A stretch of 64,000 nucleotides of DNA from Gluconobacter sp. Gdi (GTDB taxonomy: Bacteria; Pseudomonadota; Alphaproteobacteria; Acetobacterales; Acetobacteraceae). The stretch is taken from NCBI RefSeq assembly GCF_014132155.1, contig NZ_BLJQ01000005.1, positions 62,001-126,000 of the forward strand, read 5' to 3'. Below the pieces are notes generated by a model. That model made no database searches. It saw only the letters and a list, made by a program, of their open reading frames with translations, and was not told the origin of the DNA. The first letter of the stretch is position 1. The number at the start of each line of letters is the position of its first letter. Shown piece after piece: positions 1 through 64,000 of this stretch. Made by a program: the position numbers and the translations under genes.

Positions 1-1347
1 AAGACAACCCACAACGTCACGAGCCTCTGCCAGTAAAGCCTCAAGATCCAGTCCGGGAATAGAACCATCCACTACCACGGGCACACCATCCATCAGGACA
101 TGACGTACAGTTGTGGCACCTGACACGACCGGAGCAATCAGTGGATCATGCAATCCAGCACATCTGGGTGCATCCAGACCATAAATAACCAGATCCGCCG
201 CTGCGCCGACCTCAACTCGGCCGACATCAGGAAGCCCCAGGATTTGCGCTCCCGCGGATGTTGACCAGCGCATAACATCCTCGGCCGTAACAGCATCAGC
301 ACCGTGAACTGCGCGATGAATCATCCACGCACAATGCATCTCTGCCCCCATGTCACAGGCTTCATTGGATGCTGCCCCATCAACTGCCAGCGATACGCGC
401 CCGCCCAGAGCGTCCAAGGCTGGTGCAGGCGCGATCCCTGAACCAAGGCGGCAGTTACTCTGAGGACAATGCGCCATACCGGTCCCGGTTTGGGCCATAA
501 GCGCTAGTTCGCTCTCATCAAGATGAACCAGATGCGCAAACCAGACGTCCTCTCCAACCCAACCATGCTCGGCAACAAACTGAAGGGGTCGCATTCCGTA
601 AGTTTCCAGACAGAACCGGACATAGTTCTCCGTTTCAGACAGATGCGAGTGTAGCGAAATACCCATACTTCGGGCAGCGATAGCCATTTCCCGAAGCTCG
701 TCCGGCGTGACGCCCCAGGTTGGTGTGTTAGGGGCCAGAGCAATTCGGCGTTTCGCGTTCGGGCCCGATTGATGATACCGGCCGACAAGCCCTTCGACAC
801 GTTTCATCATCACATCCAGCGTTTCCGTCGGGGCTGGAATAATATCGTCCGTATCAAATTTCCTGGCGCGCGTGGTGCCACCACGTGCCAGAACATAGCG
901 CAGACCCAGATCTTCAGCGGCTTCAAACAGAACGGCAGCCGGATCATATGCATACATATCTGCAAACAGATAATGATGATCAGCGACCGTCGTGCATCCT
1001 GACAAGAGCAGTTCCACCATTCCAACCCGGGCCGCCACATTGAGCGCCCGCTCATCTATGCGGTTCCAGTAAGTATTGGGCACAAGGCGAAGCCATGGCT
1101 CCAATGGCTTATTAATGGCCGTGGGAACCGCTTTGAGCACACTCTGAAAAAGGTGATGATGCGTGCTTATAAGCCCGGGAGTTGCAATTCCTCCCTTGGC
1201 GTTCAGAACCTTCTCTCCAGAGCCAGGTGCCAAACGACCGATTTCAGTGATCCTGCCGTCGCGAATGCGAATGTCACCGGTACGTCTAGCGGCATCGCCG
1301 CGTAGTCCAGTTAAAATTCCACCGATATTCTGTATCAGTAAGCTCAT
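1..1347 (-). CDS. 8-oxoguanine deaminase-like amidohydrolase (C-terminus cut by window edge)
   Basis: Metal-dependent hydrolase of the TrzA/AtzA/8-oxoguanine deaminase group, expected to deaminate or dechlorinate a purine- or triazine-like ring in the cytoplasm. Visible: an HxH metal site in STHHHLFQ (His63 and His65), a second metal His in HSHLSETE (near residue 233), the motif MAHCPQSNCRLGSG and the signature DGAASNE that is typical of this family. About 449 codons are present and the reading frame runs open off position 1, so the stop lies outside the window. The start ATG overlaps the stop of the upstream binding protein gene in an ATGA, so the two are translationally coupled. This suggests import and deamination of one substrate. 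The exact substrate cannot be read from sequence; the family assignment is solid. Confidence 0.88.
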   Translation of the reverse strand, partial: MSLLIQNIGGILTGLRGDAARRTGDIRIRDGRITEIGRLAPGSGEKVLNAKGGIATPGLISTHHHLFQSVLKAVPTAINKPLEPWLRLVPNTYWNRIDERALNVAARVGMVELLLSGCTTVADHHYLFADMYAYDPAAVLFEAAEDLGLRYVLARGGTTRARKFDTDDIIPAPTETLDVMMKRVEGLVGRYHQSGPNAKRRIALAPNTPTWGVTPDELREMAIAARSMGISLHSHLSETENYVRFCLETYGMRPLQFVAEHGWVGEDVWFAHLVHLDESELALMAQTGTGMAHCPQSNCRLGSGIAPAPALDALGGRVSLAVDGAASNEACDMGAEMHCAWMIHRAVHGADAVTAEDVMRWSTSAGAQILGLPDVGRVEVGAAADLVIYGLDAPRCAGLHDPLIAPVVSGATTVRHVLMDGVPVVVDGSIPGLDLEALLAEARDVVGCL

Positions 1348-2351
1348 GCTGGCATCACCCGGAGAGTATCCACAAACTCTGTGGTGAAGGCACTTTTCCA
1401 GTCAGCATCGGCTGGCAAAAGGTTTTGGCTGACCATAAAGTCCCGTGTGGCCTGCCACCGGGCAAGCGTCATCGCGCCAAGACCTCGCTCTTTGACATCT
1501 GGGGATGACAGAGCATCTGCTTTTTTCAGCCCCGCATAGCCGAAAGCCAAGTGCTCCAGCGTCATGTTGGGGTTAGCTTTGAGGATCAGAGCATTCCCCG
1601 GATTGGGATTTTGAAAATAATCCCGCCATCCCATCAAAGACGCTTTTACAAAGCTGCTTACCTTTTTTTTATCCGTCGCAACCATCTGCTGAGTGGTGAC
1701 CATAGGGGCGCCATAGGGCGGATAACCCAGATCCTTGAACAGGAAAAACTCGACCGGCATTCCTTTCTGTCTGGCATCCCACAGTTCGGAGGATGCATAA
1801 GCCTGAACGGCCATTTCCTGATCTAGAAAAAATGGCTAGAGATTGAAAGAATAAGGCCTCGCCTGCTCTTCCCTGTAACCAAAGCGATTTTTGAGCCATG
1901 GCCAGAACGTCGCATGGGAAGACGCTGCTATCAGAATTGGGTGGTCACGGAGCTGGCTGAGATCCTTGACGCCAGCATGAGTCATCAGGCCCTGCTGATC
2001 GTGCTGAAATGTACTGGCTACCGCAACAAGAGGAATTCCAGAGGCGACGGCGGAAAGAAGCTGGAAGTCGTAGCCAGTAATGAAATCTGCACGGCCGGCA
2101 GCCAGAAGCTGAGGAACATTCATTTGCGGGCTGGCAGCCTCTATCGTAACGTTCAGTCCTTCCTGTGCGTAATACCCCTTGGCTAGAGCTTGATAAAACC
2201 CACCAAACTCAGCTTGTGCATACCAGGATGTTATAAGCTTGACGGGCGTCCCCGCATTTTGCGCCCTACTGGTGAGCGGCATGGATAATTCGCCGAGACT
2301 TCCAGCCAACCCCAAAAGGGTTTGCCTGCGACTGAGAGACATCCTGGACAT
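1344..2351 (-). pseudogene. THI5/SsuA-type ABC substrate-binding protein with in-frame amber codon
   Basis: Periplasmic binding protein of the NMT1/THI5/SsuA family (aromatic-ring or sulfonate-like ligands). The frame is continuous from 2351 to 1344 except for one TAG at 1836-1838 (codon 172 of 336). The paralogue at 29761-30762 has NLQPFAFNPQMAMQAF where this gene reads NL-stop-PFFLDQEMAVQAY, so TAG stands where CAG (Gln) is expected; homology continues in the same frame afterwards. The N-terminus has a Tat-like SRRQTLLGLAG signal. A TTG at 2378 is an alternative start; the ATG at 2351 has GGAG ten bases upstream. Its partner ATPase and permease are not adjacent, so it may use the importer at 30.8-32.3 kb. 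Either a recent nonsense mutation, a sequencing error or amber readthrough. Confidence 0.85.
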
Positions 2352-2663
2352 ACGGAGCGTTCTCCATTCTTCATTCAATCATAGTTTATGAATCGAAATG
2401 GTTTTCATGAAAGTGCCTAATTTGAGAATATTGAAATGCTTTTATGAGAACGGCTTTTATAATTGACAGGCAAATGCCCACCATGTTTTGTGTTGAAAAC
2501 GAGTAGAAGCGGTCGAAGCCCTGTTACAGGCTTTGGGCATTGCTCCAACAGATCCGGATCACGGCTCTGGTTGGGGGCATTTGCCATGATTGATCGCTAT
2601 AGCCCCTCACCCTGCCGTAGTTCCGTCTCTGTTGTCTTCAATACGTTTATGGAGAAAACGAGT

Positions 2664-3686
2664 ATGGTCCCGACAGGTCTGAGCGAACTTGAAACCGAAC
2701 GCCATATTGGCGGAATGGGGACGAATATCGCCCGTCAAATTCCCAGGATCGATCTGTCCTCTTTTGAAGAGCGGAAATACCAGATTGCCGACGAACTTTG
2801 GTCTGCAGCCACGGAAATCGGTTTTTTTCAGGTTTATAATCACGGCATTCCGCAGAACGACATAGATCGAGCGTTTTCACTGGCAACAGCCTTCTTTGCC
2901 CTCCCTAAAGAGGCAAAGGCCCGCCTTCCCCTCAAACCTGGTACGAACGCCGGATGGGAGTTTCAGGAACAGGTGCGGCCCTCAACAGGTACACCTGACC
3001 ATAAAGAATCATTTCAGATCACCCTTCCCAGAATGGCGGCTCTATGGCCAACAGAGCATGACGCGCCGAACTTCAAGGAATTCCTGTCTCACTTCGAGCA
3101 CCAGAACTGGCTTCTGGGTATGAAGATCCTGTCCTGCTTTGCCATCAAACTCGGATTTGACGAAAAGTTCTTCACCGAACTGCACGACCCGTCCTCTTCT
3201 GACTACCAGTGCACCCTGCGTCTCATTCATTATATGAGCATGGAGAATGCTCTGCCGGAGGACTTCAAACGCTGGCGTGCAGGCGCCCATTCGGATTTTG
3301 ATTGCCTGACACTTCTTCATCAGCGAACAGGCGAAGGCGGCCTTCAGGTTTGCCCTGGGAAGGATGCAAAGAGCGGGGCATGGACCGACGTTGAACCCGT
3401 CTCAGGATATGTGACCTGCAATATTGGTGACATGCTGATGCGGTGGAGCGACGACAAGCTACTGTCCACGCTTCATCGTGTTCGCATGCCACAACCGGGC
3501 GAATATCTTGGTGAGCGTCTCTCCATCCCCTTTTTCTGCCAAGCCAATCGGGATGCAATCATTCAGGGGCCAGAGAAGAAATATGCTCCGATCTCGGCCC
3601 AGAACTATCTTCTGGAACGCCTGAAGGCTAATTTTGCGGCGACTGAATCGAAAGGCAGTACCACAGTAACTGGTGCTGCCCTTTAA
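2664..3686 (+). CDS. 2-oxoglutarate/Fe(II)-dependent oxygenase, isopenicillin N synthase-like
   Basis: Soluble non-haem iron oxygenase of the isopenicillin-N-synthase/ACC-oxidase fold. An N-terminal DIOX_N region (PRIDLSSFEE, GFFQVYNHGIP) precedes the catalytic jelly roll with the iron ligands HSD (His209, Asp211) and distal His271 (LHRVRMP), and the 2-oxoglutarate-binding RLS (Arg285-x-Ser287). 340 residues, a usual length. An upstream ATG at 2463 would add 67 residues without family similarity; 2664 has GGAG nine bases upstream and was preferred. It is transcribed divergently from the binding protein/deaminase pair and convergently with the MFS gene. Its substrate is unknown; family members hydroxylate, desaturate or demethylate small molecules. 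Demethylation would fit the one-carbon genes nearby, but that is inference. Confidence 0.85.
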   Translation: MVPTGLSELETERHIGGMGTNIARQIPRIDLSSFEERKYQIADELWSAATEIGFFQVYNHGIPQNDIDRAFSLATAFFALPKEAKARLPLKPGTNAGWEFQEQVRPSTGTPDHKESFQITLPRMAALWPTEHDAPNFKEFLSHFEHQNWLLGMKILSCFAIKLGFDEKFFTELHDPSSSDYQCTLRLIHYMSMENALPEDFKRWRAGAHSDFDCLTLLHQRTGEGGLQVCPGKDAKSGAWTDVEPVSGYVTCNIGDMLMRWSDDKLLSTLHRVRMPQPGEYLGERLSIPFFCQANRDAIIQGPEKKYAPISAQNYLLERLKANFAATESKGSTTVTGAAL

Positions 3687-3689
3687 AGA

Positions 3690-4871
3690 TCAAGCCAGCG
3701 CCTTACGTTGCCTGACCTGGAAAATTGTCAGGCAACCCATTCCCAGGGCGCAGAACGCAAACAGGGCATAACTGGTCCAGAGCGTTGTTGAGAAGTACAG
3801 GTAAGGCATCAGAACTGCCGAGACGGAAATAAACTGGCCGACCGTGCCTGCAACAACGCCACGGGTCTTCCTGTCTGTCGCAACCACCGGCAGCAAAGAC
3901 ATCCCTGCACCACTTAGGCCGCTATAGGCGAATGTCCAAAGAAATAGCCCGGCAGACGCGACCAGCATCGTGCTTCCCGGGAAAAGCAGCAGCCATTGAG
4001 CCAGCATGCCAATAGCCGCCATGATGCAGAACATCACCCGGGAACGACGCTCCGTTCCGACACACAGACTGACAATCAGCCCACCAGCCAGCATGACGAC
4101 AATCTTGATGATCGCGACTTCTGCGGCAGACGCAGCCAAACTCACATGGTGAACGCGCGCAAGGTAAGACGGCGCGATCAAACTGGTTCCATAAGCAATC
4201 CCATTCGGGAGCGTTACTGACAGCCCGAGAGCCGTGACCAGCCAAGGTGACAGTCGCTTGGCCGGACCGCTTTCAGTCAAGACAACCGGCGGCTCTTTCA
4301 AGCCAGCTAGTGTCAGAACACCAACAGCAAGAATAACAACCATCAGCGCCATATGGGCCGTGCAGGCTGCCTGCCAGCGTCCCCCATTCAAAAAAGGAAT
4401 GGCGAGCAGAAGACCGGCTGAATATCCGGCCGGGGCAAAAGTGGACCAAAATGCCAAAGCTTTGGAGCGACTTTTTTCCGGCAGATAGCGCATAAACAAC
4501 ACCGGAGAACCCGCTGTCGCAAACGCAAACCCACATCCACACAACATAAGCCCGATCCGTAGGCTCCACAACGTGGATGTTGATAGGAGAAGACTGTCAC
4601 CAATCAACGTAAGAACAATGGAAATTGGAAAGGCGCGCTTTACGCCAATACGGTCAACCACCATGCCGAACAGGAAGGATGTGAAGGCTGCGGGCACGGA
4701 AAAGAAGGACAAACTGGTGCCCACAGGTCCCGGAGAAACATGTCGAGCTTCCGCAATCGCACTGATAAACGGAACCACCAGTCCGACAACGGCCATGGAT
4801 ACTGCCGAATAAACGTAAATCACCAAAACAAGAAAGAGATGATAGCCTGATCTGTCGCTCGTGGTCTGCAT
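3690..4871 (-). CDS. MFS transporter
   Basis: Inner-membrane major facilitator carrier of 393 residues with about twelve hydrophobic segments. The loop between segments 2 and 3 carries the family motif in the form GMVVDRIGVKRAF, and the N-terminal half has PVGTSLSFFSVPAAFTS. The closest general pattern is the NarK/CynX/sugar-phosphate type of organic anion carrier, but substrate cannot be assigned. It ends three bases from the convergent oxygenase gene at 3686 and lies 57 bases downstream of the lipoprotein lipase on the same strand, so it may be the last gene of the folD-metF-lipase transcription unit. It could import the compound processed by that cluster. Confidence 0.85.
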   Translation of the reverse strand: MQTTSDRSGYHLFLVLVIYVYSAVSMAVVGLVVPFISAIAEARHVSPGPVGTSLSFFSVPAAFTSFLFGMVVDRIGVKRAFPISIVLTLIGDSLLLSTSTLWSLRIGLMLCGCGFAFATAGSPVLFMRYLPEKSRSKALAFWSTFAPAGYSAGLLLAIPFLNGGRWQAACTAHMALMVVILAVGVLTLAGLKEPPVVLTESGPAKRLSPWLVTALGLSVTLPNGIAYGTSLIAPSYLARVHHVSLAASAAEVAIIKIVVMLAGGLIVSLCVGTERRSRVMFCIMAAIGMLAQWLLLFPGSTMLVASAGLFLWTFAYSGLSGAGMSLLPVVATDRKTRGVVAGTVGQFISVSAVLMPYLYFSTTLWTSYALFAFCALGMGCLTIFQVRQRKALA

Positions 4872-4928
4872 AGTCTCATATCCTTGAAAAGGCCGGCCAC
4901 GGGTCCGGCTAAGGGCTATTCAGTCGAT

Positions 4929-6236
4929 TCAGTTATTCCATGGAACATTCGGAAGGGCTGCCTCTACAGGTCCGGGAGGCTTGATTGAAGCGCAGTTCTG
5001 CTGAGGCTTTTGGCCAGCCAGAAGTCTCTTCACAAAGGGAACGGAGTCCTTGAGAGACACATTGACTGCACCATTATGGGTCATGCCCGGATAGCGCTTC
5101 CAGAAGACATGCGTTCCTGCATCGCACATGGCTGCCACAGCGTTATACTGCCCGTTCACCCCGGCCTCATCATCGGCCAGACCTGTCCCGGCAAAAACGG
5201 GAAAGCTGATCTTCGCGTTCGGGATCGTGAATGCTGCATCATGGCCTGCTTCAAAAGCAGAAAGCTTCTCGTTGAACAGTGCACTACTCTGCACTTTTAA
5301 CTGATCCGCCTTGTCGAAAAGATCATGAAGGCACGCATGTCGGGCAATCTGGGACATGTGGTGCCCCGCGCTTGTCATGACCGTATGACTGTCTGTTTCG
5401 GGCTGTAAAGATTGATCAGAACCTTCGACCCGAAGCATGGCAAATGCGGAATCCATTTTGCTAGCATCTGTATAGACTTCGGGGATGGGAGCATGTCTGG
5501 CTCCGGGCGGCACAGCAAAGCCTGTCACGAGACCCGTTGCAACCACACCATGAATATTCAACTCAGCAGCATATGAGGGGGCCAGCCACGCTGCTCCCAG
5601 CGCTGCGCCAGAGCCTTGAGACTGCCCAACGAGCACAATCCAGTTCCGGATCTCGTCGGGAAAACCTTTGAGGGAAGCTCGTAGCCCGTCCAGAACACTG
5701 TACCCTTCGGGGCGATAAAACAGATATGGATGCGGTCCCGGTGTCCCTAAACCTTGATAATCGGTCGCGACAACAACAAACCCCTCAGACAGCCAACGTG
5801 AGAGGTAAGCCTTATCCCGGCTCGAATAGCCGCGCCATGATGGAGCGCAGACATCCGCAATTCCCGTTGTTCCATGTTCCCAGGCGACAACAGGCCATCC
5901 CCCGGCTGGCGGTTGACCTTTTGGGAAAAGGACCTGCCCTGAAACCGTTACGAGATCGCCTTTTTTCATCCCATTATTGGCAGAGTACAGGATCCTGACC
6001 CCATGACTGGCTCCTTGAGGGAGTTTGGTCGGATCCATTTCTTCATGCTGTATCAGCTGTCCCGGTATTGGCGGAGTAGCTGAAGTGGCCCTGTAAAAGG
6101 CACTCACGCCCCCGTCACCGTACCGGTCATCAACCGGGAGATTTGAAGAGGACGCATGCGGTGATGTTGAACACCCTCCAAGCCCCAATAGAAGCGCACC
6201 CGCCGCACATGTCAGGCCCGACAGTTTTTTTGTCAT
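4929..6236 (-). CDS. Secretory lipase-type alpha/beta hydrolase, lipoprotein
   Basis: Ester hydrolase of the LIP (secretory lipase) family, 435 residues. The start at 6236 is chosen because it overlaps the metF-like stop in an ATGA and opens a classical lipoprotein signal peptide, MTKKLSGLTCAAGALLL followed by the lipobox LGGC; a frame extension to 6275 has no signal sense. The nucleophile elbow is GQSQG (Ser206), with an oxyanion region VVAWEHGTTG and DYQGLGTPGPHPY typical of the family, acid candidate in GLADDEAG and the catalytic His in GMTHNGAV near the C-terminus. It should act in the periplasm or on the outer membrane. Tight coupling to folate one-carbon genes is unusual and hints at hydrolysis of an ester whose alcohol or acid part feeds C1 metabolism; that is inference. 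Confidence 0.85.
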   Translation of the reverse strand: MTKKLSGLTCAAGALLLGLGGCSTSPHASSSNLPVDDRYGDGGVSAFYRATSATPPIPGQLIQHEEMDPTKLPQGASHGVRILYSANNGMKKGDLVTVSGQVLFPKGQPPAGGWPVVAWEHGTTGIADVCAPSWRGYSSRDKAYLSRWLSEGFVVVATDYQGLGTPGPHPYLFYRPEGYSVLDGLRASLKGFPDEIRNWIVLVGQSQGSGAALGAAWLAPSYAAELNIHGVVATGLVTGFAVPPGARHAPIPEVYTDASKMDSAFAMLRVEGSDQSLQPETDSHTVMTSAGHHMSQIARHACLHDLFDKADQLKVQSSALFNEKLSAFEAGHDAAFTIPNAKISFPVFAGTGLADDEAGVNGQYNAVAAMCDAGTHVFWKRYPGMTHNGAVNVSLKDSVPFVKRLLAGQKPQQNCASIKPPGPVEAALPNVPWNN

Positions 6237-7102
6237 GAATGGTCTCCAGTGCTGAGAGAAAGTGTACGACGCCACTCCAGCGTGCGAGCAATCGCTCCAA
6301 ACGGGTAAAAGTGTAGTCCGCGGAAATTGGTGTTAGGTGTTTCGGCAACTTCTCGGGCAACGGCATCCACAAGAGGCAGCGGATTACACGGCATAAACCA
6401 GCGATGAAGTTTCCAACGTTGACGCTGCATGAAACGCAAAGATTGCCCAACACCACAGGCCAGACCATACCGCACCAACGTTTTTGGCGTTGTCAGCCCG
6501 TAAACTCCCAGGTTGATTGGCAGTGTAATGCCCTCTTCCCTTAGCCGTTTCTCCCAAGCAAGGACTGGAGCAGCATCAAAGCAGAACTGCGTTACGATCT
6601 GCATATTCAAACCCTGCGCCCGTGCAAGATCCTGTTTGCGGCGCATATACTCCAGCAATGTTGCCTCGGAGGCTTGCGGGTGCCCTTCAGGATGCCCCGC
6701 AACGTAGACAGTGCGAATGCCCGTGCGAACAGGGATCTCTGTTTCCAAAACCTGTACTGTATCCGCGAAGATGCCAGCAGGTTTCTCTGCTCCCCCTGCG
6801 ATCAGGAGCATCCGCGGAATATCCCGCTCACTCAACGCAGTGCAGATTTCCTGCAAATGGTCTTTATTGCGGATAGAGCGGACCGCTACATGAGGAACAG
6901 GTAGATAGCCACATAGTTTTAGCAGGTCACAGGCAGCCAAGACGTCTGCAAAGGGAACACCTGGAAGCCAGGTGACGAAAACCCTCGACCCACAGGCGAG
7001 ATCGGGCAGAACACCCGAAAGCTCCAGAATACGGGACGGCAGAAGCTCAATGGAGCTTTCCTTCATGAGCTCCGCACGCACTCGGCCGACCGATACAGTC
7101 AT
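6233..7102 (-). CDS. metF: Methylenetetrahydrofolate reductase-like protein (MetF family)
   Basis: Flavin-dependent TIM-barrel protein of the MetF family, interconverting 5,10-methylene- and 5-methyl-tetrahydrofolate. Seen: 289 residues, the N-terminal SSIELLPSR in which Glu19 matches the catalytic Glu of E. coli MetF (SFEFFPPR), VTWLPG in place of the VTYGA strand, and AGHPEGHP, a strong family signature. The flavin-proximal Arg-Gly-Asp of E. coli MetF is replaced (LLIAGGAEKP), so chemistry or direction may differ. It overlaps folD by four bases upstream and the lipase by four bases downstream. MetF-FolD pairs of this kind are known in C1-oxidation clusters such as chloromethane utilisation. 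It is probably an accessory copy rather than the biosynthetic MetF. Confidence 0.8.
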   Translation of the reverse strand: MTVSVGRVRAELMKESSIELLPSRILELSGVLPDLACGSRVFVTWLPGVPFADVLAACDLLKLCGYLPVPHVAVRSIRNKDHLQEICTALSERDIPRMLLIAGGAEKPAGIFADTVQVLETEIPVRTGIRTVYVAGHPEGHPQASEATLLEYMRRKQDLARAQGLNMQIVTQFCFDAAPVLAWEKRLREEGITLPINLGVYGLTTPKTLVRYGLACGVGQSLRFMQRQRWKLHRWFMPCNPLPLVDAVAREVAETPNTNFRGLHFYPFGAIARTLEWRRTLSLSTGDHS

Positions 7103-7953
7103 GCAGCAATCCTTTTTTCCGCGAGGTCCAGAACGGTTTTGAGAAGCATCATGCGTGTCATCACGCCAAAGCTTCGATCAGGCGGGGTCATCCAGCTCGC
7201 AATCTCAGCAACCGCAGGGTGAACATCGCCTTGCAAAGAGCCTTCGGGCCAGCTCATGCCAACATCAATGACCACCGCTCCGGCGCGAACCATATCAGGT
7301 GTCACAAGATGCGCTGAACCCGCTGCTGCTATAATGACATCGGAATTCCTAAGCACATCCTTAAAATTTCTACTCTTACGATGCAATGACGTAACGGTTG
7401 CATTCCTGCTCTTTCCAGAAAGCAAGAGTGTCGCCGGACCTCCGACAAGGCGCCCTCGCCCCAAAACAGAGACATTTGCCCCTTCCAGGACAAGGCCCGT
7501 CTGCTGCAACACTGCATCAATTCCCCTCACAGTGCAGGGAATAACAGACGGATCTGATGTCGTCAGAGACATCAAATTCACAGGGTGAAGACCATCAACA
7601 TCTTTCTCGGCGCTGATCGCCTGAAGAACCTGTCCCTCATTCAAATGTGCGGGCAAAGGAAGTTGAACCAAAATTCCGGTAATAGATGTGTCTCTATCAA
7701 GCCGCAGGATCTGGTCCAAAAGGTCAGCCTGCGTAACCGTTTCGGACAAAACAATCTTCTGGACTGCAATCCCAACCTTTTTGCAGTCCTCAATTTTGCG
7801 ACTGACGTATGTAGCGCTATGCGGGTCATCGCCGACCTCCACTAGCGCCAGACAGGGAATAATCCCCTTTCGCGTCAACGCTGCGGCCCTGCCCTTGCTC
7901 TCTTCTAGAAGTGTGAGGCCCAGGGCGTCCAGGTCAAAGAAACGAGCAGTCAC
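7099..7953 (-). CDS. folD: FolD-like methylene-THF dehydrogenase/cyclohydrolase, copy 1
   Basis: Bifunctional methylenetetrahydrofolate dehydrogenase/methenyl-THF cyclohydrolase, 284 residues. The catalytic set matches E. coli FolD with an offset of one: Tyr49 and Lys53 in YVSRK, Gln97 in VQLPLP, Asp120 in KDVDGLHP. The NAD(P) domain has VLGRGRLVGGPA, where the common form is GRSxxVGxPxA. The C-terminal PGGVGP motif that closes the folate site is replaced by PDRSFG, so substrate binding is probably altered. It begins the minus-strand run folD-metF-lipase(-MFS) with ATGA overlaps. A second folD lies at 9482 on the other strand with the opposite pattern of losses. Both are likely additional to a housekeeping folD elsewhere. 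Confidence 0.85.
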   Translation of the reverse strand: MTARFFDLDALGLTLLEESKGRAAALTRKGIIPCLALVEVGDDPHSATYVSRKIEDCKKVGIAVQKIVLSETVTQADLLDQILRLDRDTSITGILVQLPLPAHLNEGQVLQAISAEKDVDGLHPVNLMSLTTSDPSVIPCTVRGIDAVLQQTGLVLEGANVSVLGRGRLVGGPATLLLSGKSRNATVTSLHRKSRNFKDVLRNSDVIIAAAGSAHLVTPDMVRAGAVVIDVGMSWPEGSLQGDVHPAVAEIASWMTPPDRSFGVMTRMMLLKTVLDLAEKRIAA

Positions 7954-7981
7954 CGCATTTACTCCCCGGTTGGCAAAGGTC

Positions 7982-8563
7982 TCAGATGGCTTTCAGACGA
8001 CGAACGATTTTTTTCATAAACGTCCGACGGGCCTTCAACGTGGTGTTGTTCATATTGTAAAGCCCCAAGTAATCGACACTAACACGGCGGTTCATGACAG
8101 CCCGCAGAAAGCGTGTCCCATTCTTCCTTGGCGGATCACCAAGAACGAAAGCACGGTGCCTTGGGCAACCATAAGTGGTGACAGTCATGACCTTTTTGAT
8201 GTTTGTAAAACCGGGAGAAAGTTTTCCGTCTATCAGTTTGAAAGAGACGTCCGGCAGGAAAACCCGATCAAAATATCCCTTGAGAATGGCGGGCCAGCCA
8301 AAATTCCATACGGGATGACAGAGAATTAGCACATCCGTACTTTGAAGGCGCTTCACGTAATCTGCCACGCGATGCTGATTGATGGTGACATCATGGTATT
8401 CAATACGATCCTGTGGACTGAGTACAGGATCGAAATTTTCCCGATACAGGTCCAGAGCGTCGACTTCATGTCCTTCAGCTTCCAGCGTCTGCTTAACAAG
8501 CCTGAACAGCGCAGCATTGAAGCTATCTTCCAGAGGATGGGCAAAAATGACGTGGATTTTCAC
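7982..8563 (-). CDS. NAD(P)H:quinone oxidoreductase, flavodoxin-fold family
   Basis: Cytoplasmic flavodoxin-fold (Flavodoxin_2, NQO1/KefF/MdaB-type) FMN/FAD oxidoreductase of 193 residues. The N-terminal strand KIHVIFAHPLEDSFN, the second element HPVWNFGWPAILKGYFDRVF and the YGCPRH loop are typical of the family. It would transfer hydride from NAD(P)H to quinones or to nitro/azo-type acceptors. It is the first gene of the minus-strand run, 28 bases upstream of folD, and faces iclR across a 150-base region that holds a strong palindrome, so the pair is probably co-regulated. The exact acceptor is unknown. Confidence 0.82.
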   Translation of the reverse strand: MKIHVIFAHPLEDSFNAALFRLVKQTLEAEGHEVDALDLYRENFDPVLSPQDRIEYHDVTINQHRVADYVKRLQSTDVLILCHPVWNFGWPAILKGYFDRVFLPDVSFKLIDGKLSPGFTNIKKVMTVTTYGCPRHRAFVLGDPPRKNGTRFLRAVMNRRVSVDYLGLYNMNNTTLKARRTFMKKIVRRLKAI

Positions 8564-8594
8564 GCGGTGCTTCCTGTTTTTCTGGTTCTATTAA

Positions 8595-8634
8595 AAGAGT
8601 TTCGTTCGATATTCGAACTCTTGTTCGTTATAAT
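8595..8634. promoter_or_regulatory. Nested palindrome (candidate IclR operator) with TATAAT box
   Basis: Between the divergent quinone reductase and iclR genes lies AAGAGTT (8595-8601) matched by AACTCTT (8616-8622), and nested inside is TTCGA-TAT-TCGAA (8605-8617). A TATAAT box sits at 8629-8634, reading toward iclR. IclR-family regulators commonly bind such inverted repeats in the divergent region next to their own gene, so this is a good operator candidate for both directions. Confidence 0.6.
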
Positions 8635-8716
8635 TATTTTAGGCATAATCATTTTCAGCCTGCAATGATATTCGTAACGTCTACGCATAGTTTTTTGTCC
8701 AAGAACGGATTTGTCC

Positions 8717-9472
8717 ATGGATCAACCCTCGCCTGTGCCCGATACCGAGATTTCCCTGACATTTGTTAAGGGTCTTGAAGTTCTGCGAGCATTTGAAAAT
8801 GGTCAGACAGACATGACTGTTGCCGACATTGCTCGGTTGGTCGGTCATACACGGGCTGCCACGCGGCGACTTGTCAGAACGTTGGAATCCCTGGGATATG
8901 TCCGGAGCATTGATCAGCGATACAGACTCACAGCACGCGCCTTGAAACTGGGGCTTGGCTTTCTACAAAGTCCCTCCATCGGTCATCTTGTCGGGCCGGT
9001 TCTGCGAGCTGAATCCATTGTTATCGGAGAATCCATTTCTCTCGCTCTGCTGGACGCAGACGAGGCAATCTATGTCTTCCATAATCCCGCAGACAAATCT
9101 GCCGAAATGTCCGGGCATACTATCGGCAGCAGCATGTCTCTTGCCAGAACCGCAACTGGCCAAGCCATTTGCGCCTTTTTACCCGAGATCAGACAACAGA
9201 CCATACTGGCCACCTCAGGCCTTTCTGAAACAGAAGCGGCACGCGTGGCTAAGAGTCTTAAAGACGTTCACTCTCAGGGTTTCGCCTTGAGAGATGTGTC
9301 TCCGCAAAGCGATCTGCGTGCCCTTGGGGTGCCTGCCTTTAATGTAAATGGCCAAATTGCTGGTGCGCTCAGCATCGTCTTTCCAACCAGTCGATACTCC
9401 ATGACACAGATTCAGAAGGATCTGGTTCCCCACCTTCAGCGATGCGCGACCTATCTTGTCAGCGCCCTGTGA
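8717..9472 (+). CDS. IclR-family transcriptional regulator
   Basis: Repressor or activator of the IclR/PcaR type, 251 residues. An N-terminal winged helix-turn-helix (FVKGLEVLRAFENG, then TVADIARLVGHTRAATRRL and LGYV) is followed by the effector-binding IclR domain (SISLALLD, SMSLARTATGQAI, SPQSDLRALGVP). The ATG at 8717 was chosen over the TTG at 8711 because AACGGA lies seven bases upstream. Effectors of this family are mostly aromatic acids or small carboxylates. It lies 9 bases before the second folD and opposite the quinone reductase, so it probably controls the whole one-carbon block. Confidence 0.9.
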   Translation: MDQPSPVPDTEISLTFVKGLEVLRAFENGQTDMTVADIARLVGHTRAATRRLVRTLESLGYVRSIDQRYRLTARALKLGLGFLQSPSIGHLVGPVLRAESIVIGESISLALLDADEAIYVFHNPADKSAEMSGHTIGSSMSLARTATGQAICAFLPEIRQQTILATSGLSETEAARVAKSLKDVHSQGFALRDVSPQSDLRALGVPAFNVNGQIAGALSIVFPTSRYSMTQIQKDLVPHLQRCATYLVSAL

Positions 9473-9481
9473 GACCCACAA

Positions 9482-10366
9482 ATGACAATCATCTTGCATA
9501 CTTCTGAGCTTGCCCAAAACTATTTGGCCGGCCTCAAAGCACAGATCCGCTCACAGCAGAAAACTCTGGACCATACGCCCACTCTGACGGTCGTCATAGG
9601 CTCTTCTGACGCAGGCCCATCGGCCTATCTGCGCCGCATTGACTTACTGGCGGAACAAGCCGGCGTTAACCTACAAGTTGTTGACGTTGCGGGACAAAAC
9701 GAAAGCAATTTTTGCCAAACAGTCCGAGAGCTTGGCGCTAACAAGAAGATAGACGGAATTCTGATCCTTTTCCCACTCCCGGAAGAAATTTCCCGCCAAG
9801 CCATCATAGACGCTCTTCCCCCGGAGAAAGATGTGGACTGTCTCCATCCACTCAATCTTGGAAGCATCATGAATGGAACTCCATACTTCGAGCCCTGCAC
9901 GGCAACAGGCGCCTTAATGGCGGCAGAACATCTCGTTGGAGATCTGCGCGGAAAAGACTGTGTCATCATTGGCAGTTCGCCCGTTGTCGGGCGCCCTTTG
10001 AGCATGCTTCTTCTGGATCGCGGCGCGACGGTTTCTGTTGTTCACATCGATACTCAGGACATCAAGTCGCATTGCAGGAAAGCGGATGTTCTCTTTTCAG
10101 CGGTAGGAAAAGCCAGATTAGTCACTGCGGACTGGATCAAGCCAAAAAGTTGTCTCATCGACATCGGGATCAGCTATTGCCCGGATGAGGGGCGTGTTGT
10201 GGGAGATGTCGACCTCAAATCTGTCAAAGGTGTCGCGCATACGGTTACCGCAGTTCCGGATGGTGTTGGACCACTTACAACCTGCACCTTGTTGGCTAAT
10301 ACTGTGAAAAGCGCTTTCGATCGAATGGGAGTAAACTTTATATACCCCTCCCTTCCTAGCCAATAA
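9482..10366 (+). CDS. folD: FolD-like protein lacking cyclohydrolase residues, copy 2
   Basis: FolD family, 294 residues. Unlike copy 1 it keeps the C-terminal folate-closing motif (PDGVGPLTTCTLLANT) and the nucleotide motif GSSPVVGRP, plus Tyr49 and Asp119 (KDVDCLHP). However, the catalytic Lys is replaced by Ile53 (YLRRI) and the Gln of VQLPLP is missing (ILILFPLP). In E. coli FolD that Lys and Gln are required for methenyl-THF cyclohydrolase activity, so this copy probably retains at most the dehydrogenase function. It is co-directional with and 9 bases behind iclR. Whether it works as a partner of copy 1, for example as a heterodimer, cannot be seen in the sequence. Confidence 0.85.
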   Translation: MTIILHTSELAQNYLAGLKAQIRSQQKTLDHTPTLTVVIGSSDAGPSAYLRRIDLLAEQAGVNLQVVDVAGQNESNFCQTVRELGANKKIDGILILFPLPEEISRQAIIDALPPEKDVDCLHPLNLGSIMNGTPYFEPCTATGALMAAEHLVGDLRGKDCVIIGSSPVVGRPLSMLLLDRGATVSVVHIDTQDIKSHCRKADVLFSAVGKARLVTADWIKPKSCLIDIGISYCPDEGRVVGDVDLKSVKGVAHTVTAVPDGVGPLTTCTLLANTVKSAFDRMGVNFIYPSLPSQ

Positions 10367-10531
10367 TACGAAAATGTTCCCCGTTTAGCTCCCATGAAAA
10401 TTCTCATTCTAGAGAATTGTTCTAATGCACATTGAAATGGGCGACATGCTAGTGGCAAAAATACCGATAAAAAGCAACTGGGCCATCTAGAGGAACCGAG
10501 CAACTGCTGATTAACGGTTCTGGGTGATGGA

Positions 10532-10562
10532 CTTTCGCTCTGCGTTTTGGGCAGAGCGAAAG
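10532..10562. terminator. Perfect 12-bp hairpin downstream of folD copy 2
   Basis: CTTTCGCTCTGC (10532-10543) pairs perfectly with GCAGAGCGAAAG (10551-10562) around a 7-base loop. No U-run follows on either strand, so a plain intrinsic terminator is not certain. It lies 165 bases after folD copy 2 in otherwise gene-free sequence and may end that transcript or mark a remnant element. Confidence 0.5.
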
Positions 10563-10839
10563 GCATTGTGCTTTGGATCATTATACACTCACGTTGATCC
10601 CCTCGAGGAAGAGGCGGGCGATGTCGATTTGTCCGAATATAACGTGATTGCTGTTTGGCTGCCTCAAGTAGAAAGTCTGGAGTGATTTGTTCCATTCCAG
10701 AAAACCGTGGTTGACCTGGAAATGAGGGCCAATAATGAACTTTTCTGACCTGACATTTGATCATATTGGCATTCGCGTGACGTCTCTAAACGGTTCTATA
10801 CCAAACCTAGCCGGGAGCATTCTTATGAGTGTTCTTCTC

Positions 10840-10867
10840 AAACCCGCAGGCTATACGCTGCGGGTTT
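10840..10867. terminator. Perfect 10-bp hairpin with A and T flanks
   Basis: AAACCCGCAG (10840-10849) and CTGCGGGTTT (10858-10867) form a GC-rich stem ending in A and T tracts with an 8-base loop, which is the shape of a short bidirectional terminator. It interrupts a 90-codon open frame at 10735-11007, which argues against that frame being a gene. Confidence 0.55.
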
Positions 10868-11342
10868 CTGTGTTGAAGGCAAAGCAGAACTGCTGCGTTA
10901 TCTTGAATAGGAACAGATTATCATTACGGAAGACCGTTTCCGAACGAGATATGATAGGCATATCGCCCGGCCCATTCGCAAACCGGATAATAACGTCTTG
11001 TAGTTAAATGAAATTATCAAGTTATTTGATGCCATAATGGACGATGTAGTATACATATAACATTTAATATAAAAATATAATTATTTATAAATATTAATTT
11101 TATATATCGAACAGATTTCTATTAAATTTAAATATATTTATTAAATATTTATCACTTGGTACGAACGGACACACATTAACCACGATTTTATACCGTAAAA
11201 TTATCAACCAATTGCCGCGTAGCAACTTCATGAATCTGTGGGCAACTGGACCTACCAATGCGGTTTCAATACGCATATAAATATAGCATATTGCATAAAG
11301 TAAAGTGATTGCTTATTTCCTAGCGTTAGGTGGTGGAGCTCC
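10868..11342. other. Gene-free, strongly AT-rich spacer
   Basis: No convincing gene. Between about 11035 and 11160 the sequence is almost pure A+T (runs such as TTTATAAATATTAATTTTAT), far from the composition of the surrounding genes. The rest holds promoter-like A/T elements ahead of the TPR-like gene. Such islands are typical of horizontally acquired or silenced intergenic DNA; no attachment site or origin repeats were recognised. Confidence 0.6.
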
Positions 11343-11884
11343 ATGGAACGAAGTGTCGTAAAAATGTCGCAGTTCGATCAGTTATCAGAACCCAGTATCA
11401 GTTGGCAGGAGCTGACCCAGCAGGCAAATCAGGCTTACTACTTCACGATCATGAACAGGCACGGACTCTTTATGCGCACGCCATGACGAAAGCCTCCGAA
11501 CTTCTGGATCATTTTCAGGAAACAGGGCTGCATCTTTCGGCCCCCACTATTTTTGTCGTTTCCTGCCATAATTTATCCGATCTGTATGTCGTGGAGAAAA
11601 AGCCTGATCATGCAGTTCTCTTTCTGCGTCGCGCTTGTACAGAACTAATTCGCCTAGCCGAACTGCCTAGCCTGCCCATGCGGGCTCGATTGGTCTGCGT
11701 GGAGCAGCTGCGCCCCGCCGTTGTTGCACTGATGGGGTGTAAGGGCGGTGCGCTGTCCGAGCAGCAGGAAACCCAGATGCTGGTGCTTAATGCCCGAACT
11801 GTGGCGCTCGCCGTTTATCGGATTTCTGGCTACGCAGCACAAACCTCACTGGAAGACGTCCCACCCCAAGGAGACCCCTCATAG
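11343..11884 (+). pseudogene. TPR-like hypothetical protein, apparent frameshift near codon 31
   Basis: A protein of about 180 residues upstream of sodB. The ATG at 11343 has GGTGGAG five bases upstream and opens MERSVVKMSQFDQLSEP...ELTQQANQAYY, but that frame ends at 11485. The other frame continues the expected helix as HDHEQARTLYAHAM... up to 11884. Joining them near 11436-11444 gives a smooth TPR-like helical pair (ANQAYY then EQARTLYAHAMTKASELL). The alternative, a GTG start at 11330 reading straight through, has an unconvincing N-terminus. So a one-base deletion or an assembly error is likely. The C-terminal part is helical (LSDLYVVEKKPDHAVLFLRRA). I do not recognise a function. It lies 33 bases upstream of sodB and is probably co-transcribed with it. 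Confidence 0.65.
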
Positions 11885-11917
11885 ACGAGGGTCTAGTCAA
11901 ACAGAATTGGAGAGAAA

Positions 11918-12526
11918 ATGTTCAAACTTCCCGAGCTACCTTACGCTCTGGACGCGCTGGCGCCTTACATGTCAGCCGAGACACTTGAGTATCATCATGG
12001 CAAGCATCATAAGGCCTACGTCGACAAGCTGAACGAACTGACCGCCAGCGGTTCATATCAGGGACTTGATCTGGACCAGGTAATCCGAAAATCGGCTCAG
12101 GATGCCGCCCAGAAAGTATTATTCAATCAGGCAGGCCAGCACTGGAACCATTCCTTTTTCTGGCAGAGCATGAAAGCAAAAGGCGGTGGATCTATCCCCG
12201 GCGCCTTGGAAAAGCAGCTTATCGCGGATTTCGGTTCTCTGGATGCATTCACGGCCCAATTCAAAAATGCCTGCGTTTCTCAGTTCGGGAGCGGCTGGGG
12301 CTGGCTGGTGCACGACGGTGAAAAACTGGCTATTACAAAGACCGCCAATGCCGATACTCCACTGGTACATGGGCAAACAGCGCTGCTGACATGTGATGTA
12401 TGGGAACATGCCTATTACATCGATTATCGCAATATGCGCCCGAAATACGTGGAGGCTTTCCTTACGGACCTAGTGGATTGGGAGATGGTCGAACAGCGTT
12501 ATCAGGTCGCCCTCTCCGCACAATAA
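11918..12526 (+). CDS. sodB: Superoxide dismutase, Fe/Mn family
   Basis: Cytoplasmic superoxide dismutase, converting superoxide to oxygen and peroxide. 202 residues. Metal ligands are His26 in YHHGKHH, the His of WNHSFFW, and Asp and His in CDVWEHAYY; GSGWGWLV is the other family signature. The NQAGQHWNHSFFW block and length favour the iron type. A clear GGAGAGAAA ribosome-binding site precedes the ATG. It follows the frameshifted TPR-like gene closely and is followed by a perfect 12-bp inverted repeat at 12639-12679. High demand for superoxide removal fits a strictly aerobic oxidative bacterium. Confidence 0.96.
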   Translation: MFKLPELPYALDALAPYMSAETLEYHHGKHHKAYVDKLNELTASGSYQGLDLDQVIRKSAQDAAQKVLFNQAGQHWNHSFFWQSMKAKGGGSIPGALEKQLIADFGSLDAFTAQFKNACVSQFGSGWGWLVHDGEKLAITKTANADTPLVHGQTALLTCDVWEHAYYIDYRNMRPKYVEAFLTDLVDWEMVEQRYQVALSAQ

Positions 12527-12548
12527 GCCCTTCCAGAGAAGTCATGTC

Positions 12549-12692
12549 ATGAAGGATATTCTCGTATTTCTCCATTCGGGCCTGCATCACAGAGGCGCCG
12601 TGGTTGGACGTACGAACCAGAATGTCCTCATGGGATCGATCGGCAGATCACAGGAGAACATTTCTTATGATCTGCCGATGCTAAAGGAGTGA
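12549..12692 (+). pseudogene. 47-codon open frame, possible universal-stress-protein remnant
   Basis: ATG at 12549 opens MKDILVFLHSG, which resembles the first strand of UspA-type universal stress proteins, but the frame loses resemblance after about ten residues and stops at 12692. It lies 22 bases after sodB. It contains both arms of the inverted repeat 12639-12679. Probably a decayed fragment or chance frame; low confidence. Confidence 0.25.
12639..12679. repeat. 12-bp perfect inverted repeat after sodB
   Basis: ATCGGCAGATCA (12639-12650) and TGATCTGCCGAT (12668-12679) are exact reverse complements separated by 17 bases. No U-run follows. It could be a transcript-stabilising hairpin at the sodB 3' end or a protein-binding palindrome. 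The following 200 bases up to the tetR stop hold no gene I can support. Confidence 0.55.
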
Positions 12693-12876
12693 GAAAAGAC
12701 AGTCATAATTGTGCTTTAGCCCGGCTCAGACGAGGGGTTGGCGGTACAAGAGGCCGTTTTTCGATGTGATGATCACGAGCGGCAAAACGGTTAATATGCT
12801 CAAGAACTGATTGTCCCAACGGCTGCTGGACGTTTTAAAAGCGATGAAGGATTACGTATATCGTGCGATAGCTGAG

Positions 12877-13485
12877 TCAATTGCGGCAGCATATGCCGTC
12901 AAGCAGCACATCCAGTGCGGCGGGGACTGGCGCTGACCCGACCTTCTCTTCCAGTAGTTGGTTACTGATCGCCAACATGGCGAGACCATGCACCAGCCCC
13001 CAGCTTGCTGCTGCCTGCGCACTTATGGCGACTGTCCGGAAACTCCCGTCTCGCTGTCCGTTTTCCAGAAGTCTCAGAAGAATTCCAAATGTGCTCATGG
13101 CCGCGCCATGTAACTGCGGATCTATCGTTTTATCCGCATCAGAACTGAACATCAGACGATAAAGTCCGGGGTTTTGACAGGCGAACCCGATATAGGCCTG
13201 CGCTGCGGCCATGAATTGCGCGCGTGTGGAAGGAAGATCCGGGCGCATGGCCTCGGTCATAGTCTTTTCAAGCCTGACGAACCCAATTCGGGCTAGTTCC
13301 CGAAGCAGCGCTTCCCTGTCGCGGAAGTGCTTGTAAGGCGCTGCATGGCTGACTCCCGTGCGCCGAGCCACCTCCCGCAAGGTGAAGGTCCAGTTCTGAT
13401 CTGCTGCTAGCATGGCTAACGCCGTGTCGATCAGAGCGCGGCGTAAATCACCGTGATGATAGGGTTGGTCTTTGGTTTCACTCAT
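12877..13485 (-). CDS. TetR-family transcriptional regulator
   Basis: Repressor of 202 residues. The DNA-binding domain spans roughly residues 10-60 (HHGDLRRALIDTALAML, then FTLREVARRTGVSHAAPYKHF), and the C-terminal part has the WHG/TetR_C_13-like ligand domain (AFMAAAQAYIGFACQNPGLYRLMFS, WGLVHGLAML). It is divergent from the aldehyde dehydrogenase gene, with inverted half-sites flanking the shared intergenic region, so it most likely represses that gene and itself. The ligand is unknown; an aromatic aldehyde or solvent would fit the neighbour. Confidence 0.9.
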   Translation of the reverse strand: MSETKDQPYHHGDLRRALIDTALAMLAADQNWTFTLREVARRTGVSHAAPYKHFRDREALLRELARIGFVRLEKTMTEAMRPDLPSTRAQFMAAAQAYIGFACQNPGLYRLMFSSDADKTIDPQLHGAAMSTFGILLRLLENGQRDGSFRTVAISAQAAASWGLVHGLAMLAISNQLLEEKVGSAPVPAALDVLLDGICCRN

Positions 13486-13495
13486 TCGTGAGGCT

Positions 13496-13576
13496 CATGT
13501 TTACAGAAGAAACTTTTATTGACACTGGAACGTCATGCTCAATATCTTGCCTGCATAAGTTTCCCTTGTAAACATG
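13496..13576. promoter_or_regulatory. Inverted TGTTTACA/TGTAAACA sites and promoter between tetR and aldehyde dehydrogenase
   Basis: CATGTTTACA (13496-13505) and its exact reverse complement TGTAAACATG (13567-13576) flank the divergent region. Each core, TGTTTACA, is itself near-palindromic as TetR sites often are. Between them TTGACA (13519-13524) and ATATCT (13542-13547) with 17-bp spacing form a candidate promoter for the dehydrogenase. The right site overlaps its Shine-Dalgarno region, which would give tight repression. Confidence 0.55.
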
Positions 13577-13585
13577 GAGGACGCA

Positions 13586-14992
13586 ATGTCCGATGTTACG
13601 CCTGCCGAGCTGCGCCGCATTCTCGACCGCCAGCGTGCTGCGTTTCTGCATGCCGGACCACCTGACCTGAAACAGCGCCGGACCCATCTGCGTTGTCTGA
13701 AAGCCGAGATCCTGAAGCGGCGGACTGACATCGTGCGCGCCCTGAAAGCAGATTTCGGCCAGCGGTCCGAACGCGAGAGCGCCATTGTGGAACTGATCCC
13801 GCTAGTGCGGTCGATCAATTACATGATCGTGCATCTGGGGCATTGGATGAAGCCGGAACGCCGCCATATATCGGCCTATTTCCAGTGCGGTAGCGCTTGG
13901 ATAACCCGGCAACCGGTGGGCGTCGTAGGAATTATCGCCCCGTGGAATTATCCGGTTTCTCTGGCTCTCGTACCATTGGCAACGGCTATTGCCGCCGGCA
14001 ATCGCGCCATACTCAAACCGTCGGAGTTCACGCCCGCAACATCTGCGTTGATCAAAGAGATTGTTCGGGCTGTCTTTACACCCGAACAAGTTTCTGTCGT
14101 GACTGGCGGTAGCGAGGTGGGGGCTGCGTTTTCGGCTCTACCCTTCGATCATATCCTGTTTACTGGCAGTACAGCCGTCGGCAAGAAGGTCGCTGAGGCT
14201 GCGGCGCGCAATCTGACGCCCGTCACGCTCGAACTGGGCGGCAAATCTCCCGTAGTGATCGAGCCCGGTTTTTCCATGCAGCGGGTGGCAGACCGTGTGG
14301 CGTTCGGAAAGCTGACCAATGCGGGACAGACCTGTATCGCGCCGGATTACGTGCTGGTGCATGAAGGCGATAAGGACGCTTTTACTGCGGCCTATCAGGC
14401 CGCCGTGAAGAAGCTGCATCCGGGCGGTTATGTGGGCTCTCCCGATTATACTGCAATTCTCAACACGCATCATTACGAGCGATTGAGCGGTCTGATCCGT
14501 GATGCTGAGGAGCATGGCGCACAGGTCATCAGGATGGGTAGCGATTCAACCGCCAGTCATGTTCTGTCGCCCGTTCTCATACTAAATGCCCAGCCTGACA
14601 TAGCGGTGATGCAGGAGGAAATTTTCGGACCTCTCCTGCCTGTGCTGACCTACAGGACCTATGATGAAGCAATCGCCTTCATTAATGCTCGTCCCCGGCC
14701 CTTGGCCCTGTATTATTTTGGCAACAACCGCGCTGAACGCGACAGGCTTCTGAAACGCACCATTTCAGGCAACGTGACGATCAACGGCACATTGATGCAT
14801 TATGTGCAAGACGATCTGCCCTTTGGCGGCGTGGGAGACAGTGGCATCGGAGCATATCATGGAAAGGAAGGCTTCGTCGCGCTCACACATGCCCGTGGTG
14901 TGTACCGACAGGGCCGTTTCAATGCGGCGACACTGCTTCAGCCACCATTTGGCAAGCTCACGGACGTCCTTACAAATCTGATTTTGCGATGA
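13586..14992 (+). CDS. calB: Coniferyl-aldehyde-type aldehyde dehydrogenase
   Basis: NAD(P)-dependent aldehyde dehydrogenase, 468 residues, of the short CalB/coniferyl aldehyde subgroup that also includes class-3-like fatty aldehyde enzymes. Catalytic Cys250 lies in NAGQTCIAPDYV and Glu216 in TLELGGKSPVV; the cofactor loop is FTGSTAVGKKVAEAA. The start at 13586 is preferred over 13574 because GGAGG lies six bases upstream. It is divergent from tetR and probably repressed by it. It would oxidise aromatic or medium-chain aldehydes to acids, a detoxification role plausible for a plant-associated organism. A 46-codon frame overlaps its stop codon. Confidence 0.88.
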   Translation: MSDVTPAELRRILDRQRAAFLHAGPPDLKQRRTHLRCLKAEILKRRTDIVRALKADFGQRSERESAIVELIPLVRSINYMIVHLGHWMKPERRHISAYFQCGSAWITRQPVGVVGIIAPWNYPVSLALVPLATAIAAGNRAILKPSEFTPATSALIKEIVRAVFTPEQVSVVTGGSEVGAAFSALPFDHILFTGSTAVGKKVAEAAARNLTPVTLELGGKSPVVIEPGFSMQRVADRVAFGKLTNAGQTCIAPDYVLVHEGDKDAFTAAYQAAVKKLHPGGYVGSPDYTAILNTHHYERLSGLIRDAEEHGAQVIRMGSDSTASHVLSPVLILNAQPDIAVMQEEIFGPLLPVLTYRTYDEAIAFINARPRPLALYYFGNNRAERDRLLKRTISGNVTINGTLMHYVQDDLPFGGVGDSGIGAYHGKEGFVALTHARGVYRQGRFNAATLLQPPFGKLTDVLTNLILR

Positions 14993-15129
14993 TGACGCGT
15001 ATACCGCTTATCGGAAGGGCCAGTGTTATCGGACGTCTTGTTGATACGGGGCTTGCCAAGCGGCCGAAGACCTTAAGGGGACAGGCGGTAGAAACCTGTA
15101 TTTCGGCCATCTATGATGCGGTCCAATGA
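14989..15129 (+). CDS. Small ORF coupled to the aldehyde dehydrogenase stop
   Basis: ATGATG at 14989-14994 overlaps the dehydrogenase TGA (14990-14992) and opens a 46-residue basic frame (MMTRIPLIGRASVIGRLVDT...) ending at 15127-15129. I do not recognise it. The overlap suggests translational coupling and either a small partner or the decayed start of a downstream gene. The following 300 bases up to the next tetR hold no other supportable gene. Confidence 0.3.
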   Translation: MMTRIPLIGRASVIGRLVDTGLAKRPKTLRGQAVETCISAIYDAVQ

Positions 15130-15423
15130 CCCATGCCAATCAGTCGAGTTTCGGATGCTTTAATTGTCCATGCTGTTAAGGGTAAAACGACTGCCCCTGC
15201 GGAAAACCAAACATTTTACAACCGATCAGCACGTGTTCGTTAAGCATCTTTAATACCGTATGTTTCATATTTGATGTCGAGTTGATGCTGAACACGTTCC
15301 CAAAACTTCAGGGATCCATTCCTCCTATGGCATAACCTGACGGGTGAGCCCTGATACCTGGAAAACTCAGGTTCATAACCAGGATGGTGATGGCAAACCG
15401 TTCACGCACTAGCCTCTTGTAAT

Positions 15424-15447
15424 TATGGTACGGTATATTACCATACC
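15424..15447. promoter_or_regulatory. TATGGTA/TACCATA palindrome, candidate TetR operator
   Basis: TATGGTA (15424-15430) is matched by TACCATA (15439-15445), with a nested GGTA-TAT-TACC in the centre (15432-15442). It lies about 30 bases upstream of the second tetR gene, the usual place for an autoregulatory TetR site. Confidence 0.6.
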
Positions 15448-15476
15448 TTTCAAAAGCATGAAGGGCTTGTTTGAAT

Positions 15477-16136
15477 ATGGTGGCTAGTGATCTCCCCTTC
15501 CCTCTTGCGTCCGAAAAGGGATTGCACCCCAAGGGTGTCGAGCGCCTCAGAAGGCTTACGTACTCTGCCACCGAGCTTTTCCTTAAGCATGGTTATGAAG
15601 CCACTTCCATGGATATGCTCATCCAGAAGGTCGGCGGATCGCGACGCAATATCTATGAGCGCTTTGGGGGCAAGGAAGGGCTTTTTTCAGCCGTTATCGC
15701 GGAAGAGTGCGTGAAACTGGCTGCGCCGCTTGAAAGCCTCATATTGGAAGATCGCTGCGTCCGACAAACATTGGAAAAGTTCGGTGCAGAAATCCTGCAT
15801 ATCATCAAACAGCCCCGCGTACTTGAACTGCACCGCCTAATGATCGCGGAAGGAAAGCGGTTTCCCCAACTTTCGCAGACCATATGGTTCGCCGGTCATC
15901 ATAACGCAAAATCAGTCCTTGCCGCCTGGATCCGGAGGCAGCAGGAGCAGGGCAAACTTCGATCTGCATTAGATGCGTCAGGACTGGCTTACGCTTTCAT
16001 CCATATGGTCACCGGGGAGGCCCAGTTGCAGTTGCTGAGTGGTGGCCCTTGCACGACCGAAGAGCAGGACAGAAGCACGGTTTCTCTGGCCGTCTCGCTT
16101 TTTCTTTCCGCAGCTCAGGAGACAGATCATGCGTAA
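15477..16136 (+). CDS. TetR-family regulator (AefR-like C-terminal domain)
   Basis: 219 residues. The helix-turn-helix is AEL-type: YSATELFLKHGYEATSMDML, then GGSRRNIYERFGGKEGLF. The C-terminal part (RVLELHRLMIAEGKRFPQL, TIWFAGH) matches the AefR-like TetR_C_7 ligand domain. Start: TTG at 15471 or ATG at 15477; ATG preferred. The last 8 bases overlap the DoxX-like gene, so the regulator is translated together with the gene it probably controls. The palindrome at 15424 is its likely operator. Confidence 0.9.
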   Translation: MVASDLPFPLASEKGLHPKGVERLRRLTYSATELFLKHGYEATSMDMLIQKVGGSRRNIYERFGGKEGLFSAVIAEECVKLAAPLESLILEDRCVRQTLEKFGAEILHIIKQPRVLELHRLMIAEGKRFPQLSQTIWFAGHHNAKSVLAAWIRRQQEQGKLRSALDASGLAYAFIHMVTGEAQLQLLSGGPCTTEEQDRSTVSLAVSLFLSAAQETDHA

Positions 16137-16467
16137 TATTACAGCGAAACAGGTTCTAGCGTATGTTCTGGTGGGCTTCTTTCTTATAGGAGCTGCCGGG
16201 AATATTATGGCGCCAAAGACCATTGCAGAAGAGTACGCGCGATGGGGCTATCCGCACTGGTTCCATTTGGTAACCGGATGCCTTGAGTTAACCTCCGCCC
16301 TTTTGATGGCGCGATCGGCGAGCCGGATTGTTGGTAGCGTCCTTGGCGGTTGCATTATGGCTTCAGCGATCGCCACGGTGGTCTTCCATGGCGAATACTC
16401 TCACGCGATTGCCCCACTCGTCGTGCTCAGCCTCCTGATATTGTCTGTTTATCTGCACAAAAAATGA
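16129..16467 (+). CDS. DoxX-like small membrane protein
   Basis: 112 residues with four predicted membrane segments (VLAYVLVGFFLIGAAGNI; LVTGCLELTSALLMA; RIVGSVLGGCIMASAIATVV; APLVVLSLLILSVYL) and the YPHWFHLVTGCLE pattern of the DoxX_2/DoxX-like family. Function of the family is poorly defined; members often sit beside redox enzymes and TetR regulators, as here. The ATG overlaps the tetR end by 8 bases. The longer frame beginning at 16039 lies inside tetR and was rejected. Confidence 0.8.
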   Translation: MRNITAKQVLAYVLVGFFLIGAAGNIMAPKTIAEEYARWGYPHWFHLVTGCLELTSALLMARSASRIVGSVLGGCIMASAIATVVFHGEYSHAIAPLVVLSLLILSVYLHKK

Positions 16468-16530
16468 CGCGTTCAGGGCCATAGTCAACACCGAGTTTTC
16501 CTCCTCTCTCAAATCTTTGGAAAGTTTATC

Positions 16531-17256
16531 ATGATTCAAAGTCAACCAATTGCACTCGTCAGTGGAGCAACGCGTGGTATTGGTCGCGCCATTGCACAGG
16601 GGCTCGCCCATCAAGGCGTCAAGGTCTTGCTGGGTGCCCGAAACCTTCAGATAGGTCAGGAAGCCGCAACAGAAATCAGCGCACCAGATGCTCAGGCAGA
16701 AGCTGTTGAGCTCGACACGACCAATCAGGCCACCATTGACAGTCTGGCAGCGCTGATCCGTGAGAAGTATGGTCGGCTGGACATTCTGGTAAACAATGCC
16801 GGCATCAGCCTAGATTTCTATCCAGATCTGTCGGCTCGGGAAAAACTATCGAGAACATTTGAAACGAATGTTGTCGGCACAGCGGCGCTCACCGACGCGA
16901 TGATTCCGTTGCTTGAAAAATCTGCGCATGGGCGGGTTGTTAATGTGTCGTCCGTTCTCGCCTCATTTTCGAGCCGGGGAGAAGCAGACTGGGTTTACAA
17001 GGACGTGGCCATGCCGACCTATCAGGCATCCAAGGCTGCTCTGAACTCTTTGACTCTCAGCTACGCCAAACTTCTCGCTGACCAGAATATCAAGGTGAAT
17101 GCGATTTGTCCCGGCCTAACCGCGACGGATGCTACCAACCATTATGGAGATCGGAAGCCTGATCAGGCTGCTAAGATCGCGATCCAGTATGCTTTGCTGG
17201 GCGATGATGGGCCAACAGGAACATTCATCAATGAGGGTGGAGCTCTGGGCTGGTAA
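16531..17256 (+). CDS. Short-chain dehydrogenase/reductase, carbonyl-reductase type
   Basis: Classical SDR, 241 residues, NAD(P)(H)-dependent. Cofactor motif GATRGIG near the N-terminus, NNAG after strand 4, catalytic Ser of VNVSSV, and YxxxK as TYQASK (Tyr164, Lys168). ARN after strand 2 suggests NADP(H). The C-terminal EGGALGW is typical of plant-like carbonyl/salutaridine-reductase-type members. It lies 63 bases after the DoxX-like gene and probably belongs to the same TetR-controlled unit, which ends at the hairpin 17280-17312. Confidence 0.9.
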   Translation: MIQSQPIALVSGATRGIGRAIAQGLAHQGVKVLLGARNLQIGQEAATEISAPDAQAEAVELDTTNQATIDSLAALIREKYGRLDILVNNAGISLDFYPDLSAREKLSRTFETNVVGTAALTDAMIPLLEKSAHGRVVNVSSVLASFSSRGEADWVYKDVAMPTYQASKAALNSLTLSYAKLLADQNIKVNAICPGLTATDATNHYGDRKPDQAAKIAIQYALLGDDGPTGTFINEGGALGW

Positions 17257-17279
17257 GTGTAGGGCAGCTACAAGCATTT

Positions 17280-17312
17280 GATCCGATTTGCATTTCATAT
17301 GCAAATCGGATC
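17280..17312 (+). terminator. Perfect 14-bp hairpin after the SDR gene
   Basis: GATCCGATTTGCAT (17280-17293) pairs without mismatch with ATGCAAATCGGATC (17299-17312) around a 5-base loop, 24 bases after the SDR stop codon. The tail GTTCCTAATT is only weakly T-rich. Position and stability suit a transcription terminator of the tetR-doxX-SDR unit. Confidence 0.7.
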
Positions 17313-17416
17313 GTTCCTAATTCGCGACACTTGGAGTATTCGCTTTTTGAGCGCTTTAAATATCATGTGTGGTCGGAATATAGGAGACTAACATCCATCT
17401 ACAATGAACAAGCCTG

Positions 17417-18438
17417 TCAGGTTGTAGCTGGATCAATAACCTGCGGTTTTGGACGATCACGCAACCGGCGGTCGGCAGAACGGGATAAAAGATGCTCCAC
17501 GCCATAGCCCAGTATCCACGAAAGACTGATCGCAGGTACAAACCATAGCCAGCCTATGTACATATTTCCACCGCTGATGCGGAACAGGGCTATGAGTGGG
17601 AAAACCACGAACATATGGCTCAGATAAATTTCGTAGCTCATAAACCCGAAGGATCGAAGCCACTTGGTGCCACGCGTTGTGTAATCAGCCATCCATCCCC
17701 ACGAAAACGCAATGAGCAGAAATGCTGTCGAGATAGTCAGAGCGAGAGCCCCGATGCTGCCCAATATGTTCCAGAAGAAGGGCGCATTTATCAGATAGGA
17801 TGAGAGAACAATGGCACCTGTTACTCCGATCAATGAGCGCAATGCTGTGCGCCGCTTTATCGATACGCGAGACAGAAAAACATGAATGCCCGAAATCGGC
17901 TAAAATGAGCGGTAATCAGGCAGAATAAAGGAAAGTCGATATAGAAGGCTTCTTCAATGGATAGGGACCAGAGGACATCCCATCCGCAAGGGAGATAGCC
18001 CGTTTGGCCCTCATACCAGTTCATGTGCATTCCAAAAGCAGCCAGGATTGCTCGGGGAAGAGACTGATCGGTATGTTCAATCGTGTAGTCCGGGACCTGA
18101 GTAAGATCAAGCACTGAAAGGACCACAACGAGGGTCACCAGACAGGGTAAGATGCGTGCCGCCCGTCGTCGGTAAAAATTTCGCCAATCCAGTTGGCTCA
18201 AAGTACCCCATCGCTTGAGGGTATGAGACGTGATGATAAAGCCGGAAATGACGAAGAAGATGGTTACAGCGCTTCGACCATTCCCACTAAATACTTTGAG
18301 CAGCCATAACGGAAAAATAGTGGCAAGGCCGGTTTGCGCCAGAGGGATCCGTAGCGCCATATGATGGATGACCACCAGAACAACAGTAAGGCCGCGAAGG
18401 ATATCTATCCCGCCATTACGTTCCGCTAAGTGCTTCAT
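17417..18438 (-). pseudogene. Acyltransferase 3 family membrane protein, frameshifted
   Basis: OafA/YrhL-type O-acyltransferase that would modify a surface glycan. The first part (about 18462/18438 to 17857) has GGIDILRGLTVVLVVIHH with the catalytic His, FFVISGFIIT, NFYRRRAARILP and SLSIEEAFYIDFPL, then runs into a stop at 17857. The remainder in another frame (down to 17417) carries the later helices and MSYEIYLSHMFVVFP near the C-terminus. Summed length, about 345 codons, matches the family, so one frameshift around 17860-17900 explains the break. The second frame is open upstream to about 17905 without a start. Probably inactive unless the shift is a sequencing error. Either the start at 18438 or 18462 is possible. 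Confidence 0.8.
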
Positions 18439-19093
18439 GTTTATTGGGATCGGAAGCGGCATAGGGCCTCTGCATAATTGAATATGGCGATAATTAGTTT
18501 GTTATCGTAATTATGGTAATAGTGTGGCCTCACACACGAGAAATGCAGTAATATTGCCACATAAAATGGCGTCGGCTCCTCATGTTGTGCTTTGATTAGA
18601 GCTTGTTCGCTGTAGTTACTTATAAAGTCGCTCTAAGAGCACGTTTGTTCACTTTGGAGCCGACAAAACCCAGCCGAAGAATTCCAGAACAGTTAAATTC
18701 TACGGCTACGATCCTGGTTAACGTCAAATGCTCGAACGAAGGCAGTCCTTCCGTATCTGACTGGGACCGGACAGGCCATCATAAGGTTCCTTAAGCCGCT
18801 TAGAAGATGCTGCCCCTTGCCCGTCTTGAAACGGCCAACTCCAGACACCCGCAAATCTTGCTCCAAGCATAAACTACCCCTTGGATATATAACTATATAA
18901 TATAGTTTTTATTATAAATAACTATCATGTTGACGAAACAAAAGAATCACTACACTAATTCTCATGTCTTACATAAACACGAAATGATCTAGTTCTATGT
19001 CTGTAATGCTGTCCTGTCCCTGTCCACCGATGATGCCGGGTTCCTCCCCGCTCTCATTCCCCTTGTTCGGACCGCACGTCACAGGCAGATATC
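18439..19093. other. 655-base intergenic region with A+T-rich core
   Basis: No supportable gene. Around 18890-18960 lies an AT-rich stretch (ATATAACTATATAATATAG and following) with TTGACG at 18930-18935, a plausible upstream control region for the sulfur-type operon that begins at 19094. No clear -10 with correct spacing was found, so an activator-dependent promoter is possible. Confidence 0.4.
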
Positions 19094-20323
19094 ATGACCT
19101 TCATCTCCGCTCCGCTTCCTGATCTCTCCCTGCTCTGGGGCCAGGATGCTCGTGAAGCCAGCCATCTTCACGACCGCTTTGCTCCTGTTTTCGAGCAGAT
19201 CCGCACGAAGGCACTTCGGGCTGAACTGAACCGCGAACTACCCTTCGAGCAGATCCGCCTTCTTAAAGAGAGTGGTTTCACGGCCCTCCGCGTTCCCGTT
19301 GCGCATGGTGGCCTTGGTGCCAGCCTTGAAGACCTGTTCTCGCTTGTCACCGCATTGGCCAGAGCTGATTCAAACGTCGCACAGGCGCTCCGGGCCCATT
19401 TTGGCTTTGTTGAGCATCTCCTGTTCGAACCTGCCGGGTCTTACCGGACAAAATGGCTCGACCGCCTTGGAGTTGGACAGACCGCAGGCGCAGCAGCAGC
19501 AGAAGGCCCAGCGTCCAAGCGTGATCTTTTCAGTACGACCCTGTCCCAGAAAGATGGTCAGTGGGTCATCAACGGCTCCAAATTCTTCACGACCGGCTCC
19601 CTTTACGCAGACTGGCTAACCGTCACGGGCACCACGGAAGATGGCCAGACCGTTAAAACACTGGCTGCCCGCAATGATCCCGGCCTCGAAATCGTCGATG
19701 ACTGGGATGGCGTTGGACAGCGTTTGACCGCCAGTGGCACCGCGTATTTCCGAAATGTTCACACAGAAGAAGCCGACCTGCACTACGGCAACACAGCCTT
19801 CCCGTACTCTCAGGCCTTCTTTCAGCTCTATCATTTAGCCACTGTCGCCGGGATTGCCCGCGCTGCTGCAACGGACGTTGCGGATGCCGTGCGCCGCCGC
19901 AAACGCTCTTTCAGCCACGGGAATGCAGACCTTCCGGCGGAAGATCCTCAGATCCTCGAAATTGTCGGTCATGTCTTCAGTGGCGCCTATATCGCTGGTG
20001 CGGCTGTTGAACGTGCCACCCGCGCTATTCAAGCCGTTGCAGACAGCCCTGCCCCAGAGCTCGATCTCACGGTTGCTCGTGCCGAACTCGAAGTCTGGCA
20101 GGTACAGGATCGGATTTTGCCGCTGGTACTGGAAGCCACGACCGCTTTGTTCGACGCGCTAAGCGGTGGTGCAACCTTGCGCGTCGTCGGATTGGATCGA
20201 CATTGGCGCAACGTTCGTACACTGGGTAATCACAACCCCCGTGTCTATCGCACGCGCGTCGTTGGGGACTACGCAGTCAATGGCACCCTGCCCCCCCCTC
20301 AGTGGCGCGTGGGGGTGGCGTAA
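19094..20323 (+). CDS. Acyl-CoA-dehydrogenase-fold flavin monooxygenase (DszC/SfnB-like)
   Basis: 409 residues with the acyl-CoA dehydrogenase fold used by two-component flavin monooxygenases such as DszC and SfnB. N-terminal helical domain (LRVPVAHGGLGASLEDLF), middle beta domain (GSKFFTTGSLYADW), C-terminal domain ending in HWRNVRTLGNHNP, a pattern shared with dibenzothiophene monooxygenases. It lacks the acyl-CoA active-site context, so it likely uses FMNH2 and O2 to oxidise a sulfur- or nitrogen-containing organic molecule. It overlaps the next monooxygenase gene by one base (TAATG) and heads an operon through 26380. No flavin reductase is encoded in the cluster. Confidence 0.85.
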   Translation: MTFISAPLPDLSLLWGQDAREASHLHDRFAPVFEQIRTKALRAELNRELPFEQIRLLKESGFTALRVPVAHGGLGASLEDLFSLVTALARADSNVAQALRAHFGFVEHLLFEPAGSYRTKWLDRLGVGQTAGAAAAEGPASKRDLFSTTLSQKDGQWVINGSKFFTTGSLYADWLTVTGTTEDGQTVKTLAARNDPGLEIVDDWDGVGQRLTASGTAYFRNVHTEEADLHYGNTAFPYSQAFFQLYHLATVAGIARAAATDVADAVRRRKRSFSHGNADLPAEDPQILEIVGHVFSGAYIAGAAVERATRAIQAVADSPAPELDLTVARAELEVWQVQDRILPLVLEATTALFDALSGGATLRVVGLDRHWRNVRTLGNHNPRVYRTRVVGDYAVNGTLPPPQWRVGVA

Positions 20324-21690
20324 TGGGACAGCACATCATCCTCAACGGCTTTACGATGGCTACGGTTTCGCACCTGAATTACGGCCTGTGGCGCCATCCC
20401 GCTGACCAGACACATCGTTACAAGGACATCAGCTACTGGACTGATCTGGCACGCACGCTCGATGACGCTGGGTTCGATGCCCTGTTTATCGCGGATGCCC
20501 TCGGCCAGATTGATGTTTACGGCGGTAGTCCAGATGCTGCCCTGAAGCACGGTATCCAGTCCCCACTGATCGATCCGCTTCTGCTGGTGTCCGCCATGGC
20601 CGCCGCGACGACGACGCTTGGTTTTGGCATCACGCTGTCTACCACTTACGAGCACCCTTATCTTCTCGCCCGCAAGCTGACGACGCTCGACCATCTGACA
20701 AAGGGCCGTCTGGGCTGGAACATTGTGACGTCGCAGCAGGAGAGTGCGGCGCGCAATCTTGGGCTGGACCATCAGATACCCCATGACGAACGCTATGACC
20801 GGGCGGACGAGTTCATGAGCGTCGTTTACAAACTGTGGCTGAAATCCTGGGAAGACGATGCTGTCATCCGACGCCAAACGGCTTCAGGTGAGTGGATCTA
20901 CACCGATCCGGCAAAAGTTCACCCTATACGGCATGATGGCCAGTACTACCGCGTTCCGGACAGCCATACTGCCGAGCCCAGCGCGCAACGGGTTCCCGTT
21001 CTGCTTCAGGCAGGCGCTTCAGCCCGGGGCGGCGCATTCGCGGCGCGACATGCCGAGGTTATTTTTGTCGTTGGTGCAGGCGCAGAAGGGACACGCAAAA
21101 ATGTCCGGCGTATTCGTGAGGACGCTGCTCGCGAAGGTCGCGATCCAGGCAGCCTGCGCTTCATTTGCGCCGCTGCAGTCGTGGTCGGGGAGACTGAGGA
21201 AGACGCTATTCGCAAATTTGCGGAATACAAAGCCTTCTACGATGCCACCGGATCGCTCATTCATTACTCCTCAATGACGGGTGTGGACTTCTCGAAGAAC
21301 CAGACAGACGAGGTCCTGACCTATCGTCCGACAGAAGCCAGCCAGTCTGTCCTTGAACAGTTTGACCCTGCCATCAGTGGTCGTTCATGGACTATTGCAG
21401 AAGCCACAAGCCCGGCAGAAGGCTTTGGCCGTGCCAAAACTTTCGTCGGTACAGGTGAAACCGTCGCGGATCAGATTGAGCAATGGCTCGAGGAATCCGA
21501 GACCGATGGCCTCAATCTGATCCAGCTTGTTAATCCGGACAGCTATAACGACTTCATCCGCCTCGTCCTGCCGGAACTGAAGCGTCGTGGCCGTATCAAG
21601 CCCAAGGACGGCAAGACCCTGCGTGAAAGGCTTTTTCCGCAGAATATGTCCGCACATCCAGCTCCCGACCATCCGGCCTGGGGCTGTTGA
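20323..21690 (+). CDS. FMN-dependent monooxygenase, NtaA/SnaA/DszA family
   Basis: Bacterial luciferase-like flavin monooxygenase of 455 residues. Typical elements: HLNYGLWRHPADQ near the N-terminus, FDALFIADALGQ, TLGFGITLSTTYEHPYLLAR, the GRLGWNIVTS strand and YDRADEF. Long insertions and total length fit the NtaA/DszA group, which cleaves C-S or C-N bonds of sulfones, sulfonates or polyaminocarboxylates using reduced FMN supplied by a separate reductase. Start ATG at 20323 is shared with the preceding TAA. Pairing with the DszC/SfnB-like enzyme suggests consecutive oxidation of one organosulfur substrate; this is inference. Confidence 0.9.
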   Translation: MGQHIILNGFTMATVSHLNYGLWRHPADQTHRYKDISYWTDLARTLDDAGFDALFIADALGQIDVYGGSPDAALKHGIQSPLIDPLLLVSAMAAATTTLGFGITLSTTYEHPYLLARKLTTLDHLTKGRLGWNIVTSQQESAARNLGLDHQIPHDERYDRADEFMSVVYKLWLKSWEDDAVIRRQTASGEWIYTDPAKVHPIRHDGQYYRVPDSHTAEPSAQRVPVLLQAGASARGGAFAARHAEVIFVVGAGAEGTRKNVRRIREDAAREGRDPGSLRFICAAAVVVGETEEDAIRKFAEYKAFYDATGSLIHYSSMTGVDFSKNQTDEVLTYRPTEASQSVLEQFDPAISGRSWTIAEATSPAEGFGRAKTFVGTGETVADQIEQWLEESETDGLNLIQLVNPDSYNDFIRLVLPELKRRGRIKPKDGKTLRERLFPQNMSAHPAPDHPAWGC

Positions 21691-21742
21691 TCCTCCCAAG
21701 ACCTGAAAATCCCTGTTTCCTGTATCTTGTGAGTGTATTTCC

Positions 21743-24193
21743 ATGCCCGCTTTTTCATTTTCCAGCCGTAGCGCCAGTGGCTCTGTTTCTCTGATTGCCC
21801 TGCTGACCCTCTCGGTTAATACTTACGCTTTCGCTGATACCGCTTCTCCGGCCACCAAGGTGGGCACAAATCCGCGTCACGGCACGCCTGCACTGCCTGC
21901 TCACAAACCGGCTCCCTCCCGCGCCATCAGCGCCAAAGCAACCGAGAGCATTGGGGTGGAGGGACACCGGCAGGCTAACTGGGTATCCAATCCCGTTTCT
22001 GCGGTTACCATTCGCGAATATGCCGCCGGGACCAATCCGCTCAAGGCCCTCACCCGACTACCTGGGGTTCTGTTCAATTCCGGTGATCCGCAGGGTGTGA
22101 ACACCTGGCAGAACTCATTCCTGATGCACGGCTTCGATCAGAGCCAGATCGGCATGACGCTGGATGGGATTCCGCTTGGAGACCAGCAATTCAGTAACGT
22201 TAACGGCCTGAGCCCGACCTCCGCTATTTCGTCTGAAAACATTGAGCGTATGGATGTTTCGGCGTCCACTGGTTCGGAGAGCGTGGCCAGTACGTCCAAT
22301 CTGGGCGGTACGGTGCAGTTTATCTCACGCGATCCGTCTCACAAACGTGGGGCCAGTGTGAACCAGACCTTCGGGAGTAATGCGACCTACCGGACGTTTG
22401 TGCGTCTTGAAAGCGGCGATCTGAACCGCCAGGGGACGCGCTTCTATGTCTCCTATGCCCGCAACGACACCACCAAATGGCGTGGTGGGCAGGACCAGTT
22501 CATGCAGCAGGTCAACGCCAAGGTTCTGCACCCTATCGGGCAGGACAGCCGTATTACGGCCTACTTCGACTACACCGATATGCAGATGCAGAACTATCAG
22601 GACTACAGCCTGGATATGTTCAATAACGGTGGCTACGCGATCGATAACTTCATTGGGCAGCCTGGCGGCTATGAAAAGGCATATCGTCTCGCGCTGGCCC
22701 AGCGTGGACTTCCGGGAGGGCAGGTTCCTGCAGCCTATGCCAACCTCAAGAGCCCTTACACCGCGTCCTACTACGAGGGCGCCCAAATGCAGCATTCCTA
22801 TGTCGGGGGTGTATCGGCCGATCTTGCTCTGACTGATCGCTTGCGCTGGCAGAGTACCGTCTATGGGCATCGCTCCTATCAGCGCGGTTCAGTCGCCAGC
22901 CCTCTGATCTCGTCTCCTAACGGAGCGCCTTTGATCGATCAGGTTACGCAGCCCGATACGAACCGCTTCGGCTTTACGACGTCCCTGTCCTATCGCATCG
23001 CGCATAACGTGCTGAATGCAGGTCTGTGGTATGAAAATACCCATTTCGACATTAGTAAGCCGCTTTACCAGCAGCCGCTGCTGCAGGACGTCCTCGACGG
23101 GACCGCAACACCCGTCAACGGGCTCGACAACCTCAAGAACCCTTTCCAGAATGGCTACCGACAGGTCTTTAATACCAACACGTTTGTCGCTTATTTCCAG
23201 GATACGTATCACGTAACCAGCACCATCGCGCTTCATGCTGGTTTCCGGTCCGTCCTGAACACGACCCGCGTCGGCGCGCTGGCCAACTGGGAAACTTACA
23301 CCCGCACGACCGCTATCGCGGGCGGAAACTCCTTGACGTCCAGTAAGCCTTTCCTGCCGCATTTCAGCGGGGAATGGCGCTTCGCTCCTGGCCACCAGCT
23401 CTATTTTGACATCGCAGAAAACGTAAAGGTCTATCCTGTCTCGGGCTATAACAGCGGTTCATCCCCGTTCTCGACCACCCAGGCCGCCTATCTGGCTTCG
23501 AAAAGCACGCTGCGCCCCGAAACCGACTGGAATTTTGCGGGAGGCTATCGCTACACCGGCCGCCTCATCAGCGGCTCGCTCTATGGCTACCACACGATCT
23601 TTTCCAACCGGCTGCAGCGCATCTCCACCGGTCCGACAACCCAGCCGTACACCACCATCCAGAACGTCGGTGGCGTAACGATGACCGGTGTGGATGGTGC
23701 CGTCACGCTCACACCCGTTAAGGGGCTGAGCCTGACCAACAGCATCAGCTACAACCATGCCGTCTATGACAACAACATTACTCAGACCGTCAACGGATCG
23801 CGGGTGACCTACAATATCCGCGGCCAGCAGGTCGTGGCCTATCCGCGTCTCATGTATCACGCTGACCTGTCCTACACCTGGCATGATCTTCAGGCGCATA
23901 TCGAAGCCCAGTATGTCGGCAAGCGGAATCTTAGCTACACTGGCGACACGAAGGTTCCGTCCTACTGGCTGACTAATTTCGGTGCACGTTACGACCTGAG
24001 CAAACAGTTGCACCGCTTGTCTCACACGGGCTTTCTACAGCACCTCTCGGTAGACCTGAACGTCTATAACCTGACGAACGTAAAATACATCTCCACCATG
24101 GGGCAGAACGGTTACCCTATGGCTGGTGATTACCAGTCTGTCGTCCTCGGTGCGCCCCGCCAGTATTTCGGCGCTGTTCATGCGGATTTCTGA
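21743..24193 (+). CDS. TonB-dependent outer-membrane receptor
   Basis: 816-residue ligand-gated outer-membrane transporter. An N-terminal signal peptide ends near NTYAFA. The plug domain follows (NPLKALTRLPGVLFNSGD, HGFDQSQIGMTLDGIPLG, STSNLGGTVQF) and then a large barrel ending in QYFGAVHADF with a terminal Phe, as required for barrel assembly. It lies in the middle of the flavin-monooxygenase/TauD operon, so it probably imports the organosulfur or related substrate rather than a siderophore. It is separated from the MFS gene by a single base. Confidence 0.93.
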   Translation: MPAFSFSSRSASGSVSLIALLTLSVNTYAFADTASPATKVGTNPRHGTPALPAHKPAPSRAISAKATESIGVEGHRQANWVSNPVSAVTIREYAAGTNPLKALTRLPGVLFNSGDPQGVNTWQNSFLMHGFDQSQIGMTLDGIPLGDQQFSNVNGLSPTSAISSENIERMDVSASTGSESVASTSNLGGTVQFISRDPSHKRGASVNQTFGSNATYRTFVRLESGDLNRQGTRFYVSYARNDTTKWRGGQDQFMQQVNAKVLHPIGQDSRITAYFDYTDMQMQNYQDYSLDMFNNGGYAIDNFIGQPGGYEKAYRLALAQRGLPGGQVPAAYANLKSPYTASYYEGAQMQHSYVGGVSADLALTDRLRWQSTVYGHRSYQRGSVASPLISSPNGAPLIDQVTQPDTNRFGFTTSLSYRIAHNVLNAGLWYENTHFDISKPLYQQPLLQDVLDGTATPVNGLDNLKNPFQNGYRQVFNTNTFVAYFQDTYHVTSTIALHAGFRSVLNTTRVGALANWETYTRTTAIAGGNSLTSSKPFLPHFSGEWRFAPGHQLYFDIAENVKVYPVSGYNSGSSPFSTTQAAYLASKSTLRPETDWNFAGGYRYTGRLISGSLYGYHTIFSNRLQRISTGPTTQPYTTIQNVGGVTMTGVDGAVTLTPVKGLSLTNSISYNHAVYDNNITQTVNGSRVTYNIRGQQVVAYPRLMYHADLSYTWHDLQAHIEAQYVGKRNLSYTGDTKVPSYWLTNFGARYDLSKQLHRLSHTGFLQHLSVDLNVYNLTNVKYISTMGQNGYPMAGDYQSVVLGAPRQYFGAVHADF

Positions 24194-24194
24194 C

Positions 24195-25490
24195 ATGCAG
24201 ACGACGTTTCCTGCCGCTCCGCTTCTGCCTGCCAGCCGCCTGCCCCGGAGCTTTGCCCTCCAGTATGCCGGCCTTCTGGTCTTTATGATCGGGGATGGCG
24301 TCGAGGTCGGCTATCTGTCGCCGTTTCTGGTCCAGACGGGGCAGACGGAGCACTTCGTAGCCCTTCTCTTCACAGCCTACGGACTTTTCGCTGCTTTGGC
24401 GGCCTGGTTCTCGGGCTTGCTGTGCGACATCTTTGGTAGTCGCGCCGTCATGACGGCGGGTCTGTTATTCTGGATCGTGCCGCAACTCCTGTTTCTTGGC
24501 GTTGCCATTCCGGCTCATTCTTCAGCCTTGCTACTCCTGACCTACGGATTGCGAGGAGCAGGGTATCCGCTGTTTTCCTATGGACTGCTGACCCTGCTCG
24601 TCACTACGATCCGTCAGGACCGGTTGGGTCGTGCTGTCGGTCTGTTCTGGTTCTGCTTTACCTGCGGCTTGCCCACGGTCGGTTCTATTGTGGCGCAACT
24701 CCTGCTCCCCGTTTACGGCCAGTACATTACACTCTGGATCGCCCTTCTCGGGGTGGGAGCGGGTGGCCTCCTTGCCGTCCTGCCGCTGCCCACTACGCCA
24801 CGTGCAGAGAAAGGCAGCCTGAAAGACATCGGCCCAACCCTGCGCGAAACGGTTCGTCAGATCCGCCACAATCCGGGCGTCGGTCTGGCGTGCATCGTGC
24901 GGGCGGTCAATTCCAGCGCTACGCATGGCCTGATCGTCTTCATGCCGTTCTTTTTCACGGGCCGTCTGGGCTTGTCCCAGGATGTATGGATCCGCTTTCT
25001 CGAAATCATCTTCGCCAGCAACATCGTCTTTAACCTGCTGATCGGTTTTGCCAGCGACTATATTTCATGGCGGCAGACCATCATCTGGTTTGGCGGTATC
25101 GGGAGCGCCGTAAGTTGCGTTGGTCTGTATTGGATCCCGCTGCTGTACGCCCACAGTAGCCTGCTCGCGGTTTATGGCTCTGCCGCAGTTTTTGGCATGA
25201 CACTTGCCGGATATGTGCCGCTTTCGGCTCTGACGCCGTCTCTTCTGCCGGATCACAAAGGTATTGCCATGTCCCTTCTGAATCTTGGTGCAGGGAGTAG
25301 CGTCTGGATCGGGCCTTTCATCGTTTACCTTTTTGAAGGCGCCGTAGGCACGCAGGGAATTATCTTCATCTACGCCGCTCTGTTCCTGGCAAGCGCAATC
25401 CTGACCTTTTTCATTACGCCTCCGTCTCTCACGCGACCTGACCGCACCAGTAGTCAGGCACTCCCCCAATCCGAAGGAGTTCCCTCATGA
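24195..25490 (+). CDS. MFS transporter (RafX/CsbX-like)
   Basis: Inner-membrane carrier of 431 residues with twelve hydrophobic segments; loop 2-3 reads SGLLCDIFGSRAVM, a form of the MFS motif. The LLVTTIRQDRLGRAVGLFWFCFTCGLPTVGS region resembles the CsbX/alpha-ketoglutarate-type subfamily. The ATG at 24195 follows the TonB receptor stop by one base; the last four bases overlap tauD-like (ATGA). It presumably moves the compound brought in by the receptor across the inner membrane. Substrate not determinable. Confidence 0.88.
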   Translation: MQTTFPAAPLLPASRLPRSFALQYAGLLVFMIGDGVEVGYLSPFLVQTGQTEHFVALLFTAYGLFAALAAWFSGLLCDIFGSRAVMTAGLLFWIVPQLLFLGVAIPAHSSALLLLTYGLRGAGYPLFSYGLLTLLVTTIRQDRLGRAVGLFWFCFTCGLPTVGSIVAQLLLPVYGQYITLWIALLGVGAGGLLAVLPLPTTPRAEKGSLKDIGPTLRETVRQIRHNPGVGLACIVRAVNSSATHGLIVFMPFFFTGRLGLSQDVWIRFLEIIFASNIVFNLLIGFASDYISWRQTIIWFGGIGSAVSCVGLYWIPLLYAHSSLLAVYGSAAVFGMTLAGYVPLSALTPSLLPDHKGIAMSLLNLGAGSSVWIGPFIVYLFEGAVGTQGIIFIYAALFLASAILTFFITPPSLTRPDRTSSQALPQSEGVPS

Positions 25491-26380
25491 CACAACTTAC
25501 GATCGAAAAGGTCACATCCCGTATCGGCGCCATCGTTCACGGCATCAACGCCCGCGAGCCCTTTTCCGACGAGCACAAGGCGTTTCTCCATGAGGCCCTG
25601 TTGCGCCACAAGGTGATCTTCCTGCGCGACCAGTTTCTCGATGATGCCCAGCACGAGACGCTTAGCCGCGTCTTCGGAGATCCGATCCTTCACCCGACTA
25701 TCCCCGCCGCTGACGGCACGCCCTATACGTTCGAACTGAATTCCCGCAACGGTCGTTCAACGGATTCCTGGCACACAGACGTCACTTTCGTGCCGGCCTA
25801 TCCCAAGGCCTCGATCCTGCGCGCTATCACGATCCCGCCCTACGGCGGCAGCACACTCTGGGCCAACACAGCAACTGCCTATGACGATCTGCCCGCGCCT
25901 CTGCAGCAGCTTGCCGACACACTTTGGGCCGTTCATGGCAACGATTACGACACCAATTTCTACAAATACGACACGCGCCACGAGGAAATTGCGGACTTCC
26001 GCGCTCGTTTCATTTCACGCCTGTATGAGACAGAGCATCCGGTCGTGCGCGTTCATCCTGAGACCGGTGAGCGCACCCTTATCCTGGGCCATTTCTTCAA
26101 GGAAATTCGCGGCGTCCCCACGCAGCACGCCAACCGGTTGCTGGAGATCTTCCAGTCTTACATCACGCAGATTGACAATACCGTCCGCTGGAACTGGAAA
26201 CCCGGTGATGTGGCCATCTGGGACAATCGCGCCACGCAGCATTACGCTACAGCCGATTTTGACACGCATCCCCGCCTTCTGCGCCGCATTACGGTGCGCG
26301 GAGACACGCCTGTCAGCGTTACGGGTGAACAAAGTCGCTTACTCAAAGGCCCTGATGATGGTCAGAACCTCGATCACTGA
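25487..26380 (+). CDS. TauD/TfdA-family dioxygenase (taurine or alkylsulfate type)
   Basis: 2-oxoglutarate/Fe(II) dioxygenase, 297 residues. Iron ligands: HTD in DSWHTDVTF and the distal His in ATQHYAT; the 2-oxoglutarate-binding Arg in RLLRRITVRGD. RDQFLDDAQH and DVAIWDNRATQHYA are typical of TauD/AtsK. TauD hydroxylates taurine and AtsK alkylsulfates, releasing sulfite or sulfate. The RRITVRGDTPV ending favours AtsK-like members. It is the last gene of the operon starting at 19094. Together with the two flavin enzymes it points to sulfur scavenging from organosulfur compounds. Confidence 0.9.
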   Translation: MTQLTIEKVTSRIGAIVHGINAREPFSDEHKAFLHEALLRHKVIFLRDQFLDDAQHETLSRVFGDPILHPTIPAADGTPYTFELNSRNGRSTDSWHTDVTFVPAYPKASILRAITIPPYGGSTLWANTATAYDDLPAPLQQLADTLWAVHGNDYDTNFYKYDTRHEEIADFRARFISRLYETEHPVVRVHPETGERTLILGHFFKEIRGVPTQHANRLLEIFQSYITQIDNTVRWNWKPGDVAIWDNRATQHYATADFDTHPRLLRRITVRGDTPVSVTGEQSRLLKGPDDGQNLDH

Positions 26381-26713
26381 TTCGATTTGTAAGTTATGAA
26401 TACTCGCCGCAGTAGGGGAGCACCGGCAAGCACGTTTCGAGATGCCGTGGTGCCCCTTCCTGCCGCGAGCCCTATTATCCCGACGAATGGCCTTCATAGC
26501 CATGCCGTTATCAATATCCTCGCCATCGACGAACAGCGTAGCATTGCCGACCGCTTTATCGACCACCACAATACCATGAACAGCCCGGCCTTCCGGATCC
26601 ACCGAAGACAGGACGGACAATCACTGCGTTTTATCATGCGGCAACAAGATCGATCGGTTTTTTATAAGTTTACTCAATCTTGCCGCCGCAAGGATCTGGG
26701 GCGGGGTCTTTTG
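26381..26713. other. Intergenic region between convergent units
   Basis: 333 bases between the TauD-like stop and the FAD oxidase stop. Open frames exist on both strands (26396-26722 plus, 26339-26620 minus) but neither has a recognisable family, a good ribosome-binding site or gene-like composition. No clear terminator hairpin was found. Confidence 0.4.
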
Positions 26714-28060
26714 TCAGGCTGACCCAGCACTAAGCATCTTGCCGGGATTTAGAAGCAACATCGGATCATATCGCTTCTTTATAGCTGCGAGATCCGGTGA
26801 TGCCACACGGTGCATACCGCCTTCCTCAATAGTCACGACATGGGGGTTCGCAATATTCACACCCCTTTTCTCATGTTCAGCAATGATATGATTAAGCCGC
26901 GCCTCATCTGTAAAGCGGATGACCGGCAAAGCGGCACAACTTACATGACCGCCCATCGGGAAGAACTCCAGATGCATCATCAGATCATCAGGGAACAGTG
27001 CACGGATTTCCGCGACTTTTTCCAAAGTTCCGACGGCCGGATAACCACACTGAAGATACGTGTAACCACGATCCTTTTTTAGAACCTGAAGCGTCGTGTG
27101 ATTCCACGTCAACTCGTAAAGCGGGGTTGCCCCTGCCGTGTCTTCAGCTTCTCTGGTGTTAGCTTCATAGCAAAGGTGGCCGTTAGTAGCTTCAGCCAGC
27201 GCCTTGACCGTTTCAATGCCCGCCGGAGCAACCATGAGAATGACCAGTGACGCCCCATCCGGCACGTGCTCGCGTACGGATGCGAAGAATGGCGGCAGGT
27301 CACCGTCAACGACAGACACCAGCTTCTTCTGAATGCCCGCCTGAAGAGCAATATCACGCGCAAAAACTGCCGCTTCTTCAAACGTGCCGAATGAAATGGC
27401 CATATCCTGCCAATCCACGGCTGGCTCAACACCAATTTCCAGCTCGGTAATCAGGCCTGTCGTACCGTAGGTGTGAAGCATGCCCCGCGCATCAGAGCCG
27501 CGAAGTTCGAGAGCTTCCGGATTTTCACCCAGAGTGACAAAGCGGAGCCCCAGAATATTCCCCGGTGACGAAAGACCGCCCCATCGAACAGACCCAATAC
27601 CGCCGGATCCACCCGCAATAAATCCACCGATCGTCGCCGTCCGTTTCGTGGACGGATACATGCGGGCTTCCCAGCCCAGCTCATGCAGAGCACGATCCAG
27701 ATCCAGCATATTCATGCCAGCCTGCACCCGCGCGACACCATCCTTGACCCAAAGAAGCTTATTAAGCTCTGTCATTTCAACAACAGCGCCTCCTTCCATG
27801 GGAACAGCCTGGCCGTAATTTCCGGTCCCGCCTCCACGCGGAGTAAGGAAAGTTTTTGTCTCACGGGCGGCTCGGGCAATGTGAAGCAGGTCCTCTTCAT
27901 TGCGCGGCATAACGATACAATCGCCAAAACAGCTATCAAGCTGCCGCTTCAGAACCGGACTATACCAGTAAAAATCACGGCTTTTCCGCTTCACAAGAGC
28001 TGGAACCGTCTGAACGGGAATATCGCCAAGAAGCGACAGGAAGGTCCCAACAGAACTCAT
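26714..28060 (-). CDS. FAD-linked oxidase (GlcD / D-2-hydroxyacid dehydrogenase type)
   Basis: 448-residue flavoprotein of the PCMH/VAO type. FAD-binding segment PRGGGTGNYGQAVPMEGG with VEMTELNKLLWV, then IGGFIAGGSGGIGSVRWG, and the C-terminal LNPGKML motif that ends GlcD-like oxidases. Such enzymes oxidise hydroxy acids, lactones or alcohols. Its start codon overlaps the creatininase-family stop by four bases, so the two enzymes are made together and likely act on the same pathway. The usual Fe-S partner (GlcF) is absent. Confidence 0.87.
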   Translation of the reverse strand: MSSVGTFLSLLGDIPVQTVPALVKRKSRDFYWYSPVLKRQLDSCFGDCIVMPRNEEDLLHIARAARETKTFLTPRGGGTGNYGQAVPMEGGAVVEMTELNKLLWVKDGVARVQAGMNMLDLDRALHELGWEARMYPSTKRTATIGGFIAGGSGGIGSVRWGGLSSPGNILGLRFVTLGENPEALELRGSDARGMLHTYGTTGLITELEIGVEPAVDWQDMAISFGTFEEAAVFARDIALQAGIQKKLVSVVDGDLPPFFASVREHVPDGASLVILMVAPAGIETVKALAEATNGHLCYEANTREAEDTAGATPLYELTWNHTTLQVLKKDRGYTYLQCGYPAVGTLEKVAEIRALFPDDLMMHLEFFPMGGHVSCAALPVIRFTDEARLNHIIAEHEKRGVNIANPHVVTIEEGGMHRVASPDLAAIKKRYDPMLLLNPGKMLSAGSA

Positions 28061-28893
28061 CGACCAAGATCCTCCGTAATCGGACGCAGGCGATCCAATG
28101 GGTATTCCGCAATTTCTACGAGAAGCTCAAGAAAGCCTTTGATCCACTGATTAGCGACAGCCTCGCCTTTCTCAGCCGTAGCAATGCCAGCATTCCCTGC
28201 CGCGCCTGACGGATGGATGTCATGGGTTAGCCAGCCAAAGCCGACGCGCCCTTCTGCTTCCAGCCATTTGGCGGTCTCAGCAAGCTTTTGAGGCCATGGC
28301 TCGAAATTATCAGCGCGTTCCATCTCAACAAGATCTGGACGCAGGTGAAGCATCAGGGATGTTTCAATATCGCCACCGTGAATGCCATATCGGCGCTCTT
28401 CGTCGGTAAACATGCCATCCGGTACACCGAAACGAGACCAGCCCACACAGACAACAAACATTCCATGTGTCCGGCGGAGTGTTCTGGCAACAATGTCTAA
28501 GATCTGTGGCTGTCCACCATGAGAATTCAGGAGCACCAGCCTCTTCACACCAGATCGTGCAACACTTTCACCAATTTCGATGAGAACCTGCGTAAGGGTC
28601 TGCGCGCTGAGGGTCAGTGTTCCAGGGTAAGCAACATGCTCTTCGCTTTTGCCAACAGCCTGAATAGGAAGTGCGGTCGCGGGGACGGTCGCGGGGAGCG
28701 CCTCCATTGCCTTATCAAGCAGCATTTCGTTGATACAGGCATCCACATAGACCGGAAGATGTGGGCCATGCTGTTCCACCGCGGCCACAGGAAGAATGGC
28801 CACGGTCTCAGGGGGAAGCTGACGAAACTGGCGGGAAATCATGTCACACCAGCGCTTTTTGGGCCAGAAAACCGTCTCGGAACTGCTTGTCAT
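28057..28893 (-). CDS. Creatininase-family amidohydrolase
   Basis: 278 residues. Metal-binding features of the creatininase fold are visible: ILPVAAVEQHGPHLP, the Asp of YVDACI, NSHGGQ, and the Glu of HGGDIETSL. The family hydrolyses cyclic or linear C-N bonds (creatinine, formamidopyrimidines). The start at 28893 has GGAAG eight bases upstream; a longer frame to 29067 has no support. It overlaps the FAD oxidase gene downstream. Because the adjacent plus-strand operon encodes a deaminase of the cytosine/creatinine type and an N-carbamoylsarcosine-amidase-like enzyme, a ring-opening role on a cyclic amide is plausible. Confidence 0.88.
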   Translation of the reverse strand: MTSSSETVFWPKKRWCDMISRQFRQLPPETVAILPVAAVEQHGPHLPVYVDACINEMLLDKAMEALPATVPATALPIQAVGKSEEHVAYPGTLTLSAQTLTQVLIEIGESVARSGVKRLVLLNSHGGQPQILDIVARTLRRTHGMFVVCVGWSRFGVPDGMFTDEERRYGIHGGDIETSLMLHLRPDLVEMERADNFEPWPQKLAETAKWLEAEGRVGFGWLTHDIHPSGAAGNAGIATAEKGEAVANQWIKGFLELLVEIAEYPLDRLRPITEDLGR

Positions 28894-29112
28894 GGGCTTG
28901 TCTTCCGTTGTCTCTTGTGTGGAATGACACGCCCCGGGGAGGACGAGCCAACACATTCCCTGCTCCGATATGATATCATCCCGGAACGAAAAGATAGATG
29001 AAACAGGAAGATCGCAGCTTTTAAAGCATCTATTTTCGACAGGAGCGATGCAAAAAAGAGGGCGCAAATTTCACGGGCATTCCGCTAGCGTTTCAAAAAA
29101 CAGGAGCCAGCT

Positions 29113-29637
29113 ATGTCCGAACTTTCAACACAGTCATTGCCTACGCGCTCCGTGCGCCTGAATCGTCTCTCCAAAACCGTGATGGTCGGGTCTCTGGGAG
29201 TCTTCGGCCTTCTCGTCGCACTTAATAATATTACAGATTATGGTTCAAACTATGCATTTGTTCGTCACGTTCTGTCGATGGATACCACGTTCCCGGGCAA
29301 CAGTCTCAGATGGCGCGCGATCTCGATCCCGCTGCTGTGGCATATTTTTTACGTCCTGATTATTGGCGCTGAATTCGCAACCGGTGCTCTTTTTTCGTTT
29401 GCGGCTTGGAAGATGGCGAAGGCGATCAACATGGATAGTCCGGTCTTTAAGGCCGCTCATACCCTTGTTCCCGTCGCGACGGCCGTAGGATTTCTCATCT
29501 GGTTTTTCGGCTTCTCTGTCGTCGGAGGTGAGTGGTTCGCGATGTGGCAATCCCATAGCTGGAACGGCCAGGAAGCCGCATTCCGGTTTTTCATGACCAT
29601 GTTGGGAGTTTGTATTTTCACTCAGCAAAAAGAGTGA
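29113..29637 (+). CDS. DUF2165 small integral membrane protein
   Basis: 174 residues with four membrane segments (VMVGSLGVFGLLVALNN; SIPLLWHIFYVLIIGAEF; TLVPVATAVGFLIWFFGF; AAFRFFMTMLGVCIF). NITDYGSNYAFVRHVLSMD and the tryptophan-rich third loop match DUF2165, a family of unknown function. A GGAGC ribosome-binding site precedes the ATG. It is divergent from the creatininase-family gene and upstream of the ABC importer operon, so it may be an accessory membrane component of the salvage locus. Confidence 0.82.
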   Translation: MSELSTQSLPTRSVRLNRLSKTVMVGSLGVFGLLVALNNITDYGSNYAFVRHVLSMDTTFPGNSLRWRAISIPLLWHIFYVLIIGAEFATGALFSFAAWKMAKAINMDSPVFKAAHTLVPVATAVGFLIWFFGFSVVGGEWFAMWQSHSWNGQEAAFRFFMTMLGVCIFTQQKE

Positions 29638-29760
29638 GTGCATCCTTTTTGCGCGCACAAATGGGTTAAAAAGGTATCGGTCCAGCAGCAGAATAGCTCT
29701 TCCCACGGAGACAAAAAAACCGTTACGGTCTAATTATAAATGGACGTTGGGAGGCACCTC

Positions 29761-30762
29761 ATGACACCTTACAGGCTTGATCGACGCAGTATGCTCCGCG
29801 GCATCATGGCTGCGGGCGCGGTGTCTTCCCTACCCTCTGGGCGAGCAAAAGCGGCATCCAGGCCCCTGACCCTGCTGACCAACTGGTATGCTCAGGCAGA
29901 GCACGGAGGCTACTACCAGGCCTCCGAAGACGGACTGTACAGCGCTCAAAATCTGGACGTTTCAATTCAGATGGGTGGCCCCCAGATGAACATGACCCAG
30001 CTTCTGATGGCGGGACAATGTGACATCGCCATCATGCAGGGTGAAGAAGCCATCCGCTGTGCAGTGCAGGGCATTCCCGCCGTCGCAATCGCTACGACTT
30101 TCCAGAAAGGTGTTGGCGGCGTGATGACCCACCCGGATATTCACGACATCGCCCAACTCAAGGGCCATCCCATTCTGATCAGTTCAGAAGGGCGAGCCAG
30201 CTTCTGGGTGTGGCTTAAGAAGCGTTATGGCTTCACGGAAGACCAGGCCCATCCCTACACCTATAATCTCCAGCCCTTCGCTTTCAATCCGCAGATGGCC
30301 ATGCAGGCCTTTGTTTCCTCGGAGCCCTACGGCGCCAAAAAAGCTGGTATTCCATTCAATTTCTTTCTCCTCGATGACGTGGGCTACGCTGCCTATGGAA
30401 ACGTGCTGATGGTGTCCCGCAAGACCCTCGAAGAACGTGGCCCCGAGCTCCAGAAGTTCATCGCGGCCAGCAGCGAAGGCTGGAAACGCTATATTTTTGG
30501 AGAGTCCACCAAGGGGGATGCTGCGATCCGTAAAGCTAATCCGGATATGAGCGCGGACCAACTCGCGTGGTCCCGTCAGAAACTCCGCGACATCAAAGCT
30601 CTGGGCGCACCGGGAGCACCCATCATGACAATGAATGATGAGCGCTGGCAGCGCATTCACGACATCCAGCTTTCAGCTCAACTCATTGCAGACAGTCCGA
30701 AATGGAAAGATGGGTATACCCTTGATGTCGTCCACAACAGCCTGGCAACTGTCCCCGCATGA
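29761..30762 (+). CDS. THI5/SsuA-type ABC substrate-binding protein
   Basis: Periplasmic receptor of the NMT1/THI5 family, 333 residues. A Tat-type signal is visible (RRSMLRGIMAAGA, cleavage around GRAKA). The core has LLTNWYAQAEHGGYYQA, close to the THI5/ThiY ligand-pocket pattern. Start at 29761 is fixed by GGGAGG six bases upstream. It is a paralogue of the amber-interrupted gene at 1344-2351 (NWYAQAE/SWYAQAE, GGPQMN/ASPQMN, YNLQPF). Its stop overlaps the ATPase start (ATGA), so it is the dedicated receptor of this importer. Pyrimidine-like or other small ring ligands are most likely, given ThiY. Confidence 0.88.
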   Translation: MTPYRLDRRSMLRGIMAAGAVSSLPSGRAKAASRPLTLLTNWYAQAEHGGYYQASEDGLYSAQNLDVSIQMGGPQMNMTQLLMAGQCDIAIMQGEEAIRCAVQGIPAVAIATTFQKGVGGVMTHPDIHDIAQLKGHPILISSEGRASFWVWLKKRYGFTEDQAHPYTYNLQPFAFNPQMAMQAFVSSEPYGAKKAGIPFNFFLLDDVGYAAYGNVLMVSRKTLEERGPELQKFIAASSEGWKRYIFGESTKGDAAIRKANPDMSADQLAWSRQKLRDIKALGAPGAPIMTMNDERWQRIHDIQLSAQLIADSPKWKDGYTLDVVHNSLATVPA

Positions 30763-31556
30763 GCAGTCCCGTTCTTTCCCTGAGCAGCGTTGAGAAAATT
30801 TTCCCCAACGGCGTGCGCGGTCTTTCTCCTGTCGATCTGAGTGTGGAGAAAGGAGATTTCGTTACGCTGATTGGGCCATCTGGATGCGGCAAAAGTACGC
30901 TCCTCAAGCTCATCGCCAATCTTCATACCCCGTCGGCCGGCACACTGAACTGGTGGGGCGGCGGCTTCAGGGACGTAGGTCAGAAAGGGCGCCGTATGGC
31001 GTTCGTCTTTCAGGACGCAACGCTCATGCCATGGGCCACGATCGTGAAAAATGTGCGCCTTCCGCTTGATTTGGAAAAAGTGGATCGGACAACGGCTGAC
31101 AAGCGTGCCCATGCCGCTCTTGAACGCGTTGGCCTAGGTCACGTGGCCGATCAATATCCCGCACAACTTTCCGGCGGCATGAAGATGCGCGTTTCCATTG
31201 CCCGTGCACTCGTTACCGAACCAGATCTTCTTCTGATGGATGAGCCATTCGGTGCACTGGACGAATTTACCAGAAACCGCTTGGATGAAGAAATGGCCCG
31301 TCTTTGCTATGAAGACGGCCTCACCACACTGTTCGTCACACATGCCCTCCATGAGGCTGCATTTCTGTCCAGCCGCGTAATGGTCATGGCGGCTCACCCT
31401 GGGCGTATTCATGCTCAATACGAAATAGACCGTGGCATTGTTCGCGACGAAACTTTCCGCCTTTCCGATCAGTTCGCCGGCATCAGCAAAGAATTGGCGA
31501 TCCTCCTCGAAGATGCCAGTCGGGACAGCATGATTGGTCAGGAGGCGCAGCAATGA
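30759..31556 (+). CDS. ABC transporter ATPase, SsuB/TauB/ThiZ type
   Basis: 265-residue nucleotide-binding subunit. Walker A GPSGCGKST, Q-loop FVFQDATLMPW, signature LSGGMKMRVSIARAL, Walker B LLLMDEPFGALD and switch His in FVTHALHEA. The signature LSGGM and length match the nitrate/sulfonate/taurine/thiamine-precursor importer class. It overlaps the receptor gene and the permease gene by four bases each. It acts on the cytoplasmic face of the inner membrane. Confidence 0.95.
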   Translation: MSSPVLSLSSVEKIFPNGVRGLSPVDLSVEKGDFVTLIGPSGCGKSTLLKLIANLHTPSAGTLNWWGGGFRDVGQKGRRMAFVFQDATLMPWATIVKNVRLPLDLEKVDRTTADKRAHAALERVGLGHVADQYPAQLSGGMKMRVSIARALVTEPDLLLMDEPFGALDEFTRNRLDEEMARLCYEDGLTTLFVTHALHEAAFLSSRVMVMAAHPGRIHAQYEIDRGIVRDETFRLSDQFAGISKELAILLEDASRDSMIGQEAQQ

Positions 31557-32317
31557 TGACATCCCGTTCTCTCTCGCTCCTTGCTCCCATTACTCTCGGA
31601 ATCATCATTCTGGCAACATGGGAAGCGATTTGTCGCTTCTGGCATATCCCGCCTTACCTGATGCCCTCTCCGTCTGCCATCTGGCGTGCTTTGATGCTGG
31701 ACGGCGTGTCATTACTCCATGCGCTGCTTATCACTCTGGAAATCACATTTGCGGCGCTCGTTGTGGCCGTCCTCGGGGGTGTTCTGATAGCCTTCCTGTT
31801 GGTGCAGAGCCCGCTGATCGAACGGTGCCTGATGCCTTATGTGGTCATCATGCAGGTGACCCCGATTGTAGCCATTGCGCCGCTGATCATCATCCTGATC
31901 CACAATACTCCCCTCGCCCTAACTGCCTGCGCAGCATTAGTAGCGATCTTCCCTGTGATCTCGAACACTCTGCAAGGCCTGCGCAGCGTAGATCCAGATC
32001 TGGCGGCTTACTTTCAGATGCACAAAGCCACCCGCCTTCAAATGCTGCTGCGACTGCGAATTCCAAGTGCTCTTCCCATGTTCATGGCAGGCCTACGCAT
32101 TGCAACAGGCCTCTCACTTGTCGGCGCCATTGTAGCTGAGTTTGTTGCCGGAACCGGTGGCAATTCGGCTGGCCTGGCATATCAGATCCTTCAGTCCGGC
32201 TTTCAGATGGATATTCCCCGGATGTTCGCGGCACTGTTCCTTATTACAGTCGCAGGCCTCGTCCTGTATGCCGCAGCAGCCAGCCTCCAGCGCTTTGCTC
32301 TGAGACATCGCTCATGA
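31553..32317 (+). CDS. ABC transporter permease, SsuC/TauC/ThiX type
   Basis: 254 residues with about six membrane helices and the cytoplasmic coupling (EAA) loop LRSVDPDLAAYFQMHKATRLQMLLRLRIPSALPMF. It forms the inner-membrane channel as a homodimer with the preceding ATPase. It overlaps both neighbours by four bases, the downstream one being the cytosine-deaminase-like gene, so import and deamination are translationally coupled. Confidence 0.93.
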   Translation: MMTSRSLSLLAPITLGIIILATWEAICRFWHIPPYLMPSPSAIWRALMLDGVSLLHALLITLEITFAALVVAVLGGVLIAFLLVQSPLIERCLMPYVVIMQVTPIVAIAPLIIILIHNTPLALTACAALVAIFPVISNTLQGLRSVDPDLAAYFQMHKATRLQMLLRLRIPSALPMFMAGLRIATGLSLVGAIVAEFVAGTGGNSAGLAYQILQSGFQMDIPRMFAALFLITVAGLVLYAAAASLQRFALRHRS

Positions 32318-33600
32318 TTTTTCCTGCTTCTTCTAGCACCGCCCCAGGCGCCCTCCTGAATGCGACTATTCCGGCAGGCCTGCGGCCTTCGTCATTCACT
32401 GATGAGGCCATGCGCTACGATATCGCGCTCTCAGAAGGGAAGATCTCAGATATTCTACCGGCAGGAAATCTTTCTTCCGTCGGGGACGCAATTGATCTGA
32501 AAGGTCAGATGGTCTGGCCATGCTTTGCAGATATTCATACCCATCTGGACAAGGCCTTCATCTGGGAGCGCGCACCCAATCCTGATGGAACCTTCATGGG
32601 GGCCTTGCAAGCCACAACTCAGGATCGAGAAGGGTATTGGACGGACGCAGACGTTGAACGCCGCATGGAGTTCAGTCTGAACTGTGCCTACGCGCACGGA
32701 ACCAGCGCCATAAGAACGCACTTAGACACCTTCGGAACGCACGGGAACCGCGTTTGGCCGCTTCTGCGTCGCCTTCAAAAGAAATGGTCCGGGAAAGTTG
32801 CTCTGCAAGGCGTCTCCCTGACCATGCCTGAGCGCTACATGGGTGAAGACCGGGACGGCATCGTTAGAAATGTCGCCGAGACAGAGGGGGGCGTTCTGGG
32901 CGCCGTCCTGATGAAGCACAACACGATGCCCGAAGCCCTCGAAGTTCTCTTTGGACTGGCCACAGAATACGGTCTCGAACTGGATCTTCATGTCGATGAG
33001 AATGGAGAAACAGACGGAACGGCTCTGGAACTGATCGCCCAGACAGCTCTGAAGCTTCGGTTTCGTCAAAAGATCTTATGCGGCCATTGCTGTAGCCTTA
33101 GCGTTCAAAGCGAGACGCAACAGACGCACATTATTTCCCTGCTCGGCGAAGCCGGGATTGGCATTGTGAGTCTCCCACTTTGCAACATGTACCTTCAGGA
33201 CCGCACCGCAGGGCGTACACCAAGATGGAGAGGTGTAACCTTACTGCAGGAACTCGATGCCGCGGGTATTCCAGTCATGCTTGCCAGCGACAATGTCCGA
33301 GACCCCTTCTACGCTTACGGGGACTTTGACATGCACGAAATTCTTCAAGGCGGTACGAGGATCGGCCAGTTGGATCATACTCACCGTCCTTGGGCGCAAT
33401 CGGTCACAAGCCGTCCGGGATCCTGGATGGGAAGGATCCATCGTCTGGAAAAAGGTGCACCAGCGGATCTGATTATCTTTCAAGCTCGTTCCATGAATGA
33501 ATGGATGAGCCGCTCTCAGGCCGGACGGACAGTTCTCCGAAACGGTCGCATTCTCGAAGCAACTCCCCCTTCATACGAAACTCTGGGAGCTGAAATCTGA
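32314..33600 (+). CDS. Cytosine/creatinine deaminase-like amidohydrolase
   Basis: 428-residue TIM-barrel metal hydrolase of the CodA branch. Metal and catalytic residues: IHTHLDK (His75, His77), LHVDENGE (His226), CGHCCSLS (His258) and SDNVRDPFY (Asp326), exactly the CodA set. Family members deaminate cytosine, isoguanine or creatinine. The gene overlaps the permease by four bases and the next hydrolase by one, so it processes whatever the importer brings in. An N-terminal stretch of about 40 residues is longer than in E. coli CodA. Substrate unknown; a cyclic amidine such as creatinine or an aminopyrimidine is the best guess. Confidence 0.87.
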   Translation: MIFPASSSTAPGALLNATIPAGLRPSSFTDEAMRYDIALSEGKISDILPAGNLSSVGDAIDLKGQMVWPCFADIHTHLDKAFIWERAPNPDGTFMGALQATTQDREGYWTDADVERRMEFSLNCAYAHGTSAIRTHLDTFGTHGNRVWPLLRRLQKKWSGKVALQGVSLTMPERYMGEDRDGIVRNVAETEGGVLGAVLMKHNTMPEALEVLFGLATEYGLELDLHVDENGETDGTALELIAQTALKLRFRQKILCGHCCSLSVQSETQQTHIISLLGEAGIGIVSLPLCNMYLQDRTAGRTPRWRGVTLLQELDAAGIPVMLASDNVRDPFYAYGDFDMHEILQGGTRIGQLDHTHRPWAQSVTSRPGSWMGRIHRLEKGAPADLIIFQARSMNEWMSRSQAGRTVLRNGRILEATPPSYETLGAEI

Positions 33601-35222
33601 TGTTAGCGCTGAAATCTCGCCGGACGGAGACAATGCAAACGCGGGATGGCGTTTCACTGGTTGCTGATATCTGGGAACCAGAAGGAGACGGCCCCTTCCC
33701 CGTTCTTCTGATGCGACAGGCTTACGGCCGCAAAATTGGTACGTCGCTCTGCTACGCACCACCAGAATGGTATGCCAGTCACGGCTATATCGTCATTATG
33801 CAGGACGTGCGGGGACGCGGAGATTCTGGTGGTGAGTTTGTCCTGTTCGAATATGAAGCGACAGATGGCGCAGATACGATCGCCTGGGCCGCATCCTTAC
33901 CGCGCAGCAATGGTCGCGTGGGGATGTTTGGCTTCTCCTTTCAGGGGAGCAACCAACTTCTGGCAGCCGGAGAAAAACCAGAAGCACTCAAAGCGGTAGC
34001 GCCTACCATGATCGGCTGGCAGCTGGATCAGGACTGGGCGTATGAAAATGGGGCGTTCCCGATGCGCGCCAACCTTGGTTGGGCGACACAACTGGCAGCA
34101 GAAACTGCCAGGCTTCAGGGAGACTACGAAGCCCAGCAGGCGCTCTTTGCGGCTAGTCGGGGCATGTCTTTCAATGGGCGACAACCCACAGTGCCTGCGC
34201 ATGAAGCGCTTCTTGCGAAATATAGCCATTATACCCGCTGGAGAGAGACACCTCCGGGAGATGCCTACTGGGACAAAATCTCTCCCGCATCGCGGTTGAC
34301 CGAAATCTCGGAGCTAGCACCCGCAGTTCTACTGATTGGGGGATGGTACGACAGCCACCTGCCTGGCACGCTGGAAGCATATCGAGCTCTGTCCCCCCAC
34401 ATGCCAACACGCTTGATTGTTGGCCCTTGGTCTCACTTTCCGTGGGATCGACATATCGGGGATGTGGACGTCGGCGAGGCTGCCATTACAGACATCGATC
34501 AGCAGCAGATCGCATTCTTCGATCAATATCTAAAAGCTGCCCCTATACCCGACGCGAACCCAGTACGCCTTTTCGATATGGGCGCCTGTTGCTGGCAGAA
34601 CTTCCCGACACTCTCGACAGGGACAGTTCCAAGCTATCCAGTTGGGACGGGTCGCTCCGCGATTGACACACGCGATGGCATTCTGAGCGCGTCGACAGCT
34701 CCTACAGCACCGTCAGAGAGCCTTACTCTCGATCCGTGGCGCCCTTCGGGTCCGTGTGGTGGAAGCTTCGGGTTTCCGGGAGGCCCCGTAGATCGCGCCC
34801 GCACCGATGCGCGTTCGGACGTCCTGACATTCACGACGCTCCCGCTCGAATTCGATCAGCTGCTCGCAGGAACGATCACAGGGTGCTTTGAAATCGAAAG
34901 TGAATACGCCGGTTTTGACCTTCATGCCTGCGTCTCGCGTATCGATCAGAACGGCAAAGTACACCCTCTCGCAGAAGGATATGCGCTGACTGCCCCTGGT
35001 CAGACATCTCTGCCGTTGCGGGGAACATGCGTCACATTGAAAGCCGGAGAAAGATTGAGGCTGTCCCTGTCTCTCTCCTGCTTTCCCGTGTTTCCGATCA
35101 ACCCCGGCACAGGGGCCAGCCCTATTACCGCCACTCTGGACCAACAACAGGTGACGACAGTTCACTTCAAATGCGGCTCCGGAACCTACCTTCTTCTTCC
35201 TTGGATCAAACAGGAAAGATAA
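33600..35222 (+). CDS. CocE/NonD-family hydrolase (X-Pro dipeptidyl-peptidase S15 fold)
   Basis: 540-residue alpha/beta hydrolase with a C-terminal jelly roll. Nucleophile Ser in GMFGFSFQGSNQ, acid in LIGGWYDSHL, catalytic His in VGPWSHFPWD; DVRGRGDSGGEF is the family hallmark. CocE-type enzymes cleave esters or amides such as cocaine or beta-lactam derivatives. The ATG at 33600 shares a base with the preceding TGA. No signal peptide is seen, so it acts in the cytoplasm. It would remove an acyl or ester group from the imported ring compound, but this is inference. Confidence 0.88.
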   Translation: MLALKSRRTETMQTRDGVSLVADIWEPEGDGPFPVLLMRQAYGRKIGTSLCYAPPEWYASHGYIVIMQDVRGRGDSGGEFVLFEYEATDGADTIAWAASLPRSNGRVGMFGFSFQGSNQLLAAGEKPEALKAVAPTMIGWQLDQDWAYENGAFPMRANLGWATQLAAETARLQGDYEAQQALFAASRGMSFNGRQPTVPAHEALLAKYSHYTRWRETPPGDAYWDKISPASRLTEISELAPAVLLIGGWYDSHLPGTLEAYRALSPHMPTRLIVGPWSHFPWDRHIGDVDVGEAAITDIDQQQIAFFDQYLKAAPIPDANPVRLFDMGACCWQNFPTLSTGTVPSYPVGTGRSAIDTRDGILSASTAPTAPSESLTLDPWRPSGPCGGSFGFPGGPVDRARTDARSDVLTFTTLPLEFDQLLAGTITGCFEIESEYAGFDLHACVSRIDQNGKVHPLAEGYALTAPGQTSLPLRGTCVTLKAGERLRLSLSLSCFPVFPINPGTGASPITATLDQQQVTTVHFKCGSGTYLLLPWIKQER

Positions 35223-35227
35223 TTCTC

Positions 35228-35653
35228 ATGCCTTTCGCAAAATGCAGCCCTGATAGCGTTGAAGCCTTCCGGATTGCTCCGGATTCAACCAATTACTTTG
35301 CCATTTTGTTTGACAAGACAGCTGGCGATTACGCGTCTATTGCCGTTGTCGAAATTTTTGAACCTGGTGGCGCAACACCGCCCAACACACACACGGATGC
35401 GGACGAAATGTTTTTCGTTCTGTCCGGCACAGGCCGCGCCTGGTGTGATGGTCAGAGCTGCGAACTCAAGGCTGGCGACGCGCTTCTGGTCAAGCCGGGA
35501 TCCGAGCACGTTCTGGAAAACACAGGCAGCAACAAACTCTATACTTTGACAGTGATGACCCCAGACGAAGACTTCGGAAAGCTGATCCGCAGCGGAATTC
35601 CAGTCAAGCTTGATGCGGAGGATTTGGCGGTCCTGTGTGGAGGGAGTCAATGA
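35228..35653 (+). CDS. Small cupin protein
   Basis: 141-residue single-domain cupin. Motif 1 is PPNTHTDADEMFFVLSGTG with a metal-binding His and Glu, motif 2 is KPGSEHVLENTG. The start at 35228 lies five bases after the CocE-type stop. Its stop overlaps the isochorismatase start (ATGA). Small cupins of this sort are isomerases, dioxygenases or metal-binding accessory proteins; nothing here fixes which. Its place inside the operon shows it acts in the same pathway. Confidence 0.85.
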   Translation: MPFAKCSPDSVEAFRIAPDSTNYFAILFDKTAGDYASIAVVEIFEPGGATPPNTHTDADEMFFVLSGTGRAWCDGQSCELKAGDALLVKPGSEHVLENTGSNKLYTLTVMTPDEDFGKLIRSGIPVKLDAEDLAVLCGGSQ

Positions 35654-36417
35654 GACGTCTGGGCAGTACACACGTCAACAGTTGGGGGGCCACGACGTCT
35701 TCCATCAGCCTTTTACGGCCTGAGCGTCCTTCCCGGCCTGTCAGCGTTCCGTCCCAGCCTCAGGCTCTGACTTTCGATCTCGCTTGTACCGCCATTATCG
35801 TGATCGATATGCAGAACGACTTCTGCCATCCTGATGGCTGGTTAGCATCTATTGGTGTCGATATCACGGCGGCCCGTCGTCCGATCAAGCCTCTTCAGTC
35901 TCTCCTTCCCGCGCTGCGAGAGCATAATGTCCCTGTAATCTGGCTGAACTGGGGAAATCGGCCAGATAAGCTCAACCTTCCTCCTTCTATCCTGCATGTT
36001 TATGACCCCGCAGGTGAAGACAAGGGCATCGGAGCGGCTATAGGTTCTGCAGATCGCAAAGTTCTGGAAGATGGCAGCTGGAATGCTGCGATCGTTAACG
36101 AACTCGCGGTGTATCCGGAAGATATTCACGTTTCCAAGTATCGAATGAGTGGATTTTGGGACACCCCCCTCGAAGGCATCCTCAAGAACCTACGCGTGGA
36201 CACATTGCTTTTCTCCGGGGTGAACAGCGATCAGTGCGTTCTGAGCACGCTGACAGATGCAGCCTGCCTCGGATACGACTGCATCTTTTTGGACGATTGC
36301 TCCGCAACGACCTCTCCTGAGTTCTGCCAAGAGGCAACAGTTTATAACGTTCGCCAGTGCTATGGATTTGTAGCATCAGGCTCAGATCTCACAAAACGTC
36401 TTACTAGCCAAACATGA
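35650..36417 (+). CDS. Isochorismatase-family cysteine hydrolase (N-carbamoylsarcosine-amidase-like)
   Basis: 255 residues. Catalytic Asp in IIVIDMQNDFCHPDG, Lys in VSKYRMSGFWDTPL, and nucleophilic Cys in GVNSDQCVLSTLTDA, the complete triad of the isochorismatase-like amidases (N-carbamoylsarcosine amidase, RutB, nicotinamidase). The start at 35650 overlaps the cupin stop. An N-terminal extension of about 45 residues precedes the fold. It is the last gene of the operon beginning at 29761 and would release ammonia or CO2 plus ammonia from an open-chain amide or carbamoyl compound. Confidence 0.9.
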   Translation: MRRLGSTHVNSWGATTSSISLLRPERPSRPVSVPSQPQALTFDLACTAIIVIDMQNDFCHPDGWLASIGVDITAARRPIKPLQSLLPALREHNVPVIWLNWGNRPDKLNLPPSILHVYDPAGEDKGIGAAIGSADRKVLEDGSWNAAIVNELAVYPEDIHVSKYRMSGFWDTPLEGILKNLRVDTLLFSGVNSDQCVLSTLTDAACLGYDCIFLDDCSATTSPEFCQEATVYNVRQCYGFVASGSDLTKRLTSQT

Positions 36418-36464
36418 AATGAGCGGCTTTCAGGATTAAAGACACCCGAAAGCTGATCATGTCA

Positions 36465-36507
36465 AATGTCGTTGGAGTGTATGTAATTAATACATTCCAG
36501 TGACATT
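36465..36507 (+). terminator. 18-bp strand-specific RNA hairpin after the salvage operon
   Basis: 36465-36482 and 36490-36507 form an 18-base-pair stem with a 7-base loop if read as plus-strand RNA, using three G-U pairs; on the minus strand these would be A-C mismatches. It starts 48 bases after the isochorismatase stop and therefore probably ends or protects the 3' end of that transcript. No long U-run follows. Confidence 0.6.
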
Positions 36508-36830
36508 ATTAGCGCCTATTCATATTAAATTAGTATAATTATCCATCCACGGAATACTTTAATTTCTTTTTTCTAGTATTATGAAGGCGGGTTACCCGTA
36601 TTAAATTTTTTGAAAGAGAAGATGACATGTCTGTAGTTCTTCTCTTCAAAACTTCATGACAGGCCCGTCATTGAAGGCCCCTACGCTTAGATTAAGCCTA
36701 TGTCGTCAGCCACCAATTCAAAATGCTTTACAATCCCTCTGATTAATTAGAGCAAAGAGAATTATATTTGACTGCAGCTTAATTCGAACGGCGTCAACCG
36801 CTCCTTAACCTGCTGGAAAGACATCACCAT

Positions 36831-36867
36831 AAAAAAAGCCCTCAGAACATCATGTCCTGAGGGCTTT
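36831..36867 (-). terminator. Intrinsic terminator of the TonB receptor gene
   Basis: AAAGCCCTCAG (36835-36845) and CTGAGGGCTTT (36857-36867) form a perfect 11-bp stem; on the minus strand it is followed by a run of U (36831-36837 are all A on the plus strand). It begins 19 bases past the receptor stop. Classic Rho-independent terminator. Confidence 0.92.
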
Positions 36868-36885
36868 GTGAGGCCGGAAGAGAAA

Positions 36886-39282
36886 TCAGAACCCTGTAGA
36901 AATCGTTCCCGTCATGCTGAAACGCGGTTCAACGTAGAACTGAGCACTAGACCCAGCGCCTGAAAGATTCCCATTCATCAGCCGGACGGCAGAAGCGTTG
37001 GTACCTACACCAACCACGCCTGTCCGAACAATCGAACCTGTTAGGTTGGTGAAGTTCAAACGAATGGTAGGAGACTTTGCATACCAAACTGGCTTGAAAT
37101 GATAACCCAGAGATAGTGTGTTCGTTACGTATCCCGGAATACGCTGATCGCCTGCAATCGAAACGGACTGCGGACCTGTGTAATGAACCGTTGCGTTAGC
37201 GAAGAAGCCTTTATTCACATAGGTCAGGCCGAAGTTTGCCATAACATGCGGTGACAGAGGTGCCTGCGTGCCCTTTGTTCTGAAGGCGGTCAGGTTTCCA
37301 CTTGCATCGGACGCGGCAATATTCGTGTCCATTCGCGCGTTAAGGTATTCGAACGAAACATACGGGCTAAAACCATAGATCGGCTGCGTAGAGAACATGG
37401 CATCAAAACCACGCGCAGTCTGGTTGCCTGCATTAACTACACCCGACTGATTATTGCCCAGGTACGTGCTCAGGAGACGGTTCGTAATGTTATAGTTGAA
37501 GAGATCAAGATCAACGATAACGTACTTATCATTATACCGATATCCAAGCTCTTCCTTGATGGAATACTGGTTCTTGGGCAGCTTTCCAGTGAGGGTAGTG
37601 TTCCCAAGAGCCGATGCAGAAGGCTGACGGAAGTCACCCTCAGCATTGATGTAAACCTGATGGTGCTCGTTGAAATGATAACTGACGGACAGGTGCGGCA
37701 GAGGTGCCGTCAGGTTCTGGCCCATTTGCTTGTGTGCCGGATATGTCGTGTACCAGACATTGGACATCACATATTTGAAACCACCATTGACCAGCAGACG
37801 GTCATGAAAATATTTCGCTGTATCCTGAAGGAAGAGGGAGTGAATTTCATAACCAGTGGTGTTGCCGAAATACGAGCGGGAACCACCAGAATAGACTTGA
37901 TAGGTTGAATCGTTCGGGCTCGGGTTGGAACCATCAGCCTTCGTCACGCTAACAGGAAAGTGCTGAGTATAATCCTGGTTTTCGTACCAGTACCCGAGCT
38001 CAAAATGGTTATGCTTGTCGATATCATAGCCCAACTTGGCTGTAGCACCGACGTCAAGAGCTCCATTCTCTTGGAAGTAGCTTGTTAGCGGCGTACCAGC
38101 AGCAATGGTCTGACCAGACTTAAATGTTGTTGTACCATTGGCAAAGCCACCTGACGAACCATCCCATCCCTGGCCCCAGTTATAATACGGACGCAGATCG
38201 AACTGGAGCTTATCTGTAAGGACGATATGAATTGGAGCGCTCAGAAAGAGCTGGTTCCAATGATCGATATTGTTTTTCCAGTAGTCGTTTCCAGTTGCAT
38301 CAAATCCAGCCTTACGACCGTATCCCTCACCTGTGTCCTTATACTTGTGGAACTGTGCAGCAGTGGGATACCGATCAATTGTGAAGTCTTCGAAGTTCCA
38401 AGACATGAAGAGCTTCGCAAACGAACCATTCTCCCAGTCCTTGCGAATACCGAAATCAAGATGACGGCGCTCGTTGATACCCGCCCCCATCCATGAACGA
38501 GCATGTGTATTCGAAAACGACAGGTAGCTACGAATGCCGCTCTTGCCGATATCACCGGTCTCTAAGCGCATGAATTCGCGAGACAGGTTATTCGTGCCGT
38601 ACGAAAAATCCATCAAGCCGCCGAATGTATGCGACGGATCATGAGATACTTCGTTCATGACGCCCGCGGCAGCAGACGTGGCGGGCAGATCAACGGCGGA
38701 CGAACCCGGCGTGAGGCTGACACTATCCAGATTTTCTGAATCAATGTCTTCGGCCATATAAGCCGCACTGGCTGCAGGTGCACCGTCGACCATAAGAGCC
38801 ATATCAGCATCGGTCAGGCTTCGGCTCTGAATACGCCCACCCTGCATACCAGACGTATCAGGCGTCGAAACGTTCACGCTCGGCAGGTTCTTGATAAGAT
38901 CAAGTGCTGTGCTTGTCGGGCTTTTAGCCTCGATAAATGCCTTCGTGATTGTCTGGATAGCGTAAGGCGCAGTCTCGACACGCATCATGCCGCCACCACG
39001 GCTTCTGGCCAGGCGGGACGTGGACACTGTGACGTGTTCATCCCCCGTCGAGTTGATCGATGCCGGGCGACGCATTTTTGGATGAGCAGGAACAGCTGCA
39101 ATCTCAGCTTTTTGACCCGTCACAGCCTGCGGGTGATGCGCATGAGCTTTATGGTGGACAGCGGCGTTACTCGAAGCTGCCTGCGCGGAAGCAACAAGAG
39201 ACGACGAACCAAAGCCAGCCAAACACGTTACAAGAAGAAGCGCCTTCCTGGACGAGTGTTTTTCAAATCGGTACGGACACAT
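36886..39282 (-). CDS. TonB-dependent outer-membrane receptor
   Basis: About 798 residues. Start at 39282 gives a signal peptide (KALLLVTCLAGFGSSSLVASAQA); the frame runs on to 39363 without support. The plug includes TALDLIKNLPSVNVSTPD, GRIQSRSLTDADMALMVDG and SAVDLPATSAAAGVMNEV; the barrel ends in FSMTGTISTGF with terminal Phe. A His-rich segment (VHHKAHAHHPQ) follows the signal peptide. It ends in a strong terminator and faces the LysR gene. It probably supplies the outer-membrane step for the salvage operon next door, but iron-chelate uptake cannot be excluded. Confidence 0.92.
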   Translation of the reverse strand: MCPYRFEKHSSRKALLLVTCLAGFGSSSLVASAQAASSNAAVHHKAHAHHPQAVTGQKAEIAAVPAHPKMRRPASINSTGDEHVTVSTSRLARSRGGGMMRVETAPYAIQTITKAFIEAKSPTSTALDLIKNLPSVNVSTPDTSGMQGGRIQSRSLTDADMALMVDGAPAASAAYMAEDIDSENLDSVSLTPGSSAVDLPATSAAAGVMNEVSHDPSHTFGGLMDFSYGTNNLSREFMRLETGDIGKSGIRSYLSFSNTHARSWMGAGINERRHLDFGIRKDWENGSFAKLFMSWNFEDFTIDRYPTAAQFHKYKDTGEGYGRKAGFDATGNDYWKNNIDHWNQLFLSAPIHIVLTDKLQFDLRPYYNWGQGWDGSSGGFANGTTTFKSGQTIAAGTPLTSYFQENGALDVGATAKLGYDIDKHNHFELGYWYENQDYTQHFPVSVTKADGSNPSPNDSTYQVYSGGSRSYFGNTTGYEIHSLFLQDTAKYFHDRLLVNGGFKYVMSNVWYTTYPAHKQMGQNLTAPLPHLSVSYHFNEHHQVYINAEGDFRQPSASALGNTTLTGKLPKNQYSIKEELGYRYNDKYVIVDLDLFNYNITNRLLSTYLGNNQSGVVNAGNQTARGFDAMFSTQPIYGFSPYVSFEYLNARMDTNIAASDASGNLTAFRTKGTQAPLSPHVMANFGLTYVNKGFFANATVHYTGPQSVSIAGDQRIPGYVTNTLSLGYHFKPVWYAKSPTIRLNFTNLTGSIVRTGVVGVGTNASAVRLMNGNLSGAGSSAQFYVEPRFSMTGTISTGF

Positions 39283-39792
39283 AACCTTTTGGCTTCTCCT
39301 GCTGCAAAACGATTTTCGTTCCTGCCAGGACCTGATCTCTGTACAGAAGAGATCCTTTCCCATAACGAAAACGTAACATAATCGAGCGCTACCTCAGAAG
39401 GCGAATAATTGCCTCGCACCGACATCAAAAATAGGACACAAGGCAGATCCCGAGCATTTGATGTGTCTTTTACACACGCCTCCACATGTTTTGCAACATT
39501 CCCCCGATAGATCATACCTTGCTCTTCTATTTTTAAAATATATGTTTTATTTCAATCCATTATAGGAATTTTTAGCTCTAAAATTTTCGCTGTTTTTCGC
39601 ATCAGATGTGTGCTGATCACAATCATAATGGCAGCATAAGGCGAACGGCTTCCAGGGTGTGCTCTTAATGCAACACATTCTCTTCCAATTACGAAAACTG
39701 TCGCTATCAGAGGCGTTAAAGATGTTTTCCATCTTTCCTTGAAAGATCTTCGGAACGTTCTTAGTCTGCATCTTTTCGGTGCGAAAACTACG
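39283..39792. other. 510-base divergent intergenic region, TonB receptor and lysR
   Basis: No gene supported; short frames on the minus strand (39547-39815) lack family resemblance. AT-rich around 39530-39600. As LysR regulators usually bind next to their own gene, control sites for the receptor are expected here, but no single palindrome stands out. Confidence 0.4.
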
Positions 39793-40701
39793 ATGCTCCA
39801 TAGCCGCCTTCTCATCTATCTGGATACGGTTGCCCGCTGCGGATCCATCCGAAAGGCAGGCGAACAGCTAAACGTTGCCTCAACGGCGATTAATCGGCAG
39901 ATCCTGACGCTGGAAGATAATCTGGGCACTCCCATATTCCAGAGACTTCCCCGCAAACTGGTTTTGACGGCCGCAGGAGAAATCCTGCTTGCTCACGTCC
40001 GCGAGACGCTCAAAAACATGAACCTCACGCGGCAAGTTTTGGAAGATCTGAAAGGTCTCAAACGCGGGGAATTTTCTATCGCTACGATGGTAGGTCCCAT
40101 CTCGACCTTTTTGCCGCTTGCTCTGGCTGATTTTCACAACACACATCAAAACGTGCGGATCCATGTCAGCACCTACGGCACGCATGATCTCGTCGAGACT
40201 GTCAAAAATGGGCAGGCCGATATTGGCATCGGGTTTGATATTCCCGTGGACAACAGCCTCGTTGTGCAGACGTCGCGCACGGTTCCCCTAGGCGTGGTGA
40301 TGGGCGTCCATCACCCCCTCGCCCATCAGGAATCCATTACCCTCGAAGAATGCAACGCGTGGCCACTAACCGTAGCTGACGCCAGTATGGCTATTCGACC
40401 CCACCTCGAAGATCTCTATGCAGCTCGAAATCTGACCTTGACGCCGGCCATCGAGACCAACTCGATTGAGCTAATGCGCCAGATGGCTCTCTCCCCTGGG
40501 CATATCACTTTCCTGACACCATTGGACATCATTCAGGAGAAAGCCGAAGGAAAGCTCAAGTTCCTGTCTCTCAACGAGCACGGGACCCAACCCCAGACCC
40601 TCTCAATCGTGGCGCGGTCAAAGATTTCCAATCCCTTCACCGCGCTCTTCATTGAACGGGTAGAGTACTTTCTCCAGGATTACACGAGCGCCTCTGTCTG
40701 A
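39793..40701 (+). CDS. LysR-family transcriptional regulator
   Basis: 302 residues from the ATG at 39793; a TTG at 39739 would lengthen it without benefit. Helix-turn-helix SIRKAGEQLNVASTAINRQI with LEDNLGTPIFQRLPRKLVLTAAGE, followed by the two-lobed effector domain (GEFSIATMVGPISTFLPLALADF, ADIGIGFDIP). It overlaps the convergent RNA methyltransferase gene by 22 bases. Divergent from the TonB receptor, it is the likely regulator of that gene and possibly of the salvage operon. Confidence 0.92.
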   Translation: MLHSRLLIYLDTVARCGSIRKAGEQLNVASTAINRQILTLEDNLGTPIFQRLPRKLVLTAAGEILLAHVRETLKNMNLTRQVLEDLKGLKRGEFSIATMVGPISTFLPLALADFHNTHQNVRIHVSTYGTHDLVETVKNGQADIGIGFDIPVDNSLVVQTSRTVPLGVVMGVHHPLAHQESITLEECNAWPLTVADASMAIRPHLEDLYAARNLTLTPAIETNSIELMRQMALSPGHITFLTPLDIIQEKAEGKLKFLSLNEHGTQPQTLSIVARSKISNPFTALFIERVEYFLQDYTSASV

Positions 40702-41798
40702 AAAAGAAACACTTTCAAACCACCATGCGGAATTGGAGCCCCGGTGGGGAGAAACGGAAGCCCAGTTGCGTGGGCCAGTGAAACTTCCGTCGTTAGAATA
40801 CCCACACGCCATCCCTTAAAGTGTTCTTTAAGTCTTTGCCCCAGAGCGCGATATAGCGCAGATAACTTCGCCTTATCGCCGATACGTGTCCCATAAGGAG
40901 GATTTAGAATAACCAATCCGGGGGCACTTCCATCAGGCGGGCTGATTTCACTGATTGTGGCCTGACGAAACTCCGTGCACTCCGCAACCCCAGCCCGCAA
41001 AGCATTAGCCTCGCTCATGGCAATCGCACCGGCATCCCTGTCACTTCCATAAAAGCGGAAACCGGGTGCACGCTCACTTTTGACGGAGCGCATTGTCTGC
41101 CACGCAGCTTCGTCATACGTCGCGAGTTGCTCGAAGGCAAAGTGTCTTGAGCGCCCAGGATTGAGGCGAGACGCGATCTCGGCGGCCTCAATCACGAAGG
41201 TCCCGGAACCGCACATGGGGTCCACCACTGCTTCCTGACCGTCGTAACCACATTTCCTCAAGAAAAGCGAAGCCAGGGTTTCTCGCATGGGAGCGCGATT
41301 GACCGCCTCTTTATGCCCTCGCCTGTGCAGAAGATCCCCCGACGTATCGACACTGACTGTACAGAAATTCTGATCAATTCTGACACGTAGAACTACATCA
41401 GCATCAGCATCAGCAGATGCACCCAAGATTTCCGTCACAACCTTGGAAATCCGCTCTGCCGCCGCACCGCTATGATAGATCCGTGAAGACGAACAGGAGA
41501 CGTCCACCTTGAACGGAACGTCCGGACGCAGCACTTCCAACCACTTAATCTCCCGTGCTCGTTTTTCAAGTTGAGACAGATACTCCGCCTTGAACTGCGC
41601 CACGCGTGCCAGTACCCGACTAGCTCCCCGGATCCAGAGATTAGCTCGCCAGACTTCAGGCCACCCTCCTCGCAGTGTCACCCCGCCGGGTACGACTTTT
41701 GGCTGGCGAAAGCCCTTCATCCGGACTTCGGAGCAAAGGGTTTCTTCCAGTCCCGGAGGAGCAGCAAGAAAGATCTCAAAGTGCCTGTTATTCGTCAT
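40680..41798 (-). CDS. THUMP-domain RNA methyltransferase (RlmL/YpsC-like)
   Basis: Class I SAM-dependent RNA N2-guanine methyltransferase, 372 residues, acting on rRNA or tRNA. An N-terminal THUMP region (FEIFLAAPPGLEETLCSEV to about residue 155) precedes the Rossmann domain with DPMCGSGTFVIEAAEIA and the catalytic VILNPPYGTRIG (NPPY). The RHFAFEQL and GSDRDAGAI pieces are typical of the UPF0020 family. Start at 41798, with AGGG just upstream, was chosen over 41885. Its 3' end overlaps lysR. This is the only clear housekeeping gene in the middle of the window. Confidence 0.9.
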   Translation of the reverse strand: MTNNRHFEIFLAAPPGLEETLCSEVRMKGFRQPKVVPGGVTLRGGWPEVWRANLWIRGASRVLARVAQFKAEYLSQLEKRAREIKWLEVLRPDVPFKVDVSCSSSRIYHSGAAAERISKVVTEILGASADADADVVLRVRIDQNFCTVSVDTSGDLLHRRGHKEAVNRAPMRETLASLFLRKCGYDGQEAVVDPMCGSGTFVIEAAEIASRLNPGRSRHFAFEQLATYDEAAWQTMRSVKSERAPGFRFYGSDRDAGAIAMSEANALRAGVAECTEFRQATISEISPPDGSAPGLVILNPPYGTRIGDKAKLSALYRALGQRLKEHFKGWRVGILTTEVSLAHATGLPFLPTGAPIPHGGLKVFLFQTEALV

Positions 41799-42057
41799 GG
41801 GCCCTGAATGGCAGGAAGAGCGCCAAACAGCAATCGCCAGTTCCGCATTCCAGCTAACAGCAAAAACCGAAGCATTAAAAACCACTCCAACAGTTTAACC
41901 TTCCCGGCAATAAAATTTCTGTGCTCACGCGAACGAGCCCCTCATCACAACGTAAACTGCAGATGTTCGGAAGCCCCCTGATGATCTCCTGTGACCAGCG
42001 GCCTTTCCCCATCACGATCCCACGCACAGCACGATCATCCCATCAGGAGGAGCGACC

Positions 42058-43086
42058 ATGAACCCTTCAGAGCGTCGTAAATTCGGACGAAAAGACTTTA
42101 GCGTTACAGCTTTTGCCTTCGGCACTGCCCCTCTGGGGAATTTTCTTCAGAAGGTTGGAGATCAGGAGGCAGATGAAATGATCCAACAGGCTTGGAGTGC
42201 TGGCATTCGCCTTTATGACACGTCCCCCATGTATGGCCATGGGCTGGCAGAGCTCAGGCTCGGGCACTCCCTCCGTTGGAAAAACAGAGATGATTTCATC
42301 GTCATGACAAAAGTTGGGCGAACGCTGCATTCTGCTCGCAGGACTGAGATTGACTTTGCTCCGTGGGTTAATGCAGCCCCCAACAAAATGACCTTTGACT
42401 ACAGCTACGACGGAACGATGCGAGCTTTTGAAGACTCCCTTCAAAGGCTCGCGCTCGAGCACATCGATGTCGCTTTCATCCACGATATCGACCGATTTAC
42501 GCATGGTCCCGATCAACCTGAAGCCTTTCGGCAGGCAATGGATGGGAGTTGGCGCGCTTTGGAAAAACTTCGATCAGAAGGTGTCGTCAAAGCCGTCGGT
42601 GTTGGTGTGAATGAATGGGAAGTCTGCCATAACGCTCTCCAGCAACGAGATTTCGACTGCTTCCTTCTGGCAGGTCGATACACTTTGCTGGAACAGGACG
42701 CGCTGAACGAGTTCCTACCTCTCTGTGAACAGCGAGGCGCCACCCTTATTGTTGGCGGAGGTTTCAATTCAGGAATTCTTGCAACAGGAGCGGTTCCGGG
42801 CGCGAAGTACAATTATTCCCCTGCACCCGAACACATTCTGGACCGCGTCAAGAAAATCGAGGCAGTCTGCGACGATTATGACGTTTCACTCCCTGCCGCC
42901 GCACTTCAGTTTGTGGTGGCACACCCCTCGATTTCTTCATTTTGCGCGGGCACTCGAAATGTGACCCAACTCAAGCAGAACCTGGAGTGGTTTGCTCAGC
43001 CTATCCCTGAAGACTTCTGGGCTGAACTCAAGTCACAAGGCCTGCTTGCAGAACGTGCTCCAGTGCCTGCAATGGCTCAATCCTAG
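42058..43086 (+). CDS. Aldo-keto reductase (D-threo-aldose 1-dehydrogenase-like)
   Basis: 342 residues, TIM-barrel NAD(P)-dependent oxidoreductase. Catalytic tetrad: Asp and Tyr in RLYDTSPMYGHGLAE, Lys in FIVMTKVG and His in VAFIHDID. The ending SFCAGTRNVTQLKQN is the cofactor-binding region. RLYDTSPMYG and overall length match D-threo-aldose 1-dehydrogenase/L-fucose dehydrogenase members, which oxidise aldoses to lactones. AGGAGG lies seven bases upstream of the ATG. It is the first gene of the polyol/sugar locus, 312 bases before the kinase. Confidence 0.9.
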   Translation: MNPSERRKFGRKDFSVTAFAFGTAPLGNFLQKVGDQEADEMIQQAWSAGIRLYDTSPMYGHGLAELRLGHSLRWKNRDDFIVMTKVGRTLHSARRTEIDFAPWVNAAPNKMTFDYSYDGTMRAFEDSLQRLALEHIDVAFIHDIDRFTHGPDQPEAFRQAMDGSWRALEKLRSEGVVKAVGVGVNEWEVCHNALQQRDFDCFLLAGRYTLLEQDALNEFLPLCEQRGATLIVGGGFNSGILATGAVPGAKYNYSPAPEHILDRVKKIEAVCDDYDVSLPAAALQFVVAHPSISSFCAGTRNVTQLKQNLEWFAQPIPEDFWAELKSQGLLAERAPVPAMAQS

Positions 43087-43225
43087 TATCTGTCTGCTCA
43101 GGGTTTTTCCTGGCGTTCCCGGAGGATCCTGAGCGTTAAAACATCATCTTTTTGCGAGACAGACCTTTGGTTGATGAAAATCCCATCTCGTATGCTGGAC
43201 AGTGAAAATGATATATGTAACATGA

Positions 43226-43310
43226 ATAACGTTATATGTTGTTGTGTGGCCGTTATTCCTGCCGAAAGAAGCACACCTCAGATTTATTGAACGTAACATT
43301 CCAGAATGTT
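43226..43310. promoter_or_regulatory. Two palindromes upstream of the FGGY kinase
   Basis: ATAACGTTAT (43226-43235) is a perfect 10-bp palindrome. AACATTC-CA-GAATGTT (43295-43310) is an inverted repeat of 7 bp with a 2-bp centre. Both lie in the 300-base gap between the aldo-keto reductase and the kinase-transporter operon, where a sugar-responsive repressor would bind. No matching regulator gene is adjacent. Confidence 0.5.
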
Positions 43311-43397
43311 CGCTTTGAGATTTGACGGTCCTTCTTTCTGGATTATCCCCACCCAACAGCGTGTTTTATGTGTGTTTGTCAGCTTTAGGTGTGCTGT

Positions 43398-45029
43398 ATG
43401 GATCTGGTTCTTGGAATTGACGTTGGGACTGGCAGTGCACGCGCTGGCATTTTCACCCTGACCGGGCAGAAAATGGCCTCTGCGGTGCAGCCAACCAGAA
43501 CGTGGTCACCGGCCCCGGATTTTGCACAGCAGTCGTCCGAAAATATCTGGGCTGCGGTCTGTACAGCCACCCGCACTGCGCTCGCGACACTCACTGAACC
43601 TTTCCGCATCATCGGGATCGGCTTTGATGCAACCTGTTCCCTTGTCGTACTTGATAGGAACGGCAAGCCGCTCTCGGTGGACCCGCAAGGTGCACCAGAG
43701 CAGGACATTATTCTTTGGGCCGATCACCGTGCATTGAATGAAACTGCCGAAATTAATAACGGTGGATACGATGTCCTGCGCTATGTCGGGGGAAAAATTT
43801 CTCCGGAAATGGAGACGCCGAAGCTCCTGTGGCTGAAACGTAACCTTCCCGACATTTTCGCCAGAGCCAGCCATTTCTTTGACCTCCCCGACTTCCTGAC
43901 CTGGCGCGCAACCGGATCCCTGTCCCGTTCAGCCTGCTCAACAGCTTGCAAATGGACCTATCTGGCCCATGAAGACAGATGGGATGACACATATTTCAAG
44001 GCTATCGGTCTGGAAGACCTCACGGCTGACAACTACGCCCGGATCGGCAATGATATTCGCCCGCTTGGGGGTGTCGTCGGGGATGGTTTGAGCCCTCAGG
44101 CCGCGGCGGAGCTAGGGTTAGAAGTTGGTATTCCCGTTGGTGTTTCAGCAATTGATGCTCATGCTGGGGGGCTTGGCATTCTGGGTATCGAAGCGGAAGG
44201 CACAATTTCTGATGCCGTTCTTGAGCGCTCAATATCTTTAATTTGTGGCACATCCAGCTGCCATATGGCGGCGTCAAAGGAGGCCCGTTTCGTGCCCGGA
44301 GTATGGGGGCCTTACTGGAACGCCATGGTCCCGGATATGTGGCTGAATGAAGCAGGTCAGTCAGCAACCGGAGCGCTGATTGATTTCGTGATTTCTCATC
44401 ATGCGGCGGGGCCTGAGCTCAAGCGGCAGGCTGAGCAATCAGGCAGTAATATCTATGCCCTCCTCAATACCCGGATTGAAGAGCTGGAAGCCCGGAAACT
44501 GCCAGGAAGCAGTACAGCCAATCTTCACCTACTACCAGATTTCCATGGTAATCGTTCTCCCCATGCAGACCCGGATCTGAAAGGCGTTATCAGCGGCCTC
44601 GCCCTGTCAGCGACGCCGGATGATCTCGCCAGGCTCTATCTGGCTACCCTCCAGGGTTTGGCTTACGGCACGCAGGACATCATTGATGCTCTCAACGCCC
44701 AAGGCTACCGGATCGACACAATTCTGGCCACGGGAGGAAGCACCAAGAACCCGATCTTCTTGCGCGAACATGCAAATGCAACCGGCTGTCGTATTCTCCT
44801 CCCAAAAGAGCCTGATTCCGTTCTTCTCGGGGCGGCCATTCTGGGAGCTGTCGCTAGCGGCCAATATGCCACTCTGCGCGCAGCTATGGCTCAAATGAGC
44901 CATGCTGGCAGCGAAATCCTGCCAGATGTGAAAACGAAGACTTACCACGCTGCCAAACGTTCCATCTGTCACGACATGCTCGAAAGCCAGCTCGCATGGC
45001 GTCAGAAAATGCAGGATGCTTTGAAATAA
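43398..45029 (+). CDS. FGGY-family carbohydrate kinase (ribulokinase-like)
   Basis: 543-residue sugar kinase with two actin-like domains. N-terminal GIDVGTGSARAGIF (phosphate loop), GFDATCSLVVLD, ILWADHRA; C-terminal LPDFHGNRSPHADP and ILATGGSTKNPIFLREHA. These are the markers of the YpCarbK/FGGY D-ribulokinase subgroup, longer than xylulokinases. ATP-dependent phosphorylation of a ketopentose or tetrulose produced by the dehydrogenases of this locus is the expected role. Start at 43398, not the GTG at 43389. Followed by the SmoE gene after 85 bases. Confidence 0.88.
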   Translation: MDLVLGIDVGTGSARAGIFTLTGQKMASAVQPTRTWSPAPDFAQQSSENIWAAVCTATRTALATLTEPFRIIGIGFDATCSLVVLDRNGKPLSVDPQGAPEQDIILWADHRALNETAEINNGGYDVLRYVGGKISPEMETPKLLWLKRNLPDIFARASHFFDLPDFLTWRATGSLSRSACSTACKWTYLAHEDRWDDTYFKAIGLEDLTADNYARIGNDIRPLGGVVGDGLSPQAAAELGLEVGIPVGVSAIDAHAGGLGILGIEAEGTISDAVLERSISLICGTSSCHMAASKEARFVPGVWGPYWNAMVPDMWLNEAGQSATGALIDFVISHHAAGPELKRQAEQSGSNIYALLNTRIEELEARKLPGSSTANLHLLPDFHGNRSPHADPDLKGVISGLALSATPDDLARLYLATLQGLAYGTQDIIDALNAQGYRIDTILATGGSTKNPIFLREHANATGCRILLPKEPDSVLLGAAILGAVASGQYATLRAAMAQMSHAGSEILPDVKTKTYHAAKRSICHDMLESQLAWRQKMQDALK

Positions 45030-45114
45030 CGTCCACTCACTGATCTGCCTCCCGAAAACCCAAGCTGTCGTGCGTAACTCCGTTCGCGGCTCTTTTTTCA
45101 AAGGTCTGAGTTCC

Positions 45115-46431
45115 ATGTCTCGTCTGAAAACAGCCTGCACCCTTGCAGTTCTCTTGAGCGGTTCAGTTCTTTCTACTGCGCAAGCCGCAGGCACCCTGAC
45201 AATCGCAACCGTGAACAACGGGGACATGATCGTCATGCGTCAGCTGTCGCAGGAGTTTGAAAAAGCGCATCCCGATATTCATCTCAACTGGGTGACTCTC
45301 GAAGAGAACGTTCTGCGCCAGCGCGTCACAACCGACATTGCCATGAAAACCGGTCAGTTCGACGTTGTGACGATCGGGAATTACGAAGTGCCCATCTGGG
45401 CAAAACAGGGCTGGCTCACAGAAATCAAGCCGGACGCCGCATACGACATTAGCGATGTGCTGCCATCGGTTCGGGAAGCCCTGACATCAGACGGCAAGCT
45501 TTACGCTCTCCCCTTCTATGCCGAGAGCGTCATGACCTACTACCGCAAGGATCTGTTCCAGAAAGCCGGTCTGACGATGCCAGACGCACCTACCTACGAT
45601 CAGATCCGGCAGTTCGCCGACAAGATCACAGACAAGTCAGGACAGGTCTATGGCATCTGTCTTCGTGGCAAGCCTGGCTGGGGTGAGAACATGGCCTATG
45701 TCTCGTCGCTGGCGAACACATACGGTGCCCAGTGGTTCGACATGTCCTGGAAGCCAATGCTCACGTCAGACGCATGGAAAAAAGCTCTGACATGGTATGT
45801 CTCGGCGTTGAAGGAAGACGGCCCACCGGGCGTCACATCCAACGGATTCAATGAAAATCTGGCACTCTTCGCGAGTGGACATTGCGGCATCTGGATTGAT
45901 TCCACCGTTGCCGGCGGCCTCCTGTTCGATCCGAAGCAGTCTCAGGTAGCCGACAAAGTCGGCTTCGCGTCGGCTCCCAAAGGCCCCTACGGCAAGGGAC
46001 CAACATGGCTGTGGAGCTGGAGCCTTGCCGTTCCCGTCAGTTCCCATCAGGGCACGGACGCCCAGACCTTCATCACATGGGCAACCTCCAAGGAATACGT
46101 GAAGCTGGTTGCGGACCGAAAGGGATGGGTTGCAGTTCCCGCTGGCACCCGTGCCTCAACATATGCTGCCTCCGAGTACCAGAAAGCTGCCCCGTTTGCG
46201 TCGTTCGTTCTGAACGCGATCAAGACTGCCGACCCAAGTGGACAAACAGCAGACCCGCGCCCCTATACCGGAGCGCAGTTTGTAGGAATTCCTGAATTCC
46301 AAGCGGTTGGTACTCAGGTCGGGCAGACAGTCGCCGCGACCCTTTCCGGCCAGATGACCGTGGATCAGGCTCTGGCTGCAGCACAATCTTCTGTCACCCG
46401 TTCGCTGCGCCAGTCTGGCCGCGCCAAGTAA
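45115..46431 (+). CDS. smoE: Polyol ABC transporter substrate-binding protein
   Basis: 438-residue family-1 solute-binding protein with a Sec signal peptide (RLKTACTLAVLLSGSVL, cleavage near AQAA). TLTIATVNNGDMI, ENVLRQRVTTDI and GQFDVVTIGNYE correspond closely to the sorbitol/mannitol receptors SmoE/MtlE. It binds a sugar alcohol in the periplasm. Start at 45115 is preferred over the upstream GTG at 45070. Leads the receptor-permease-permease-ATPase set. Confidence 0.92.
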   Translation: MSRLKTACTLAVLLSGSVLSTAQAAGTLTIATVNNGDMIVMRQLSQEFEKAHPDIHLNWVTLEENVLRQRVTTDIAMKTGQFDVVTIGNYEVPIWAKQGWLTEIKPDAAYDISDVLPSVREALTSDGKLYALPFYAESVMTYYRKDLFQKAGLTMPDAPTYDQIRQFADKITDKSGQVYGICLRGKPGWGENMAYVSSLANTYGAQWFDMSWKPMLTSDAWKKALTWYVSALKEDGPPGVTSNGFNENLALFASGHCGIWIDSTVAGGLLFDPKQSQVADKVGFASAPKGPYGKGPTWLWSWSLAVPVSSHQGTDAQTFITWATSKEYVKLVADRKGWVAVPAGTRASTYAASEYQKAAPFASFVLNAIKTADPSGQTADPRPYTGAQFVGIPEFQAVGTQVGQTVAATLSGQMTVDQALAAAQSSVTRSLRQSGRAK

Positions 46432-46442
46432 GGCAGAGTGCC

Positions 46443-47351
46443 ATGCAGGCAGTTCTAGAACATAGCCCCCCAAAAGGGGCATCAGAACGCACAGGCAAGC
46501 GAACGGGGCTTCTGCTCCTGTCGCCTGCCGTTCTGATCCTTCTCGTCTGGTCCCTCGTCCCACTGGCGATGACGCTTTGGTACTCGCTGATCAACTACAA
46601 TCTGATTGACCCGACGCTTCACGGCTTCGCTGGCTTCAGCAACTACTGGTACCTTCTGACTGATCCGGATTTTCTGTATTCCCTGTTGCATACAGTCATT
46701 CTGGTCGTTGGCGTCCTGATCATCAGCGTAGGAGGTGGCACGCTTCTGGCCATCCTTTACGATCAGGAGTTCTTCGGGCGCGGTATTGCGCGTGTTCTGG
46801 TCATTTCTCCGTTCTTCGTCATGCCGACAGTGTCTGCCCTGCTGTGGAAGAACCTGATGCTGCACCCGATCTATGGCGTTTATTCCGCCATGATGCGGGC
46901 TGTCGGTTTAACGCCAATTGACTGGCTTGCCCGGTTCCCGCTCCTGACAGTCATGATGATCGTCAGCTGGGAATGGTTGCCATTTGCCGTCCTCATTCTC
47001 CTCACAGCCGTCCAGTCACTGGATAGCGAGCAGAAAGAGGCCGCACGGATGGATGGTGCCGGTCCGATCGCTCAGTTCCGTCATATCATTCTCCCTCACC
47101 TGAGCCGCGCTATCAGCGTCGTCGTGATGATCGAGACGATTTATCTGCTGACAATCTTTGCGGAGATCTCCGTCACGACGGCAGGCGGCCCTGGAGTGGC
47201 ATCCACCAACCTGGCGTATCTCATCTACTCCCGCGCATTGCTTCAGTTTGATGTCGGCGGCGCCTCTGCTGGTGGTGTCCTGGCCATCATTATTGCGAAT
47301 GTCGCTGCGATGTTCCTCGTGCGCTCTGTCGCACGTAACCTGGAGGTGTGA
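46443..47351 (+). CDS. smoF: Polyol ABC transporter permease 1
   Basis: 302-residue MalF-type permease, six main helices and the EAA loop (QKEAARMDGAGPIAQFRHIILPHLSRA). VISPFFVMPTVSALLWKNL is typical of SmoF. It lies 11 bases downstream of smoE and one base before smoG, forming the inner-membrane channel with it. Confidence 0.93.
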   Translation: MQAVLEHSPPKGASERTGKRTGLLLLSPAVLILLVWSLVPLAMTLWYSLINYNLIDPTLHGFAGFSNYWYLLTDPDFLYSLLHTVILVVGVLIISVGGGTLLAILYDQEFFGRGIARVLVISPFFVMPTVSALLWKNLMLHPIYGVYSAMMRAVGLTPIDWLARFPLLTVMMIVSWEWLPFAVLILLTAVQSLDSEQKEAARMDGAGPIAQFRHIILPHLSRAISVVVMIETIYLLTIFAEISVTTAGGPGVASTNLAYLIYSRALLQFDVGGASAGGVLAIIIANVAAMFLVRSVARNLEV

Positions 47352-47352
47352 G

Positions 47353-48180
47353 ATGGCGATCAAGACAAAACGCAGTACAAAAATCGCCGTCACCTGTCTG
47401 GGCTGGGGTATTGCGCTATGGCTCTTCTTTCCCATTTTCTGGATGATTTTGACGGGCTTCAAGAGCGAAGTTCAGGCGGTCTCAACACCGCCCCAACTGA
47501 TCTTCGCGCCGACCCTCAGCAGCTACGCGGAAGTGTTCGAGCGCGCAAGTTACTGGCACTTCACCTTCAACACCGTCATCATCTCGGTTGGCGCTACTGT
47601 GGGCGCGCTCCTGCTTGCCATTCCGGCGGCATACTCGATGGCCTTCATGCCCTCAAAGCGCACACGCGGGACGTTGCTGTGGATGTTGTCGACACGCATG
47701 CTGCCTCCTGTTGGGGTGCTCGTACCAATCTATCTTCTGGCTCGCAGCACTCACCTTCTGGACACCTGCACAGGCCTGGCCATCGTCAACATGCTGACGA
47801 ACCTGCCCATCATCGTCTGGATGCTGTTTACTTTCTTCCGGGAAGTTCCTGCCCCAATTCTTGAGGCTGGTCGCATGGATGGGGCAACACGCTGGCAGGA
47901 AATGACAATGGTCCTGCTTCCCCTTGCCCTGCCAGGGATCGCCTCCACAGCCCTGTTGTCGCTGATCCTGTGTTGGAATGAGGCTTTCTGGTCTCTCAAT
48001 CTTACCTCCTCCAATGCCGCTCCGCTCACAGCATTCATTGCTTCCTTCTCCTCACCGGAAGGACTGTTTTTCGGCAAGCTATCCGCCGCATCCACACTCG
48101 CAGTCGCTCCGATCCTTGTTCTGGGCTGGATCAGCCAGAAACAGCTCGTACGTGGCCTCACCTTTGGAGCCGTCAAATGA
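47353..48180 (+). CDS. smoG: Polyol ABC transporter permease 2
   Basis: 275-residue MalG-type permease. The coupling loop is APILEAGRMDGATRWQEMTMVLLPLALPG; STRMLPPVGVLVPIYLLA and NMLTNLPIIVWMLFTFFREV match the SmoG branch. The ATG at 47353 sits one base after the smoF stop; a longer frame back to 47158 lies inside smoF and is rejected. Partner of smoF in the membrane. Confidence 0.93.
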   Translation: MAIKTKRSTKIAVTCLGWGIALWLFFPIFWMILTGFKSEVQAVSTPPQLIFAPTLSSYAEVFERASYWHFTFNTVIISVGATVGALLLAIPAAYSMAFMPSKRTRGTLLWMLSTRMLPPVGVLVPIYLLARSTHLLDTCTGLAIVNMLTNLPIIVWMLFTFFREVPAPILEAGRMDGATRWQEMTMVLLPLALPGIASTALLSLILCWNEAFWSLNLTSSNAAPLTAFIASFSSPEGLFFGKLSAASTLAVAPILVLGWISQKQLVRGLTFGAVK

Positions 48181-48233
48181 TGGCTACCCTAGCTTTCTCC
48201 GTCCCCCAAACGCTCAGGAACGGGACCTGATTC

Positions 48234-49337
48234 ATGGCAACTCTTGAACTCAAAAACCTCCGTAAAACCTATCTTACGGAAGAAATCATCAAAGGCATTT
48301 CGCTGTCGATCGAGGACCGTGAATTCGTGGTGTTTGTCGGTCCGTCCGGCTGCGGAAAATCCACGCTGCTTCGTATGATTGCAGGCCTTGAAGACATCAC
48401 TTCCGGAGACCTTCTGATTGACGGTCAGCGCGTCAACGACGTGGAACCCGGAAAACGCGGCCTTGCCATGGTGTTCCAGTCCTACGCGCTCTACCCGCAC
48501 ATGGACGTCTACAAGAACATGGAATTTGGCCTCAAACTTGCTGGGGTGCCGGAGAAAGAACGGAGCGAGAAGATCAAGCATGTTGCCGCCACGCTTCAGC
48601 TTGAACCCTATCTGCATCACAAGCCGGGTCAGCTCTCAGGCGGCCAGCGGCAGCGTGTTGCTATCGGCCGCGCCATTGTGCGTAACCCGAAGGTTTTCCT
48701 GTTTGACGAGCCTCTCTCAAACCTGGATGCAGCCCTGCGAGGCCAGATGCGAGTGGAGCTTTCGGCCCTCCATCGCAAGCTGAACGCGACCACCATCTAT
48801 GTGACCCATGATCAGGTAGAAGCCATGACAATGGCGGACAAGATCGTGGTTCTTCAGAAAGGTGTCGTGGAACAGATTGGCTCACCGCTGGAGCTTTATC
48901 ACCACCCGCGCAACCTGTTTGTCGCCAAGTTCATCGGCTCACCTCCCATGAACTTCTTCTCCGCTATTTTCCAGAATGGCGGGCAGGACGGATCGAGTGT
49001 TCAGCTCCGGGACGGTACTCTTCTGCATGTCCCGGTCTCGCCACCGGATATTTTGCCCGGAACCAAGATTACAGTCGGTATTCGCCCAGAACACGTTGAG
49101 CTGGCTCCCGCGAGTGATGATAGTGGGGTTGTGGAAGTTATCGAGCGCCTCGGCGCCATCACGCTGGTTCATGTCCACTGTGCCGACGGGCAGATCATCG
49201 TTGTTCAGACAGACGGTTTCACAACCCTAGAAGTCGACACGCCGGTCAGCCTGAAGCTTCCTCCGCAGCATTGCCACCTTTTCGCCCCTGATGGCCTGGC
49301 GTTCGAGGCCTGCCGCCGTCATCCCCTTGCCGCCTGA
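48234..49337 (+). CDS. smoK: Polyol ABC transporter ATPase, MalK/UgpC type
   Basis: 367 residues. Walker A GPSGCGKST, signature LSGGQRQRVAIGRAI, Walker B VFLFDEPLSNLDA, switch region YVTHDQVEAM, and a C-terminal TOBE-like regulatory domain (GIRPEHVEL) as in MalK. It energises the SmoFG channel. It follows smoG by 53 bases and precedes the dehydrogenase by 24. The C-terminal domain could carry regulatory contacts, as in MalK, but this cannot be seen directly. Confidence 0.93.
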   Translation: MATLELKNLRKTYLTEEIIKGISLSIEDREFVVFVGPSGCGKSTLLRMIAGLEDITSGDLLIDGQRVNDVEPGKRGLAMVFQSYALYPHMDVYKNMEFGLKLAGVPEKERSEKIKHVAATLQLEPYLHHKPGQLSGGQRQRVAIGRAIVRNPKVFLFDEPLSNLDAALRGQMRVELSALHRKLNATTIYVTHDQVEAMTMADKIVVLQKGVVEQIGSPLELYHHPRNLFVAKFIGSPPMNFFSAIFQNGGQDGSSVQLRDGTLLHVPVSPPDILPGTKITVGIRPEHVELAPASDDSGVVEVIERLGAITLVHVHCADGQIIVVQTDGFTTLEVDTPVSLKLPPQHCHLFAPDGLAFEACRRHPLAA

Positions 49338-49361
49338 TTTTTCTTCCCAGGAATATACATC

Positions 49362-50135
49362 ATGTACATGGAAAAACTTCGCCTTGACGGTCGCGTCGCA
49401 GTGGTTACAGGCGGTGCACAGAATATTGGCCTCGCCTGCGTCACGGCTCTGGCAGAAGCAGGCGCGCGCGTCATCATCGCAGATCTGGACGAAACACTTG
49501 CTGCACAATCTGCGGAAGATCTGCGCAAGCAGGACCTGAATGTGGATAGCATTCGGATGGATGTCACCAGCACGGAGAGCGTTCAGTCCGCAATCAAAAC
49601 CCTTCACGAGAAAGAGGGGCATCTGGATATTCTGGTTGCCTGTGCCGGTATCTGTATTTCAGAAGTCAAAGCCGAGGATATGACGGATGGGCAGTGGCTC
49701 AAACAGGTGGACATCAACCTGAACGGCATGTTCCGGTGCTGTCAGGCTGTTGGCCGGATCATGATCGAGCAGAAAAAGGGCGCCATCGTTGCGATTGGCT
49801 CCATGTCCGGCCAGATCGTCAATCGCCCCCAGCAGCAGGCTGCCTACAACGCGTCAAAAGCGGGCGTACATCAGTATATTCGTTCGCTGGCCGCAGAATG
49901 GGCCCCTCATGGCATTCGCGCCAATGCCGTGGCCCCGACTTATATTGAGACAACCCTGACGCGTTTCGGCATGGAAAAGCCGGAACTCTATGACGCCTGG
50001 ATCGCCGGAACCCCAATGGGCCGAGTTGGCCAGCCGGATGAAGTGGCATCCGTCGTGCAGTTCCTGGCTTCAGACGCCGCCAGCCTCATGACCGGTGCCA
50101 TCGTTAACGTCGATGCAGGCTTTACCGTCTGGTAA
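49362..50135 (+). CDS. Short-chain polyol dehydrogenase
   Basis: 257-residue SDR. Cofactor loop GGAQNIG (TGxxxNIG), Asp at the end of strand 2 (ADLDET), which favours NAD over NADP; catalytic SxxY-xxxK with GSMSG and YNASK (Tyr162, Lys166). GAIVNVDAGFTVW is the C-terminal hallmark. As the last gene of the SmoEFGK operon it should oxidise the imported sugar alcohol to a ketose that the FGGY kinase can phosphorylate. D-arabitol, threitol, sorbitol or similar are all possible. Confidence 0.88.
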   Translation: MYMEKLRLDGRVAVVTGGAQNIGLACVTALAEAGARVIIADLDETLAAQSAEDLRKQDLNVDSIRMDVTSTESVQSAIKTLHEKEGHLDILVACAGICISEVKAEDMTDGQWLKQVDINLNGMFRCCQAVGRIMIEQKKGAIVAIGSMSGQIVNRPQQQAAYNASKAGVHQYIRSLAAEWAPHGIRANAVAPTYIETTLTRFGMEKPELYDAWIAGTPMGRVGQPDEVASVVQFLASDAASLMTGAIVNVDAGFTVW

Positions 50136-50146
50136 ATACCTTTCTA

Positions 50147-50175
50147 CAATTGGGCCTGTCTAACAGGCCCAATTG
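50147..50175 (+). terminator. 13-bp terminator hairpin after the polyol operon
   Basis: CAATTGGGCCTGT (50147-50159) and ACAGGCCCAATTG (50163-50175) pair perfectly across a 3-base loop, starting 12 bases after the dehydrogenase stop. Very stable; likely the transcription end of the operon, although the following bases are not U-rich. Confidence 0.8.
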
Positions 50176-50180
50176 CTCCT

Positions 50181-50231
50181 GTACTACCTGTGAGGCATAA
50201 GAGAGTCTGTCTTCTGCCTCACAGGTAGTAC
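50181..50231. repeat. 17-bp perfect inverted repeat right behind the terminator
   Basis: GTACTACCTGTGAGGCA (50181-50197) and TGCCTCACAGGTAGTAC (50215-50231) are exact reverse complements with a 17-base loop. Only five bases separate it from the preceding hairpin. No T-run follows and no ORF covers it. It may be a second terminator, a decoy palindrome or a mobile-element end; its exactness suggests recent origin or selection. Confidence 0.75.
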
Positions 50232-50816
50232 GGTCGTAAGTGCCTTCTAATCGGTATAGCAGAGTACAAGACGTGTGCTGCCGTTCCAAACGCCGGAATG
50301 GTGTCTGGCGTTACGAAATTCTAGATCCCAGCCCTATTGGCTCACCGTAATAGGCTTCTTCAATCATTGAAGAAAATACCCAGACCTTTCATCCGGACGA
50401 AGAATTTGTAAAGGTTCCGGACAATGATCGAAGAATCAATCTTTTACTGACTCAGCATGAAAAACAATTTTAGACCCTTGTCCGGATGCCGAGCAAACAG
50501 GGCGACTATTATTGGAGCGACAGAGTTTTGGGACGATCGAACATTGTGCAGCAACAATTCTATCAAGGTGTAAGCAACTGCAATACTGCAAGCAACAAAC
50601 CTAGAAGATTCATCAGGCCGGGCCAGACCACTGCGCTCTTCAGCTTGAGAGAATTCATGCCAATGACTGTCACACCAGCATTTTCAGTACATGGAAGCTA
50701 TTGGCAAGATCAAACAAATGGGCCAGAAAAAAGCACACCCCAAACGCAATGATCGACCCTGTTGACGCAATGGCAAAGTGCAGAATTTTAGATGTCATAC
50801 CAAAATAAAAGTATAT
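50232..50816. other. Gene-poor spacer
   Basis: No supportable gene. One frame at 50486-50752 (88 residues) has neither a ribosome-binding site nor family resemblance. Two TCCGGAC-type repeats occur around 50390-50485. It separates the polyol operon from the phosphoesterase unit. Confidence 0.4.
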
Positions 50817-50845
50817 TTGGTTTCTATTTAATCAAACCATAATAT
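50817..50845 (+). promoter_or_regulatory. Candidate promoter for the small ORF and phosphoesterase
   Basis: TTGGTT (50817-50822) and TAATAT (50840-50845) with a 17-bp spacer form a sigma-70-like promoter about 70 bases before the small gene at 50913. GGTTT and AAACC inside it make a small inverted repeat around the spacer. Confidence 0.5.
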
Positions 50846-50912
50846 TTCCCCGCTCATTCGTCCGCTATGGTGCCATTGGCTCTGTCGCCTGCTTCATCAA
50901 GAAGGCTTTCCA

Positions 50913-51080
50913 ATGAACCAGCCCACCTTAAAGCAGCCTCACGAACTCTGGCGGGAAACACTCATGACCGCCTGGAACAACCAGATCGTACAGGACAAAA
51001 GTTCTAGCCTCCACCTCCTGTTTGCCAGTACAGAACAAGATAACAAACGCCGCACTTCCCAGTCTCACCAGAGAAGCTAG
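50913..51080 (+). CDS. Small 55-residue ORF ahead of the phosphoesterase
   Basis: ATG at 50913 with AGAAGG seven bases upstream opens a 55-residue hydrophilic frame (MNQPTLKQPHELWRETLMTA...) ending in TAG at 51078-51080, 12 bases before the phosphoesterase ATG. No family recognised. The ribosome-binding site, promoter and spacing suggest it may be translated, possibly as a leader or small partner; it could equally be a chance frame. Confidence 0.45.
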   Translation: MNQPTLKQPHELWRETLMTAWNNQIVQDKSSSLHLLFASTEQDNKRRTSQSHQRS

Positions 51081-51092
51081 ATTTCTGCCTGC

Positions 51093-52745
51093 ATGACTTT
51101 ACGTTCAGCTCTCCTCCTCACCACGCTCCTCCCATTCCTGCACGCCCCGGCCCATGCCGCTGAAACGCAGCCTCCGGAGGCAATAACTCCAATTCATCAT
51201 CTGGTCGTGATCTATCAGGAGAACGTCTCCTTCGATCATTACTTCGGAACGTATCCATCGGCAGCGAACCCTGCCGGAGAGCCTGCTTTTCATGCGGCGG
51301 CAGCCACGCCGAACGCCAATACGCTCATCGCGGCCGCTCTTCTGCTAAAAAATCCTAACACTCGCGCTGAAAACGGCCGAGATGCGTCTTTGCCCTTCCG
51401 TCTAGACAGAACACAGGCCAGCACTGCCGATCAGAACCACGCCTACACGGCTGAGCAACAGGCTTATCATCATGGGCTGGCAGACCTGTTCCCTCGTCAC
51501 ACTGGTCGTGGTGCGCCGGGGGGCGTCGGAGCTTTCTCAACGCGCGGCCAAGTGATGGGCTATTTTGACGGTAACACCGTTACGGCTTTGTGGAACTACG
51601 CTCAGAATTTCGCCATGAGTGACGCCACCTATACGGACACTTATGGCCCCTCCACTCCTGGTGCTCTGGAAGTGGTCTCCGGGCAAACCAATGGCATGAA
51701 GATCGTTAAAAGCTCGCAGGGACGGTCCACCCTAACTGTCCAGTCACCCTTCATTCCGGACGGGCAAGGTGGCTGGACCATGGTTAATGATATCGATCCG
51801 GCTGGAGATGTCTGCTCTGTTCCGACTGAACAGGTCATGATGACCAGCCGGAACATCGGCGACCTGCTGAACGAAAAGAACCTGACATGGGGCGGGTTTA
51901 TGGGTGGGTTTGATCTGACCGCTCATAACGCTGACGGCACGACAGGCTGCAACCGCCAAACCTATTCTTCTGTCGTGGCCCAGAATGTGGTTGATTACAT
52001 TCCTCATCACAACTGGTTCCAGTATTACGCCACAACGTCCAATCCGACGCATGCGAGACCATCATCGCTCAGCGCCATCGGGCGTACGTTTCAGCAGGAT
52101 GGTATCCACCGAGACCCGGCTAACCATCAATATGACCTGAAAGATTTTTATAAAGTCGTCGCGGCAGGAGATCTGCCTGCCGTATCATTTTTGAAAATGC
52201 CAGCCTTTCAGGATGGCCATGCCGGCTATTCGGACCCACTGGACGAACAGCAGGGCGTGGTGAACGCTATCAATCTCATTCAGCAAAGCCCGCATTGGCA
52301 CGATACGGCCATTATAATCGCTTACGATGATTCCGATGGCTGGTACGATCATGCTTATGTCACGCCAATCCACGGCTCCTATGATAATCCGGCAGATCAG
52401 CTCAATGGACCCGGACGCTGCGGTACGGCACCAGCTTCAACCGGTGTATCTGGTCAGCCGGTCAACGGCCGTTGTGGTCCGGGAACCAGAATTCCTCTAA
52501 TCGTGCTGTCTCCATGGGCCAAGCATAATTACGTCAGTCATACTCAGATTACCCAGAGTTCCATCACCCGCTTCATTGAAGATAACTGGCTTCACGGTAA
52601 GCGTCTTGGGCAAGGATCGTTTGACGCAGAGGCTACCGATCTGTCTGATCTGTTCGACTTCAAGCAGACACCACACCTCACACCCGTTTTCCTGAATCCG
52701 GAGACAGGTGAACTTGTTCAACAGGCTCCCGCTACATCGCTTTGA
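51093..52745 (+). CDS. AcpA/phospholipase-C-like secreted phosphoesterase
   Basis: 550 residues of the phosphoesterase family PF04185 (non-haemolytic phospholipase C and acid phosphatase AcpA). A Sec signal peptide ends at APAHA. Active-site start IHHLVVIYQENVSFDHYFGTYP with the metal and nucleophile region ENxSFDHYFG, then ADQNHAYTAEQQAYHHG, FDLTAHNADG, and IAYDDSDGWYDHAY. It acts in the periplasm or outside on phosphomonoesters or phospholipids. Its stop overlaps the TTG start of the di-haem peroxidase, so both are coupled. Confidence 0.9.
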   Translation: MTLRSALLLTTLLPFLHAPAHAAETQPPEAITPIHHLVVIYQENVSFDHYFGTYPSAANPAGEPAFHAAAATPNANTLIAAALLLKNPNTRAENGRDASLPFRLDRTQASTADQNHAYTAEQQAYHHGLADLFPRHTGRGAPGGVGAFSTRGQVMGYFDGNTVTALWNYAQNFAMSDATYTDTYGPSTPGALEVVSGQTNGMKIVKSSQGRSTLTVQSPFIPDGQGGWTMVNDIDPAGDVCSVPTEQVMMTSRNIGDLLNEKNLTWGGFMGGFDLTAHNADGTTGCNRQTYSSVVAQNVVDYIPHHNWFQYYATTSNPTHARPSSLSAIGRTFQQDGIHRDPANHQYDLKDFYKVVAAGDLPAVSFLKMPAFQDGHAGYSDPLDEQQGVVNAINLIQQSPHWHDTAIIIAYDDSDGWYDHAYVTPIHGSYDNPADQLNGPGRCGTAPASTGVSGQPVNGRCGPGTRIPLIVLSPWAKHNYVSHTQITQSSITRFIEDNWLHGKRLGQGSFDAEATDLSDLFDFKQTPHLTPVFLNPETGELVQQAPATSL

Positions 52746-54079
52746 CCGTTTTATTCCGTTCTTTCAAAGCGGCGCTGACTGGCGGCCTGATGTCCACCAT
52801 GCTGGCCAGTCAAGCCGTCGCTTCGGATCAATGTTTGCCAACCCAGGACGGCAGCAATCCATGTCCGGTCGAATTACATCGGCCCGCGCATGCACCTCTT
52901 TCCGAGATGGCGAAGATCGGGCGTGAAATCTTTCACGACCCCCTCTTCTCGGGCTCAGGACGTCTGTCCTGTGCATCCTGTCACAGCCCAAAACATCATT
53001 ACGGGCCTTCCGGTGCTGCTTCCGTGTTTCTGGGAGGCCCAACACTGGCAAGCCATGGCCGCAGAGCCATTCCTTCCCTGACATATCTGGAGCACGTGCC
53101 AAATTTCAGCATTGGTCCGGATAATCCAGAAAGTGAGACGGCACCCGTTCTGGCTTCGGCAGCACCCGATGCTAATCGCTCACCGAAGAATGCAGCCGCG
53201 TCCCCAACGATCAGTATGGTGCCTCAAGGAGGAATGTTCTGGGACGGTCGGGCCGATACGCTCCAGCAGCAGGCTTCCGGCCCCCTTTATGATCCGGCTG
53301 AAATGGCCTCTACCCCGGAGATTGCGTTCCATCGGCTTGAAAGTACCAAGTATATCCAACGGCTGAAGGCTCTAGGCGGTCCTGCGACTGACACATCCCC
53401 TGACCTGCTGCTGTCTGAAGCCTTGTTTGCTCTTGCGCGCTACCAGATCGAAGATCCGTCTTTTCATGCCTATGACAGCAAGTTCGATGCATGGCTTGAA
53501 GGGAAAGCCCGTTTCACACCGGAAGAGAGTGCTGGATATCGGCTCTTCAACGATCCGACAAAAGGCAACTGCGCAGCCTGTCACCTGGATCGTCCGCTTC
53601 CCGGTAATCTCCCACCACTTCTCACGGATCGCCAATACGAAGCACTGGGCGCCCCGCGCAATCAGGCTTTAATGGGGCCGTACGACACGGGGCATTTCGA
53701 CCTGGGATTGTGTGAAGTCATGCCGGGAGGCATTGAGACGTCATCGGCCTATTGCGGTATGTTCGCGACACCCACCCTCCGCAATGTGGCAGCACGCAAG
53801 GTATTCTTCCACAATGGCGTGTTTCATGACCTTCATCAGGTTCTGGACTTCTACGTCCTACGCGACATCCACCCAGAACGCTTCTACAGCCGTGACGCAC
53901 ACGGTCATCTTCAGGTTCCGGATGATATCCCGCCTCAGTATCGCTCCAACCTTGATCGCACGGACGCACCGATGGATCGAAAACCAGATGACCCACCAGC
54001 CCTGACGCCTCAGGAGCGCAGTCAAATCATCCAGTTTCTAAAGACACTTACGGACGGCTGGTCTCCCACCCGTCCGTAA
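52742..54079 (+). CDS. Di-haem cytochrome c peroxidase-like protein
   Basis: 445 residues, MauG/CcpA superfamily. Two haem-binding motifs are visible: CASCH (Cys77-His81) and CAACH (Cys277-His281). FWDGRADTLQQQASGPLYDPAEM is the usual di-haem peroxidase signature, and the C-terminal part has TPTLRNVAARKVFFHNGVF. A signal peptide (RSFKAALTGGLMSTMLASQAVA) directs it to the periplasm. The best start is TTG at 52742, overlapping the phosphoesterase TGA; an ATG at 52790 would destroy the basic N-terminus. Reduces peroxide or oxidises a protein or small molecule; pairing with an acid phosphatase-type gene is a known neighbour pattern but its logic is unclear. Confidence 0.88.
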   Translation: MTVLFRSFKAALTGGLMSTMLASQAVASDQCLPTQDGSNPCPVELHRPAHAPLSEMAKIGREIFHDPLFSGSGRLSCASCHSPKHHYGPSGAASVFLGGPTLASHGRRAIPSLTYLEHVPNFSIGPDNPESETAPVLASAAPDANRSPKNAAASPTISMVPQGGMFWDGRADTLQQQASGPLYDPAEMASTPEIAFHRLESTKYIQRLKALGGPATDTSPDLLLSEALFALARYQIEDPSFHAYDSKFDAWLEGKARFTPEESAGYRLFNDPTKGNCAACHLDRPLPGNLPPLLTDRQYEALGAPRNQALMGPYDTGHFDLGLCEVMPGGIETSSAYCGMFATPTLRNVAARKVFFHNGVFHDLHQVLDFYVLRDIHPERFYSRDAHGHLQVPDDIPPQYRSNLDRTDAPMDRKPDDPPALTPQERSQIIQFLKTLTDGWSPTRP

Positions 54080-54083
54080 CATC

Positions 54084-56213
54084 TCACTTTTGGCTATCAG
54101 CCGTCAGGCCACGATGCGCCAGCATCGGCTCAATGTCCGGGTCTTTCCCGTAAAATGCACTGAACATCGGGCCGTAATCCATCGTATGCCCTTTGGACAG
54201 GATCATGTCGCGGAAACGCTGACCATTCTCACGCGTCAAGCCACCATGCTGCGTGAACCAGGCAAAGGCATCCTGATCCAGCATTTCGGTCCACAGATAC
54301 GCATAGTATCCGGCAGAATACCCATTGGACCAGATATGCAGGAAGTAGCTCGAACGGTAACGCGGTGGCACGTTGGCCACGTCCAGTCCCATGCTGTTCA
54401 GGGCGTCAGCTTCAAACTTGTCCACATCCTGACGTGGTGCTGAGGCCGGGAGGGCATGCCATTTCATGTCCAGTTCTGCTGCAGCGACGATCTCACCCAA
54501 GGCGTAGCCCTGATTGAAACGGGCAGCCTTCTTGATCTTGGCGACCAGTTCCTGCGGCATCGGAGCGCCAGTCTTGTAGTGCCGAGCGTAATGGGAGAGC
54601 ACCTTCGGATCGAGGGCCCAGTTCTCGTTGAACTGAGACGGGAACTCAACGAAATCCCGTGCGACACTGGTCCCTGAAATCGAAGGATATGTCTGGCTGG
54701 CAAACAATCCATGCAAGGCATGCCCAAACTCATGGAACATTGTCGTCACATCATCAGACGTGATGAGTTGTGGCTGACCTGGTGCGGCCTTTGTAAAATT
54801 GGCTACGTTGTAGATGACCGGCTTCGTGCCCAACAGCGTGGACTGACCAACGAAGTTGGACATCCATGCGCCGCCGGATTTGGTATCACGCTTGAAGTAA
54901 TCGAAATACATCAGGCCAAGCTGTGAACCGTCCTTATCAAAAACCTCAAATACCATGACATCAGGGTTATAAACCGGGATGTCAGTGCGCTGTTTGAAGG
55001 TCACTCCGTAAAGCTGGTTGGCAGCAAAGAAAACACCGTCTGTCAGAACGGTCTTCAGTTCGAAATATGGCTTCACTTCATCCTGGTTGAGGGCATACTT
55101 CTCATGACGCACCTGCTCCGCATAACGGCTCCAGTCCCAGGGCTTCAGTGTGAAGTTCTCACCATCCCGATGGATGGCGTCCTGCAACACACCAGCTTCT
55201 CGCTTCTGTTCAGCTGCAACCGCAGGAACAAGCTGCTTCATGAAATTTTCGGCAGCTTCCGGCGTCTTCGCCATCTGATCATACAGCGTGTAGGCCGCAA
55301 AGCTCGGGTAGCTGAACAGGGCCGCCTTCTGCGCACGAAGCTGGGCGAGTTCTGAGATTGTGGACCGCGTATCGTTCTTGTCGCCCTTCTCCGCACGGTT
55401 CCAGCTCTGATCGAACAAAGCCTGACGCGTTTCGCGCTTGCTCAGGTTTTCCAGCGCTGGCTGCTGCGTTGTATTCTGGAGCGGCAGAACCCACTTACCG
55501 GAAAGCTTCCGACTTTCAGCGTCTTTCTGTGCGGAGGCGATCGTCCCGTCATCCAGTCCTGCAAGCGCCTCCTTGCTATCAACGACCAGAGCGCCATTTT
55601 TTGCAGCAGCAATCAGCTTCTGCTGATAGGCAGATTCAAGGTTGGCAAGCTTGGTGTTGATGGCCCGCAGCTTGACCTTGCCAGCTTTGGAAAGCTGGGC
55701 GCCCGCATGAACGAACTGCTGGTAATAAACATCCAGAAGCTGCGCCTGCTCCGCATTCAGATTTAGGCTTGCACGAGCATCGTAGATTGCCTTTACGCGC
55801 GCAAACAGGCGCTCATTCAGATAGACTTCATCTTCATGCTGAGACAGACGTGGCGCTTCACGGCTTTCAACCTTGTCCAGTTCGGCATCACTATTGGCTT
55901 GATAAACACCAAAGAACGTCTCCTGCACACGATCCAGCAGACGACCTGACTTCTCCATGGCGACAATCGTGTTTTCGAATGTCGGAGCGGCTTTGTTGTT
56001 GGCAATCGCTGTGATCTCGCGCAGATGATCTGCCATACCGCGCTCAAAAGCGGGCGCGTAATCACTGTCCTTGATCAGGTCAAAGCGGGGAGCCTGATAG
56101 GGGAGCGTGCTGGCGCTGAAGAACGGATTTTCTGCGGCAGCATGTGCTTCAGTGCCAACGAGCGCGGCAAACGAGAGTGCGAAAGCCGCTCTGGTCCAGA
56201 GGTTGGAAGTCAT
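54084..56213 (-). CDS. dcp: M3-family peptidyl-dipeptidase
   Basis: 709-residue zinc peptidase of the Dcp/OpdA group. The zinc site is FHEFGHALHG (His494, Glu495, His498). A Sec signal peptide (AAFALSFAALVGTEAHAAA) places it in the periplasm. NPFFSASTLPYQAPRFD and YFDYFKRDTKSGGAW are typical of the Dcp subfamily. The start at 56213 has AGGA eight bases upstream; the longer frame to 56321 overlaps the DsbA-like gene. It removes C-terminal dipeptides from peptides taken up or released by proteolysis. Convergent with the peroxidase gene, 4 bases apart. Confidence 0.94.
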   Translation of the reverse strand: MTSNLWTRAAFALSFAALVGTEAHAAAENPFFSASTLPYQAPRFDLIKDSDYAPAFERGMADHLREITAIANNKAAPTFENTIVAMEKSGRLLDRVQETFFGVYQANSDAELDKVESREAPRLSQHEDEVYLNERLFARVKAIYDARASLNLNAEQAQLLDVYYQQFVHAGAQLSKAGKVKLRAINTKLANLESAYQQKLIAAAKNGALVVDSKEALAGLDDGTIASAQKDAESRKLSGKWVLPLQNTTQQPALENLSKRETRQALFDQSWNRAEKGDKNDTRSTISELAQLRAQKAALFSYPSFAAYTLYDQMAKTPEAAENFMKQLVPAVAAEQKREAGVLQDAIHRDGENFTLKPWDWSRYAEQVRHEKYALNQDEVKPYFELKTVLTDGVFFAANQLYGVTFKQRTDIPVYNPDVMVFEVFDKDGSQLGLMYFDYFKRDTKSGGAWMSNFVGQSTLLGTKPVIYNVANFTKAAPGQPQLITSDDVTTMFHEFGHALHGLFASQTYPSISGTSVARDFVEFPSQFNENWALDPKVLSHYARHYKTGAPMPQELVAKIKKAARFNQGYALGEIVAAAELDMKWHALPASAPRQDVDKFEADALNSMGLDVANVPPRYRSSYFLHIWSNGYSAGYYAYLWTEMLDQDAFAWFTQHGGLTRENGQRFRDMILSKGHTMDYGPMFSAFYGKDPDIEPMLAHRGLTADSQK

Positions 56214-56287
56214 TGAAAAGTCCTGACTGCTAAACGTTATGGCGACTGTATTGAAGAAGCCGCATAACGTCCAATCTCTCTGTCTCG

Positions 56288-56845
56288 TCAGTCCTTTACG
56301 GGAAACAGCTTGGCTCCCCACTCGTCCACACTGTCGCCACTACTGAAGGCTGGATCAATCAGGCCATCCACCATGAAGGTTGGTGAGACATGGATACCGT
56401 TCTGGCGACCGTAACGAGCATGCCATTTGACTGCTGCCGTCACCTCGGGACGAACAAAGGCCTCAGCAAGCGGGACGCCGCTATAAACCTCAATACGCTG
56501 TAGAATGTCTGCCGGTGTAGCGTCCATATTCGGTCCACGGCAGTGATCGGTAAATTCGAACTCTTCCCGATGATCTGCAATAGCTGTCATGACGGCTAGA
56601 GCCGCTTCTGCCCCCTCCTCCAGCAAGGATGCTGCCAGAATGGCCCGTACAATGACGCCGGAGAACATATGCCACGGCTGGGACTGGAGCCGCACACGAA
56701 CCGTCAGACGGTCTTGCCCCGCAAGTTGAAGGAGATCTGGTATTTTACGCAGGGTCTTGACGGAAAATGGGCAGGTCGGTTCCAGAAAGACTTCAAGAAC
56801 CTTGGGTCCTGCGCCCCATTCCAGGGCAGAAAGCTGGAACGTCAT
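56288..56845 (-). CDS. DsbA-like thioredoxin-fold protein
   Basis: 185 residues. VLEVFLEPTCPFSVKTLRK has a single Cys followed by Pro-Phe-Ser (CPFS), so it is a monothiol member rather than a CxxC oxidase; the cis-Pro loop is GIHVSPTFMVDG. No signal peptide is evident, so it acts in the cytoplasm, perhaps as an isomerase or FrnE/2-hydroxychromene-type relative. The start at 56845 has GGGAG ten bases upstream. It lies 17 bases downstream of arfB, in the same transcript. Confidence 0.82.
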   Translation of the reverse strand: MTFQLSALEWGAGPKVLEVFLEPTCPFSVKTLRKIPDLLQLAGQDRLTVRVRLQSQPWHMFSGVIVRAILAASLLEEGAEAALAVMTAIADHREEFEFTDHCRGPNMDATPADILQRIEVYSGVPLAEAFVRPEVTAAVKWHARYGRQNGIHVSPTFMVDGLIDPAFSSGDSVDEWGAKLFPVKD

Positions 56846-56861
56846 GTATCTATTCTCCCTC

Positions 56862-57284
56862 TCAATCATCAAGCCGGATGCGACGATTGCGTTTGATCCC
56901 GGCCCTATGGGCTTTTCCATCCAGTCTGCGCTGCCGCGCTCCTTTTCCGGGGCGTGTCGGCACCCGGTAGGCCTGTCGATGCGCGGCTTCACGGATCATT
57001 TCTGCCAAACGCTCGATAACGTCTTCCCGATTGCGTAACTGCGTCCGGAAGCGCCGCCCGGTCAGAACGATTTCCCCATCCCGGGTCGCCCGACTGCCCG
57101 CAATTTCTAAAAGACGGGTTCGTATCCGCTCTGACAGAGCAGCAGAACCGGAGACATCGAAACGCAGTTGCGCAGCTGTCGCAACCTTATTGACGTTCTG
57201 TCCACCTGGGCCAGACGCCAGGATATAGGTAACTCTTAGGTCCTCTTCCCGCAGGGACAGGCCGGGCATGACTTCAACACTCAT
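56862..57284 (-). CDS. arfB: Alternative ribosome-rescue factor (peptide chain release factor-like)
   Basis: 140-residue class-I-release-factor-like hydrolase. The GGQ motif lies in LASGPGGQNVNKVATAAQLRF (Gly27-Gly28-Gln29) and the C-terminus is a basic tail (RQRRLDGKAHRAGIKRNRRIR) used to sense an empty mRNA channel. It frees ribosomes stalled on mRNAs without stop codon. Start at 57284 (MSVEV) is chosen over 57302. Confidence 0.94.
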   Translation of the reverse strand: MSVEVMPGLSLREEDLRVTYILASGPGGQNVNKVATAAQLRFDVSGSAALSERIRTRLLEIAGSRATRDGEIVLTGRRFRTQLRNREDVIERLAEMIREAAHRQAYRVPTRPGKGARQRRLDGKAHRAGIKRNRRIRLDD

Positions 57285-57323
57285 TCCTCTTCCATACCAC
57301 ACCGACAGATGAACGTGCGACAG

Positions 57324-58388
57324 TCAGTTAGAGCTCGCTGAGACGCTGTTCTGCTGTCTCCAGACCCGCGGAGAGACCCCGAACCATCGTCTGAACGCAC
57401 GGCTGAAAGCACTGGTTTCAGTATATCCAAGGAGAGACGCAATCTCACTAACATCTTTGTTCGGCTCTGCCAGATATCGCAACGCATCGATCTGACGTGT
57501 CTCATCCAGGAGACCGGAATAAGAAAGGCCAAGTTGGGCAAGTCTGCGTTGAAGGGTCCAGGGCGATAGGGATAGTTTTTCCGCCACATCAGAGAATTCA
57601 GAGCCGCCCTGCCGCATCGACTTTCGGACCTGAACCATAACCTGTTCTTTGAGGCTTTGCCCTGAATCAGGCACCGTGTGCCCTGCCCCTCGCGCCAACG
57701 TCACAAGTGAAGATTTCATCACCTGTAGCAAAGCGGCATCAGCGTCTGGCATGGGCTTTTTCAGCCCCTCTTTCCGGAACACCAAAGCATTCATCCCGGC
57801 AGAAAAGCGGACATCGGCCTGAAACGCTTCTCGATGCTCGGAAGCCTGCTCCGGTTGCTCGTGAGCAAAAAGAACGTCCTGCGGGCACCAGTCCGCACCA
57901 AGACCAGCCCTTAAGATATTGGCAAACATGCCCATCGTCAGCTCGGCATCATGGCGTTTGTCCTGAATGGCCGTATCCGCGATCATGTATTCGAGCCGGA
58001 CATGATCATCCGTTTCAACAAACCGTGTGATGGTCTGCGCCTGATGGTACCCGAAATAAGTCGCCAGATTCTGCGCCGCCTGCCCCACTGTTTCTGAACA
58101 AAGCGCGATGTAACCAATCAGCCCGAGTTGCCTCGGTCTGAACTGTTGCCCGAAATGCAGACCGATGTTTCCGTCGTGCGTATCTGTTTCGGCTTCGGAA
58201 AACAGACGGCAGTACGCACCCAGGTTCAATGCATCTGTTGGCATGGCGAATTGATGCGTTGAAAGACCCGACCGCCCAGCGATCCGGTCCATGTCTCCGC
58301 CTTGCTCCGTAAGGAATTTTTCCACACCGGCAGCGGCGGCCGCCAAGACATAGACGTCTGATCCGGAAGACTTGGGAAAGGATGACAT
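57324..58388 (-). CDS. AraC-family regulator, likely of the ethanolamine operon
   Basis: 354 residues. The N-terminal half is the Arabinose_bd domain (Arabinose operon regulator-like, PF12625): LNLGAYCRLFSEAETDTHDGN, HFGQQFRPRQLGLIGYIAL. The C-terminal helix-turn-helix pair is SDVAEKLSLSPWTLQRRLAQLG and VSEIASLLGYTETSAFSRAFRRWFG. AGGA lies eight bases before the start at 58388. It faces eutB across 182 bases holding GTCAAA-type direct repeats, so it is the probable activator of the eut genes, in analogy to EutR, though not an orthologue by domain layout. Confidence 0.9.
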   Translation of the reverse strand: MSSFPKSSGSDVYVLAAAAAGVEKFLTEQGGDMDRIAGRSGLSTHQFAMPTDALNLGAYCRLFSEAETDTHDGNIGLHFGQQFRPRQLGLIGYIALCSETVGQAAQNLATYFGYHQAQTITRFVETDDHVRLEYMIADTAIQDKRHDAELTMGMFANILRAGLGADWCPQDVLFAHEQPEQASEHREAFQADVRFSAGMNALVFRKEGLKKPMPDADAALLQVMKSSLVTLARGAGHTVPDSGQSLKEQVMVQVRKSMRQGGSEFSDVAEKLSLSPWTLQRRLAQLGLSYSGLLDETRQIDALRYLAEPNKDVSEIASLLGYTETSAFSRAFRRWFGVSPRVWRQQNSVSASSN

Positions 58389-58437
58389 GGTGTCTTCCTG
58401 TTGCTGCTCACTTGACACGAGTGTTGGCCGCATTGTC

Positions 58438-58498
58438 GTCAAATGTCAAAACGTTGTTGTTTCGGGTCAAGTCAAACTCGGTCCGAAAGAGATATAAT
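58438..58498 (+). promoter_or_regulatory. Direct repeats and -10 box upstream of eutB
   Basis: GTCAAATGTCAAA (58438-58450) and GTCAAGTCAAA (58466-58476) repeat the GTCAA unit four times. TATAAT follows at 58493-58498 without a good -35, the pattern of an AraC-activated promoter. It lies about 75-130 bases upstream of eutB. Confidence 0.6.
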
Positions 58499-58570
58499 TG
58501 CGATAACGGACAAAACCTTGATTCTCCCAAATGCGACTTTCGGGATGAGCAAAGGCAGAGGACTCTGGCC

Positions 58571-59953
58571 ATGGCTTACAGATGCACCCTGCGAGGGGAA
58601 CAGTACACCTTTGATGATCTGAAGATGCTGCTGGCCAAAGCGTCTCCTGCCCGCTCTGGTGATGAACTCGCGGGCCTGTCTGCCTCTTCCGACGCTCAAC
58701 GCGTTGCCGCCCGTTACGCTCTCGCAGACCTCCCCCTCGACACATTTCTAAAATCAGAACTCATTCCTTACGAAAGGGATGACGTGACGCGCCTGATTCT
58801 GGATACACACGACCGGAACGCCTTCTCCCGGCTCTCATCGTTGACTGTTGCTGGCTTCCGGGACTGGCTGCTATCCGAAGACGCCACGACAGAAACACTG
58901 GCAGCCACAGCTCTAGGCATCACACCGGAAATGGCCGCTGCCGTCAGTAAGATCATGAGAAATCAGGATCTTATGACAGTGTCGCGCAAGATCCGCGTTC
59001 TCACAAAATTTCGCAATACCGTCGGCCTCGAAGGTTGTCTGTCCACACGTCTGCAACCCAACCATCCTACAGATGATCTGAGGGGTATTGCCGCTTCTAC
59101 GCTTGATGGTCTTTTGCGCGGCATGGGCGATGCCGTCATTGGTATCAACCCGGCAACAGACAGCGTCTCCAATGGTCTTGCCCTGCTGGAGATGCTGGAC
59201 CATGCCCGCCAGCGCTATGACATTCCCACACAGACATGCGTTCTGACGCACGTCACCAACACGCTCGAGATCATGAACCGTGGTGGCGCGGTTGATCTGG
59301 TGTTTCAGTCCATCGCAGGCACCCAAAAAGCCAATGAAGGTTTCGGAGTCAGCCTCTCAATTCTGAAGGAAGCCCATGAGGCCGCCCGAGCGCTGAACCG
59401 CGGTACGATTGGCAACAATGTCATGTATTTCGAAACGGGTCAGGGCGCTGCACTGTCCGCCGATGCCCATCACGGCGTTGATCAGCAGACGGTAGAAGCA
59501 CGCGCCTATGCTGTGGCTCGCGCCTATGACCCCCTTCTCGTCAATACGGTCGTCGGATTCATTGGGCCGGAGTATCTGTATGATGGAAAGCAGATCATCC
59601 GTGCCGCGCTGGAGGATCATTTCTGCGCGAAGTTGCTGGGCGTCCCGATGGGGTGTGACGCCTGCTACACCAATCATGCCGAAGCGGATCAGGATGATAT
59701 GGACAACCTGATGGTGTTGCTGGGAGCTGCCGGGATCACATTTCTGATCGGGGTGCCAGGAGCTGATGACATCATGCTCAATTACCAGAGCCTGTCGTTC
59801 CATGACCTTCTGAGCCTTCGGAAGCTTCTGGGCCTCAAGCCCGCTCCAGAATTTGCAGGCTGGCTGGAAAAAATGGGCCTCTATGATCCGCAAACGGAGC
59901 GCATGCTGGATATTCCACCCGGCCAGACCCTTCTTGGTGAAATGGCGCGCTGA
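58571..59953 (+). CDS. eutB: Ethanolamine ammonia-lyase large subunit
   Basis: 460-residue catalytic subunit of adenosylcobalamin-dependent ethanolamine ammonia-lyase, producing acetaldehyde and ammonia. Characteristic blocks: KIMRNQDLMTVSRKIRVLTKFRNT, GLEGCLSTRLQPNHPTDDL, NPATDSVSN, MNRGGAVDLVFQSIAGT, VMYFETGQGAALSA, CDACYTNHAEADQDDMD. Start at 58571 has AGAGGA upstream; the longer frame from 58382 is ruled out because it overlaps the AraC gene. Directly followed by eutC (2 bases). No eutA reactivase or microcompartment shell gene follows. Confidence 0.97.
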   Translation: MAYRCTLRGEQYTFDDLKMLLAKASPARSGDELAGLSASSDAQRVAARYALADLPLDTFLKSELIPYERDDVTRLILDTHDRNAFSRLSSLTVAGFRDWLLSEDATTETLAATALGITPEMAAAVSKIMRNQDLMTVSRKIRVLTKFRNTVGLEGCLSTRLQPNHPTDDLRGIAASTLDGLLRGMGDAVIGINPATDSVSNGLALLEMLDHARQRYDIPTQTCVLTHVTNTLEIMNRGGAVDLVFQSIAGTQKANEGFGVSLSILKEAHEAARALNRGTIGNNVMYFETGQGAALSADAHHGVDQQTVEARAYAVARAYDPLLVNTVVGFIGPEYLYDGKQIIRAALEDHFCAKLLGVPMGCDACYTNHAEADQDDMDNLMVLLGAAGITFLIGVPGADDIMLNYQSLSFHDLLSLRKLLGLKPAPEFAGWLEKMGLYDPQTERMLDIPPGQTLLGEMAR

Positions 59954-59955
59954 CC

Positions 59956-60753
59956 ATGACGGATGATCGCAACGCGCCCTCCGTTCCACCGCACACAGCG
60001 GACCTCTGGCAGGATTTGCGGCGTCTGACCCGTGCCCGGATCGGCCTGGGTCGCGCAGGAAACGCGTTGAAAACCGAGGATGTGCTCGATTTTCAGGCCT
60101 CTCATGCCCAGGCCCGCGACGCGGTCCACACACCTTTGGACGTTTCAGCCCTGACAGCGACTTTAGGGCCTGAGCCCTATCTGATCGTCCATAGCCGCGC
60201 ATCAGACCGGTCCACTTATTTGCGTCGCCCCGATCTTGGCCGCCGGCTGGCCCCAGAAACGCTCGGCACTCTCACAAAAGGTGACTGGGACGTGGTGTTC
60301 GTCGCGGGCGATGGTCTGTCGTCTTTTGCCACCCAGCAAAACGCCATCCCGCTCTTTCGGGCCATGAAGAGCCGCCTTCCGGACTGGAAAATCGCCCCGC
60401 TGGTTATTGCAACACAGGCGCGCGTCGCTCTGGGGGACGACATTGCCGCCAGTCTCGGAGCGAAAATGGTTGTGATGATGATTGGCGAGCGACCAGGTCT
60501 CAGCGTCGCGGATAGTCTGGGCGTGTACCTGACATATGCGCCTTTTGTGGGCTGCCCGGACTCAGCACGTAACTGCCTCTCCAACATTCATGCTCATGGC
60601 ATGACCATCCCGGCCGCCGCGACAAAGCTGGCTTGGCTCATGCGTGAAGCCCGCCATCTGAAACTCACTGGCGTCGGCCTCAAAGATGCGGCTCCAGATG
60701 CCCCTCTGATCGAAAACACCACTCCAACCCTGGAAAAGGACAATGACCAATGA
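59956..60753 (+). CDS. eutC: Ethanolamine ammonia-lyase small subunit
   Basis: 265 residues. LWQDLRRLTRARIGLGRAGNALKT, LIVHSRASDRSTYLRRPDLGR, VFVAGDGLSSFATQQNA, GERPGLSVADSLGVYLTYAP and CLSNIHAHGM are the standard EutC blocks; it provides part of the cobalamin-binding site. It overlaps the permease gene by four bases (ATGA). Confidence 0.97.
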   Translation: MTDDRNAPSVPPHTADLWQDLRRLTRARIGLGRAGNALKTEDVLDFQASHAQARDAVHTPLDVSALTATLGPEPYLIVHSRASDRSTYLRRPDLGRRLAPETLGTLTKGDWDVVFVAGDGLSSFATQQNAIPLFRAMKSRLPDWKIAPLVIATQARVALGDDIAASLGAKMVVMMIGERPGLSVADSLGVYLTYAPFVGCPDSARNCLSNIHAHGMTIPAAATKLAWLMREARHLKLTGVGLKDAAPDAPLIENTTPTLEKDNDQ

Positions 60754-62114
60754 GCACTGCTCCGACGCATCTCAACAAGTCCCTTAGTGCGTTTCATCTC
60801 TGGGGAATTGCGGTTGGTCTCGTCATTTCGGGTGAATATTTCGGATGGAGCTACGGCTGGGCAACAGCGGGGACGTTAGGCTTTCTGATTGCCACAGTCT
60901 TTGTCGCGCTCGTTTATACCAGTTTCATTTTCAGCTTCACGGAACTGACATGTGCGATCCCGCAGGCAGGCGGCCCGTTTGCTTACAGCCAGCGTGCGCT
61001 TGGCCGCTGGGGTGGCTTAATTGCAGGTCTGGCCACACTGGTTGAATTCATTTTCGCACCACCAGCCATCGCGCTTGCCATCGGAGCCTATCTGAACGTT
61101 CAGTTTCCTCATCTGAACCCAAAGGTGGCAGCACTGGGCGCCTATATCGTCTTCATGGCGCTCAATATCGTGGGGGTCCATATTGCCGCCACGTTCGAAC
61201 TGTTCATCACAATCGCCGCAATCATTGAGCTGCTGGTATTCATGGGCGTCGTTGCTCCCGCTTTTTCATGGGACAACTTCCTGCACGATGGATGGGGCGT
61301 TGCACCTCATTTCGGACTGGAGGCCATGGGTGGCATCTTCGCGGCCATTCCTTTTGCCATCTGGTTCTTCCTGGCGATCGAAGGCGTCGCCATGGCGGCG
61401 GAAGAAGCCAGCAACCCTCGCCGATCCATCCCCATCGCCTATGTTACAGGGGTTCTAACGCTGGTCGCACTGGCTTTTGGCGTCATGGTATTTGCTGGTG
61501 GTGCGGGGGATTGGCATGCGTTGGCCAACCTGAATGATCCCCTGCCTCAGGCGATGAAGCATGTTGTCGGCGCACATAGCGGATGGCTGCATATGCTGGT
61601 CTGGCTGGGTCTGTTTGGACTTGTCGCGTCTTTGCACGGGATCATCATGGGATATGCGCGCCAGATTTTCGCAATGGCGCGGGCTGGCTTTCTGCCCGCT
61701 GTTCTCGGCAAGGTGCATCCACGCTTCCACACTCCCTACACCGCGACCATTGCCGGTGGCGTTATCGGCATTGCTGCCATTTTCTCTGATGACGTCATTT
61801 CGATCCACGGTCAGTCTTTGACGGCAACGCTTGTCACCATGGCCGTCTTCGGGTCCCTGACGATGTACATTCTCAGCATGGTAAGCCTGTTTCGCCTACG
61901 CCAGACGGAACCAGATCTTGCGCGCAGTTATCGTGCCCCGCTCTACCCCGTTCTTCCGGGCGTTGCCTTGGCAGGCGCTGTGATCCTTCTGGTCGCCGTC
62001 ACGTATTACAACCCAGAAGTCTGCCTGATTTACGTGGCCTTCATGACGATACTGAGCCTCTTCTTCATGCGGAAATACCAGAACGGGCAGAAGCAGGTAG
62101 CATCAGAAATCTGA
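60750..62114 (+). CDS. eat: Ethanolamine permease, APC family
   Basis: 454 residues with about twelve membrane helices. HLWGIAVGLVISGEYFGWSYGW and IPQAGGPFAYSQRALGRWGG are typical of the ethanolamine-permease branch of the amino acid-polyamine-organocation family. Overlaps eutC by four bases. Imports ethanolamine across the inner membrane. Confidence 0.93.
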   Translation: MSTAPTHLNKSLSAFHLWGIAVGLVISGEYFGWSYGWATAGTLGFLIATVFVALVYTSFIFSFTELTCAIPQAGGPFAYSQRALGRWGGLIAGLATLVEFIFAPPAIALAIGAYLNVQFPHLNPKVAALGAYIVFMALNIVGVHIAATFELFITIAAIIELLVFMGVVAPAFSWDNFLHDGWGVAPHFGLEAMGGIFAAIPFAIWFFLAIEGVAMAAEEASNPRRSIPIAYVTGVLTLVALAFGVMVFAGGAGDWHALANLNDPLPQAMKHVVGAHSGWLHMLVWLGLFGLVASLHGIIMGYARQIFAMARAGFLPAVLGKVHPRFHTPYTATIAGGVIGIAAIFSDDVISIHGQSLTATLVTMAVFGSLTMYILSMVSLFRLRQTEPDLARSYRAPLYPVLPGVALAGAVILLVAVTYYNPEVCLIYVAFMTILSLFFMRKYQNGQKQVASEI

Positions 62115-62163
62115 TCCGTTTTTCCTCACGACCCTTCCGAAACCTTCAGGAACGGAATTTCGC

Positions 62164-63609
62164 GTGTCAAAAAAACACGTCATGGCAGTCTTTTGTCTGC
62201 TGGCCGGAACCGCCCTGCCGTCTTTCGCCTATGCGCAGGCGGCAGCCTCTTCAAACACGACTATCACGCCAAACGGCACGCCCAACCCCAATCACCCGAC
62301 ACCACCGCCAACAGCATCCCATACGAACGATGCCGGAGATCCTGATCTTCCGGCGTTGAAAGCCGGAAATCTTTTCTCCCCCAAAGCCGGACGTCCCCTT
62401 ACCTATTGGGATGGCTTGGTCGGACATCTCACGGTCGAAGCTGGTATCAGCGGGAACCCGTGGACGAGATCCGGACGGAATTTCGGGCAGTTTTATCTTG
62501 ATCGCGCGAATACCGTGACCCTTAACCAGATCATGGGCTCTCTGTCGCATCCCGTCACCTCCATCGGAAGCGGTTACGGGATCGGGTTTGTCGTAGAGAT
62601 GATGTACGGATCTGACTCACGTTTCGACCCGACGATCGGAATGGGCGACGGTACGATTAGCGGCTTGTACCAGTGGGCACCGACACAGGCCCATATCGAC
62701 ATCCATACGCCATGGATTTTCCATCACGGCATCGACTTCCAGGCCGGTCAAATGTACGGCCTGATGGGCGCTGAGGGCACACCAGCCCTCGCCCGTCCGT
62801 TCTATTCTTTCAATTATGCTGCCGACTATATCGTTCCCTTCGAGACGGTCGGCGTCGTGGCCACGATGCATTTGAGCCATCACATGGACTGGATCCTTGG
62901 CATCGATGCAGGCAATTCCACAACCTTCGGAGGCGCTGGAAACAATAGCCGCCCCAAAGGCTACTTTGGCTTTGCCTGGAATAACCTGATGGGCGGCAAG
63001 CTGAATGTCCATGCCATTGGCCATTTCGGTCCGCAGGCAAATAATGGCCGCACGATCGTCTCACCCGCCGGGTGGAATAGTGCAGGCATCGGGCGATCCG
63101 CCAACGATCTCATGCAGTATAACGCGGACCTTCTCGCCACTTATCATGTTACAGATGCCTTGTCCGTCATGGCAGAAGCCCTCTATCTGCACGACGATGC
63201 GTCGCGCGACGATGCGTATGGCGTTTCTTCATATCTGTCGTGGGACATCCAGCCATCCCTCACACTCAACGTCCGAGGTGAGATCTTCCGAGACAACACT
63301 GGCGGCATCATCAACCAGTATTCCAGCGACATGTCCTACACAAACTCACTGAGAAACCGCCCGTTCGAGTATTATAACGCCCTGCCGACCACATACGGAG
63401 ACCTGACAGTTGGGGTGGCGTACCGGCCCACCTTCATCAACCGACATCTGGGTCCAGCCAGCCTGACTGTCCGACCTGAAATCCGTCTGGACAAATCCCT
63501 GAATGGAACGCACCCTTTCAATCAATCCGGCACAGTCTCTTCCAGAACGGTGAATAACGGGACGAACAACATGCTGTGGTTCAATCTGGATGCTGTCCTG
63601 AGTTTCTGA
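62164..63609 (+). CDS. Outer-membrane beta-barrel (BBP2/porin-like) protein
   Basis: 481 residues. A signal peptide (MAVFCLLAGTALPSFAYA) is followed by a Pro/Thr-rich linker and a barrel ending in FNLDAVLSF with terminal Phe. LTVEAGISGNPWTRSGRNFGQ and HIDIHTPWIFHHGIDFQAGQMYG match the putative OmpL-like beta-barrel porin-2 family. The start is GTG at 62164 (ACGGA upstream). Located in the eut operon, it may let ethanolamine or a related polar molecule pass the outer membrane; known for other operons, not proven here. Confidence 0.85.
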   Translation: MSKKHVMAVFCLLAGTALPSFAYAQAAASSNTTITPNGTPNPNHPTPPPTASHTNDAGDPDLPALKAGNLFSPKAGRPLTYWDGLVGHLTVEAGISGNPWTRSGRNFGQFYLDRANTVTLNQIMGSLSHPVTSIGSGYGIGFVVEMMYGSDSRFDPTIGMGDGTISGLYQWAPTQAHIDIHTPWIFHHGIDFQAGQMYGLMGAEGTPALARPFYSFNYAADYIVPFETVGVVATMHLSHHMDWILGIDAGNSTTFGGAGNNSRPKGYFGFAWNNLMGGKLNVHAIGHFGPQANNGRTIVSPAGWNSAGIGRSANDLMQYNADLLATYHVTDALSVMAEALYLHDDASRDDAYGVSSYLSWDIQPSLTLNVRGEIFRDNTGGIINQYSSDMSYTNSLRNRPFEYYNALPTTYGDLTVGVAYRPTFINRHLGPASLTVRPEIRLDKSLNGTHPFNQSGTVSSRTVNNGTNNMLWFNLDAVLSF

Positions 63610-63678
63610 TCTGCCACACCTTCCCTTTCAAAACAGAGGGAGATGCAAAACTCCTTGACAGGTTATGCGCGTTTATGA

Positions 63679-64000
63679 CGGTTTGCGCGTGTTTTAACCC
63701 GTTTCGGAGAAAGTCCCATTCTCAAGGACGAACGTCTCAGCCACATTCGGGCCCGTCTGCGAAGCCACGGCCGTGTTGTCGCGGCTGATCTGGCCACGGA
63801 ATGGACCGTCCCGGTCGATATGATCCGGCGCGATTTGCGTGAGCTCTCTGAAGCAGGAGAATGTCATCGCGTTTATGGCGGTGCACTGCGGCTACAGCCC
63901 AATGCGTCTCATATCCGGGCGAGAATGGGCGAAAAGGTTCCACTGAAGAACGCCCTCGCACGTCAGGCCGCAACGCTTTTCAAGCCGCGGCAGGTTGTCT
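63679..64000 (+). CDS. DeoR-family regulator, N-terminus only (window edge)
   Basis: From ATT at 63718 the frame reads ILKDERLSHIRARLRSHGRVVAADLATEW, then VDMIRRDLRELSEAG and RVYGGAL: the DeoR/GlpR-type helix-turn-helix followed by the start of the sugar-phosphate-binding domain. The frame is open to the window end. No ATG, GTG or TTG lies in frame back to a stop at 63676-63678; GGAG at 63706-63709 is spaced correctly for an ATT start. The start is therefore uncertain. It probably controls a carbohydrate or phosphosugar cluster to the right. Confidence 0.8.

Follow-up and report, generated by a model that had tools for sequence, protein, structure and literature searches.

The window analysed here, a 64,000-nucleotide stretch of the Gluconobacter sp. 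Gdi genome, carries a left block with a riboswitch and a right block in which an ABC importer is encoded beside several hydrolases (Table 1). Gene-by-gene family models located every gene that a sequence-only reading of this DNA had named, including the adjoining TonB receptor, DUF2165 protein, FAD enzyme and LysR regulator (26714-40701). The mostly overlapping gene string described there, from the receptor to the isochorismatase, was likewise observed directly, with four 4-base overlaps (binding protein/ATPase, ATPase/permease, permease/CodA and cupin/isochorismatase), a 1-base overlap at CodA/CocE (TGATG) and a 5-base gap at CocE/cupin; the FAD enzyme and creatininase-family genes also overlap by 4 bases. 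The ORFs of the locus showed no creatinase- or hydantoinase-type gene, and no tRNA was found in the 64-kb window. In the sets compiled for related loci, ORFs overlapping better-supported ones were left out.

Table 1. Features of the island in window coordinates (scores are bits/cut-off where two values are given).
Feature	Position	Strand	Basis
PRK12393-type (TRZ/ATZ) amidohydrolase, 452 aa, probable 2-amino-4-oxo ring (pterin/guanine-type) deaminase	1..1347	-	PRK12393 model
Second binding protein of NMT1/THI5 type, with one in-frame stop	1344..2378	-	NMT1 match
pcbC-type (2OG-Fe(II)/DIOX_N) dioxygenase ORF, 3' of riboswitch	2463..3686	+	DIOX_N, 2OG-FeII_Oxy
Xanthine/uric-acid riboswitch aptamer (NMT1 RNA)	2496..2550	+	RF03054, 37.8 bits (gathering 36)
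Divergent methylenetetrahydrofolate-reductase-like protein	6233..7102	-	TIGR00676, 35/293.7 bits
FolD-type paralogue 1	7099..7953	-	PRK14193, 277.6/401 bits
Flavodoxin-fold NAD(P)H oxidoreductase (NQO), possible flavin-oxygenase partner	7982..8563	-	family model
FolD-type paralogue 2	9482..10366	+	family model
FAD-binding enzyme, relative of flavin oxygenase 6v42	26714..28060	-	sequence and fold match
Creatininase-family metallohydrolase, candidate cyclic-amide or formamide hydrolase	28057..28893	-	family models
DUF2165 small membrane protein	29113..29637	+	family model; in 8/80 isochorismatase-anchored loci
NMT1/THI5-type solute-binding protein	29761..30762	+	family models
ABC importer ATPase	30759..31556	+	family models
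ABC importer permease	31553..32317	+	family models
CodA-type deaminase, family PRK07583, candidate pterin-type deaminase	32314..33600	+	PRK07583 model
CocE/NonD serine hydrolase	33600..35222	+	family models
Single-domain cupin	35228..35653	+	family models
Isochorismatase-like cysteine hydrolase, biuret/triuret/RutB group, candidate ureide hydrolase	35650..36417	+	family models, residues, fold
TonB-dependent receptor	36886..39363	-	family model
LysR regulator	39739..40701	+	family model

The PRK12393-type gene, whose last 12 bases lie beyond the window edge (full gene L183:13989-15347), encodes a protein that passed the PRK12393 equivalog (666.6 bits, cut-off 543) and scored 419 bits against a cut-off of 532 for the 8-oxoguanine deaminase model. 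In loci L080 and L094 and in ten Bradyrhizobium loci, homologues encoded near the isochorismatase gene share 57-64% identity with it. The first piece of the second binding protein matches NMT1 (67.7 bits); its pieces share 44% and 34% identity with the main binding protein and up to 58% with binding proteins of Bradyrhizobium clusters. The core nucleotides of the aptamer align with RF03054, its folding by itself is unremarkable (z -0.68), and it is both the only Rfam match at gathering score in the window and the one RF03054 match in the genome (of 502 first-look candidates, 150 were scored); in 12 related loci, only T-box and ALIL elements reached gathering score. The pcbC-type ORF opens 5' of the aptamer, its start coordinate being the limit of the ORF and putative; it has no NCBIfam match, and of 17 riboswitch regions from outside Gluconobacter, 13 contain homologues 57-70% identical to it. 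Among the regions searched, the FolD and reductase-like paralogues, which score below curated cut-offs, occurred in Gluconobacter only, and homologues of the NQO were present in 14/20 CodA-anchored regions and 8/80 isochorismatase-anchored loci.

The riboswitch block is contiguous with the right block in G. cerinus. Synteny with this species breaks near 10354, close to the end of FolD-type paralogue 2, and G. cerinus and G. japonicus lack, at this position, an extra segment with a sulfur-type operon (19094-26380); no repeats of at least 11 bases were found at its edges. With the riboswitch block, the PRK12393-type gene and this contiguity, the island reaches beyond the extent first given to it (28057..36417), and the two strongest clues, the contiguous riboswitch block and the 6v42 match of the FAD enzyme, lie outside the view of the sequence-only reading.

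The FAD enzyme matches 6v42, which its PDB title links to folate catabolism, over the whole length in sequence and fold with about 42-45% identity. In a tree of matches with at least 390 aligned residues and no stop, it falls in a clade of 13 Acetobacteraceae/Rhodospirillales rows distinct from that of 6v42 (11 of 43 inner branches being open); given this separation and degree of identity, its substrate may differ from that of 6v42. The nearest 6v42 relatives found lie in operons whose partner families are those of the window locus. Literature searches returned no paper for 6V42/6V43, none (by title or abstract start) on this flavin oxygenase in folate catabolism and none for the combination of locus enzyme names; in the literature searched, PRK07583 was not found mentioned and PRK12393 was found in one paper.

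The creatininase-family protein missed the TIGR04448 equivalog cut-off (96.6 against 235 bits). We take E34, H36, D45, H120, E122 and W174 to be the metal ligands and lid Trp of the known enzyme; the first four positions are kept in 62/62 rows and those of E122 and W174 are Gly in 62/62, in an alignment whose rows may include duplicates. Given the missed cut-off and these replacements, assignment as creatininase (EC 3.5.2.10) is not supported. The CodA-type protein passed only PRK07583, the model that gives it its name (539.5 bits, cut-off 403), and missed the cytosine deaminase model PRK09230 (119.5 against 483 bits). Of the presumed catalytic residues of E. coli CodA (H61, H63, H214, E217, H246 and D313), His and Asp positions are kept in 68-69 of 69 rows and E217 in 67, counting the window's own copy and duplicates. 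At what we take to be the substrate residues, the Q156 position is variable (Pro in 30/69, Met in 13/69), D314 is replaced by Asn in 69/69 and F316 by Arg in 66/69. Assignment as a cytosine deaminase of the E. coli CodA type is likewise not supported, the catalytic set being kept and the pocket replaced. These residue alignments, like that of the isochorismatase-like protein below, cover homologues of at least 75-80% of query length.

The isochorismatase-like protein matches the isochorismatase fold and carries the triad D53, K163 and C196 in 81/81 rows. It missed the cut-offs of RutB (TIGR03614, 128 against 378 bits) and biuret hydrolase (NF050097, 108.9 against 370 bits), and on the latter ground a triuret pathway as such was set aside. 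By spacing, the second active-site Lys of BiuH corresponds to Met166, invariant in 23 rows. The protein is closer to RutB and the biuret/triuret hydrolases than to N-carbamoylsarcosine amidase, the label it had initially received.

As for the importer, earlier described as THI5/SsuA-type, an NMT1/THI5 binding protein, ATPase and permease are present and the SsuA model was below its cut-off. For the binding protein, no ligand-specific model reached its cut-off, and the best PDB matches are weak: 4nmy (E 1.4e-9), whose ligand is presumably thiamine, and the formylaminopyrimidine-binding protein 3ix1 (E 4e-6). Sulfonate import was rejected on the SsuA score and because the sulfur-type operon lies in the segment missing from the two related species. 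Thiamine-pyrimidine salvage was rejected for want of a TPP riboswitch among the window's Rfam matches at gathering score, and guanidine because no guanidine riboswitch reached that score in the window or the 12 related loci.

Conservation of the neighbourhood was assessed by tblastn within at most about 21 kb of the isochorismatase alone as anchor, in the best 80 of 567 confirmed loci. With HSPs covering at least half of the query at no less than 30-38% identity (looser counts in brackets), the cupin was found in 75 (76) of 80 loci, the creatininase in 51 (52), the ATPase in 42 (43), the FAD enzyme in 31 (33), the binding protein in 31 (33), LysR in 29 (30), CocE in 29 (30) and CodA in 16 (18), in a sample where contig ends truncate several loci and which is weighted towards related species (Bradyrhizobium, Frankia). 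Clustering around the isochorismatase is more than chance, and the conserved neighbourhood anticipated by the sequence-only reading was thus found. The TonB receptor was present in 4/80 loci (three Gluconobacter and one Gluconacetobacter; 2/80 by the stricter count). In loci of Calothrix and other cyanobacteria that lack the FAD enzyme and CodA, the isochorismatase and cupin have a distant TRZ-type protein (26-28% identity) as neighbour, so that these two proteins may serve a broader ureide step.

Families and neighbourhood support a co-inherited set for import, deamination and amide hydrolysis of an N-heterocycle; this much of the function first suggested stood, and the creatinine/hydantoin or aminopyrimidine routes are not supported, given the missed cut-offs and replaced residues. 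The conserved set probably imports and breaks down a folate- or purine-type ring compound. To the more specific reading that it forms an island for breaking down a pteridine-type heterocycle, with folate-derived pterins the likeliest, we give an even chance; what we infer here are the substrate, the sequence of reactions and the part that each hydrolase plays. Uptake of the compound would rely on the TonB receptor together with the NMT1-type ABC importer, and its ring amino group would be removed by the CodA-type and/or PRK12393-type metal-dependent deaminase to give a 2,4-dione ring. Ring oxygenation by the FAD enzyme and NAD(P)H oxidoreductase, perhaps also by the pcbC-type dioxygenase, may be followed by opening of the cyclic amide by the creatininase-family enzyme, cutting of the exposed ureido group by the isochorismatase-like enzyme and finishing of a side chain or intermediate by CocE and the cupin. 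The right block would be under LysR control, and the xanthine/uric-acid riboswitch is placed for possible feedback on the pcbC-type gene. Against a pteridine substrate stand the Gluconobacter-only occurrence and low scores of the FolD and reductase-like paralogues (no carboxypeptidase G gene was noticed either), as well as the known riboswitch ligands, which are purines as far as the available part of PMC7373994 goes.

Direct catabolism of a purine is possible, if somewhat unlikely: an oxidised, aminated or N-methylated purine would be imported and converted to xanthine or urate, the right block degrading urate-derived ureides and the riboswitch sensing the pathway's own product. The island holds the single xanthine riboswitch detected in the genome, demethylation could use the FolD genes, and the NMT1-motif neighbours in the available part of PMC7373994 (pcbC, NMT1/THI5, tauA, Rieske and PRK12393) are of types present here. 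A Poseidonocella riboswitch operon joins, in this order, importer, pcbC-type gene, LysR and PRK07583 deaminase, and the riboswitch occurs in 7/12 isochorismatase-bearing Acetobacteraceae versus 4/150 of a family sample (two of these four also being carriers). However, this enrichment rests at genus level on 3/7 genera, CodA versus the riboswitch in the family sample gave 2/31 against 2/119 (not significant), and under stricter filters the riboswitch was not found in 35/49 isochorismatase genomes. The creatininase and FAD enzyme each occurred once in 18 riboswitch regions (G. japonicus and G. thailandicus regions left out), both in G. cerinus. The genome also holds a compact purine/urate set (OHCU decarboxylase, HIU-hydrolase family, purine permease, PuuE-like protein and an amidohydrolase that by eye is a guanine deaminase), which would make a second urate route unneeded. 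Ureidoglycolate lyase was not found in the genome (the E. coli control being positive), and TIGR01879 (AllC-like) has two matches over cut-off elsewhere in it.

It is improbable that two independent pathways merely adjoin, CodA/FAD/importer on the one hand and a ureide-scavenging isochorismatase-cupin-CocE unit on the other. Each set does occur alone: no isochorismatase is annotated in the displayed regions of rhizobial CodA-FAD operons, and Comamonadaceae MAGs carry only binding protein, isochorismatase and cupin; CodA is found in 16/80 isochorismatase-anchored loci and the isochorismatase in 4/20 CodA-anchored regions. Yet in the window both form one overlapping gene string, several other Acetobacteraceae carry both sets within 20 kb, and the creatininase is common to both anchors (8/20 CodA-anchored regions, besides the isochorismatase loci). 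Most improbable is THI5-type import and stepwise hydrolysis of creatinine/N-methylhydantoin or of an aminopyrimidine such as the thiamine pyrimidine: the family names and weak binding-protein matches that suggest it are opposed by the creatininase and CodA results and by the locus ORFs lacking creatinase- and hydantoinase-type genes, and it leaves the FAD enzyme and riboswitch unexplained. Reportedly, bacteria were seen decades ago to convert tetraoxypteridine to xanthine-8-carboxylate, for which a literature term search found no paper. We consider it unlikely that deamination, oxygenation and rearrangement or cleavage turn a pteridine (folate) ring into xanthine/urate, with the NMT1 riboswitch as a feedback sensor in the breakdown of vitamin B9 and pteridine rather than purine pathways encoded at many NMT1-motif loci.

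Among known systems, flavin oxygenase 6v42/6v43 resembles the window enzyme in its whole-length match and operon partners and differs by sequence identity and clade. The left block, with its riboswitch, pcbC-type and NMT1 proteins and PRK12393 deaminase, resembles the NMT1-motif purine-oxidation sets of PMC7373994, unlike the right block (creatininase, CocE, cupin and isochorismatase), which has no mention in the available part of that source; 'isochorismatase' and 'creatinin' occur 0 times in its main text. The lumichrome cluster of Nocardioides simplex (PMC12746152, available part) shares the logic of hydrolysing a pteridine-2,4-dione ring, then the exposed urea and then the remaining imidamide; in the island no counterpart of its P450, TPP decarboxylase or catechol dioxygenase was seen, and the likeness is one of logic, ancestry aside. 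The Rut pathway is alike in its isochorismatase-fold ureide hydrolase (RutB), flavin oxygenation logic and, in some relatives, RidA; unlike it, the window protein misses the RutB cut-off, and an NtaA-type monooxygenase (20302-21690), in the extra segment, scores 64 against 498 bits for RutA. From BiuH and TrtA the window protein differs by Met166 and its score. The pterin deaminases Arad3529 and Variovorax PDA (PMC9513972) are likewise cyclic-amidine-group deaminases, their kinship with the CodA-type protein being by description only; the endoribonuclease-type gene downstream of the latter recalls RidA beside a rhizobial CodA-FAD operon. A pterin-deaminase relative of the CodA-type protein was not found on a Variovorax replicon, which gave transporter matches only.

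Of the cofactors that PMC12746152 (2025, available part) considers, it counts vitamin B6, NAD and riboflavin as the only ones with a well-characterised catabolism, and the conserved gene set itself is uncharacterised so far. If the pteridine reading is true, the set would supply genes for little-known bacterial folate breakdown, making folate/pterin breakdown testable gene by gene across acetic acid bacteria, rhizobia and bradyrhizobia, and the xanthine riboswitch would gain a pathway. Even if the substrate is a purine, the island points to an uncharacterised isochorismatase-cupin-creatininase pathway.

All genes named in the sequence-only reading, which had proposed a salvage locus for cyclic amides or N-heterocycles, were present in the window, and the string of mostly overlapping genes that opens with the binding-protein gene and closes with the isochorismatase gene was recovered; neighbouring genes share 4 bases at four junctions and 1 base at another, and lie 5 bases apart at the sixth. 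On the opposite strand, the FAD gene and the creatininase-family gene share a 4-base overlap. Counterpart loci are present in Gluconobacter cerinus, G. japonicus and G. thailandicus. This genome also encodes a second creatininase-family protein (locus L184), whose gene overlaps the start of a gene for a beta-propeller-like protein.

The limits originally drawn were too narrow, the island reaching beyond them. A pcbC-type dioxygenase gene (DIOX_N and 2OG-FeII_Oxy domains) lies downstream of a xanthine/uric-acid riboswitch; the genes that face it encode another NMT1 binding protein and an amidohydrolase of PRK12393 type (666.6 bits against a cut-off of 543). The latter shares 57-64% identity with amidohydrolases encoded no more than 10 kb from the isochorismatase gene at ten Bradyrhizobium loci and two from Gluconacetobacter. 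The two blocks are joined in G. cerinus and G. japonicus, and the window therefore carries an extra segment at this place. This segment contains a sulfur-type operon (SfnB-like, NtaA/DmoA-type monooxygenase, TonB receptor, RbtT/DalT-type MFS and TauD) and, by eye, genes for superoxide dismutase, a TetR regulator, aldehyde dehydrogenase and an SDR protein or proteins.

Coordinates of features in the window and at compared loci
Feature	Location	Strand	Remark
Span of the sequence-only reading	window 28057-36417
Second NMT1-type binding-protein gene	window 1344-2378	-	interrupted by one in-frame stop
Xanthine/uric-acid riboswitch	window 2496-2550		the one found in the genome
Segments joined in G. 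cerinus	window 1-10354 and 26730-36435		~80 bases aside
Equivalent join in G. japonicus	between window 9357-10340 and 26727-36389
Extra segment	window 10355-26729		~16.4 kb; no repeats of at least 11 bases at its edges
Second creatininase-family gene (L184)	contig C2 267264-267941		signal peptide by eye
PfkB-family (ribokinase-like) gene (L101)	locus 12008-12904		immediately 3' of isochorismatase, creatininase and cupin

Conservation of the neighbourhood, which the earlier reading had put forward as a check, was borne out when species genomes were searched with the isochorismatase as sole query. Among the best 80 of 567 confirmed loci, the partner genes recurred as follows: cupin (75), creatininase (51), importer ATPase (42), permease (36) and binding protein (31), FAD enzyme (31), LysR (29), CocE (29), VanA-type Rieske oxygenase (24), CodA (16), the PRK12393 protein of the window (13) and NAD(P)H oxidoreductase (8). 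An amidase family occurred in 31 of 100 loci, partly fused to, or adjoining, HpxZ/AtzH-like proteins. Of the 31 genomes of the family that had a match to CodA, 18 supplied 20 CodA-anchored regions, which contained importer ATPase (16), permease (16), oxidoreductase (14), FAD enzyme (9), creatininase (8), cupin (7) and isochorismatase (4). Three importer types were found across loci, i.e. NMT1, BMP (Pantoea, Rhizobium) and an extracellular-solute type (Roseomonas). The gene set is modular. Island genes were almost absent from five control regions, three of ~20 kb elsewhere in the same genome and two of ~4 kb from a plasmid record (the exceptions being a PuuE match in one region and an ABC pair in a second).

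The riboswitch was detected in 7 of 12 Acetobacteraceae genomes carrying the isochorismatase homologue versus 4 of 150 in the family sample, two of these four being carriers themselves; the seven represent three genera (genus-level p 0.005; 3/7 versus 4/102). It was not found in 35 of the 49 isochorismatase genomes searched, under stricter filters that lost some weak matches, and showed no significant association with CodA in the family sample (2/31 versus 2/119). Among 18 riboswitch regions from 14 genomes, counted without those of G. japonicus and G. thailandicus, CodA occurred in three, and the FAD enzyme plus creatininase in G. cerinus only.

Variant arrangements were seen elsewhere, with names assigned mostly by eye. 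Two Paenibacillus loci and one Nocardioides locus (L128, L131, L152) have riboflavin synthase, RibBA-like and RibH genes within ~10 kb of the isochorismatase, the Paenibacillus clusters also containing RutA/NtaA-like monooxygenases. Five loci (L099, L106, L127, L136, L146) combine isochorismatase and cupin with amidases and gamma-glutamyltransferase-like proteins, PuuE allantoinase (4/5) and MlrC-like proteins (2/5), which suggests a ureide pathway variant. Six cyanobacterial loci (L135, L140, L141, L148, L150, L154) keep a distant TRZ-type amidohydrolase with isochorismatase and cupin. Two Comamonadaceae MAGs (L109, L121) have a three-gene cassette of NMT1-type binding protein, isochorismatase and cupin; in the L121 genome, two riboswitches on a short contig adjoin Rieske and PRK12393-like genes.

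The gene families are already known; their combination and likely role appear undescribed within the literature searched, in which we found no mention of PRK07583, PRK12393 in one paper, and no report combining at least three of creatininase, isochorismatase, cytosine deaminase and cupin. For an archaeal MAG, a nitrifier survey mentions that a gene of biuret-hydrolase type has a creatininase-like gene in its vicinity (PMC12625717).

A purine substrate is possible but rather doubtful. Xanthine riboswitches precede pcbC, NMT1/THI5, tauA, Rieske and PRK12393 genes and have been assigned to purine oxidation (Yu et al., 2020; PMC7373994), the main text of that paper containing no mention of pterin or lumazine. 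Against this, the genome encodes, in one place, an OHCU decarboxylase, a HIUase/transthyretin-family protein, a xanthine/uracil permease, a PuuE-like protein and a putative guanine deaminase (an amidohydrolase identified by eye), with MoCoBD_2 (xanthine-dehydrogenase-type) domains elsewhere, and a purine could therefore also be handled without the island. A search for ureidoglycolate lyase (PF04115) gave no match. In Poseidonocella sp. HB161398, a riboswitch operon runs importer, pcbC-type gene, LysR and PRK07583 deaminase (571.5 bits against a cut-off of 403). That the island houses two independent pathways side by side is improbable. The routes first proposed, from creatinine/N-methylhydantoin or an aminopyrimidine, seem very improbable.

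We consider it an even call that the substrate is a pteridine or folate. The parts fit a route in which the compound is taken up, a 2-amino-4-oxo ring is deaminated, a flavin enzyme oxygenates it, a cyclic amide is opened and a ureide is hydrolysed. Lumichrome, with a 2,4-dione ring of the same kind, is similarly broken down: its ring is opened, and both the urea and the leftover imidamide are hydrolysed (PMC12746152). The island also encodes two paralogues of FolD type and a methylene-THF-reductase-like protein, consistent with folate being the source, although they score below curated cut-offs and, among the regions searched, occur there in Gluconobacter only.
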